35,193 nt of DNA from a virus, in IMG/VR virus record IMGVR_UViG_3300044858_005282, positions 1-35,193 of that record. One strand, 5' to 3'. Positions within the stretch are counted from its first letter, which is position 1. Each line of letters begins with the position of its first letter. The translations under genes were made by a program, and so were the position numbers. A model generated the notes under the pieces. It had not been told where the DNA came from, did not search any database, and saw nothing but the letters and a program-made list of their open reading frames with translations. Positions 1 to 35,193 of the stretch are shown here, piece by piece.

Positions 1-4
1 CAAT

Positions 5-39
5 AAAAAACCCGGTTTTTCAGATGCGGGAAAACCGGG
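5..39 (-). terminator. Rho-independent terminator of the tmRNA transcript
   Basis: On the minus strand a 9-bp perfect stem (CCCGGTTTT at 39-31 with its complement at 19-11) is followed directly by a run of six T. It lies 14 bases after the stop codon of the tmRNA tag. A terminator here means the tmRNA gene ends just after its tag, so pseudoknots and the T arm cannot follow downstream as they do in a one-piece tmRNA. Confidence 0.85.
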
Positions 40-174
40 AAACCCCACTGCTTTAAGCAGCCATCCGCATTGGTGCGGCTTTTATATTTGCAACTGTTTA
101 TTTACGACACTTGTTACCCGTGTCGGGTATCTCCTTCTTCAATACTTTACGACAGTCGAAGCCAGTTCAGCCCC
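40..174 (-). ncRNA. ssrA: Split tmRNA, coding piece (5' acceptor strand, PK1, tag)
   Basis: tmRNA rescues stalled ribosomes by acting first as alanyl-tRNA and then as mRNA for a degradation tag. The piece begins GGGGCTG at 174, the invariant-type tmRNA 5' acceptor strand, followed by a TGG..TTCGAC segment typical of the tmRNA D-analogue region. A clean H-type pseudoknot PK1 follows: ACCC (128-125) pairs with GGGT (119-116), and GACAC (124-120) pairs with GTGTC (110-106). The tag frame (91-53) starts GCA and ends GCTGCTTAA. As in E. coli tmRNA, the stop codon sits in the loop of a small hairpin (CTGCT/AGCAG, 60-48). GTATT (145-141) can pair with AATAC (309-305) of the acceptor piece to form helix P2. 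The 3' end is set by the terminator and is approximate. SmpB, EF-Tu and AlaRS would come from the host; none is seen here. Confidence 0.85.
53..91 (-). other. tmRNA tag reading frame, peptide ANIKAAPMRMAA
   Basis: The resume codon GCA at 91-89 is preceded by a CAGTT stretch, in the same position as the AGTC before the E. coli resume codon. Twelve codons give A-N-I-K-A-A-P-M-R-M-A-A and a TAA stop. Bacterial tags usually start AN and end in two small hydrophobic residues, most often LAA, VAA or MAA, which is what ClpXP-type proteases recognise. The start AN and end MAA fit; the middle KAAPMR does not match a tag I can recall. Confidence 0.8.
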
Positions 175-271
175 TTAATGACCTGAAGCCTAGGACTTCA
201 GGTCGTGCCCCGCTGCTACGAGGACTTGTCTCGCCGTCTCCAGAGGTTGCAGGGACTCTGGGTTAGGCTAA
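175..271 (-). other. Intervening segment between tmRNA acceptor and coding pieces
   Basis: In permuted tmRNA genes a transcribed spacer joins the 3' acceptor end to the 5' acceptor strand and is removed by tRNA-type processing. Here it is 97 nt. It can form at least three hairpins: GACCTGAAG/CTTCAGGTC (204-196 with 188-180, 9 bp), CGAG/CTCG around 231-216, and CAGAG/CTCTG (260-256 with 245-241). It holds no ORF and no tRNA that I can fold. Confidence 0.6.
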
Positions 272-343
272 TGGAGCCGAGGGAAATCGAATCCCTGTGT
301 TGCCGTATTTCTATCCAAGATCAACAATACCAATATTATTTAG
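272..343 (-). ncRNA. ssrA: Split tmRNA, acceptor piece (P2 3' strand, T arm, 3' acceptor)
   Basis: The piece ends with T stem AGGGA (296-292), T loop TTCGATT (291-285), T stem TCCCT (284-280), acceptor strand CGGCTCC (279-273) and discriminator A272. CGGCTCC pairs with GGGGCTG (174-168) over all 7 positions, with two G-U pairs including the third position, where tmRNAs carry the G-U alanine identity pair. The upstream stretch GGATAG..AATACGG resembles the 3' strand of tmRNA helix P2. No CCA is encoded. Because this half lies upstream of the coding half on the same strand, the gene is circularly permuted, as in alphaproteobacteria, cyanobacteria and some betaproteobacteria. The 5' end is taken as the base after tRNA-Tyr. 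Confidence 0.82.
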
Positions 344-425
344 TGCGAGCAGGAGGATTCGAACCTTCGTAGGCGATGCCATCTGATTTACAGTCAGACC
401 TCTTTGACCACTTGAGTATACTCGC
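344..425 (-). tRNA. tRNA-Tyr (anticodon GTA)
   Basis: Acceptor GCGAGTA pairs with TGCTCGC (one G-U) and the discriminator is A344. The anticodon stem TCTGA/TCAGA holds loop CTGTAAA with anticodon GTA at 391-389. A long variable arm (GGC-ATC-GCC) marks a bacterial class II tRNA-Tyr. The T loop is TTCGAAT and one A-C mismatch is present in the T stem. No CCA is encoded. It sits between the tmRNA-like pseudoknots and the tmRNA acceptor piece in the same transcript, so its maturation would cut the transcript at both ends. Confidence 0.93.
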
Positions 426-450
426 TAAAAACGGGCATTGAATCCTTTTT

Positions 451-558
451 CCAAGGCCGATCAAGCCTTGGGAAGTATAGTGCTAGCCCTTCGCGTTCTT
501 CTGAGGTATTCGCGCCCCACCTCTGATTGCTGCGGGGTATCAGTTATCCCTAAGCAGC
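451..558 (-). ncRNA. Tandem pseudoknot RNA at the 5' end of the tmRNA transcript
   Basis: Pseudoknot A: stem GCTGC (558-554) with GCAGC (533-529), extended inside by GGG/CCC; its loop CTGAT (543-539) pairs with downstream ATCAG (527-523). Pseudoknot B: AGGT (522-519) with ACCT (507-504), and CGCG (514-511) with CGCG (495-492). A strong hairpin follows, CCAAGGC/GCCTTGG (471-465 with 457-451). Tandem H-type pseudoknots are the hallmark of the tmRNA PK2-PK4 domain. In a permuted gene they should lie just here, 5' of the acceptor piece. The odd point is that tRNA-Tyr separates them from it. A separate regulatory RNA is the alternative. Bases 426-450 show no clear fold. Confidence 0.6.
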
Positions 559-576
559 TTTATAGATTACAGCCAT

Positions 577-604
577 ACTATATATCACAATACCATGGAG
601 TCAA
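577..604 (-). promoter_or_regulatory. Sigma70-type promoter of the tmRNA/tRNA-Tyr transcript
   Basis: TTGACT at 604-599, a 16-base spacer, and TATAGT at 582-577 predict a start near 570, twelve bases before the first pseudoknot. The -35 box is back to back with that of the plus-strand promoter at 609; only four bases (TTAA) separate them, forming the palindrome TCAATTAATTGA (601-612). Confidence 0.75.
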
Positions 605-608
605 TTAA

Positions 609-636
609 TTGACTTGCTCTTTTTACAGGATATATT
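609..636 (+). promoter_or_regulatory. Sigma70-type promoter of the 643 gene
   Basis: TTGACT (609-614), 16-base spacer, TATATT (631-636). Counting the last -10 base as -7 puts +1 at 643, exactly the A of the ATG, so the mRNA would be leaderless. No good Shine-Dalgarno sequence precedes this ATG. Confidence 0.7.
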
Positions 637-642
637 GTTGTC

Positions 643-996
643 ATGGCTAAGAAGAAAAGAATAAAAACCGTACCATTCATCTTAAATGACTTTGATCTGG
701 TATCATATCTTTTAGATGAAGATGATGAAAAGTTTAATAAGTCTTTAGAAGAGATGCCTTTTACTTTGCTTCTGCAAAATTATGCAGACTATTGTGAGGC
801 CATTGGGTCTGTTGTCAAGGAAAGAAAATCAAATAACAAAGATCCACGAATCAGCAAACTTTATGATCGTAAGTATTTGTTGGCCGATAGACTTAAATTG
901 AAGATGTTTGATACTCAAGAAGAATCAAGTAGAGCAAATTATCATTACGATAAAATTGCTGATGAGCACTGGGAATTAAAAAATAAATCAAAATGA
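643..996 (+). CDS. Hypothetical protein, 117 aa
   Basis: I do not recognise a family. The protein starts with a basic stretch (MAKKKRIK), then an acidic patch around residues 25-30 and a mainly helical body rich in K, D and E, ending in a lysine-rich tail. It is likely soluble and cytoplasmic. It opens a plus-strand group behind a sigma70-type promoter whose predicted start is the ATG itself, so expression early in infection is likely. Its stop overlaps the next start by four bases (ATGA), which suggests translational coupling with the 993 gene. Confidence 0.8.
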   Translation: MAKKKRIKTVPFILNDFDLVSYLLDEDDEKFNKSLEEMPFTLLLQNYADYCEAIGSVVKERKSNNKDPRISKLYDRKYLLADRLKLKMFDTQEESSRANYHYDKIADEHWELKNKSK

Positions 997-1199
997 CAAA
1001 CAAGGATCTTGAAGCTAAAATTTATGAGTTTGGTCAAATTTTGTACCGCCTTGGTCGCATGGAGACCGACGACAAAGCCAGCACAAAAGAATATAATAAA
1101 CTTTGTAAAGAGCGAGAGGATTTGACAAAAGAATTTGACGAACACTTCAAATCCCCAAACATGAATCGAAAACTGGCAAATGCTATGGGTTTAGTCTAG
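993..1199 (+). CDS. Hypothetical small helical protein, 68 aa
   Basis: The family is not recognised. Residues 4-52 are charged and heptad-like, suggesting one or two helices or a short coiled coil. It shares a four-base overlap with the 643 gene and is probably co-expressed with it. Its 3' end overlaps the convergent minus-strand gene ending at 1191 by nine bases. Confidence 0.75.
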   Translation: MTNKDLEAKIYEFGQILYRLGRMETDDKASTKEYNKLCKEREDLTKEFDEHFKSPNMNRKLANAMGLV

Positions 1200-1388
1200 A
1201 GAATCACCAAAAGTGGCTTTTATGACAGCATCAATATTTTGAATTTTAGATCTGCTCAAATAATCCATAAGCTGCTTGCGGATTTCTTCTTTCCAAGAAG
1301 CCAGACCATCCTTTGAAGCATTTTGTGATGCACCAAAAGTTGTTTCAACATTGTACACATTTCCTTCATTTATCTTATTTGACTTCAT
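1191..1388 (-). CDS. Hypothetical protein, 65 aa
   Basis: The family is not recognised. The N-terminal third is polar; the rest (WKEEIRKQLMDYLSRSK and after) looks helical. It converges on and overlaps the 993 gene by nine bases. Its ATG is preceded by AGCAGG at a reasonable ribosome-binding distance. Its start region overlaps the -35 box of the opposite-strand tRNA-Gly promoter. It could be spurious, but the codon pattern and translation start look genuine. Confidence 0.6.
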   Translation of the reverse strand: MKSNKINEGNVYNVETTFGASQNASKDGLASWKEEIRKQLMDYLSRSKIQNIDAVIKATFGDSLD

Positions 1389-1406
1389 TGTTTAGCCTGC
1401 TATAAT
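1379..1406 (+). promoter_or_regulatory. Sigma70-type promoter of tRNA-Gly
   Basis: TTGACT (1379-1384), 16-base spacer, TATAAT (1401-1406). The predicted start near 1413 is three bases before the mature tRNA 5' end. Confidence 0.8.
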
Positions 1407-1415
1407 AGTTATATC

Positions 1416-1487
1416 GCGGCTGTAGTATAATGGCCATTACTCTAGCCTTCCAAGCTTGATATGAGAGTTCGATTCTCTCCAGCCGCA
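1416..1487 (+). tRNA. tRNA-Gly (anticodon TCC)
   Basis: Acceptor GCGGCTG pairs perfectly with CAGCCGC (1480-1486), discriminator A1487. Anticodon loop CTTCCAA gives TCC at 1449-1451 (reads GGA). T arm is GAGAG-TTCGATT-CTCTC. One T-T mismatch is present in the anticodon stem. No CCA is encoded. Its 3' end is only three bases from the next start codon, so it and the 1491 gene must share a transcript. Confidence 0.93.
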
Positions 1488-1490
1488 TTT

Positions 1491-1793
1491 ATGCCAAAAC
1501 CACGTAAAACTTCTACTCAACCAAAGCGCAAGCCAAAAAAGCCCGAACCTGTAGTGGAAAAGGTTTATCCGGAGTATATTGAAAATTTTAAAAAGGAATT
1601 AAAGGAAAAAACTCCTTTTACTTTAAAAGTTGATCAATATTCCAAGGATGCCGCATACCATATTGGTGTTTTGGCAAAGCAAGGTAGAACACATAGGTGT
1701 ATTTGGATGGTGGGATTTGCTACTGGCCCAGAATATACTAATCAATTTTGGACATCTCAGGCATACAAAGAATGGACTCAAAATCATACCTAA
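1491..1793 (+). CDS. Hypothetical basic protein, 100 aa
   Basis: The family is not recognised. The first 25 residues are very basic and proline-rich (MPKPRKTSTQPKRKPKK), and a compact mixed domain follows (residues 35-100) with several aromatic residues. A longer frame opens at 1461, but that start lies inside tRNA-Gly, so the ATG at 1491 is chosen. There is no room for a ribosome-binding site between the tRNA (ends 1487) and the ATG. tRNA 3' processing would release a leaderless mRNA. Its TAA stop (1791-1793) lies inside the late-promoter-like motif of the next gene. Confidence 0.8.
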   Translation: MPKPRKTSTQPKRKPKKPEPVVEKVYPEYIENFKKELKEKTPFTLKVDQYSKDAAYHIGVLAKQGRTHRCIWMVGFATGPEYTNQFWTSQAYKEWTQNHT

Positions 1794-1796
1794 ATA
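1790..1796 (+). promoter_or_regulatory. Late-promoter-like CTAAATA before the 1803 gene
   Basis: CTAAATA lies six bases before the ATG at 1803 and contains the upstream stop codon. It sits within an inverted repeat, ATACCTAA-ATA-TTAGGTAT (1785-1803), that covers the motif and reaches the start codon. Confidence 0.55.
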
Positions 1797-1802
1797 TTAG
1801 GT

Positions 1803-2270
1803 ATGATAATTGATTATAATTATAAAATTGATGCAAAAGGAGTAACCTTCGATGGTGCTACCTTTTATGTCTATACACCCGAAAAAACAAATAAGGGTTT
1901 CATTTATAGTATTAATACTTTTGGTAATTACCAAGATAGTGGTGGGTCTGATGGTGTAGCGTATATATCGGAACTTGTATTTACTTCACCGGAAGGAAAT
2001 GATGTTTCTATAAAAAATATATCCCCTACCACAATATTTTTAACTATAAATGATTTTTTTGCTCAATTTTCTTTTCCTCAAACTTTTAATTCTAGTAGTT
2101 TTTATAGACAATTTCAATCTACTAGAATGGCGATAAATGCGCAACATGATGTTTGTACTGTACCAATACAACTTAAAAAAGCTATAATTTCTACTGATGA
2201 TACTACAACCTCAACCCCTACTATACCAGTAACTTGGTTATTTCCAGTTCAAATTTTTCCACTATATTAA
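1803..2270 (+). CDS. Hypothetical late protein, 155 aa, beta-rich
   Basis: The family is not recognised. The composition (many Thr, Ser, Asn, Phe, Tyr; few charges) and alternating hydrophobic pattern suggest a beta-sandwich virion protein rather than an enzyme. A Thr/Ser-rich linker (around residues 130-140) precedes a hydrophobic C-terminus ending PLY. The late-type motif upstream and the two paralogous small beta-rich proteins just downstream support a structural role, but this is inference. Confidence 0.75.
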   Translation: MIIDYNYKIDAKGVTFDGATFYVYTPEKTNKGFIYSINTFGNYQDSGGSDGVAYISELVFTSPEGNDVSIKNISPTTIFLTINDFFAQFSFPQTFNSSSFYRQFQSTRMAINAQHDVCTVPIQLKKAIISTDDTTTSTPTIPVTWLFPVQIFPLY

Positions 2271-2271
2271 A

Positions 2272-2571
2272 ATGAGATCATATAAAAAAATAAAAAAATA
2301 TAATGGAGGTTCTTTGTCAAAAAATAACAAAGGGCTATTGTTGATTCATATTAGTAACATTAGTTCATCAACCGCATTATCTTTACCGTGCAACATACAA
2401 AATCCTGATGGATCTACATCCAATATTATTCCTGTTTTGTATCCGGTTATAGATTCAAGCACCAATCTTCCTTTTTCTACACCAGCGGGAAATGGTTGGG
2501 CAATAATTCCATTCAATGTTCTTTCAATATCCGGTCTTACTAGCCAAGCAAACATTTATGAACTTTTTTAA
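2272..2571 (+). CDS. Small beta-rich protein, paralogue of the 2586 gene, 99 aa
   Basis: The family is not recognised. The N-terminus MRSYKKIKK is basic, the middle is Ser/Thr/Pro-rich, and the end is ANIYELF. The next protein has the same plan: MRTFRKMRK at the start, an (N/Q)PDGS-like stretch in the middle (NPDGSTS here, APDGSLV there) and NVYELF at the end. This points to a tandem duplication. The start ATG follows the previous stop by one base. A small decoration or adaptor virion protein is plausible. Confidence 0.78.
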   Translation: MRSYKKIKKYNGGSLSKNNKGLLLIHISNISSSTALSLPCNIQNPDGSTSNIIPVLYPVIDSSTNLPFSTPAGNGWAIIPFNVLSISGLTSQANIYELF

Positions 2572-2573
2572 GG

Positions 2574-2580
2574 ATAAATA
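2574..2580 (+). promoter_or_regulatory. Late-promoter-like ATAAATA before the 2586 gene
   Basis: GATAAATA lies three bases after the previous stop and five bases before the ATG at 2586. Confidence 0.5.
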
Positions 2581-2585
2581 ATAGT

Positions 2586-2843
2586 ATGAGAACTTTTAGA
2601 AAAATGAGAAAACTGGGATCATCTGGAACGGGTGCTACTGGTGGAAAAAATAATGAAGCTGTTTTGGTACAAAATCCAACAGGGAGTACACAAACTGTAA
2701 CATTGCAGTGTTTGGCACCAGATGGAAGTTTAGTTTCTGTTGGTCCATTAAATCTTCCAACAAATTCGATTACACTTTATCCATTTTTTACTTATGGGTT
2801 TACTGGCAGCACTGCTGCTCTAAATGTGTACGAACTATTTTAA
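2586..2843 (+). CDS. Small beta-rich protein, paralogue of the 2272 gene, 85 aa
   Basis: The family is not recognised. MRTFRKMRK, a Gly/Thr-rich linker (GSSGTGATGG, residues 11-20), then a domain of about 60 residues with beta pattern ending NVYELF. It is similar end to end to the preceding protein, shorter mainly in the middle. It has its own late-type motif upstream, so it may be made at a different level from its neighbour. Confidence 0.78.
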   Translation: MRTFRKMRKLGSSGTGATGGKNNEAVLVQNPTGSTQTVTLQCLAPDGSLVSVGPLNLPTNSITLYPFFTYGFTGSTAALNVYELF

Positions 2844-2846
2844 AGT

Positions 2847-3053
2847 ATGCAAAGTGAAATTCGTTGTTTGATTACAAACGAAATTTTAAAACCAAAGCAG
2901 TGGTATTGGTATTCATGGGAAATGGATGCCGCAGTATCAGAAAAAGGTATGGTAGAAATAGAAATTCGTCGTCATGATCCTGACGACGAATTTGCTAAGT
3001 TGTTGTGGGAAGAATGGCGTTGGAGTTCCCAAATAGGTCACATAGACCTTTAA
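2847..3053 (+). CDS. Hypothetical acidic Trp-rich protein, 68 aa
   Basis: The family is not recognised. It has six or more tryptophans in 68 residues, clustered WYWYSWE near residue 20 and WEEWRW near residue 56, with an acidic stretch (DPDDE) between. A pair CLITNEIL near the start resembles a half zinc-ribbon but no second Cys pair is present. Its stop overlaps the convergent minus-strand gene by four bases. Confidence 0.7.
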   Translation: MQSEIRCLITNEILKPKQWYWYSWEMDAAVSEKGMVEIEIRRHDPDDEFAKLLWEEWRWSSQIGHIDL

Positions 3054-3643
3054 CGCTTTCCGCGCATCATTCTGTCAACAATACCTTCAATGCCTTCTTG
3101 TTCATCTTCTTGACGAGCGTAGTATTCGGCTTCCTGATCTTCTCTGTGTGCTGTTTCCTTGTCCTCTTCTGTTTCGTAACCAGCTTCTGCTCTGGCTTGT
3201 CTTGCAAGCTTTGTTGGTGGACGCATCAAGTTTGGATCAATTGGATTGTCTTCGTCTTCAATGTTATTATCTTTGGCATCTGCTGCAACGTCTTGAGCAT
3301 CAACCTTACCATCACCAGTCATGTCTACTTGTGTTGGCATAGAATCCTTGGCCTTCTTAGCAGCCAAAATTTCTGCATAAATTTGAGCCGAGGTCTTCTT
3401 GACATCTCCAGCAAACTTTGGATCGATGTGGGGACCCTTTGGTGGTCTACCCGGACCATCGGTGCTAGTCATGAGCTCTTGGTGGGTTTTTTCCAAATCA
3501 GCTGGGTTTACGCCAACTGGCTTGCCCTTTCCCAAACCAGATTGCAATGATTCTTCAAGCATTGCTCTACCCTTAAAGTGAGCCTCTACAGATGCGGCCT
3601 TGAGGCTGTGAATCCACTGATAATAACCTTTATTATTCTTCAT
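3050..3643 (-). CDS. Late protein with a dockerin/EF-hand-like calcium loop, 197 aa
   Basis: Overall function unknown. Residues 107-118 read D-x-T-x-D-G-x-V-D-x-x-D, the calcium-loop pattern of dockerin and EF-hand repeats; only one such loop is seen, whereas dockerins have two. The C-terminal half is strongly charged and probably helical (EDKETAHREDQEAEYYARQEDEQ..). The frame is open to an ATG at 3664, but CTAAATA at 3655-3649 and the opposite promoter -35 lie over those first codons, so the ATG at 3643 is chosen. A scaffold, core or tail-associated protein is plausible. Confidence 0.78.
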   Translation of the reverse strand: MKNNKGYYQWIHSLKAASVEAHFKGRAMLEESLQSGLGKGKPVGVNPADLEKTHQELMTSTDGPGRPPKGPHIDPKFAGDVKKTSAQIYAEILAAKKAKDSMPTQVDMTGDGKVDAQDVAADAKDNNIEDEDNPIDPNLMRPPTKLARQARAEAGYETEEDKETAHREDQEAEYYARQEDEQEGIEGIVDRMMRGKR

Positions 3644-3648
3644 AAAAT

Positions 3649-3655
3649 TATTTAG
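3649..3655 (-). promoter_or_regulatory. Late-promoter-like CTAAATA before the 3643 gene
   Basis: The motif is five bases upstream of the ATG at 3643-3641; with T4 late spacing (+1 six bases after the motif) the transcript would begin at the start codon. Confidence 0.5.
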
Positions 3656-3657
3656 AC

Positions 3658-3685
3658 TTGACATTGCTTCACTTTAAGGTATAAT
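3658..3685 (+). promoter_or_regulatory. Perfect-consensus sigma70 promoter
   Basis: TTGACA (3658-3663), 16-base spacer, TATAAT (3680-3685). Both hexamers match the E. coli consensus exactly. Predicted start about 3692, two bases before the ATG at 3694. It should be one of the strongest early promoters in the window. Confidence 0.85.
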
Positions 3686-3693
3686 TAAATAAT

Positions 3694-3840
3694 ATGGAAG
3701 GTATACACGGTGCAGGTAAAGGTGACGCATATCGCCAAGTGAATTATGCAACTTATTGTAAAAATTGGGATAAAATTTTTGGAAAGAAAGAAGCCCCCAA
3801 AAAGAAAAAAGGGCTTGACAATAACAAAAAAAAGAAGTAA
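3694..3840 (+). CDS. Small lysine-rich protein, 48 aa
   Basis: The family is not recognised. The first 30 residues are mixed, with a Gly-rich start (MEGIHGAGKGDAYRQ) and aromatic residues (YCKNWDKIF); the last 18 are nearly all Lys with a few Pro, Asn and Gly. It is driven by a consensus sigma70 promoter with an almost absent leader, so it should be made early and strongly. Small basic early phage proteins often bind host nucleic acid or RNA polymerase; this is only analogy. No Shine-Dalgarno is visible. Confidence 0.65.
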   Translation: MEGIHGAGKGDAYRQVNYATYCKNWDKIFGKKEAPKKKKGLDNNKKKK

Positions 3841-3843
3841 TAT
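3815..3843 (+). promoter_or_regulatory. Candidate sigma70 promoter inside the 3694 gene
   Basis: TTGACA (3815-3820), 17-base spacer, TAATAT (3838-3843). The predicted start falls at or within one base of the ATG at 3849. Confidence 0.5.
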
Positions 3844-3848
3844 ATAAC

Positions 3849-4022
3849 ATGCCTAATTCGAAACAACGTATTACAGCTCGTCGTCACAAGAAGCGAAAGG
3901 ACCGTCTTGCACGGAACCGCGCTAATAGCCTCATGGAGGCAAAAGTTGGTACACTTCGTGCGCTTGACGCGATTGGCCAACTCCCTAAGTCTGTCAAGCA
4001 AAAGAGATTGCCTAATGGCTAA
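3849..4022 (+). CDS. Small highly basic protein, 57 aa
   Basis: The family is not recognised. The sequence runs M-P-N-S-K-Q-R-I-T-A-R-R-H-K-K-R-K-D-R-L-A-R-N-R and continues as a helix-like segment to residue 57. Arg and Lys make up about a third of the protein and acidic residues are few, so nucleic-acid binding is likely; the start resembles basic ribosomal proteins, but no assignment is possible. Its last codons overlap the start of the 4015 gene by eight bases, indicating coupling, which also supports both reading frames. Confidence 0.7.
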   Translation: MPNSKQRITARRHKKRKDRLARNRANSLMEAKVGTLRALDAIGQLPKSVKQKRLPNG

Positions 4023-4314
4023 AACTGTCACTAATATGTCCTTATCCGATGTTAGGAGCAAGTATGATAACATCGATTGCTTTTTTACCTACTATGATGG
4101 TGAAAAGTCTACGTTTGATTTCTATGGAACTAACGCTTCTGGGAATGAAGTTCGAATTTCCTTGGGTGGTTGTCCAGCGTGGATTCGTCATCTGTCATTT
4201 GGCCCAAACGACTCCTTAAATATCAGTGATGCTATTGAGCGTCATGTTCGTTACCTTTCCGTAACAGATAATCACGGTAAGGTAGTTTATGAACAATTCT
4301 TTGACACTAACTAA
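4015..4314 (+). CDS. Hypothetical protein, 99 aa
   Basis: The family is not recognised. It is a mixed alpha/beta protein with several aromatic residues (CFFTYYDGEKSTFDFYG). An upstream ATG at 3907 is in frame, but it would lie inside the basic 57-aa gene, so the ATG at 4015 (MAKTVTNMSL) is chosen. It is the third gene in the cluster begun by the consensus promoter at 3658. Confidence 0.75.
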   Translation: MAKTVTNMSLSDVRSKYDNIDCFFTYYDGEKSTFDFYGTNASGNEVRISLGGCPAWIRHLSFGPNDSLNISDAIERHVRYLSVTDNHGKVVYEQFFDTN

Positions 4315-4319
4315 AATAC

Positions 4320-4736
4320 ATGAATAACTCAGACTATAACGATTTTAAAAATTGGCAAAACGATGGGGATGATGAAAACAATCCCCATAATCCACATGGA
4401 TTTTTTTACTATGGGCCTGTCAATGACAAGTTCAAGAAGATGTGGAATCAAATCAATAACAATGAAGACTACATGGATTACATGAAGGATTATCTCAATA
4501 TTGACGATATCATGAAGGAGGTCATGAATCCCATGAACAAAATGCCAAAACCAAATAAACGAAATGAAAAGCCCAAGACAACTACCGTAAACTTTACACA
4601 AGATGAGTATATGAAGCTCATCGAAATTCGTGGTTATCTTGCTATTACCGAGCAGCATGCTCACGTAAAGGCATTGGATAAGGTCTTAAGCCAAATTACC
4701 ATGCTTCCCCCAAATGATCCAAGGAGAGCAAAATGA
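4320..4736 (+). CDS. Hypothetical acidic/Asn-rich protein, 138 aa
   Basis: The family is not recognised. Residues 1-30 are Asn/Asp/His-rich and probably disordered, residues 35-75 are Met- and Asp-rich (DYMDYMKDYLNIDDIMKEVM), and residues 85-138 look like a compact helical domain (FTQDEYMKLIEIRGYLAITEQ..). It is cotranscribed with the 4015 gene five bases upstream, and overlaps the next gene by four bases. Confidence 0.78.
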   Translation: MNNSDYNDFKNWQNDGDDENNPHNPHGFFYYGPVNDKFKKMWNQINNNEDYMDYMKDYLNIDDIMKEVMNPMNKMPKPNKRNEKPKTTTVNFTQDEYMKLIEIRGYLAITEQHAHVKALDKVLSQITMLPPNDPRRAK

Positions 4737-4954
4737 GCAAGTATACTCCCGGTGAAGGTTATGATAAGGGATTTCAGTGTCGTATGAATGGAGGCCAGAA
4801 GCCTATTCAGGCAATGTCAGCAACAGACCCATACTGGCAAGAGTATTCAACTGGCTGGAATGATGCTGATACAAAAATTATTAATGAGGCAAGAGATAGA
4901 AACTCTTGCACCAAGCCAAAGTGCTGTAAAAAGAAAAACTTTATTCAGGACTGA
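4733..4954 (+). CDS. Hypothetical protein with Cys-rich basic tail, 73 aa
   Basis: The family is not recognised. The body (residues 1-55) is Gly-, Trp- and Tyr-containing, and the tail CTKPKCCKKK has three Cys in seven residues, which could bind a metal. The start ATG overlaps the previous stop (ATGA) and a GGAG ribosome-binding site precedes it. Last gene of the plus-strand cluster; a long inverted repeat lies 22 bases after its stop. Confidence 0.78.
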   Translation: MSKYTPGEGYDKGFQCRMNGGQKPIQAMSATDPYWQEYSTGWNDADTKIINEARDRNSCTKPKCCKKKNFIQD

Positions 4955-4957
4955 TAA

Positions 4958-6685
4958 TTAAGTAGATATAGTTTTAGAGGAAGGTAGCTCCAAAGGATAC
5001 CTTCCTCTTTCCATATGTGGTGCTAATATCTTAGCAGCATATTCTCTCAATGCATCTTTATTGATTCCAGTTTTTCCTACATAAGTATCTGGAATTTGAT
5101 CGAATAAATGATCTATGGCATCTATTGATACAGACATTGCCTCTTTAGGCGCATCGCCACCCGGTATGGATCTTATTTCATCATAACCAATGTCACTGCC
5201 AACAGAAGGTGAAGATTTTGTTCTTACTCTCAAATCTAAGCTTTTTACACCTTGGCGACCGTGTGGTTCATTTTCGGTTGGTTTTCCAGCTGTGGGATTT
5301 ATTCTGAATAATCTACTTTTAACAATTTGTCTTAATTGTTCGACCGTGTGCGCTACAAATCCTTTTGCCGAAAGTGGTTTTTTTGTGTCTGTAAATGTTT
5401 TGTGTCCTATGATTTGTGGAGTTTGGATCTTAGACTCCATTTCACTTCTCATTTGACTCTCAATCTCAGGGCTTTGTATTAAGCCTCTTACTGCTTTTTT
5501 AAAAGTAGATCCCTCTGCTGGAAGAGCTACAATTTCTCCTCCGAGCTCAAGACCTTTTCTTTTTCTAGATAGCTCTGCGACAGGTTTTCTATCTGTTCCG
5601 TAATCTACTTTTACTAGCCTGTCTTCAAAACTTTTTGATTTGGCTGTGGGATCATATTTAAAACCATCTGGGGCAGCTTCTGGTCCTTCTGAATCATTCT
5701 TAGATGCTCTCTTTTGAGCATTTCTTAAACCCAAATCAATCCACTGTTCTCCATGCCCCTCTTCACCAGAAGTTGAAGCAGCATGGAATCCGTTGACCCA
5801 ATCAACCATTCTACCGACATATTCTGTTTGGTTTGGGTTTAATTCAGAAAGATCATAATTTTCTTGCGTTCCAATGTTAGAAATTAGACGTTCAAGTACA
5901 TGTCCTGCATGATATCCCTGTTTTGTTGTTTTTACATTTTCAAATAATATACTTAATTTACTTAAATCAACATCTTCCATAAAATCTTTGCCCGGATAAT
6001 TGATCCAGTACAGATCATGGTCTCCACTTATTGGATTTATACTTTTGATACCGATCTTTGCTTTTTTATTTCTTCTTTGGAATCTTTGAAGATAATTTTT
6101 GGTTTCGCTATCGGGAACATCCTTCCACTGCTTTGCGCTCTTGAAAGAAATATATTCCTCTGGGCATACTTCAAACACTTCACAATTATCGAAATACTTT
6201 GGCTTCTTCTTTCTCTTTAAACCCATTCCGAGTATGGGATCATATCCTGCTACACCACCTTGGGAAACTTCTGGAGATGCTGGAACTGATAAACCACCGG
6301 GGCCCGGACCAGCTCCTCCACCTGTGGTCATATCTTCTAAAAGCTGAATGTAGCTAACTTCTTCATTTACATTTGCAGTGATGAACCCCTCCATGAAAAA
6401 ATTGTATTCTTCAGATGGAAGATTAAACTGCTCACCGAACATATTCAAGGTTGCCATATAGTTGGACAACTTTGCTTTTGTTGTTCCATATGGAAGTTCT
6501 TCAAATATCTTCTTTAATTTTATTACCAAATATTCAAATGAATCTATGCTGCTTTCTGGTTTTATTATATTTCCATTGGCATCTATCGTGCCAGCACTAT
6601 ATGCTTCAAGTGAGGTGTAGGGAGCACTGATGCCCTGTGCTAACTTGTAGAAGTAGAATGATGGTACGTAGGAACTAGCTTTCAT
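4958..6685 (-). CDS. Large late protein, probably virion, 575 aa
   Basis: The family is not recognised. Residues 1-118 form an acidic mixed domain; residues 120-145 are a Gly/Pro linker (GGGAGPGPGG); the rest is polar and soluble with no membrane segment or enzyme motif I can see. The last 65 residues contain S-I-D-A-I-D-x-L followed by a helical segment, similar to S-I-D-A-I-N-x-L in the 184-aa protein at 14049, so the two may share a small domain. ATAAATA upstream and its place beside the giant paralogues suggest a virion component. Confidence 0.85.
   Translation of the reverse strand: MKASSYVPSFYFYKLAQGISAPYTSLEAYSAGTIDANGNIIKPESSIDSFEYLVIKLKKIFEELPYGTTKAKLSNYMATLNMFGEQFNLPSEEYNFFMEGFITANVNEEVSYIQLLEDMTTGGGAGPGPGGLSVPASPEVSQGGVAGYDPILGMGLKRKKKPKYFDNCEVFEVCPEEYISFKSAKQWKDVPDSETKNYLQRFQRRNKKAKIGIKSINPISGDHDLYWINYPGKDFMEDVDLSKLSILFENVKTTKQGYHAGHVLERLISNIGTQENYDLSELNPNQTEYVGRMVDWVNGFHAASTSGEEGHGEQWIDLGLRNAQKRASKNDSEGPEAAPDGFKYDPTAKSKSFEDRLVKVDYGTDRKPVAELSRKRKGLELGGEIVALPAEGSTFKKAVRGLIQSPEIESQMRSEMESKIQTPQIIGHKTFTDTKKPLSAKGFVAHTVEQLRQIVKSRLFRINPTAGKPTENEPHGRQGVKSLDLRVRTKSSPSVGSDIGYDEIRSIPGGDAPKEAMSVSIDAIDHLFDQIPDTYVGKTGINKDALREYAAKILAPHMERGRYPLELPSSKTIST
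4976..5008. repeat. 11-bp inverted repeat between convergent genes
   Basis: AGAGGAAGGTA (4976-4986) and its exact complement (4998-5008) form an 11-bp stem with an 11-base loop. It lies inside the last codons of the minus-strand 4958 gene and just after the plus-strand 4733 gene. It may stop the plus-strand transcript or protect 3' ends; the following T run is weak (TTTCC). Confidence 0.5.
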
Positions 6686-6692
6686 ACATTAA

Positions 6693-6699
6693 TATTTAT
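6693..6699 (-). promoter_or_regulatory. Late-promoter-like ATAAATA before the 6685 gene
   Basis: CATAAATA lies seven bases upstream of the ATG at 6685 and overlaps the end of the 6696-9863 gene. Confidence 0.5.
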
Positions 6700-9600
6700 G
6701 TAATATAGGTTGGAGTACCACCATTTGTTGCTCCGCGCAACATTGTAAGAGGATTGTATGTAATACCGTTTATTGGTAGGTTTAGTACACCAAGTCTTTG
6801 GGCTTCTGGAACTGGCGGATTGGTGACCACTGGCAATTCGTATGTATTAGTGGTCCACCAAACACCAAATTTATTATTTCCATTCTTAATAAAGTTGGTA
6901 ACTCCAGCAACATTGTATGTTGTAGGTTGTCCTGTTACCGATCCTTGGATTGTCACAGAACTTGTTGCTGGGTGAGCAAAAGTTACTCTCCACAGATAGG
7001 TTCCGTTTACCAGTTGTGCACCAGACATCAAATATTCTCTTTCATCGAAGTTTACTGGTGCAAGATACATGGTTTCAGATACAACTCCTCCAGCAATAGT
7101 ATTGCATTCGTGAACAACATCGTTCACCTTTCTAGCAAGATCCATTGCAAGTGCACCACATACTCCAAAACTTGTTACTCCGGCAGTAACTCTTGGGAAT
7201 CTTTGATTTTCCGCTGGTGCAATTGGACCACCTGTATTATAAGCGCAAGTGTAACTTATAGGATTCCAGTAAGAATACTTCCAAGTTTTATTAATATACT
7301 GGTGTCTCATGTTTTCGTAGAACATGGGACCATTTTCACCTTGCAAGAAAGTAATTCCCTGTGCTACAGTATTTGTAAAGTATGTACCAGCTGTCAATCC
7401 AGTTGGAACAAAGTAATAATTTGCCAAGTTCAAATTTGAAGATGGTGTAATGCTTTCGCCACTATATTCCTCATCGGATTTCCAATTTTGGATAGCTATC
7501 CAAGTGTTAATTGGTTTTTGAATTCCATTCCAACGAGAATTTGCAACTGGAGGAAGAACATTAGCTCTTTGTGCATTTGCTCTGTACACATTAACAAGAG
7601 CAAGATGGCGACCCCAAGAAACATCTGCTAGTAATGCAACGAAACCCATTGGATACCAGTGAGTCCAGTATTGGTTATATATTGATCCTGCTGGTAATGT
7701 GTTTCCCGGCACAGGATAACCACAGTTATCAAAATCATCTCTTGACCAGAAAGTAAAACCAGATGCACCGCCTCTACTCAAATTTCTACGAACAGTAATC
7801 CCACCCATTGTGAGCCCGACAACTATATCTTTTCCTAGTGTTGGAATATGGTTTGCGGGACCATATGTTACACCAGAATTCCAGTTTAGATTTGTTATAT
7901 TGAATACTGGATTCAAATACCAAGAAGGTAAGTGTGGAGCTCTATCATATCCACATAGTGTTGTAGCACATGCAGTAGAACCAGAGGCACCCGATACATC
8001 AAACCTGAACGCAGCACTATTTCCAAGACGCTCGGCACAATAAAGGAATTCAACTAGTTGTCCAGCTGAAGCTCCTGTATTTCCTAGATAATTTCCGGGT
8101 AACCAAGATTTTAAGAATTTTGATTCACCTTTAGCGACAATTGCATTATACATGGTGAAGTTAGCAACATGTCTTTTTGCAAATGTATTTCCAGAATTAG
8201 CTTGACCAAAAGAATTACCAGAATAATCCAAGTTTCGGTCAATAGATCTTGGAGAATTGCTTATTTCGTGGAAAGCTGCACCCACTCCACCATATGCGTG
8301 AATATCACCAAAGTTTCCTACTTCTCTTGTGTATGTCTTTGGTGAATTTAAACCACTTACATCGTGTGTATCAAAACCATAATAATATACAACTTGTGCA
8401 TCTGATGCTGCCCTTGGTATTGGATACTTTAAATAATCTGGTGTGCTTTGATTCATGTCTCTATTCATGAATCCAGTATAAGACCAATCTAAACTTGGTG
8501 GATTTTTAAAATTAGCAACGCCAACATTTGTTTTATAATATCCATAGTTTGAAACGGGATAATTATCTGCAGTTAAACCAAAAGCTTGTTTGAAATCATT
8601 TGCAGCATCTGTCCAATGGGCGGCTACCCAATCTTTCATAATTGCTGCATATTCTGAAAGCTGCCATTGGAAAGCAGAACCACTTATTACAATATTTCCT
8701 GTTATACCCGCACACTGTCCCCTAAATGTCATTCCATCAACATTTTTCCAACCAGATCCTGTAGTGTAACCCATAGAAAGCATGAAAGCTCGCATGGAAG
8801 TGATGCCTTCGGCAATCAAGCAATCTGGTGCAGCACAAATTCCAGTAAATGAAGCCCACCAAGTATTTCCTGTTGGGCTATTATTTGGATACAACCAAAC
8901 ATTTTGTGCGCCCGAGTCGTTATCTATAGACCTAAAATCAAAGAAATTATAATATTCATCATCACATTCCCAACCACCCATTGTGAATCCACAAGCACCC
9001 ATCAAAGCATATACTGTATTCAATTCTTTGCGAACAAAATTCATTTTTCTTTTCAACCACGGAGTTGGGGTTAATATTCCACCTCTTACTCCGTTAGAGA
9101 ATACTACAGTATCCGCATTTGCAATTCCTGTGGCTCCAAAACCCGCAATTCCATCTATAGCTCTCCAATGTCTACTGGGTGCCAAAATTCTTTTCTCTGG
9201 TGGAACCCAAGAAAATATTTCCATTATGTTTATTACGTCTTGGTATAATATAAATCCAGTAGAACCAAAACTCATTCCAATGTAACCTGTTGGGGTGTTC
9301 CATGGAGCTTGGTTCCAGTTTATGTCGAAAGAGCCAACAGGATCACCGACACCGGACCAGTTATTATCTGTTGCACTCATTGATGGAGGAAAATTGCCTA
9401 AAGCTAACTGTGCTTTGTCTGGTCCTTTTTTACCAGAAGGCAAAAATACCGAGTACCACATATAGGTAAGTCCGTTTTGACTTCCCCACTGTTCTGTTTG
9501 GTTCCACCAACCATAAGGTGATTGCCACATATCTACAAATGGTTCTATATTTGCTGCACTTATAGCTGATCTTCTATCAGTTCCACCATCAGTATCGCTA

Positions 9601-9863
9601 GAATCCGCCAAACCTTCAAATTCTTGATCAGAATAACCCAAGGAAGCTGCAAGAGCCACTGCTTGTGCATAATCCATGGCGTGACCAAATTGGTTCACGA
9701 ACATATTCAAATCAGGATTAAATGAATAAACTAAACCATTGTAGCTAAAGCTTGATGGTGCGCTTGAATTCTTAGATTCTTTAATAATTCTATAATCAAT
9801 TCTGTTAAGTTCATTTCCATAAGAAGCCAAGAACATGTGTAGTGGATTATAGTGGTTTAGCAT
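6696..9863 (-). CDS. Giant virion-like protein A, 1055 aa, paralogue of the 9883 gene
   Basis: Exact function unknown; most likely a tail fibre, adhesin or other large surface protein. The first 98 residues are almost identical to the paralogue (MLNHYNPLHMFLASYGNE..), suggesting a common anchoring domain. Similarity continues in patches to the end, for example GNTWW near residue 330, THWYPMG near residue 755, and the C-terminal block ETMYLAPVN..SGAQLV..NPP. The protein is rich in Trp, Tyr, Asn and Gly and poor in Lys, as in beta-structured fibres. No signal peptide or catalytic motif is seen. It lacks the module inserted in the paralogue near residue 265. A promoter-like motif and an AAAGAA ribosome-binding site lie upstream. 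Confidence 0.92.
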   Translation of the reverse strand: MLNHYNPLHMFLASYGNELNRIDYRIIKESKNSSAPSSFSYNGLVYSFNPDLNMFVNQFGHAMDYAQAVALAASLGYSDQEFEGLADSSDTDGGTDRRSAISAANIEPFVDMWQSPYGWWNQTEQWGSQNGLTYMWYSVFLPSGKKGPDKAQLALGNFPPSMSATDNNWSGVGDPVGSFDINWNQAPWNTPTGYIGMSFGSTGFILYQDVINIMEIFSWVPPEKRILAPSRHWRAIDGIAGFGATGIANADTVVFSNGVRGGILTPTPWLKRKMNFVRKELNTVYALMGACGFTMGGWECDDEYYNFFDFRSIDNDSGAQNVWLYPNNSPTGNTWWASFTGICAAPDCLIAEGITSMRAFMLSMGYTTGSGWKNVDGMTFRGQCAGITGNIVISGSAFQWQLSEYAAIMKDWVAAHWTDAANDFKQAFGLTADNYPVSNYGYYKTNVGVANFKNPPSLDWSYTGFMNRDMNQSTPDYLKYPIPRAASDAQVVYYYGFDTHDVSGLNSPKTYTREVGNFGDIHAYGGVGAAFHEISNSPRSIDRNLDYSGNSFGQANSGNTFAKRHVANFTMYNAIVAKGESKFLKSWLPGNYLGNTGASAGQLVEFLYCAERLGNSAAFRFDVSGASGSTACATTLCGYDRAPHLPSWYLNPVFNITNLNWNSGVTYGPANHIPTLGKDIVVGLTMGGITVRRNLSRGGASGFTFWSRDDFDNCGYPVPGNTLPAGSIYNQYWTHWYPMGFVALLADVSWGRHLALVNVYRANAQRANVLPPVANSRWNGIQKPINTWIAIQNWKSDEEYSGESITPSSNLNLANYYFVPTGLTAGTYFTNTVAQGITFLQGENGPMFYENMRHQYINKTWKYSYWNPISYTCAYNTGGPIAPAENQRFPRVTAGVTSFGVCGALAMDLARKVNDVVHECNTIAGGVVSETMYLAPVNFDEREYLMSGAQLVNGTYLWRVTFAHPATSSVTIQGSVTGQPTTYNVAGVTNFIKNGNNKFGVWWTTNTYELPVVTNPPVPEAQRLGVLNLPINGITYNPLTMLRGATNGGTPTYIT

Positions 9864-9879
9864 GATTTTCTTTGTATAT

Positions 9880-9886
9880 TATTTAT
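9880..9886 (-). promoter_or_regulatory. Late-promoter-like ATAAATA before the 9863 gene
   Basis: CATAAATA, 16 bases before the ATG, overlaps the TAA stop (9885-9883) of the upstream paralogue. The whole leader is conserved with that of the paralogue. Confidence 0.6.
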
Positions 9887-12800
9887 GGGAATGCTGATAC
9901 ACCATTCCAAGTTGTTGTTCCCGCAGGCAATCCCGGATTTATGGGCTGTGGGGGATTCAAAACTACTGGAATTTCATAGGTACTGGATGACCACCACACT
10001 CCTCTATGGTGGTTAGCATTATCTATAAAATTAGTAACTCCAGCTATATTATATTGAGTAATCTGATTTGTAACACTTCCTCTGACGTTTATAACTTCGG
10101 ATGCAGGGTGCAAGAATGTGATGCGCCACATGTAGCTTCCATCCACTAGCTGTGCACCAGAAATGTGATATTCTTTTTCAGAATTGTTTACTGGAGCCAA
10201 GTACATGGTTTCGTTTACCATTCCTTTGCACGTGGTATTACATTCATGCAACAATGTATTTACTCGCATACCACCTCTATAAACCAGATCACCACAAACA
10301 CCACCTAAAGTGAATCCACATACTCCAGTGGGTGCAGCAACTACTTTGTCATTTCCAAGAATTCCTCTAACTTCATCTGGATTCAAAACAGGCCATGCCA
10401 ACACTTTGGTGTTTCTATTCCATTGAGGAACAGGTTCTGTCCTTCCCGGATTTACAACACAACTGTATTCCCCACCACCCCAAGTAGTAAATGCATTTGC
10501 TTTGTGTAAGAAAGCATGTCTAAAATTTTCTGCCCAGTAATCGTTTATATCACCATAGAAGAAAGTTGCTCCTCTTAGTTTATAACCGGAGCCATCCCAA
10601 TTTTGCCAAGAAACATCGTAGGTAATTCCCTTTGGTTTGAAGTAACCGTAGTAATAAACACCATTATCTTTCATGTATGCTGTATTGTCATTTGCTAAGT
10701 TGAACGTACCCATTATGGCCATATTTGGATCCAAAATCCAATAGTGTGATGGGTTTTGTTGAGCAGCTGGATTTCCTGCATTTCTTTCGACAAATGTCTT
10801 CAGCATTTCGGTTCTTGCCATGCTTCTCATAGAACATAGATCTGCAACAAATGCAAACCAACCCATAGGATACCAGTGAGTATCATAATCTCTGTAAATA
10901 GTACCCGGTAAGAAAGTTATTCCGGGATATGGGAATCCACAGCTATCCCATAAGAACAAGGCTCCACTGTAACTTGGATTTGTTGTAAGTGCTTCTACTG
11001 TATATGCACCTTGTGTTACACCATAAACAGCTGACCACAAATTTGTTGGCAGCATATTTACTGGGCCATTTCTATCGGTACATTGTGTTATTCCAAAAAT
11101 ATCATGAAAGAACCACGGCATTGATTTTGGAGCTTGACCATTGCAAGTAGTACAAGTTGCACCCATTCCAGCTGAAACTCCAGAATAATTTCTTGCATAT
11201 GTTTCCATACACCAGTTATTTGGAATTCCAAAAGATGAATTGTTAAATGTAAATCCTAGGCCACCGTTAACGCTTACTCCTCTATAATTTCCCGGAACGT
11301 GTAGTCTCATCGGTCCAGTATTTTGTCCAGCACTTGAATATGCTGAACCAACCATAAATTCATAGTTTGATTTAATACCTAAACTGCTGCCAGCGTAGCC
11401 ATATGTATTTCCATAATAAATTCTTCCAAAATCAAATAAATTGGTTGTCGCTGAACCGAAATTGAAACTTCCATTAATTATTCTTGCTCCAATATTTGTA
11501 GGAACACCGATATAATTATTTGGGAATGGCCCATACAAATTCATTGAACCTTGATTTCCATTTTTGGAAAATTCTGGTCCAGAACTTGCTGTTGATATAT
11601 CTATTCCTGCAAATGCTTTTGTTGCCTTTGGCTCGCTTAAAGATGTGGTTGGATAAATTTGTGTTTCTACATCCGGAGAAACTAGAGTCAAATTATTTGG
11701 AAGTGGGTTATTTCCCAAAAATGTTCCATAAGTTTCTTTGTATGAATAATTATTAATAATAGCTGTAGTATTTCCAGTACCAACCATTATTTCTTTGAAT
11801 GGTTGCACCATAGCATCTTCTACGAAATAACCAACAAATTCTTGTATAACGGCATCCCATACACTGCCTTGCCAAATATTACTGGATCCGCCGGGATTTA
11901 TTGAATCTTTGCTATTATTTTGTGATATATTGAGCAAGTCTACGCAAAAAGCTTGTGAAGTATTTGTAGTAGAACCACGAAGGATTAACAAATCTCTAAA
12001 ATTTGTAACACCAGTATTCAAAAATAGGCTTCTAGGTGCGGCAGAGGCTCCAGTAAAACCTATCCACCAAGTATTTCCAGTAGAAATTCCTGAAGTTCTG
12101 AATAGATTTTTTTCAATACCAGACGCAGTAGATGTTCTATTTAATGTATACAACGATGAAGCATAGAAAGCTTCGTCATCATTCAACATTCCAGACATCG
12201 TAAAGCCTCTATTTTTGAGAGCAGTGAGAATATTTCTCATCTCTCTTTCGGCATATTGAGTTTTTCTGGCTTTATAGGGAGAAACCCACACATTTCCAAG
12301 ACCATTCACTACATTTTCGCTGACTGTTGTTGTTGTTGTTGGAATATAATTGGTCGCTATTTCATTTTCTTCAATCTGTCCACCCCAAGCAATAATCTGG
12401 GAAGCATACGTATTACCAGCACCTATATTTGGTCCTGTTACACCAACAACTCTTAACAACATTCCCATAGTTGTGGCCGGAGGCTGAACTATGAATTGGG
12501 CTTGATATCTAGTCCAAGCCGTTCCCAGTGAAATAGAACCCCAAGAACCACCAGAAGATATAATATTTTGATTTGGTAAAAATTCTACAAATAAACCTGC
12601 TGTCAATCCTCTTAACCAAATACTTGAACTATATGTTGCAGAAGGATTAGATAAATTTATATTTTGACCAAAATTATAAGAAGTTGTTCCCGGTATATTA
12701 TTGTAAACAATTCTAGTTGCTGTTAAAGATCCATCTGGTGCAGTATCACCCAACGATAGTGCTGTTGCGCCATTTGAAGTATTCCAAGGGGTTATATGTA

Positions 12801-13626
12801 AATTTTGACTTTGGAGAATTAAATTTGTTCTTCGAACATATTCTATTCCAGTTATGCCACCGCCGTCTGTAAAGGCAGACCAGAGTTTTCCGGGCATGAA
12901 CATTCTATGTTCTGGTGGTATCCAACTATATGCATCAATTATATTATCTATTTCTAGTGTAAATCCGTGATTAGTTGCACCAAAAGTAAAATCATTTGGA
13001 ACAGTTGGGCGTTGAACATATTCATACTTATTCCAAAAATATTGATAATCATTATTATTTGGGCCTCCGATTCCGGTCCAACCTCCACTGAAACCGTATG
13101 GGCTATTAAAAGTCAAATTATCAGCCCAAACACCAGCCAAAGTAAGTCCATAATTTCTATTAAAGTACCATATTGCCGGATAACAATATGTCAACCCTTT
13201 AGTATCGTTATATGACGAAGGCCATGTAATTCCGTAAGCAGGACCACCTTTTCCATATATTGGGAATCCATAGAATGAATACCAGCTATAATTGTAAACA
13301 AATGGGTTACTTAATGTATTAATGCTAGATCTTCTTCTGTCGGTTCCACCATCAGTATCCGTAGAATCTGCTAAACCTTCAAATTCTTGTTCTGAGTAAC
13401 CTAAAGATGCTGCAAGTGCAACTGCCTGCGCATAATCCATCGCATGGCCAAATTGGTTCACAAACATGTTCAGATCGGGGTTAAAGGAATAAACTAGACC
13501 ATTGTAGCTGAAGCTTGATGGAGAGCTTGAGCTCTTGGACTCCTTAATCATTCTGAAATCAACACGATTCAATTCATTTCCATAAGAAGCCAAGAACATG
13601 TGTAGTGGATTATAACGGTTTAGCAT
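9883..13626 (-). CDS. Giant virion-like protein B, 1247 aa, with inserted jelly-roll-like module
   Basis: Full-length paralogue of the 6696 gene product. Residues about 267-433 are absent from the paralogue and read NLIL..SQN..W.....APDGS.TA.RI at the start and AWGGQIEENEIATNYIPT at the end. This is the pattern of a carbohydrate-binding, jelly-roll-like module repeated in many phage tail and surface proteins (..APDGTTTAD....GAQLEEGSTATPYIPT). The rest is Trp/Tyr/Asn/Gly-rich. The two proteins may form alternative or paired receptor-binding fibres; this is inference. SD-like AAGGA lies upstream of the ATG, and a CTAAATA motif overlaps the stop of the 13646 gene. Confidence 0.92.
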   Translation of the reverse strand: MLNRYNPLHMFLASYGNELNRVDFRMIKESKSSSSPSSFSYNGLVYSFNPDLNMFVNQFGHAMDYAQAVALAASLGYSEQEFEGLADSTDTDGGTDRRRSSINTLSNPFVYNYSWYSFYGFPIYGKGGPAYGITWPSSYNDTKGLTYCYPAIWYFNRNYGLTLAGVWADNLTFNSPYGFSGGWTGIGGPNNNDYQYFWNKYEYVQRPTVPNDFTFGATNHGFTLEIDNIIDAYSWIPPEHRMFMPGKLWSAFTDGGGITGIEYVRRTNLILQSQNLHITPWNTSNGATALSLGDTAPDGSLTATRIVYNNIPGTTSYNFGQNINLSNPSATYSSSIWLRGLTAGLFVEFLPNQNIISSGGSWGSISLGTAWTRYQAQFIVQPPATTMGMLLRVVGVTGPNIGAGNTYASQIIAWGGQIEENEIATNYIPTTTTTVSENVVNGLGNVWVSPYKARKTQYAEREMRNILTALKNRGFTMSGMLNDDEAFYASSLYTLNRTSTASGIEKNLFRTSGISTGNTWWIGFTGASAAPRSLFLNTGVTNFRDLLILRGSTTNTSQAFCVDLLNISQNNSKDSINPGGSSNIWQGSVWDAVIQEFVGYFVEDAMVQPFKEIMVGTGNTTAIINNYSYKETYGTFLGNNPLPNNLTLVSPDVETQIYPTTSLSEPKATKAFAGIDISTASSGPEFSKNGNQGSMNLYGPFPNNYIGVPTNIGARIINGSFNFGSATTNLFDFGRIYYGNTYGYAGSSLGIKSNYEFMVGSAYSSAGQNTGPMRLHVPGNYRGVSVNGGLGFTFNNSSFGIPNNWCMETYARNYSGVSAGMGATCTTCNGQAPKSMPWFFHDIFGITQCTDRNGPVNMLPTNLWSAVYGVTQGAYTVEALTTNPSYSGALFLWDSCGFPYPGITFLPGTIYRDYDTHWYPMGWFAFVADLCSMRSMARTEMLKTFVERNAGNPAAQQNPSHYWILDPNMAIMGTFNLANDNTAYMKDNGVYYYGYFKPKGITYDVSWQNWDGSGYKLRGATFFYGDINDYWAENFRHAFLHKANAFTTWGGGEYSCVVNPGRTEPVPQWNRNTKVLAWPVLNPDEVRGILGNDKVVAAPTGVCGFTLGGVCGDLVYRGGMRVNTLLHECNTTCKGMVNETMYLAPVNNSEKEYHISGAQLVDGSYMWRITFLHPASEVINVRGSVTNQITQYNIAGVTNFIDNANHHRGVWWSSSTYEIPVVLNPPQPINPGLPAGTTTWNGVSAFP
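12328..12828 (-). other. Inserted carbohydrate-binding-like module in giant protein B
   Basis: Encodes about residues 267-433 of the 1247-aa protein. Its absence from the otherwise collinear 1055-aa paralogue marks it as a domain gained (or lost) by one copy. The flanks are GGGITGIE before and ENVVNGLGN after, matching GATGIANAD and SNGVRGG at the join in the paralogue. Confidence 0.65.
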
Positions 13627-13642
13627 GATTTTCCTTGTATAC

Positions 13643-13649
13643 TATTTAG
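13643..13649 (-). promoter_or_regulatory. Late-promoter-like CTAAATA before the 13626 gene
   Basis: The motif contains the TAA stop of the 13646 gene (13648-13646) and lies 16 bases before the ATG, followed by AAGGA. Confidence 0.6.
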
Positions 13650-14044
13650 TTTTCGGTCTGGGAAAGCTTTCTGTCAACCCTAGGATCCGTGTTTAATTGC
13701 AAATAATTTACTTCTGGAACATTTTTTACAGAAAAATTTAAAAATGATGTAAAAGATTTTAAATAGGAATGCAATCTTGGTTCCAATTTAAAAAACAGTA
13801 TTCTGGCACAATTTTCATCACCGAATACGTTTTTTAAAATTATAAGATGGTTTATTATAAGTCTTTCCCGTATAGACTTAAGAGTTTTATGTTTATGAAT
13901 TTTTTGAAGTAATCTTTTAATATATTTGATGCGTTTTAAATCATCAACAAATTCATTTTTACCAGAGCACTCTGGATTAAAATAACATCTCTGACAGAAT
14001 TCTAAAAAATCAGATTCTGTCAGAGGTGTGTATTTTTCTTTCAT
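13646..14044 (-). CDS. Conserved T4-like phage protein of unknown function, 132 aa
   Basis: The pattern YTPLTESDFLEFCQRC..FNPECSGKNEFVDDLKRIKYIKRLL..ERLIINHLIILKNVFG matches, from memory, a small conserved hypothetical protein widespread in marine T4-like phages. It is helical and basic, with three conserved-looking Cys near residues 21-33. The frame is open to an ATG at 14065 inside the upstream gene; the ATG at 14044, four bases after that gene's stop, is preferred. It sits between virion genes, so a morphogenesis role is likely; no activity can be assigned. Confidence 0.8.
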   Translation of the reverse strand: MKEKYTPLTESDFLEFCQRCYFNPECSGKNEFVDDLKRIKYIKRLLQKIHKHKTLKSIRERLIINHLIILKNVFGDENCARILFFKLEPRLHSYLKSFTSFLNFSVKNVPEVNYLQLNTDPRVDRKLSQTEN

Positions 14045-14048
14045 TTGT

Positions 14049-14603
14049 TCAGTGCATGCAACCACAGTCAGAGCCTACCGAATCACCGTTATATGAAGAA
14101 GTTTCAGTAGGCAAGATAACCATATTGACTTTTCTTAAGCCATTTGGGAGTCGCACTACATTTACAGATAATTTTAAAGAATGGCCTAGTTTTTCCTTGA
14201 TGCCGTCACCCTGAGCGAATCCCTTTTGATTGACATCATCATAAGGATTTTGTCCATACACTCCCAGTTGTGGGCTACCATATTGAACTAGTTCATAACT
14301 ATTTTCACCGTCTTGAAGCTTACCATTGCACATGAAATCCAAACCAAAGTGGTTTAGCTTTTGCTTTACGACGCTTGTGATTCCATCCGGATCTATATAA
14401 TCTCTGCTGGAAAATCCGCTTAATAATGCATTGATGGCATCGATTGAAAAGGGAAGCTTAACATTAAAGGTTCCCTTGTCTGTTAGAGCTGATGGGCCTT
14501 TTGGTGCTTGCGGATCACCGATATAAAGACCTCCACCAAAGGTGTGTTCTGGTGCATTTTCGACAATTGTATTGATTTTTCCTAGTAGTTGTTTGAATTT
14601 CAT
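14049..14603 (-). CDS. Late protein, probable virion/internal head protein, 184 aa
   Basis: The family is not recognised. The N-terminus MKFKQLLGKINTIVEN is a short amphipathic helix ending I-V-E, compatible with a T4-type capsid-targeting sequence cleaved after (L/I)xE by a gp21-like protease. Residues 50-90 contain FSIDAINALLSGF, similar to a segment at the C-terminus of the 575-aa protein (4958). The C-terminus is SDCGCMH, with two Cys. It has its own CTAAATA motif. Confidence 0.8.
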   Translation of the reverse strand: MKFKQLLGKINTIVENAPEHTFGGGLYIGDPQAPKGPSALTDKGTFNVKLPFSIDAINALLSGFSSRDYIDPDGITSVVKQKLNHFGLDFMCNGKLQDGENSYELVQYGSPQLGVYGQNPYDDVNQKGFAQGDGIKEKLGHSLKLSVNVVRLPNGLRKVNMVILPTETSSYNGDSVGSDCGCMH

Positions 14604-14614
14604 GGCTTCTCTCT

Positions 14615-14621
14615 TATTTAG
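14615..14621 (-). promoter_or_regulatory. Late-promoter-like CTAAATA before the 14603 gene
   Basis: The motif is 11 bases before the ATG; a weak GAGAG ribosome-binding site lies between. Confidence 0.55.
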
Positions 14622-14622
14622 G

Positions 14623-15750
14623 TTAATTTTTTGTGTTTCTGTATTCCATTAAACCGAACAAATCAGAATTATAAGACTTGCCATGTAAATTTTTCAATGC
14701 TCTTTCAGCAATGTCTTCGGACAACTTCTTCCACTTTCCACCCTTGCTCTTGTAGCACTTTGCAGCCCAAGCATTGGCGTAGGCAGATGGGTAGACATCA
14801 AACTTTTTCTTTGCTTGGGCAACGCAAGAACTCCATTGTTTTGGGTTCTTTGGTTTGTTTTCTTCCTTCAACATTGCGCTTACTGGCTTTGCACTCCAAG
14901 TCTTGCAAGCCCAGTAACGAGCCTTCCATCTTGGTCCCGGAGTATCGCAATTGTGTCTGGCTCTGAAGTTTCTGCGACGATCGGGATCATCGCGCTTGAT
15001 TTCCATGTTTGGATCACCAAAGTTTACTTTTACGACATTTCCTTTGTCGTTCTTTACATAAACTTTGTACTTCTTTACATCCCCACGCATAATTTTGTTT
15101 AACTTTACTTTTTTCTTTTCTTCTTCGTAAAGCTCTAAATTCTCACCAAATTCATTTAGCTCATAGCCTTCTGATGTGTCTACGAAACCCATAACGGTCT
15201 CGGGATCAAAAGACTCATAAACTTCACAGCCCTTTTCATCGGTCAATGTTAACTTTATCTTGCTTTCATTAACCTCAATTAGGTCAACATTAAAAATTTG
15301 ACCAGACTCATTTATGATAATATCAAATGGAAGTAACTCTTTAGCTTCTATTGTCGCAAAAGATAGTGGAATGAGTTCTGTGTTTTCTATTAAGAAATAG
15401 TCAAAAGACTCTTTTAACTTTGTTACACCAGTCTCAACAAATACTGGCTTTTTGCCTTTTCCCTTTACCGATCCCTTTTTGCCTCTTCCAGCTTTCTTCT
15501 GGGCCGATCTCTTTCTTCTTACAAATGAGCCTACTTTTTCTTTGCCGAGTTTATCTGCTTTTTGTCTGCTCAAGCACGCTGAATAAGGTTCGCCTTCCTT
15601 TGCATCACCACACTTACCTATTCTTTCACCTTTTGTGTTGTAGCGATCCCATCCCGGTCCACCACCAGCTGATTCTTTGTTGAACCACTTTCCAAGGCCA
15701 GAGTTTGCATAAACCTTTTCTGTGATGAACTTTATCTGTTTAGAAATCAT
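14623..15750 (-). CDS. Mosaic of three phage Cys-containing modules, 375 aa
   Basis: The protein joins three short modules that I know from T4-like and other phage proteins. Residues 21-85: WFNKESAGGGPGWDRYNTKG..GKCG..CLSRQKA followed by a basic KRK stretch (DUF6321-like). Residues 219-285: MRGDVKKYKVYV..DPNMEIKRDDPDRRRNFRARHNCD..ARYWACKTW, a segment often found at the end of prohead core or protease-like proteins. Residues 302-341: PKQW..CVAQAKKKFDVYPSAYANAWAAKCYKSKGGKW (DUF5872-like). A central acidic domain (110-215) separates them. No catalytic residues can be named. The first residues MISKQIKFITE fit a capsid-targeting sequence. Start ATG overlaps the upstream stop (ATGA). Confidence 0.85.
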   Translation of the reverse strand: MISKQIKFITEKVYANSGLGKWFNKESAGGGPGWDRYNTKGERIGKCGDAKEGEPYSACLSRQKADKLGKEKVGSFVRRKRSAQKKAGRGKKGSVKGKGKKPVFVETGVTKLKESFDYFLIENTELIPLSFATIEAKELLPFDIIINESGQIFNVDLIEVNESKIKLTLTDEKGCEVYESFDPETVMGFVDTSEGYELNEFGENLELYEEEKKKVKLNKIMRGDVKKYKVYVKNDKGNVVKVNFGDPNMEIKRDDPDRRRNFRARHNCDTPGPRWKARYWACKTWSAKPVSAMLKEENKPKNPKQWSSCVAQAKKKFDVYPSAYANAWAAKCYKSKGGKWKKLSEDIAERALKNLHGKSYNSDLFGLMEYRNTKN

Positions 15751-18122
15751 TTCCAGCTTCCCTTATTTTGCTTTTCACCATTTTTGTGTCCATTGTCGGA
15801 TCTATTTGATGACCGATCTCTGACACGTAGATTATTTATGCCCTTTGAACCACCATGTCTTAAAGGCTTTTTGTGATCTATATCTTTCCCGTCGCCCTTT
15901 TTAACCTTGCCCTTTTTAATCATCAATTCTCTGGCAGCGGTTCTCGCGGCTCTTTCTTTTCTTTGCTTTGGTTTGCCGTGGTAATTCTTATATTCTTTTT
16001 TGTAATCTCTCTCGTATTCTTCCTCAACCATATCCAAGAAGTTGTGCATTAGTTCTGGGTTTTCCAAAACTCTTACCATCACTCTTTCATATAGTCTCTT
16101 CAATATGGAATCGTAATTGCATTCTTCTGTTTCTTCAAGAAGAACGCTGATATCGCCATCGAAAAGGGAAGCTTCATCCTCTGTCAATACCCCGGCCTTT
16201 GTCATCGAAGTCAGAACAAAATTGTTTGTCAAAGCCTCAATCAGAATATCGTTGACGAGTACTTCTGCTTCTCCCAGCATCTGGGTGGTAATTTTTTCAT
16301 TATTTTCTACTGGGATTTTTACTGTTTTCTTGCCGATTCTAACATAGTTGTATTGAACGGCATTTAGATCTTTGGGAGAGAATCCCGGTAAAAGGCTAGC
16401 GTTAAGACTAAAATCATTGTTTGACATCAAATTACCGATGATTAGTTCCATCGGATTTATGGACTTGATATCGACTAAAACATCCTTTAAAGAACCCTTG
16501 GTTTCTTTTGCTTCGACAATGGCTGTATACTTTTTCATCTTTTCTGCGGATGCTGTGTTATAACTTCCTATATTAGAAGTTGTCATTACATCTTTAGATG
16601 GTTTCATTTCTAGATCTGCACTTTGTGCAAGAACATCGAAATATTCATCAGTCATTGGAAATACACCATTGACTGTTACAAGATGATTAGGTGCCATTTC
16701 CGGTGGAACAATGTTGTCTCCTCTGAGCATTGTCTTCAACAATGTTGAAGCTATCGCAATTTTGAGGGGTGACTTTTCGGAAGATTTAGCACCTTTCAGA
16801 AGAGATTTTCCGGCTTCAAGCCATCCCTCCCGATATTTGCTCAACGACGCAGCTGGATTCAATTCTCCATTTTCATCCAGTACTGGACCAAGATCATTTC
16901 CTTGCGAATCCTTTAATTTCATGGATTGCAATTGTTTTGCCATGTTTTCATCTTTTAAGATTGCTGGTAGCATTTCATCAGGAATCAAAACTGTAGAAAA
17001 CTTTGATGTAAGTTCTGTGCCTTGTTGTGCCAGAGCCGACAGTTTAGGATCATTTTGTACTATTGCACCATTATTTACGGCCTGCATCAATGCATTGCCC
17101 AATAGTCCTTTGAATGATTTATTTGATTGATCAAACTGGCTTGTTGAAAATGCAACTTCACCGCCTGCAGATACTCTAAATCTATAATCACCGCATTGCA
17201 TGTCGGTGGAGCCTTCTGCATTTACACTCTTTGTTCCAGATTCTACATTTGAAACCAAGTTTTGAATGCATTCGTCTCCAATTTGAGACAAAATTTTCTT
17301 GGCTGTAAAGAATGCCTGTCTTGTAAATTCTGTTGCTGCGGGTGCTATAGCAGAATATGTTTGCATTTCTTGTTCGCCAGCACCAGCTTTGATCTTGGCC
17401 AAGAATACCAAGGCATTCAACACCTGTTGGTTATATGGAAGATTTGATATGGGGCTAATGTTAAACTTGACGCTTAGAGCTTCATAGCTCATATTATCGA
17501 AATCAACATTAGATGGTGGTTGTCGTGTCATCTTGAAATACTCTTGACGCATTTCAAGGGGCATCTGTGCTAGCTGTGCACCATCCATCTGTGACATGGC
17601 CTTGAAAATGTCTTCCTTAGACATTCTCTTGCCCTTTTTCTTCTTTTCTTCGCTTTCGTCCTCTGCTTTTTCCTTTTTCTTCCCGCCCTCTTTCTTTTCT
17701 TCGCCTTCTTTTTTTCCTTCTTTTTTGCTTGGCTCTTTTGTTTTTACATCGCCAAATAAAAGCTGAGAAGCACGGGTTTGTTCAAACTTTGGGTCTTTTG
17801 TGGCTTGTTGGGCTTCTTCAACGCTCATCTCCTCTTTGCTGATTCTGTCGTGTCTGTTTTTGTCAAAAGAATCTTTAAAGATTAATTGAACGCGACCCGA
17901 GGATGTTCTAACCAAAATTACTTCTTTGATAAGTTCTTGCTTGGACTTCTTTTCTCTTGGAACTTGTCTTGCTCTTTCTGCACGCTTGCGTGCAGCATCC
18001 TTTGCCTTGTTGTCGGAGGCAGTGGATTTTAGTCTGTCCTTGCGCATAGTTTCACCCGTTTTGGGTGTTTGAGTAGATGCGCGGGCTTCGTCCAATTTTA
18101 ATATAAGATCAGTGAAGTTCAT
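15747..18122 (-). CDS. Large late protein with HNH-like C-terminal segment, 791 aa
   Basis: Probable virion or head-core protein. Residues 1-15 (MNFTDLILKLDEARA) resemble a T4 capsid-targeting sequence with a possible cut after LDE. Residues 20-60 are basic; 128-166 are almost pure Lys/Glu/Gly low complexity. The middle (200-690) is a soluble helical region without recognised motifs. The last 80 residues contain basic helices, then KGDGKDIDHKKPLRHGG and NNLRV..RSSNRS, a DH..N pattern like the core of HNH nucleases that recurs in phage proteins. The zinc-binding Cys pairs of a full HNH enzyme are missing, so nuclease activity is uncertain. CTAAATA lies seven bases before the ATG. Confidence 0.85.
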   Translation of the reverse strand: MNFTDLILKLDEARASTQTPKTGETMRKDRLKSTASDNKAKDAARKRAERARQVPREKKSKQELIKEVILVRTSSGRVQLIFKDSFDKNRHDRISKEEMSVEEAQQATKDPKFEQTRASQLLFGDVKTKEPSKKEGKKEGEEKKEGGKKKEKAEDESEEKKKKGKRMSKEDIFKAMSQMDGAQLAQMPLEMRQEYFKMTRQPPSNVDFDNMSYEALSVKFNISPISNLPYNQQVLNALVFLAKIKAGAGEQEMQTYSAIAPAATEFTRQAFFTAKKILSQIGDECIQNLVSNVESGTKSVNAEGSTDMQCGDYRFRVSAGGEVAFSTSQFDQSNKSFKGLLGNALMQAVNNGAIVQNDPKLSALAQQGTELTSKFSTVLIPDEMLPAILKDENMAKQLQSMKLKDSQGNDLGPVLDENGELNPAASLSKYREGWLEAGKSLLKGAKSSEKSPLKIAIASTLLKTMLRGDNIVPPEMAPNHLVTVNGVFPMTDEYFDVLAQSADLEMKPSKDVMTTSNIGSYNTASAEKMKKYTAIVEAKETKGSLKDVLVDIKSINPMELIIGNLMSNNDFSLNASLLPGFSPKDLNAVQYNYVRIGKKTVKIPVENNEKITTQMLGEAEVLVNDILIEALTNNFVLTSMTKAGVLTEDEASLFDGDISVLLEETEECNYDSILKRLYERVMVRVLENPELMHNFLDMVEEEYERDYKKEYKNYHGKPKQRKERAARTAARELMIKKGKVKKGDGKDIDHKKPLRHGGSKGINNLRVRDRSSNRSDNGHKNGEKQNKGSWK

Positions 18123-18129
18123 CTCAAAT

Positions 18130-18136
18130 TATTTAG
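18130..18136 (-). promoter_or_regulatory. Late-promoter-like CTAAATA before the 18122 gene
   Basis: The motif contains the TAA stop (18135-18133) of the upstream gene and lies seven bases before the ATG. Confidence 0.6.
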
Positions 18137-18732
18137 CCTTCAGAAGATTCCTTATATTTTTCCAATGGGTTAAAAAGTTTTAAATTTTTGTAGCTTTTTG
18201 CCTTGCCCGTTGCAACTTTTCTTAAGTTTGCGTAATCAAGATTGTTTGTTTTGGCAAACTCGCTTATATTTGGAACTTGTAAAATTTCATTGGTATTCGT
18301 ATCAATGAATATAGCTGAGTTCGTAATTGCTATCTTTTTCTTCTTTGGCTTCTTTTCTTTTACATTTGCACCATTTGTCTCTTTTACAGCCCGGATTTCA
18401 ACGGCAGTCCAACCTTTGTAAGTCTTTCTTTTTCCGTTTAAAAGTTCGCAAATCTTTACAGCAGTTAGGCCATGTTGCTTTCCAAACTCTGTCATATTTT
18501 CAAAGAATACTTTTTCTCCTGTGTCTGCTCTTTTTAGCCAGTAACCGTTCTTTTCTTCTATGGGACTCTTCCAGAGCCAATAACGACCCTCTTGAATAAA
18601 GAACCCTCCATGTTGCTGAACGAAAGCTGCTCTAAATTTTGCTGCTTTGGAGTTGTCGTTCATTTGTGTCCAGAGTTTTGAACCTCTGGTATTCACCATA
18701 TCCTCCAAAGTTTTAATCTCTTGGTAGTGCAT
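18133..18732 (-). CDS. NUMOD-like DNA-binding protein, 199 aa
   Basis: Two related segments, residues about 72-106 (FENMTEFGKQHGLT....LLNGKRKTYKGW) and 150-186 (VPNISEFAKTNNLD....VATGKAKSYKN), match the NUMOD1-type helix-turn-helix module that homing endonucleases use to bind DNA. A Lys-rich linker (KEKKPKKKK) lies between them. No GIY-YIG or HNH catalytic motif is present, so this is either a stand-alone DNA-binding protein or the remnant of a homing endonuclease. AAGGA precedes the ATG at 18732. It overlaps the nuclease gene upstream by 20 bases, suggesting coupled expression. Confidence 0.75.
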   Translation of the reverse strand: MHYQEIKTLEDMVNTRGSKLWTQMNDNSKAAKFRAAFVQQHGGFFIQEGRYWLWKSPIEEKNGYWLKRADTGEKVFFENMTEFGKQHGLTAVKICELLNGKRKTYKGWTAVEIRAVKETNGANVKEKKPKKKKIAITNSAIFIDTNTNEILQVPNISEFAKTNNLDYANLRKVATGKAKSYKNLKLFNPLEKYKESSEG

Positions 18733-19387
18733 TTGCTTCCTTATATTTTTTAATCAGATTGAAAAGATGCTTAACGTAGTGTAAAGGCTTTCCTTGGAAG
18801 ACTTGCATTATTCCATCTTCGCAAGCAATAATAATTGCAAAATTATCCACAACAATGCCTGTTCTTTCTTGGAACATGAGTGCATATGCTGTAGCCTGAG
18901 CAAAATAGTTATCGATATCTTCTTTGCGTTTTTCCTTGGTGCTTGCTTTGAAATCTATTATCGAAAGCTTACCATCATATTCTGCGATACAATCTGTTCT
19001 TCCAGCAAGACCTAAAGTCTTGGACCAGAGGGGGGTTTCGATTGCAATTATGTTATCAATTTTGTCTATTTCTGGCTTTATCAATGAAAACAAAGATTTT
19101 TGCATAGAATGCACTTCATCTAAATTTATGTTTTCATTGTTTATGTAATTTTCTAGGAGAGAATGAAATTTTGTTCCTCTGGAAGTAACTCTTTTACTTT
19201 CCTCTGGATTCTTTGCTCTCCATTGCGAGAAAAATTTTTGTTTTTCAAAACCAACAACACTCGTTACACTAGGAAAAACACCGTCTGGAGTTTCATAAAA
19301 TCTCTTTCCATCGGTGTTTACTTCTTTTAAAGAAGCTTCTATTTTTATTGGTTTATGATTAAATTTTTTAAAATCGGATAAAGACAT
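18713..19387 (-). CDS. PD-(D/E)XK superfamily nuclease (RecB/MGME1-like), 224 aa
   Basis: The motif set is complete for the superfamily: E117 (IETPLW), D132 in GRTD, D145-F-K147 in IIDFKAS, and Q164 followed by Y168 (AQATAYAL), with H75 upstream. This layout matches the small RecB-like exonucleases found in T4-like phages and the mitochondrial MGME1 family. It likely degrades or trims DNA ends during recombination or host DNA breakdown. It sits among virion genes rather than in the replication operon, and TTAAATA is the only late-like motif upstream. Confidence 0.85.
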   Translation of the reverse strand: MSLSDFKKFNHKPIKIEASLKEVNTDGKRFYETPDGVFPSVTSVVGFEKQKFFSQWRAKNPEESKRVTSRGTKFHSLLENYINNENINLDEVHSMQKSLFSLIKPEIDKIDNIIAIETPLWSKTLGLAGRTDCIAEYDGKLSIIDFKASTKEKRKEDIDNYFAQATAYALMFQERTGIVVDNFAIIIACEDGIMQVFQGKPLHYVKHLFNLIKKYKEANALPRD

Positions 19388-19431
19388 AATAATTCACTGT
19401 ATAATGACACATATATTTAACTTTTCCAGAA

Positions 19432-20355
19432 TTATTGTGAAATTCTAAGAAGTCTTGCCATTCTTGCCATTCCCATCACATCCCCAATGAGATTTACATC
19501 TCCTTTAATAAGAGCACCCTGTTCTCCAACTTCTTTTAGATTTTCTTCTTCGTCTCCACCTCCACCTAGACCAAATCCAATTGGTGGGATTGGCGGAACT
19601 TTTGGAGGTAATTTTCGTGGAACTGGAACTCTTGGCGGAACTCTCCGTGGAGCTCTTTGTTGGGCAGGAGCTGGTCTCGGTGCTGGAGCTGGTCTCGGTG
19701 CTGGAGCAGGAGCAGGAGCAGGAGCTGGTGCTGGTCTCGGTGCTGGAGCAGGAGCAGGAGCTGGAGCTGGTGCTGGTCTCGGTGCTGGAGCTGGAGCAGG
19801 AGCTGGTGCTGGTCTCGGTGCTGGAGCAGGAGCAGGAGCAGGAGCTGGTGCTGGTCTCGGTGCTGGAGCAGGAGCAGGAGCTGGAGCTGGTGCTGGTCTC
19901 GGTGCTGGAGCTGGAGCAGGAGCTGGTGCTGGTGCTGGTCTCGGTGCTGGAGCTGGTTTCGGTGTTGGAGCAGGAGCTGGTTTCGGTGTTGCTGGAGCTG
20001 GTGCTGGAGCTGGTTGCACTGGAGCCGTTGGAGCCTGTGCAGGTGCCTGTCCCGGTGGGGGTGTTGTTGGCTTTGGTTGCCCCGGTCTCCAAAATGGTCT
20101 GTTTGGATCAAACTGTGGTGGCGGTTGAACTGGTCTTGCACCGGGAAGAGCTGGCTTTGGTGGTTGATATGGAGAGGGGGTAGGAGCAGGAACACTAGGT
20201 CTAACAGGTGGTCTTACCGATGGCTTTACTCCCTTTGCTGCGCCCTTTGCAACATTCTTTACTACAGTTTTTACCAATGTTCCAACAAACTCATTCAAAT
20301 TTTGTTGATAACGAGCCTCTAAAATTTGATGAATTATTGGATTTAACTTTTTCAT
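19432..20355 (-). CDS. Pro/Ala-repeat protein, 307 aa
   Basis: Function unknown. Residues 1-45 form a helix (MKKLNPIIHQILEARY..) compatible with a T4-type capsid-targeting sequence cut after ILE. Residues 46-110 are proline-rich; 110-228 are a long (Pro-Ala)n tract broken at regular intervals by Arg; 229-258 are Pro/Arg/Val; 259-267 are glycine-rich; the last 40 residues are acidic then helical. (PA)n tracts form stiff extended rods, as in TonB, so the protein may act as a spacer. Start and upstream stop overlap by one base (TAATG). The tract is encoded by an exact 120-bp duplication. Confidence 0.85.
   Translation of the reverse strand: MKKLNPIIHQILEARYQQNLNEFVGTLVKTVVKNVAKGAAKGVKPSVRPPVRPSVPAPTPSPYQPPKPALPGARPVQPPPQFDPNRPFWRPGQPKPTTPPPGQAPAQAPTAPVQPAPAPAPATPKPAPAPTPKPAPAPRPAPAPAPAPAPAPRPAPAPAPAPAPAPRPAPAPAPAPAPAPRPAPAPAPAPAPRPAPAPAPAPAPAPRPAPAPAPAPAPAPRPAPAPRPAPAQQRAPRRVPPRVPVPRKLPPKVPPIPPIGFGLGGGGDEEENLKEVGEQGALIKGDVNLIGDVMGMARMARLLRISQ
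19690..19929. repeat. Higher-order tandem repeat, two copies of about 120 bp
   Basis: The sequence at 19741-19800 is identical to 19861-19920, and 19687-19740 matches 19807-19860. Each 120-bp unit holds three sub-units (about 42, 42 and 36 bp), each starting at GGTCTCGGTGCTGGAGC on the plus strand and encoding one Arg-punctuated Pro/Ala block on the minus strand. A recent in-frame duplication is the simplest explanation. Confidence 0.85.
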
Positions 20356-22133
20356 TACATCGATTTTCTTTTGCTTGCTGCTCTGGCAATTCTTTCTTCC
20401 ATCTCAGCTTTCTTTTGCTTTTCTTCTTCTGCTTCTTCTGCTGCGTTTTGGGCCATCTTATTTGGATCGCCTCCAGCAACACCTGTTGGCTTTGTATTTA
20501 GTTGCTGTGAAGAAGTTCCCTTTCCGGTCATCTTTCCGTAGATGTCATAAATTCCTTTACCCGCAACATCAGAAACCGTGGTTCCCTTTTCATCTACTTC
20601 TATATTAGAAATGGCTTCACCAGCTTTATAACCACCATAAGCAGCCAATCCAGCTAATGCACCTGTTCCAGCAGCAGCGCCAGCAGCCTTTAGACCAATA
20701 AGACCACCACCTTTAAGAGCAGTTCCTGCTGCAGCACCAGCTACACCGCCAGCAGCACCACCTATAGCTTCTCCTGTAATATCTTTTGCTACCCCATCTT
20801 CAACACCAGCAGCACCCAGTGCGGCGTCTGATAAACTTCTTCCGATAAAATAACCACCAAGCCCCGCTCCAAAAGATCCAACACCTTTTCCTAGACCTTT
20901 TGCAACATTTGTAACTTGGGAACCAGTTGAAACTGATTTGGGGGTCGCTGTTGGTTTTGCTGTTTGGGCTGGTTGTGCAGTTCCTGCTGTTGGTTTCTGT
21001 GGGGCAACTGCTTTTTCCTTTGCATCTGCAACGGCCTTTGCAGCCTCTGCTCTTGCTCTCAAAAGATCTCTTCCAACGGCTGCACGATCTGCGACTGTTC
21101 CTTTGCCTTTTGCTACTGGTTTTCCACCAATTGTGGTTTCAGGCGGAAGTGGTTTTTCTGAAATCGTCCCAGTCATTGGAGTTCCAGCAGCACGTGAATT
21201 AAGTGCTTTTGTAACAGGAGTTTTGCCTGCTTGTGTTTTTGTTGCTTCCGGAGCTTTTGGTGTTGGTTTAGCGGCTTCTCCGGGTTTGGGAGTTTTGCCT
21301 GCTTGTGTTTTTGTTGCTTCCGGAGCTTTTGGTGTTGGTTTAGCGGCTTCTCCGGGTTTAAGAGATTTGCCGCGTTGTCTAGCATATCTATCGTAAATCG
21401 CTTTTCCTGCCAATCCAGCACCAGCAAGACCCAAAACTACAAGTTTTGGGTCAACACCAGAATCACCTTCAGCCTTGCCTGTCGGAACGGTTGGCTGTGA
21501 AGCAGGTTGTGGTCTTTGTCTTCCAGTATCAACCGGACCTTTTGGTTCAGGAAGATCAATTTTTTCATTTTTTGGTTGAGTCATTGATTGTTTGGGAACA
21601 CTACCACTGGGAACTTCTGTTCCCGAGGCTTCGCCAGATGAAATGGCTCCAGCCCCCCCTTTGGTCCCGGCTCCATCTGTTGGTTGTGTAGCCTGCGGTT
21701 TTTGTTGACCGCCGCCTTTCTTTGCTGCTTCTCTTGCGGCCTTTCTTCTTTCTAACTCACCTTTCATTTCCATGTATGCTGGTGTTTGCTCGGTTTGTTC
21801 AACACCTTTTCCAAATAAACCACCACCACGGGCGATACCTCTCATTCTATTTTCAATTTCAATATCACCAGCTTCACTATCGGCAACGGCTGGACCACCA
21901 GAACTTGGTGTCCATGCACCACTTTTTTTATCAACATTTCCACCAGTAAAATCAACATCTTCATCGCCTTGGGCGGTTGGTGAACCTCCTACAAGACCAC
22001 TTCTTTTTCCGCGACCATATTTGGGTGCAGTAGTTGGTTCTTCACTCAACAATTGTAGTTTTTTTTCTAGTTGTGCTACTTGTTCTTGAAGTTGTAGAGC
22101 CTTGTAATAATAAAGTTTAGTTATTTGGTCCAT
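20355..22133 (-). CDS. Low-complexity protein with Gly-zipper region, 592 aa
   Basis: The family is not recognised. Residues 1-32 form a coiled coil (ALQLQEQVAQLEKKLQLL). Residues 33-230 are polar and disordered. Residues 231-246 are hydrophobic (VVLGLAGAGLAGKAIY). Residues 259-306 are two exact 24-residue repeats. Residues 410-505 are Gly/Ala-rich (GLGKGVGSFGAGLGGYF.., GGAAGGVAGAAAG..), resembling glycine-zipper segments that insert in membranes. The last 40 residues are charged and helical. A protein injected with the genome or a tail-tip membrane protein is plausible, but only by analogy. It starts two bases after the 22136 gene. Confidence 0.82.
   Translation of the reverse strand: MDQITKLYYYKALQLQEQVAQLEKKLQLLSEEPTTAPKYGRGKRSGLVGGSPTAQGDEDVDFTGGNVDKKSGAWTPSSGGPAVADSEAGDIEIENRMRGIARGGGLFGKGVEQTEQTPAYMEMKGELERRKAAREAAKKGGGQQKPQATQPTDGAGTKGGAGAISSGEASGTEVPSGSVPKQSMTQPKNEKIDLPEPKGPVDTGRQRPQPASQPTVPTGKAEGDSGVDPKLVVLGLAGAGLAGKAIYDRYARQRGKSLKPGEAAKPTPKAPEATKTQAGKTPKPGEAAKPTPKAPEATKTQAGKTPVTKALNSRAAGTPMTGTISEKPLPPETTIGGKPVAKGKGTVADRAAVGRDLLRARAEAAKAVADAKEKAVAPQKPTAGTAQPAQTAKPTATPKSVSTGSQVTNVAKGLGKGVGSFGAGLGGYFIGRSLSDAALGAAGVEDGVAKDITGEAIGGAAGGVAGAAAGTALKGGGLIGLKAAGAAAGTGALAGLAAYGGYKAGEAISNIEVDEKGTTVSDVAGKGIYDIYGKMTGKGTSSQQLNTKPTGVAGGDPNKMAQNAAEEAEEEKQKKAEMEERIARAASKRKSM
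21219..21360. repeat. 72-bp direct repeat, two copies
   Basis: The stretch from 21221 recurs from 21293 with period 72 bases and encodes two identical 24-residue blocks (KPGEAAKPTPKAPEATK plus 7 residues) in the 592-aa protein. Confidence 0.85.
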
Positions 22134-22135
22134 GA

Positions 22136-23467
22136 TTAGATCCTATATGATTTTGGTGCGGTTTGAGATGCTGATTGTGTCTTCGTGCCAGTTTGTGTTT
22201 GGCTTGCCATTTTTGATTCAGCTTCTTTTCTTCTTACTTCATCAGCCTTCTTTGCTAAATCTGCAACAACAGCACGATTTTCCGCTTCCTTTGCTGCTTT
22301 TTGTTCTGGTGTTCTAAATTTAATTTCTGCTTCACGTTCAACCATTCCAGCAATCTTCTCATCAGACATGTCTTTTGAACCTTCTAGTTCTCTTTGAGCT
22401 CTTAGTCTGTTGACTTCAATTGTCCCTCTGCCAGAGGAAGATTGTTTCGACACATCAATTTGGCCCATTCTAGCGAGTTTTTCTTCAGCTTCTTGTCTTC
22501 GTTCTAAGTTTCTTCTCTTCCAGTATTCAGTACGTCCCTTGACAAATTTTTCTCTATCTACATTGGGTGGTGTTGCTTGTGGCTTGTTTTGCTTATCACC
22601 AAAGATTCCGCTTTGACCGCCCCTATTCGGATCGTTCATTGCAGCTATTTGATCCGGGGTTTGTTGAGTTATGTCTTTACCAACAAATTCTCCAGATTGA
22701 GGTTGTTGTTCAGGCTCCTCTACTGGAGTTGGTGCAGGAGTTTCTTCTGCTGCAGCTGCTTGTGTTTCATCTGCGGTTTTTGTTTCTGCATCGGTAACCA
22801 TAGCACCAGATGCAGTTTGTTGTGGAGTAGGAGCACCAGTTTCTCTGCGCTCTGCTTCGTCAGCAGCCAATTGCTCTAAGCCTTCTTCGCGCTTTAATTG
22901 TCCAGCAAGTTCACGCATTCTCATTTGCTCTCTTGTGAGAGGTGTACCGGGCTTAACATCCTGTTTGTCAACCTCTCTCATCAATTCATCGGAAGTTGGC
23001 ATTGCAACACCAGCTGCACGTTCCATCTCGGATTGTCCTGCGGTCCTTGAAGTGGCTGAACGCATTCTGTTTTTTCTAGCTCTTTCTTGAGATTCTGCTG
23101 CGGTCATTGCAGGAGCTGGAGCCATAAAGTCTTTAGCTTTTGCTGTTAGCCCGGAAATAAAATCATCCCAGTAACCTTCATTCAAACTTCTGAATGGATT
23201 TGTATCAACATTCTTTGTAAAGGCTTTACATTCTGGCTTAAATCTTTTTTCATTATTTTGAATAAGATCTAATGCTTGACGGATACCGTTTACGGTGTTA
23301 GAATTTGATCCGTGTATTTGTTGTTTAAATGGCTTATTTTCTTCCAAGATAGTTTTAGCACTGTCAACCAATCTAGATGGTTTCTTGACCTGCTCATTAA
23401 TTGGCTTCTTGGAGGTCATAAAGTCTTTAACTTCCCAATAAAATTGTCTATCTGATTTTTTATCCAT
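22136..23467 (-). CDS. Charged low-complexity late protein, 443 aa
   Basis: The family is not recognised. Residues 1-110 are a mixed domain (SDRQFYWEVKDFM..), then long Glu/Arg/Ala-rich helical and disordered segments with proline-rich spacers, and a Thr/Ser/Gln tail ending SYRI. The I-N-E at residue 26 would fit a late-cleaved propeptide only loosely. It opens the minus-strand group that also holds the Gly-zipper and Pro/Ala proteins, suggesting that the three act together. CTAAATA lies ten bases before the ATG. Confidence 0.82.
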   Translation of the reverse strand: MDKKSDRQFYWEVKDFMTSKKPINEQVKKPSRLVDSAKTILEENKPFKQQIHGSNSNTVNGIRQALDLIQNNEKRFKPECKAFTKNVDTNPFRSLNEGYWDDFISGLTAKAKDFMAPAPAMTAAESQERARKNRMRSATSRTAGQSEMERAAGVAMPTSDELMREVDKQDVKPGTPLTREQMRMRELAGQLKREEGLEQLAADEAERRETGAPTPQQTASGAMVTDAETKTADETQAAAAEETPAPTPVEEPEQQPQSGEFVGKDITQQTPDQIAAMNDPNRGGQSGIFGDKQNKPQATPPNVDREKFVKGRTEYWKRRNLERRQEAEEKLARMGQIDVSKQSSSGRGTIEVNRLRAQRELEGSKDMSDEKIAGMVEREAEIKFRTPEQKAAKEAENRAVVADLAKKADEVRRKEAESKMASQTQTGTKTQSASQTAPKSYRI

Positions 23468-23477
23468 GGCTGTAAAA

Positions 23478-23484
23478 TATTTAG
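23478..23484 (-). promoter_or_regulatory. Late-promoter-like CTAAATA before the 23467 gene
   Basis: Minus-strand motif ten bases before the ATG. It is divergent from an ATAAATA motif on the plus strand at 23491-23497, six bases away. Confidence 0.55.
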
Positions 23485-23490
23485 AATTTC

Positions 23491-23497
23491 ATAAATA
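23491..23497 (+). promoter_or_regulatory. Late-promoter-like ATAAATA before the HNH gene
   Basis: CATAAATA lies ten bases before the ATG at 23508, with AAAAGG between as a close ribosome-binding site. Confidence 0.5.
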
Positions 23498-23507
23498 CTT
23501 AAAAGGT

Positions 23508-23993
23508 ATGAAAAAACAGGTACTCCTGTTAAACCAAGATAATACTCCCCTGAATATTATCACTATCTCTAAAGCTTTTAAGCTTGTAGCCAAAGATAAA
23601 GTTTGGCTAGATGAATCACAAGAATGCTACGAGGTAGTTTCTGTATCAAAAATTGTCAAAATTCCAAAAGTTTTGATACTAAAATATTACGTAAAATTGC
23701 CATTTAAAAAGGTGGCTGCAAATCGTAAAAATATCATGCAACGTGACAAATATTGTTGTCAGTATTGCGGCATCGATCTTTGTGATCGTACTGCTACAGT
23801 TGACCATATTGTTCCTAAATCCAAAGGTGGCGGTTCTACTTGGGACAATCTTGTAACTGCGTGCAAAGATTGCAACTTGTTTAAAGGAAACAGAACTCCA
23901 AAAGAAGCAAAAATGGTTCTCAAATCAAAACCAAAAGAACCATCCTATGGATTTTTGTTTGAGCAAATGCTAATTAGTTTTAGGAAGACTTAA
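23508..23993 (+). CDS. HNH endonuclease, 161 aa
   Basis: The enzyme cuts DNA with a beta-beta-alpha metal site. The N-terminal part (VLLLNQDNTPLNI..) is the usual lead-in of this bacterial and phage HNH family. Zinc is held by C84-x2-C87 and C119-x2-C122. The HNH core is D99-H100 (VDHIVPKSKGGG), N114 (WDNLV) and N123 (CNLFKGNRTP). All key residues are present. The frame is open from an ATG at 23466, but that ATG overlaps the divergent gene's start codon; the ATG at 23508 gives the family's normal start. Could be a free-standing homing enzyme or a packaging-associated nuclease. Confidence 0.9.
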   Translation: MKKQVLLLNQDNTPLNIITISKAFKLVAKDKVWLDESQECYEVVSVSKIVKIPKVLILKYYVKLPFKKVAANRKNIMQRDKYCCQYCGIDLCDRTATVDHIVPKSKGGGSTWDNLVTACKDCNLFKGNRTPKEAKMVLKSKPKEPSYGFLFEQMLISFRKT

Positions 23994-23994
23994 T

Positions 23995-24294
23995 ATGCCA
24001 AATTATTCATTCAAGTGCGAGGCATGCGATCATTCATTTGAGTTATTTTTGAAAATGAGTGAATCTGACAATCCTATCAAAGAAAAGTGTCCAAACTGCA
24101 AAAAGAAAAAGATTATTAAAGACTGGAGTCAGCAAAGCAATTCAATTGCAATGGATACGACATTGACTCCAACAAAAGTTAATGGTGGGGCATGGAAAGA
24201 AGTTATGGATAAACTTAAGGCAAACGTGCCAAAGAGATACCATGACAAATTAGACTATTCTTCAAAATTAAACGGTGGAAGATTTGTACGTTAA
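23995..24294 (+). CDS. FmdB-family zinc-ribbon protein, 99 aa
   Basis: The first 45 residues form the FmdB-type zinc ribbon: MPNYSFKCEAC with C8 and C11, then C32 and C35 (KCPNC). The rest is basic and probably helical (WKEVMDKLKANVP..). FmdB-like ribbons are common in T4-like phages, where their partner is unknown. It starts one base after the HNH gene stop with GGAAG as ribosome-binding site, so the two are cotranscribed. Its end overlaps the convergent RuvC-like gene by four bases. Confidence 0.85.
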   Translation: MPNYSFKCEACDHSFELFLKMSESDNPIKEKCPNCKKKKIIKDWSQQSNSIAMDTTLTPTKVNGGAWKEVMDKLKANVPKRYHDKLDYSSKLNGGRFVR

Positions 24295-24839
24295 TTTTTG
24301 TTATTGACCAAATATTTTAAAATGTAATAACTGTCTACAATGTCAGTTATTGGATTTGACAAAGTTTTTTGCCCAAAACTTAATAATAAATTGGTATTGG
24401 TTTCTTTGCTGAAGGTCTCGTACATTAGGGCTTTATCAGCGTTACCTTTGCCTGTGGCGTGTTTCTTTGACTTGGACGGCTCTACGACCGTCAGAGGAAC
24501 CCCGGCCTTGTAGAGCTTGTGTTTAAAGATTCCCATATTCTCGGCCAAATGGAATACTCTTCCCTGAGAACCATACGAATAGCCTTCTATGGCTACCTCG
24601 GAGGCTCCAATACACAAATTTATAGCCCAGTCTGAAATACTGTCAAATCTATCAACATCGGCCACATATTCCTGAAAACTTTCACCAGTGATGTTTGGTA
24701 AAATTTTATCTGCGTATTTTTTAGTATTTGTTAGGTAGTAAAAAAAACAGTTATCAAATGTAAATGGCTTTCTCTCGTCATATAGACAGAGACACGGGCA
24801 TGTTATCGAATAATCTACACCTATTAACATGTGGAACAT
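24291..24839 (-). CDS. RuvC-like Holliday junction resolvase, 182 aa
   Basis: RNase H-fold nuclease that probably resolves recombination branches before DNA packaging, the role of gp49 in T4. Motifs: D9 (IGVDYS), E85 (VAIEGYSYGSQG), and D166/D169 (DIVDSYYI) at the C-terminus; a Lys-rich loop (PSKSKKHATGKGNADK) precedes it, as in RuvC. This combination is typical of phage RuvC-like proteins. An alternative start is Met4. ATAAATA lies three bases before the ATG, so transcription may begin inside the first codons and favour Met4. Confidence 0.82.
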   Translation of the reverse strand: MFHMLIGVDYSITCPCLCLYDERKPFTFDNCFFYYLTNTKKYADKILPNITGESFQEYVADVDRFDSISDWAINLCIGASEVAIEGYSYGSQGRVFHLAENMGIFKHKLYKAGVPLTVVEPSKSKKHATGKGNADKALMYETFSKETNTNLLLSFGQKTLSNPITDIVDSYYILKYLVNNKN

Positions 24840-24842
24840 AGA

Positions 24843-24849
24843 TATTTAT
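24843..24849 (-). promoter_or_regulatory. Late-promoter-like ATAAATA before the 24839 gene
   Basis: The motif contains the TAA stop (24848-24846) of the protease gene and is three bases before the ATG at 24839. Confidence 0.5.
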
Positions 24850-25643
24850 TCTTCGTACCAAGGCCAATCACAGAACCTTTCTTTCATAATATTATCTATC
24901 CACTCGTAATAGTAACAAACTTTTATGGCTCCATTATCTATTACATTCCCAGAAGATGGATCTACACCGAAGAATGATATTATTCCTGCCAATTTTCCAG
25001 AGTCTTCAAAAATTCCGCCACCCGAATCACCATAATAAACTGAGCCATTAAGTGCAAGCATTCTCATAACTTGGCCCCCGTCTTCAATAAGAGAGCCGTA
25101 ATAGCGCATTAGACCCTTCTCGCTGACCTTTTTGTAGCCAAGGCTCCACCCAACAGTAATAACTTCTTCTCCCGGAATTAGATCCCACGGTATTTTTGAA
25201 AGTTCTGCTGGAGGTTCATAACAGTCTTCCTCTAAGATGCAAAGAACAATATCGTTCATTGGAAACCCCGGAACATATGGACTTGCTTTGTGTACTTTAC
25301 CAATTCTTAAAAATTGTCCTCCATGAGTCCAAAAATATTTTGGAGGATCGTCGGACAATGCAAAACAATGCTGTGCACTAAGTATTGCATTTCTATGAAT
25401 AAGAACCGCAGATCCTATTACATCACCTGATTGTGTAACTATAGCACCTACACAGGAGTAGCGGTCATCCTCAGCTAGCCCGATGGAATCGTACTTCGAA
25501 GAATCCAATAAGAATGCGGGGACTTCCGCTACTCCTTGTGTTTTTTCCTGTTCTGATTCAACTTGTTTTGGAGGAGACGATAGCGAATTGCAAGCAACGC
25601 TTGTCGCCATCACAACTGCGAGGATTAATGGCCTCAGCAACAT
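24846..25643 (-). CDS. Trypsin-like serine protease with lipoprotein signal, 265 aa
   Basis: The catalytic triad of a chymotrypsin-fold protease is complete: H92 (ILSAQHCF), D131 (MNDIVL) and S207 (GDSGGG). C64 and C93 are placed for a disulfide near the active site. Residues 1-18 are MLLRP, a hydrophobic run and S-V-A-C, a lipobox-like end, so the protein should be exported and lipid-anchored. The frame extends upstream to 25733, but that part covers a terminator and the tRNA-Asn end; the ATG at 25643 gives the signal peptide and lies eight bases after CTAAATA. Likely acts in the host envelope late in infection; superinfection exclusion or lysis support are possibilities. Confidence 0.87.
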   Translation of the reverse strand: MLLRPLILAVVMATSVACNSLSSPPKQVESEQEKTQGVAEVPAFLLDSSKYDSIGLAEDDRYSCVGAIVTQSGDVIGSAVLIHRNAILSAQHCFALSDDPPKYFWTHGGQFLRIGKVHKASPYVPGFPMNDIVLCILEEDCYEPPAELSKIPWDLIPGEEVITVGWSLGYKKVSEKGLMRYYGSLIEDGGQVMRMLALNGSVYYGDSGGGIFEDSGKLAGIISFFGVDPSSGNVIDNGAIKVCYYYEWIDNIMKERFCDWPWYEE

Positions 25644-25651
25644 GGCAAAAA

Positions 25652-25658
25652 TATTTAG
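25652..25658 (-). promoter_or_regulatory. Late-promoter-like CTAAATA before the protease gene
   Basis: It lies directly after the terminator at 25681-25662 and eight bases before the ATG at 25643, so the protease has its own transcription unit. Confidence 0.6.
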
Positions 25659-25661
25659 AAT

Positions 25662-25681
25662 AAAAAACCCCCTTGCGGGGG
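25662..25681 (-). terminator. Rho-independent terminator after tRNA-Asn
   Basis: On the minus strand CCCCCGCAAGGGGG is followed by TTTTTT. It ends the replication/nucleotide operon after tRNA-Asn and separates it from the protease gene. Confidence 0.9.
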
Positions 25682-25703
25682 TAAAATCTTTTGATTTTTT
25701 ATG

Positions 25704-25777
25704 CTCCTCGGGCTGGAATCGAACCAGCGACATAGAAGTTAACAGCTTCTCGCATCTACCTACTGAGCTACCGAGGA
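25704..25777 (-). tRNA. tRNA-Asn (anticodon GTT)
   Basis: Acceptor TCCTCGG pairs perfectly with CCGAGGA; discriminator G25704, followed by CA, so the CCA is not fully encoded. Anticodon stem AGAAG/CTTCT holds loop CTGTTAA with GTT at 25743-25741. D arm GCTCAGTAGGTAGAT and T arm GCTGG-TTCGATT-CCAGC are standard. It follows the reductase gene by eight bases and is made from the same transcript. Confidence 0.95.
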
Positions 25778-25785
25778 GTGAAGAA

Positions 25786-27675
25786 TCAGACTATCTGGCA
25801 ACCACCAGCACTGCAGGCAAATTCCTTTGCCGACTCAGTATTGTCTTCTGCCTCATATTTAGAGAGCTCCTTAAAGTTAACTTTAACCTTCGGGTGCGCT
25901 GCATATGTTGCAGAATCAATTTGCTCAAATGGAGCCTGAGCGTATGTGTGATTGTCACCACCGGGAAGGAACGAGATGCCTGTTGCGACATCAAAGTTCT
26001 CCCAGAGCCAGTTACCGACTTCAAGGAACTCAGAATCCTTGTAGTTGACGGTGATCGATGGCTTGTGATGGCAGTAATGTTCCTGATAAGTCTTCCACAG
26101 ATCCAAGTGATCCAATGCACGGAGATCTTCCGTGGTAATTGTGCCTCTTGGGGCCTTCATAGCAAAGGTAAAGACCGCTGTGTTATTAGGATTAATCACA
26201 TCATCTTCGCAAGGAACGCCTTGATCCTTCATAAGATTGTAAATTGGATCCTTCTTGTCAATACGAATTCTACGATAATAGTGTTCAGCATAACGTGGGT
26301 GGAGACCTGATGCCGAATCAACCAAGCACGAAGTCGTTCCCTCTGGCTTGATGCATGTGATGGACTTGCTTGGATTGATGCCAAGCTTCTCTGCCCACTT
26401 CATGTTAGTTGCCGTCGCATGGTCACGGAGAGTTTCAAGTAGACGCACCAACTTTGGCTTGCCTTCAAGGCCACTGGTTAACTTGTTGTCGTAGATTCCG
26501 GTCATACTGACACCGAGTAGACGCTCCTCTTCGCAATTCTTCTTCCATTCGGGACGAAGGTATGGGAAGTCAGTGAAGGTAGATTGAACCGTACCGATGA
26601 TGGTGGCAATCTCAATCTTCTTCTTCAAAGAAGCAGCAGTGTCGTCAGGACGAACAACGACAGTTGAGAGATTGCAGAACTCAAATGGCTTCAGGATGAT
26701 CTCAGAGCATGGATTTGTGCCATACTCACAGTTCTCGTCTCTACCCCACTTGGCTGCTTGCTCCTGCAATGCCTTGCGGTTAATCATACCACGCTCACCG
26801 CTGTGGCTGTTGTAGAGCGAAGTCCACTCTTCAAGGAACTGGCCCATCGGAGGACGACCACGATAAACAGCAGAGTTGTTTGCGTAGGAACGGAATCCAG
26901 CCTGCTCCCACCATGCACCGCTCTTGCAGAGAGCCATCTCACGATCCGAAAGATCGCTGAGAGAGATCATAGCAGAGCGACGAACGCCACCGACGATGAC
27001 TGCATTTGCAATTGCGCAGCAGATGTCGTGGCATTCCAGAGCAGTGAGTCTGCGTCCTTGTGCGTTGTAGAACACCTTGACGATGAACTTGAACAGATTG
27101 TCAAGAGGAGCAGGACCACTTGCACGACCACCAAAGGTCTTCAGTCTTGCACCCGCTGGACGAATCTTCGACAGATCCCACTTAACGTGACGACCTGCAT
27201 AAAGGTGATCCATGATAAACTTAACTGCATTGCCCCAACCTTCCTTTGAGTCTTCAACAACATAAGTGATGTTAAAGACCTTTTCAATCTTGTTTGCAAC
27301 TTGTGGGAGCTTGTCAGTGTATTGGTGTTCAACAGAATAACCAACACCAGTACCGTTCATGAGAACAACAAAAAGTTCCGCAAACGAATCAAGACTATCG
27401 ATTGGCAAGTACGAGCAGTTGTACAAGCAAGTATTATCGTGATCCAATGCAGGACCAGCAGTCATCAAACTGCGCATGGAAGGAAGAACCTCAAGATTGA
27501 GGATTGCTTCCTTCACATCTGGACGCTCTGCAAGTTGCGGAACCTTAGCGGTAAAGTATTTCCACCAACGGTCAACACATTCCTCCCATGATTCCCGGCG
27601 ATTGTAATCGGGCATCCAACGAGAGTAGCGAGAAATAAAAATAAACGATTGAAAAGGTGATAAAGTTTCTGCCAT
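25786..27675 (-). CDS. nrdJ: Class II B12-dependent ribonucleotide reductase, 629 aa
   Basis: Reduces ribonucleotides to deoxyribonucleotides using adenosylcobalamin, feeding phage DNA synthesis. The active site matches the monomeric Lactobacillus-type triphosphate reductase: C323-S-E325 in GTNPCSEI, C334 eleven residues later (EFCNLS), and the NC..NC region near residues 83-87 for the remaining active Cys. The C-terminal C621-S-A-G-G-C626 is the shuttle pair that accepts electrons from thioredoxin or glutaredoxin. At 629 aa it is somewhat shorter than the Lactobacillus enzyme. AAAGGAG lies upstream of the ATG, and a CTAAATA motif overlaps the ThyX stop. The host must provide B12. Confidence 0.93.
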   Translation of the reverse strand: MAETLSPFQSFIFISRYSRWMPDYNRRESWEECVDRWWKYFTAKVPQLAERPDVKEAILNLEVLPSMRSLMTAGPALDHDNTCLYNCSYLPIDSLDSFAELFVVLMNGTGVGYSVEHQYTDKLPQVANKIEKVFNITYVVEDSKEGWGNAVKFIMDHLYAGRHVKWDLSKIRPAGARLKTFGGRASGPAPLDNLFKFIVKVFYNAQGRRLTALECHDICCAIANAVIVGGVRRSAMISLSDLSDREMALCKSGAWWEQAGFRSYANNSAVYRGRPPMGQFLEEWTSLYNSHSGERGMINRKALQEQAAKWGRDENCEYGTNPCSEIILKPFEFCNLSTVVVRPDDTAASLKKKIEIATIIGTVQSTFTDFPYLRPEWKKNCEEERLLGVSMTGIYDNKLTSGLEGKPKLVRLLETLRDHATATNMKWAEKLGINPSKSITCIKPEGTTSCLVDSASGLHPRYAEHYYRRIRIDKKDPIYNLMKDQGVPCEDDVINPNNTAVFTFAMKAPRGTITTEDLRALDHLDLWKTYQEHYCHHKPSITVNYKDSEFLEVGNWLWENFDVATGISFLPGGDNHTYAQAPFEQIDSATYAAHPKVKVNFKELSKYEAEDNTESAKEFACSAGGCQIV

Positions 27676-27701
27676 ATTTGAGACTCCTTTGGTGGGTGTC
27701 T

Positions 27702-28436
27702 TTATTTAGTTGTTAGAGTTTGCCATGAAACTGGGAAAAGTGGAGCAATAATTTGTCCAATTGCCTCGGCAAATTTTTGAATTTCCCATTGTGCATGACT
27801 GTCAATTCTCAGGTTATAAACGCGGGCAAATGCGTAGAGAGAACCAGTCCACACAAATTCCGTATAAGTTCCTTGTGGCAATATTGAACGTGCCTGTTCA
27901 GGAGCGACACCATCTGCCAAAAGTTTATTGTAAAGATCAAGACATTCATTCAGGACTGTTTGGTATTCCTGCCTGAGTCTAATGCAGAGATCCATATCTT
28001 CAATTGCACCACTGCTTCCTTGCTTTGCTCCATCGGTAGGAGCACCGCGCCACATTGGAACATAAACTTCGGGTTCAAATGTAACATATCTGCGACTGAC
28101 CTCGTTCATTACTAGACCAATCTGATGCTTACCAAGTTGTGCACGAACAAAGATCGGGCACTTGATGCGTAGGCTGATCTGCGGATGGCAGAACGGAGTA
28201 AAGTGGTTATGCTTTGCAAGATACTTAATAAGTTTTGTATCTTTCTCCAGCAACTTTTGTTCTTGATAACCAGTCCAGTTTTTTTCTGAATCCCAATGGC
28301 TTTCCTTGTTAAAGGAAACTCTTGCAGCATTAACAACGCTGAGATCAGACCCCATGTAATCGATCAAGTCAACATGGCCATGATCTAAAACAAAATACTT
28401 AGTCTGCGCCATTTTTATGTTCGGTATCTCTGTCAT
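27702..28436 (-). CDS. thyX: Flavin-dependent thymidylate synthase, 244 aa
   Basis: Makes dTMP from dUMP with FAD and folate. The signature region reads K103-H-Q105..N111-E-V-S-R-R-Y117, instead of the common RHRxxSxNExSxRY; this KHQ..NEVSRRY variant is typical of a phage-type branch. Other conserved parts are VNAARVSF (35-42), RSILPQGTYTE (183-193) and the C-terminal R210..AQWEI. The ATG at 28436 has GAGGAA six bases upstream; a later ATG at 28412 is possible, and an earlier one (28475) is not needed. It overlaps the upstream acidic gene by 38 bases and is coupled to nrdJ downstream. Confidence 0.9.
   Translation of the reverse strand: MTEIPNIKMAQTKYFVLDHGHVDLIDYMGSDLSVVNAARVSFNKESHWDSEKNWTGYQEQKLLEKDTKLIKYLAKHNHFTPFCHPQISLRIKCPIFVRAQLGKHQIGLVMNEVSRRYVTFEPEVYVPMWRGAPTDGAKQGSSGAIEDMDLCIRLRQEYQTVLNECLDLYNKLLADGVAPEQARSILPQGTYTEFVWTGSLYAFARVYNLRIDSHAQWEIQKFAEAIGQIIAPLFPVSWQTLTTK
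27703..27709 (-). promoter_or_regulatory. Late-promoter-like CTAAATA before nrdJ
   Basis: The motif overlaps the thyX stop and lies 27 bases before the nrdJ ATG. It is the only such motif in the replication block, so nrdJ and tRNA-Asn may also be transcribed late. Confidence 0.5.
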
Positions 28437-28635
28437 CTGCTTCCTCGTCATTATCAACCAACTCAATGGTAACACCAGAAATTTTTGTAAAATCGGCAGC
28501 GTACTCTCTAGCGCGATGCCATAGTTCAGGATTCATTTCCTTTACATATTCGCCAAATCTCTGTACAAATGTTAGATACGCTTCACTTGCTTTTAAAATG
28601 TCTTCTTCAGACATGTCTTCATTATCTTTATTCAT
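28399..28635 (-). CDS. Small acidic protein, 78 aa
   Basis: The family is not recognised. The protein is acidic throughout with a disordered tail (DNDEEADDRDTEH) and a helical middle (residues 10-50). The ATG follows the primase stop with no gap (TAAATG), and the 3' end overlaps thyX. It is conserved in position inside the replication operon, but no role can be given. Confidence 0.75.
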   Translation of the reverse strand: MNKDNEDMSEEDILKASEAYLTFVQRFGEYVKEMNPELWHRAREYAADFTKISGVTIELVDNDEEADDRDTEHKNGAD

Positions 28636-29622
28636 TTAAACCTTCTTCCAGTAAGTATACTTTATTTTTGCTTTGAGTCCAGAATAAACATTATTGATGA
28701 TAAGCTTTAACACCATACTTTGGCCGTAAACCTTTACCATGTCATTAATGTCTTTCTTGGATATTTCATCAGGCCAGATTACTACATTTCTTCCGGCATC
28801 AATATATCTTCCCAACAAACTAACGATTTCAGAATTTCTTGGTTCATTATCAAAAATAAAAACTACTTTTGATTTTTGAATTTTGGCAGGAAGGTCCTCA
28901 AGCCATCCAGCCCCCTGCATTGCTATCCCGTTTGGAATAAACATAGAATCAATAGGTCCTTCTGTCACATATACCGTACTATGAGGATCCACTTTATCTA
29001 AGTTATACCAAAGTCTTTCTTGACCTTCTTCCTTTAGGGTTATGTATCTGAGTGATGGATTTCCATCGTCAAAAGACCGCCCCTGAACACCGATGAGTCT
29101 GCCTTCTTCATTGTAAAAAGGTATGACGAGTCTGGCCTCTGACCGACCTTCACGGTCAAAGGACGACATGACCTTGCTGAAATCAGGGCAGTAATAAAAA
29201 TTACTATATTTTTCTTTCGGTATTTCTCTAGATTCAACATACTTTACTGCCTTGTGCTCATTATTTAGGAGGTCAAGCCGTGTGCCCAATTCCGTGAATA
29301 CAGGATGTCTTTTTTCAGGCTTTTGTTCTTTAATTGTTTCTGGTGTTTTATCTTTATAGACCTCAAACGCATATTCCTTGCAGAGTGATGGGCTAATAGA
29401 CTCAAGAACACCGTATAAATTACAGGTAAAACCGCAATTGTGACACTTGTATACATAATTTCCTTTATGCTCAAAGAAATATCCCCTTGTCTTGGACTTA
29501 TTTTTCTTTGAGTCGCCACACTTAAAACATCTGCATGTAGCTAGTGAATCTTTTTTCCACTTAAACTTCTCAAGGGAACCAGAAACAAGATTCACATATT
29601 TCTTGTCAATATATATGCTCAC
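28636..29622 (-). CDS. DNA primase, T4 gp61-like, 328 aa
   Basis: Makes RNA primers for lagging-strand synthesis with the helicase encoded just upstream. Residues 30-67 form a zinc ribbon (C32-x2-C35 and C60-x2-C63). Residues 215-295 form a TOPRIM domain with E221 (VTEGPID), D258-N-E260 (FIFDNEP) and K290-D291. Length is close to T4 gp61. The start is GTG at 29622 (GTGA), overlapping the helicase stop by four bases, with GAGGAA as ribosome-binding site. Confidence 0.9.
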   Translation of the reverse strand: MSIYIDKKYVNLVSGSLEKFKWKKDSLATCRCFKCGDSKKNKSKTRGYFFEHKGNYVYKCHNCGFTCNLYGVLESISPSLCKEYAFEVYKDKTPETIKEQKPEKRHPVFTELGTRLDLLNNEHKAVKYVESREIPKEKYSNFYYCPDFSKVMSSFDREGRSEARLVIPFYNEEGRLIGVQGRSFDDGNPSLRYITLKEEGQERLWYNLDKVDPHSTVYVTEGPIDSMFIPNGIAMQGAGWLEDLPAKIQKSKVVFIFDNEPRNSEIVSLLGRYIDAGRNVVIWPDEISKKDINDMVKVYGQSMVLKLIINNVYSGLKAKIKYTYWKKV

Positions 29623-31034
29623 GTAGATTCCTCAAACGTCCAGTTTACGGCCTTGTTCTTTTTCTTTCCAAACTTTGGATTGAATGCCTGACCATCAAAA
29701 CCAGATCCGTAGGCTTCCTCTTCGGTGTTATTTGAATTGACAAGATTGTTGTTTGTATTGTCAACATCATAAAATTTCATCTTAGATTTGTTGACACCAA
29801 TCAAAAACTTTCTATTCTTTGTAAGATCGTTACCACGGTTCTTTAGCTGCTTGACCATAAGCTGACCTGCTTCAGCCAGCTCATCATTCTCAATGAGCGC
29901 AAAGAAGAAGTCTGCGGTCTGAGGCAAGCCAAAGCTTTCCGAAGTATCTGTCATCTCCATGTCGCTACTCTTCGCACCTTCACGGTTAACCTGAGTGGCT
30001 GTCCATAGAGGAACATTGAACTGCTTGGCAAGACCACGGAGCTCTTCTGCGATTCCCTTAACGTAGGTATAGCTATTCATACCATTGCCTAGCTTGAATC
30101 GGGCACATGAGCAGATATTCAAATAATCTACAAAGATCACATCTGGCGCAAACTTCTTCTTGATCTTCAATTCTTCCATAAGATTACGGAAGTGAGTTAC
30201 GTTGGCTGCTGCCGTAGGATATTCCTTGATGATAAGCTTTCCACGACAAGTCTTTTTGAGGCTATCAACCTTGCTTTCATACTGTGTCAGAGGCATTTGC
30301 TCAAGGATATGCATATCCGTGTCAAGTAGGTTTGCATCGATTCTCTTTGCAATTTCCTCTTCTGCCATCTCAAGAGTGATATAAAGAACGTTCAAATTTT
30401 GAGAAAGACAAGATGCTGCATGGTGACACAAGAATGCGCTCTTGCCTACACCTGAAGCAGCCATCACTACGTTCAATGTCTTCTTTCGCGTTCCACCTCT
30501 GGTGATCTTGTTAAACATCTCAAGATCAAATCCAATCTTTTCCTCTACACGATGGTAATACTCATAGCGCTCATCGACATCTTCAAGGAAATCGTGTCCG
30601 ACTCTGGTATCGAAAGATACAGACAAAGCCTTTGACATGATCTCTGGAATAGCATTTTGGGTCTTTTCTTTATCCTTGCCCTCAATGATTCCAATGGATT
30701 CCATGATACCATTGTATATGGCTTTTTCTTTGCAGAACTTTTCAGTCTGCTCTACCATCCACTGTGTATCTGACTTCTCACCTTCCTTGAACATGTCATC
30801 CGAAATGGATACACACTTCTTGAATTCTACTTCTCCAAGAGAAGTCTCATTCTCCAGAGATACGAGAATCGCATCTTTGGTGGGAAGATTGTTATATTTG
30901 AGAATAAACTTAGAAACAATATTGAAGACAGTCTTTTCTGACTTGTCGTGAAAATATGCTTCCTGTAGGAAGGGCACAACCTTCCTTGAATAGTCCTCGT
31001 TCAAGACGAGGTTTTTCAAGATTACTGATTCCAT
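29619..31034 (-). CDS. Replicative DNA helicase, DnaB/T4 gp41-like, 471 aa
   Basis: Unwinds the fork and recruits primase. The N-terminal domain (1-165) is helical; the RecA-like motor begins near residue 185 with Walker A A193-S-G-V-G-K198-S, followed by LNVLYITLEMAEEE (Walker B-like acidic region), VIFVDYLNI near residue 305 and a QVNREG sensor-like segment near residue 350. Length matches T4 gp41 (about 475 aa). Its ATG is the predicted transcription start of the promoter at 31068-31041, so this gene may be read from a leaderless mRNA as well as from the upstream operon. Confidence 0.92.
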   Translation of the reverse strand: MESVILKNLVLNEDYSRKVVPFLQEAYFHDKSEKTVFNIVSKFILKYNNLPTKDAILVSLENETSLGEVEFKKCVSISDDMFKEGEKSDTQWMVEQTEKFCKEKAIYNGIMESIGIIEGKDKEKTQNAIPEIMSKALSVSFDTRVGHDFLEDVDERYEYYHRVEEKIGFDLEMFNKITRGGTRKKTLNVVMAASGVGKSAFLCHHAASCLSQNLNVLYITLEMAEEEIAKRIDANLLDTDMHILEQMPLTQYESKVDSLKKTCRGKLIIKEYPTAAANVTHFRNLMEELKIKKKFAPDVIFVDYLNICSCARFKLGNGMNSYTYVKGIAEELRGLAKQFNVPLWTATQVNREGAKSSDMEMTDTSESFGLPQTADFFFALIENDELAEAGQLMVKQLKNRGNDLTKNRKFLIGVNKSKMKFYDVDNTNNNLVNSNNTEEEAYGSGFDGQAFNPKFGKKKNKAVNWTFEEST

Positions 31035-31040
31035 ATTTGT

Positions 31041-31068
31041 ATTATACTCTTATATTAATCTATGTCCA
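31041..31068 (-). promoter_or_regulatory. Sigma70-type promoter before the helicase gene
   Basis: TGGACA (31068-31063), 16-base spacer, TATAAT (31046-31041). The predicted +1 is 31034, the A of the helicase ATG. No ribosome-binding site is visible. Confidence 0.7.
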
Positions 31069-31071
31069 GCA

Positions 31072-31386
31072 TCAGTCTTGATGAACATCATCTTCAAGAT
31101 CGGCAGTGTCCAATGATTTTACTTCAATACCGCTTTCAACAATATTTGTAAATATTTCACCAACTGTATTAGTAAAATGTTGTTCTTCTTTATTAAAATC
31201 TTCAGGAGCTTGTATAATATCAATTTCCATTGTCACGCTCAAATCATCGCCTTTTTCTTGTAAACTAATTTTTCCAAATTTAAAAACAATATCCTGATAC
31301 GGTCCAGTTTTAATTTTGATTGGACAAGTTTGAGTAACGTCTGATGTTGGATCTTCCAAAAATTCGTATTTAATCTTGCTGTCCAT
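31072..31386 (-). CDS. Hypothetical protein in the replication operon, 104 aa
   Basis: The family is not recognised. Residues 5-70 have a beta pattern (DIVFKFGKISLQEKGDDLSVTMEIDII), then a helix and a very acidic C-terminus (ADLEDDVHQD). The ATG at 31386 has AAAGGA eight bases upstream; a farther ATG (31413) lies deep in uvsX and is not preferred. It overlaps the uvsX 3' end by 17 bases. A helicase loader (gp59-like) would fit this place, but the sequence gives no support for that. Confidence 0.8.
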   Translation of the reverse strand: MDSKIKYEFLEDPTSDVTQTCPIKIKTGPYQDIVFKFGKISLQEKGDDLSVTMEIDIIQAPEDFNKEEQHFTNTVGEIFTNIVESGIEVKSLDTADLEDDVHQD

Positions 31387-32392
31387 ATTTGAAGTCCTTT
31401 TGGATATTCGCATCCAACTTATCTAGAACATCTTTTGTATAATACTTTTCCGGTTCGTCATCGATATTCTTTTCAAATACTTTTGACCCATCCGGCAATT
31501 CAATACGGGTAGACACCTTCTTGAACACACCATACTTGATTGCAAGGTCTGTCAGGCCGTAGTACCTACTCAATCCAGTCGTGTAATTTAGTCGTGTTTC
31601 TACTTGAGTATTTTCTTTTACAAATCGATTCTTGTAGTTTGTGCACTTTATAAAGTTGCCTACTACACCCTCTTCTCCTTTGTCCTTTGACTTTGAAAGA
31701 GTAAGAATAGTGCTTGCAGCATACTTCAGACCAATACCACCACCCAGCTCCTTTGTTGGCACATAAGCACCGATGACCTGATATGTGTGATTAGTCAGAA
31801 GCATTGGAATGTTAGCCTTACCAAGCTTCAGTGTCAGTACACGGAAAGTCGCTTTTGTCTGCTGGGCTTTAGTCATGTCTCTGACATTCTTTCCTTCAGC
31901 AGAGTCATTCATCTCTTTTTCGGTTGACAACATGCCCAAAGAGTCAAGAACCATAAACATTGGCTTGCGCTCATCTTCTGGGGTCTCAAGTACATCATTA
32001 ACGATCTTGAGTGCCTGAGTCTTGAAGTCTTCAATAGTTGCCACAGGAACCACTGCAATTCTATTTGTATCAATTCCTCTTGACTCAAACATGTCTGTGG
32101 TGACTGCTTGCTCTGTGTCGAAATAAATGACAACTCCTTCTTCGTGGTCTCTGAGGAATTGTGATGCGATTCCGAGTGCATAGAAGGTCTTTCCGGTTGC
32201 TGGATCACCAGCAAGACAAGAAATCTTGTTATTGGGAAGACCTCCGTAAATTGAACCAGACAAAAGGGCGTTCAATACATAAGAACCAGTGTCAATAAAC
32301 CCAGTAACATCAGAACCTTCAAGGCCATCTGCAACAAGTTTAGCGTCTGGATTATTTATCTTTGTGATTAAGCTTTTTAGATACTTTGACAT
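31370..32392 (-). CDS. uvsX: UvsX recombinase (RecA-like), 340 aa
   Basis: Strand-exchange protein used for recombination-dependent replication in T4-like phages. Walker A is G62-D-P-A-T-G-K68-T, Walker B ends at D150 (MFMVLDSLG), and the L1/L2 region holds NHTYQVIGAYVPTKELGGG. Total length is close to T4 UvsX (about 390 aa), slightly shorter. The ATG at 32392 overlaps the upstream 100-aa gene by 41 bases. No promoter of its own is visible; it is read with the operon. Confidence 0.93.
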   Translation of the reverse strand: MSKYLKSLITKINNPDAKLVADGLEGSDVTGFIDTGSYVLNALLSGSIYGGLPNNKISCLAGDPATGKTFYALGIASQFLRDHEEGVVIYFDTEQAVTTDMFESRGIDTNRIAVVPVATIEDFKTQALKIVNDVLETPEDERKPMFMVLDSLGMLSTEKEMNDSAEGKNVRDMTKAQQTKATFRVLTLKLGKANIPMLLTNHTYQVIGAYVPTKELGGGIGLKYAASTILTLSKSKDKGEEGVVGNFIKCTNYKNRFVKENTQVETRLNYTTGLSRYYGLTDLAIKYGVFKKVSTRIELPDGSKVFEKNIDDEPEKYYTKDVLDKLDANIQKDFKYGQQD

Positions 32393-32654
32393 TATTTTTT
32401 CTTTCTCTAGTAGTTACAATTACAGCAGCCCAATTTTCTTGGGCTGTTTCTGCTGATTTTACCGATTTGATGATTAAGTTGCCATCAACTTCAAGAAGTC
32501 TATCACCAACAATATAGCATGGCCCACCTTCAAAATCAAATAACCCATCACCATGGCGAGTATACAAAGACCTACCTTCGATTTTGTAAGATCCATCTTC
32601 AAGAAGTGTGAGTATTCGTTCATCACCATATCTAGATTTAAATTTCTTAACCAT
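32352..32654 (-). CDS. Hypothetical basic protein, 100 aa
   Basis: The family is not recognised. Residues 1-70 have a repeated beta pattern (DGSYKIEGRSLYTRHGDGLFDFEGG..), ending with a basic tail (RERKNNVKVSKKLNHKDK). CAGGAG stands about nine bases before the ATG. The long overlap with uvsX suggests strict coupling. It may be an accessory of recombination; nothing in the sequence proves it. Confidence 0.75.
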   Translation of the reverse strand: MVKKFKSRYGDERILTLLEDGSYKIEGRSLYTRHGDGLFDFEGGPCYIVGDRLLEVDGNLIIKSVKSAETAQENWAAVIVTTRERKNNVKVSKKLNHKDK

Positions 32655-32657
32655 AAA

Positions 32658-32897
32658 TTAATACTCCTGATTTACAGCCTTTAGCAATTCCAATTCTTCT
32701 TTCAACTCTTGCAATTCTTCTTTGAGTTGAACAATTATTTTGTTTTGTCTATCAATTTCTCTTCTCTGTTCTTTAATATCACTATTATTTGAAAAAGTTA
32801 TTTCATGATTTGAATTAGAACCAAAAATATATTTGCCATCAATAAATTTGGACTTTTTTATATCATACTGGTTATATTTTTTAGAAAAACTTTTCAT
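32658..32897 (-). CDS. Small coiled-coil protein, 79 aa
   Basis: The family is not recognised. Residues 1-40 are basic and polar; residues 42-76 are a clear coiled coil (EQRREIDRQNKIIVQLKEELQ..). The frame is open from a TTG at 32915, but the ATG at 32897 coincides with the predicted start of a sigma70-type promoter, which decides the start. It ends three bases before the 100-aa gene. Confidence 0.75.
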   Translation of the reverse strand: MKSFSKKYNQYDIKKSKFIDGKYIFGSNSNHEITFSNNSDIKEQRREIDRQNKIIVQLKEELQELKEELELLKAVNQEY

Positions 32898-32903
32898 TTT
32901 TAT

Positions 32904-32931
32904 ATTATATCTCAATTAAAGAACGATTCAA
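32904..32931 (-). promoter_or_regulatory. Sigma70-type promoter before the coiled-coil gene
   Basis: TTGAAT (32931-32926), 16-base spacer, TATAAT (32909-32904), then exactly six bases (ATAAAA) to the ATG at 32897. The predicted +1 is the A of the ATG. It lies at the 3' end of the polymerase gene and would serve the coiled-coil gene, the 100-aa gene and uvsX. Confidence 0.7.
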
Positions 32932-35193
32932 GTGTAACTCGTTTATTTATCGACCAACCAATAGCTTGAAGAATATTATCAAGTGGTTCACCAAAAGTTT
33001 TGTCAAATTGTTTTTTACGATCAATATATTTTTCAAGTTGAAAATTTTTAGGTGGTTTGTTGATAAACCCCATAACTGCATCTTTACCAGCTATCCCATA
33101 AGGATTGGGAACTTTAACAAAGACAAACTTCATCTTGTCGTTTTCCTTGATGGATTGAATTTCTTTGTCTATGTTTAGTTTCTTTGTATATGCATTATGC
33201 AACAATGCTGCCTTTGTAGCAATTGGAGTTCCAATCTTGTAAATATTAGAACTGTCTTTGTATTTATTGATACCCTTGACACCCCGAGGAGCTGCGACAT
33301 CTTCAATAGGCATAATCATAAAAGCATCATAAAATTTATCAACATAGTCTCGCAACTCCTCGGGAGTTTTTGTCAAGATAATACGAATACAATCTTTTAA
33401 TTTGGAACGCACGACTGCGGGAGTACTGCTTCGTGCAGTTTCAAGACCCATGATCTTTAACTTTGGATCTGCAAATCGAACACCTTCAAGATCTTGCATA
33501 AGCAGTGCATATCGCTTTTTGGCAATAAACATTCCCGCAGAAGCAATTGCTTCACGCTTGAAGAAGATCTTATTTTCCGGACAACCGAGAGTGTATGCTA
33601 GCAATTCCATTTCTTTCTTAAACTGCGGTTGTATCTTGTGCTCACAGACTTCATGAATAAACTGTGTCACGTCTGCAATTTCAGTCTTTGCAGAAACCTT
33701 CTCAACGACAGCATTCAGATTAAGATAGACAGAGTCAGTATCCACTGCCAGTACATAGTCCTTGTCATCCTTTGTAAGGTGCTGAATATAGTCGTTCATA
33801 GCCATCTCTGCCTTGCGAATGATTACCTGACCAGTTACGGTCACGGCGGTAGCAAGTTCCGGAGATGAATAGACGAAAGCAGGATTCCCAAGGCAACCAT
33901 AAAGGCTGTTTGCAAGAATTTTTTTAACTGACTGACGAACCTTCAATGCAGCAATACGGGGAAGAAGATCTTTGTCCTTTGTCTTTTCGTATTCCTTCTC
34001 CAACTCAATCATCTTGTTCTTTGCTTCCTTACGCTGATTAAAAGTCTTTTCGATCAGGATTGGAATAAAGCCTTTGATTTCGCGTGTAAACATAGATCCG
34101 TTGCAGGCAAGACACGAAGATATGCTTTCTGCATGTTCTATAAAATTTGGAATATCTTTTCTTTTGCTTCGAAGAAAATCATCTGCGTTTAAAGAAGAAT
34201 CTTTGTGAGTGCAAGTTTCTGGTGAAATATTCCATTGCATAATAATGCTAGGATACAGACTTGTAGCATCAAAACTTACAATATTTTTGTAGAGACCCGG
34301 AGTAACATCCTTTACGTAGGCTCCAACAAATTGATCGTCTTTGGCATAACTCCGCTTTAACGGTGGAATTATGTTTTGTTTAAAAAGATAATCACAGCAA
34401 ATGGTTTCCCAGATGCGTGTTGCAAAGAAAACCGTATCAAATGTTATCTTGGCTTCGTATGCAATAGAAACCGCAAGGTCGATCAGTCTGAGCTTATTGT
34501 CAAGCTGTTCAACCAAGATTGCATCTTGAACGTTATACTCCGCAAACTTTTGAAAATCATTGCGGTAAAACTCCCGAAGTGACCCATACTCGCTGTAATC
34601 AAGTTTTTGAGCATCCAGTTCCGCCTTTGCAATAAAATTTAGAGCGTAACTTTCTTGACTCGTTCCGGAGAACTTTTTGTACAGATCCATGTAATCAAGA
34701 ATCGTATATCCGGGAAATTCATAGATCTTATAGACCTTTCCACCGATATCCGTTTCCCGCATCTTCATCAAACCAAAAGGCAACCACTCCTGAATCTCCT
34801 TCTCTTCAAAGAAGAGTTTAGCCCTACCTATTATATAGGGCATATCGAACAGTTTAATATTCCACCCAGAAATAATGTCAACATCTTCTTTTGCCAAGAC
34901 TTCAAAGGTTTTTTTGATCAGTTCCTTTTCTGAACTCGTAAGTATTACTTTACAATCAGGAAGATCGACTGGCTTTGAAGTTATGACATAAGTAGCGCCA
35001 TCAACCCGAATGCTCATCAGGTTAATTTTTTCATTTGGGTTGTCCAAATCAGGAAACCCGTCTTCACTCTCACATTCCAAGTCTAGGTATGCGACTTTGA
35101 TCTTGGAAAGATCGTATTCCACCTCAGCCTCATAAGTCTCCATGAGATATTGAGTGAGAAAATCAGTGTTTCCATAAATCGGGCAATCATCTA
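32912..35193 (-). CDS. Family B DNA polymerase, T4 gp43-like, partial (5' end cut)
   Basis: Replicative polymerase with proofreading. The frame stays open to the window edge (reading DDCPIYGNTDFLTQYLM before the first internal ATG at 35143), so the start lies outside; at least 759 aa are present versus 898 in T4. Exonuclease: D-L-E (AYLDLECE), NIKLFDMPYI and YNVQDAILVE. Polymerase: motif A SFDATSLYPSI, motif B KKILANSLYGCLG, motif C VDTDSVYL with both Asp. A pair SCLACNG between A and B may be a local Cys insertion. The C-terminus (TLESFFN) resembles the clamp-binding tail of gp43 (LDFLFG). First gene of the operon seen here. Confidence 0.93.
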   Translation of the reverse strand, partial: DDCPIYGNTDFLTQYLMETYEAEVEYDLSKIKVAYLDLECESEDGFPDLDNPNEKINLMSIRVDGATYVITSKPVDLPDCKVILTSSEKELIKKTFEVLAKEDVDIISGWNIKLFDMPYIIGRAKLFFEEKEIQEWLPFGLMKMRETDIGGKVYKIYEFPGYTILDYMDLYKKFSGTSQESYALNFIAKAELDAQKLDYSEYGSLREFYRNDFQKFAEYNVQDAILVEQLDNKLRLIDLAVSIAYEAKITFDTVFFATRIWETICCDYLFKQNIIPPLKRSYAKDDQFVGAYVKDVTPGLYKNIVSFDATSLYPSIIMQWNISPETCTHKDSSLNADDFLRSKRKDIPNFIEHAESISSCLACNGSMFTREIKGFIPILIEKTFNQRKEAKNKMIELEKEYEKTKDKDLLPRIAALKVRQSVKKILANSLYGCLGNPAFVYSSPELATAVTVTGQVIIRKAEMAMNDYIQHLTKDDKDYVLAVDTDSVYLNLNAVVEKVSAKTEIADVTQFIHEVCEHKIQPQFKKEMELLAYTLGCPENKIFFKREAIASAGMFIAKKRYALLMQDLEGVRFADPKLKIMGLETARSSTPAVVRSKLKDCIRIILTKTPEELRDYVDKFYDAFMIMPIEDVAAPRGVKGINKYKDSSNIYKIGTPIATKAALLHNAYTKKLNIDKEIQSIKENDKMKFVFVKVPNPYGIAGKDAVMGFINKPPKNFQLEKYIDRKKQFDKTFGEPLDNILQAIGWSINKRVTLESFFN

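What the first reader, a model, noticed from the sequence alone, without database searches (positions are those of the whole stretch)
1..343. Phage-encoded circularly permuted (two-piece) tmRNA
On the minus strand a tmRNA 3' half (T arm AGGGA-TTCGATT-TCCCT, acceptor CGGCTCC, A272) lies upstream of a tmRNA 5' half that starts GGGGCTG at 174. The acceptor strands pair over 7 of 7 positions, PK1 is intact, a tag frame ends in MAA, and a terminator follows the tag at once. Known one-piece tmRNAs have the opposite order. Permuted tmRNA is established in alphaproteobacteria, cyanobacteria and some betaproteobacteria; a phage copy is rare in my knowledge. It may let the phage replace or reprogram host ribosome rescue.
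Basis: partly seen in the sequence, partly recalled or inferred. Interest (0 to 1): 0.93.

Follow-up and report, generated by a model that had tools for sequence, protein, structure and literature searches.

The report
Phage two-piece tmRNA with structured spacer
A T4-like phage carries its own rearranged, two-piece ribosome-rescue RNA, a kind already reported from phages, but the stretch expected to be cut out from between its two pieces folds into a conserved RNA structure that our searches found only in this group of phages.

Summary
Window 331-53 (minus strand) is a circularly permuted tmRNA gene: Rfam tmRNA_permuted, 63 bits against a cut-off of 47. The acceptor strands pair 7 of 7, keep the G3-U70 alanine signal and co-vary between the two halves in relatives. 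Relatives show that the tag is best read as 8 codons, AAPMRMAA. The gene ends in a pseudoknot whose second stem can serve as the terminator.

The rarity claim fails. Two-piece tmRNAs in phages were published in 2022 (PMC9004378); Melnitz and HTVC008M carry them. Of 50 related records searched, 8 of the 10 of at least 35 kb have one.

What looks new is the 97-nt intervening sequence (271-175). It forms a conserved fold with compensatory changes. Rfam gives no match. A core pattern finds it in viral contigs only in these tmRNA genes (50 of 50 stretches); two bacterial pattern hits were chance. Two related genes lack it, so it is an accessory module. Its role is unknown; assisted processing or a released small RNA is most likely. 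Expression, processing, charging and tagging are untested.

The parts
272..331 (-). tmRNA acceptor piece (3' half): P2 strand, T arm 296-280, acceptor strand CGGCTCC 279-273, discriminator A272; CCA not encoded
   Evidence: RF04321 match; read; 7/7 pairs with 174-168
175..271 (-). intervening sequence (97 nt): conserved structured spacer RNA domain with two hairpins joined by a proposed loop-loop helix, plus a third hairpin
   Evidence: fold z-score -3.4; no Rfam match; found only in this context
240..261 (-). spacer hairpin B (stem 261-256/245-240), loop part 252-247 CUGCAA
   Evidence: 5 of 6 pairs change on both sides in relatives; one pair fails in 16 of 38
208..223 (-). spacer hairpin D (stem 223-219/212-208), loop 218-213 proposed to pair with the loop of hairpin B
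   Evidence: inner pair of the stem seen as GC, AU, GU and UA; one loop-loop pair CG to UA in two sequences
182..202 (-). spacer hairpin E, stem 202-196/188-182, self-complementary 6-base loop sequence CCUAGG; absent in 6 of 38 sequences
53..174 (-). tmRNA coding piece (5' half): GGGGCTG 174-168, D-loop region, P2, PK1, spacer, tag, stop
   Evidence: RF04321 match
90..125 (-). pseudoknot PK1: 125-120/110-105 and 117-113/94-90
   Evidence: read; variants read by eye, not counted,
53..79 (-). tag reading frame, 8 codons AAPMRMAA plus stop
   Evidence: 51 of 51 readable genes, the window included, keep an 8-codon tag in this register
5..48 (-). 3' H-type pseudoknot (48-44/30-26; 39-31/19-11) ending in T6; second stem doubles as intrinsic terminator
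343..425 (-). tRNA-Tyr (gta) directly upstream, presumably same transcript
   Evidence: ARAGORN, Rfam

Best explanation
This is most likely a working phage ssrA gene of the circularly permuted kind. One transcript, probably shared with the tRNA-Tyr just upstream, carries the acceptor half first and the coding half second. Host RNase P should cut before G174; tRNase Z or a similar enzyme should cut after A272, and CCA is then added. The two pieces stay paired through the acceptor stem and P2. Host alanyl-tRNA synthetase should charge it (G3-U70), host SmpB should deliver it (none found in 25 related records), and stalled ribosomes receive the tag AAPMRMAA and terminate. It most likely keeps ribosomes available while host DNA and mRNA are destroyed. 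The removed 97-nt spacer folds on its own and most likely helps the precursor fold and be cut cleanly, or survives as a small RNA. Shown: gene order, pairing, covariation, tag register, spacer structure, distribution. Inferred: transcription, cutting, charging, SmpB use, and every function.
For: RF04321 63 bits over cut-off. In a check that set no condition on the acceptor letters, 68 of 69 locus entries pair 7 of 7 and one (L304) 6 of 7; all 69 keep G3-U70; the acceptor types differ by paired changes (seven types with the short-spacer genes). 51 of 51 readable genes, the window included, encode 8-codon tags ending MAA, IAA or VAA, although the stretch before them is 10 or 11 nt; ARAGORN reads 8-residue tags in L285, L249, L304, L309, L310 and L312. 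Stem 2 of the 3' pseudoknot varies while pairing. Spacer: 12 of 27 pairs change on both sides; covariation score 0.186 against 0.099 in shuffles (0 of 500 reach it) and at most 0.065 when slid. 8 of the 10 records of at least 35 kb, among 50 relatives searched, carry the gene. SmpB in 0 of 25 records, in 10 of 14 control genomes.
Against: No expression, processing or function data. In the extraction full pairing, a GGG start and TCC were conditions; one search lifted these but still took the best-pairing candidate start. L304 has one acceptor mismatch. None of the three clade-specific permuted models reaches its cut-off. RF04321 also exceeds its cut-off on five standard tmRNAs checked, so a hit alone is not proof of permutation. 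ARAGORN reads a 12-residue tag in L203, L208, L209 and L244. Two related genes have only a 5-nt spacer and three more distant ones about 13 nt, so a tmRNA gene can do without the domain. The spacer is less conserved than the mature pieces (mean column identity 0.81 against 0.89 and 0.86, 32 genes). One covariation measure, the number of further pair types, does not exceed shuffles (21 against 21.8). The host is unknown, and the SmpB search covers records that may be fragments.
Confidence: 0.82

Rival explanations
1. The spacer is a sensor (riboswitch-like) that lets maturation of the two-piece tmRNA respond to a metabolite or ion.
For: Strong conservation of bases not explained by pairing (TTAGCCTAA, GGCGA, AAGTCC) and a compact fold; parts of these were in the search patterns, so their constancy is partly selected. 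Melnitz combines a two-piece tmRNA with a glutamine riboswitch, though that aptamer lies 3' of the tmRNA, not in the spacer.
Against: No match to any Rfam family; an alternative expression platform was not looked for; two close relatives do without the spacer domain.
Confidence: 0.2
2. The spacer is a self-cleaving ribozyme that cuts the precursor without host enzymes.
For: Position between two pieces that must be separated; compact fold with conserved unpaired bases.
Against: No Rfam ribozyme match. Self-cleavage would leave ends that need further trimming, and tRNA-processing enzymes suffice in known two-piece tmRNAs (PMC11915505). Absent in related genes.
Confidence: 0.08
3. The gene is an inhibitor or relic: a tmRNA-like decoy that titrates host SmpB rather than rescuing ribosomes.
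For: A molecule like the tRNA-like domain of phage DS6A inhibits tmRNA (passages of PMC4131195 and PMC11915505). No SmpB in 25 related records.
Against: Tag frame, stop hairpin and 3' pseudoknot are kept across relatives; a decoy would not need the tag.
Confidence: 0.08
4. Chance resemblance or a host fragment picked up at the contig end.
For: The match lies at the very end of the record.
Against: E 4.6e-10; 52 distinct gene sequences, the window included, in many contigs, with tRNA-Tyr on the same locus in 7 of 8 and 8 of 9 loci scanned (not all of these loci hold the tmRNA itself); the spacer pattern has no true match in bacterial genomes.
Confidence: 0.01

Closest known systems
Two-piece tmRNA of marine T4-like phages Melnitz (MZ577097) and HTVC008M (NC_020484)
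   Same: Permuted gene order, RF04321 over cut-off (113.4 and 90.6 bits), T4-like phage
   Different: Those are alphaproteobacterial type (RF01849 106.7 and 83.8 bits), encode CCA, and close their spacer with complementary ends (read). The window scores 14.2 with RF01849, encodes no CCA, and has the structured spacer. Melnitz has a glutamine riboswitch after the tmRNA.
Cyanobacterial permuted tmRNA (RF01851)
   Same: Of the three clade models the tRNA-like domain scores best here (30.7 bits over model positions 60-117), including CTCCATT with no encoded CCA
   Different: Below the cut-off of 70; the rest does not align; 89 residues of the spacer stand where the model shows 4
Standard (one-piece) phage tmRNA, as in mycobacteriophages
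   Same: Same predicted job in trans-translation
   Different: Opposite order of halves; RF00023 only 24.7 and 12.6 bits of 47 here
GOLLD and ROOL, phage RNAs near tRNA islands
   Same: Structured phage RNA of unknown function in a tRNA region (passages of PMC12286853); they form homo-oligomers (abstract start)
   Different: GOLLD members often exceed 800 nt and both are separate RNAs; the spacer is 97 nt and lies inside a tmRNA gene; no Rfam match

Membership tests
Permuted (two-piece) tmRNA, RF04321 | Covariance-model match over the curated cut-off | tested here: met
   63 bits, cut-off 47
Permuted (two-piece) tmRNA, RF04321 | 3' half upstream of 5' half, acceptor stem of 7 pairs between them | tested here: met
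   279-273 pairs with 174-168; co-varying types in relatives
Permuted (two-piece) tmRNA, RF04321 | G3-U70 alanine identity pair | tested here: met
   window and all 69 locus entries
Permuted (two-piece) tmRNA, RF04321 | PK1 and a tag frame with stop | tested here: met
Permuted (two-piece) tmRNA, RF04321 | No 3' half downstream (not one-piece) | tested here: met
   RF00023 below cut-off; in relatives with longer flank (L203, L208, L285, L252) RF00023 is not listed over cut-off
Permuted (two-piece) tmRNA, RF04321 | Transcript cut into two stable RNAs, charged, used with SmpB to tag proteins | not testable with these tools
   needs RNA and protein experiments
Alphaproteobacterial tmRNA, RF01849 | Match over cut-off 50 | tested here: not met
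   14.2 bits
Cyanobacterial tmRNA, RF01851 | Match over cut-off 70 | tested here: not met
   30.7 bits, tRNA-like domain only
Betaproteobacterial tmRNA, RF01850 | Match over cut-off 84 | tested here: not met
   not listed over cut-off; one search left out three lower-scoring matches of the same clan
Group I intron form of tmRNA | Intron within the T loop | tested here: not met
   T loop TTCGATT intact
Known riboswitch or ribozyme (for the spacer) | Rfam match | tested here: not met
   no match at E up to 10 on 172-275

The most novel reading that the evidence does not exclude
The spacer is a new class of phage structured RNA: RNase P and tRNase Z release it as a defined 97-nt RNA with its own role. 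Hairpins B and D lock by a loop-loop helix. Hairpin E ends in a self-complementary loop (CCUAGG, GCUAGC or CCCGGG in 32 of 32 sequences that have the hairpin) and could pair two molecules; GOLLD and ROOL, other phage RNAs near tRNAs, form homo-oligomers. The phage would then use one rearranged gene to make both a rescue RNA and a second regulatory or scaffold RNA.
Probability: 0.25. Interest if true: 0.78.

Novelty: new variant of a known kind. Interest (0 to 1): 0.52.

Why it matters
It adds a group of T4-like phages, without a close deposited relative in our searches, to the known carriers of two-piece tmRNA and proposes the tag they would add, which makes phage-directed protein tagging searchable in metaproteomes. 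The spacer is the new point: the discarded part of a tmRNA precursor is usually ignored, and here one keeps a defined structure across relatives. If it has a job, a processing by-product would be a functional phage RNA.

Tried and rejected
Tag frame switching: reading from GCA at 91 gave an in-frame 12-residue tag in 26 of 51 genes and a +1 frame in 25.

Glutamine riboswitch in the spacer, as the wording of PMC9004378 might suggest: rejected. In Melnitz the aptamer is at 46398-46446, after the tmRNA match (46013-46345), and the window spacer has no such match.

Spacer in bacteria: one exact-pattern scan of genome contigs gave two Clostridia places, both in other sequence with no tmRNA. A Natronococcus plasmid match (E 0.9) was taken as chance. 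A weak R1 match in L114 (20.3 bits) overlaps a tRNA and was dropped. Of the 24 new loci, five (L276, L279, L284, L295, L296) are not tmRNAs.

A claim dropped on checking: that the spacer is more conserved than the mature RNA. It is less so.

Host: photosystem genes PF00124 in 0 of 25 relatives speaks against a typical cyanophage; the host stays unknown. RF04321 over-calls: five of the loci checked (L231-L234, L236) are standard tmRNAs, three of them with a tRNA overlapping the match. The D-stem of model R1 was entered one column off; this touched only searching, and one search uses the corrected structure. Scripts extracted nothing because of faulty search expressions, and one search stopped with an error; searches replaced them.

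Full report
What was checked. The window is a 35,193-base virus record. Its genes are T4-like: DNA polymerase, UvsX, DnaB-like helicase, primase, ThyX and ribonucleotide reductase. The best-ranked deposited phage polymerase is 41.7% identical; the 25 listed hits are Synechococcus T4-like phages and one marine virus. Megablast of window 1-12000 against deposited phages finds nothing. Polymerase relatives exist in IMG/VR up to 100% identity.

The gene. cmscan matches RF04321 (permuted tmRNA) at 331-53 minus over all 213 positions, 63 bits, cut-off 47. RF00023 (standard) gives only 24.7 and 12.6 bits, alpha 14.2 and cyano 30.7, all below cut-off. RF04321 alone is not proof, because it also passes its cut-off on five standard tmRNAs checked; the gene order and pairing are the proof here.

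Relatives. RF04321 was searched in 50 of the 80 polymerase relatives, most of them fragments; 10 of 50 have a match over cut-off, and 8 of the 10 records of at least 35 kb, a limit I chose after seeing the lengths. brought in more. From the loci held I extracted 52 distinct gene sequences, the window included. There the 5' half was located by asking for 7 of 7 acceptor pairs, a GGG start and TCC in the 3' strand, so full pairing and G3-U70 are partly conditions; 15 other strings did not fit, of which only L260, cut by a contig end, is a tmRNA. One search lifted these conditions, taking the best-pairing of the candidate starts before a loose D-loop pattern: 68 of 69 locus entries pair 7 of 7, L304 pairs 6 of 7, and G3-U70 holds in all 69; L260 again lacks its 5' half. 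The 69 entries are loci, so some repeat one sequence. Seven acceptor combinations occur in the 52 genes: pairs 4, 5 and 7 change on both sides and pair 6 appears as CG, UG and UA. Swapped halves of different types pair fully in only 9 of 42 combinations. P2 also changes on both sides, for example GGTAT/ATACC against GATAC/GTATC in L285 (read, not counted).

Tag. In 51 of 51 readable genes (L287 is cut) the frame from GCC or GCT, 10 nt (26 genes) or 11 nt (25 genes) after a TTGC taken as the end of PK1, encodes 8 residues ending MAA, IAA or VAA; the window form AAPMRMAA is the commonest, 14 of 51. In E. coli 11 nt separate PK1 and the tag, and a few bases upstream set the frame (PMC2481249, passages). 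ARAGORN gives 12 residues for L203, L208, L209 and L244 and 8 for L285, L249, L304, L309, L310 and L312; only the 8-residue reading fits all.

After the tag. The stop codon sits in a small hairpin loop (CTGCT-TAA-AGCAG; CGGCT with AGCCG in L275 and L285). An H-type pseudoknot follows. Stem 1 (GTGGG/CCCGC) does not vary in the 23 of 34 distinct sequences that I aligned. Stem 2 varies and pairs: 16 distinct cases pair over 7.1 bases on average with their own partner, against 5.7 with partners of others, a modest margin, partly because many share a stem and some stems have a bulge. In the window stem 2 is also the terminator stem; several relatives have a separate terminator.

The spacer. In known two-piece tmRNAs the segment between the pieces is absent from the mature RNA (PMC11915505, first part and passages). 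Here it is 97 nt; with one flanking base on each side it folds better than all 200 shuffles, z -3.4. Among 38 distinct versions a structure with hairpins B, D and E and a loop-loop helix between B and D holds: 93.7% of cells pair, 12 of 27 pairs change on both sides, covariation score 0.186 against a shuffled mean of 0.099, none of 500 shuffles reaching it; sliding partners drops it to 0.065 or less. The number of further pair types does not exceed shuffles (21 against 21.8), and one pair of hairpin B fails in 16 of 38. The loop-loop helix rests on three invariant pairs, one pair with CG to UA in two sequences (L203 and L275), and weaker outer pairs, one of which fails in 27 of 38; it is the least secure helix, though L281 and L275, close relatives, differ by exactly that compensatory change. 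Part of hairpin D was in the search patterns, so its constancy is partly selected. Hairpin E is missing in 6 of 38; where present its loop holds a six-base self-complementary sequence in 32 of 32, in three versions. A tetraloop closed by one more pair would explain this too. Over 32 genes with a long spacer the spacer is less conserved (mean column identity 0.81) than the acceptor piece (0.89) or the coding piece up to the GCA (0.86).

Distribution of the spacer. Pattern searches of viral contigs found 40, then 63, then 50 stretches. The last pattern does not ask for the tmRNA-adjacent part, yet all 50 loci are ones seen with a tmRNA (L260 shows only the upstream half). The spacer model finds exactly one copy in each of 27 of 50 records and none in the other 23. 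Deposited phages give no blastn match. Bacterial genomes gave two chance matches to an exact pattern, so divergent bacterial versions are not excluded. Two relatives (L175, L188) have a 5-nt spacer, and L309, L310 and L312 about 13 nt. Tags, acceptor types and spacer types occur in mixed combinations, which suggests exchange of parts; in a permuted gene the whole tRNA-like domain with its spacer is one contiguous block.

How it most likely works. The acceptor piece lacks an encoded CCA, which fits cutting after A272 by tRNase Z and CCA addition; RNase P should cut before G174 (established roles of these enzymes; inferred here). SmpB was found in 0 of 25 related records, some of which may be fragments, so host SmpB is presumed. 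A phage that degrades host DNA and mRNA would gain from a steady supply of rescue RNA. PMC9004378 proposes similar roles for Melnitz.

What is known. PMC9004378 (abstract, section 8, passages) reports 53 two-piece structures among 133 unique phage tmRNAs. PMC11915505 counts 79 unique bacteriophage tmRNA sequences of all forms. I saw no description of a structured spacer of this kind in the listings, nor in what I read: section 8 and passages of PMC9004378, the first part and passages of PMC11915505, and passages of PMC4131195, PMC10085705, PMC12656738 and PMC2481249. The library lacks most subscription papers.

Verdict.

Noticed in passing
window 430-562, minus strand: A second conserved structured RNA just 5' of tRNA-Tyr: 22 distinct sequences, 89% mean column identity, 7 of 32 pairs with changes on both sides, covariation 0.188 against 0.092 shuffled, possible pseudoknots, one of which never varies. 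Rfam gives only a 14.1-bit microRNA match on the other strand, and deposited phages none. A pattern finds it in 38 viral stretches; in 8 of 9 new loci scanned a tRNA follows closely, three of them (L309, L310, L312) with a tmRNA that lacks the spacer domain. Single-sequence folding is not unusual (z -0.78).
   Followed up: partly
L309, L310, L312: Relatives with 8 to 16 tRNA genes on the locus plus a permuted tmRNA with a short spacer; tags AAPMAMAA, GAQMRLAA, ANQLAMAA.
   Followed up: partly
L231-L234, L236: Rfam RF04321 passes its cut-off on these five standard tmRNAs; in three (L231, L232, L234) the match overlaps a tRNA. A source of false permuted calls in viral contigs.
   Followed up: partly
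window 604-577, minus strand: Sigma-70-like site (TTGACT, 16 nt, TATAGT) upstream of the second RNA, tRNA-Tyr and tmRNA; 4 sites on the two strands in 1-700 against 1.0 expected.
   Followed up: no
window 6696-9863 and 9883-13626, minus strand: Two long neighbouring open frames (1055 and 1247 aa) with nearly the same N-terminus, perhaps duplicated structural proteins.
   Followed up: no
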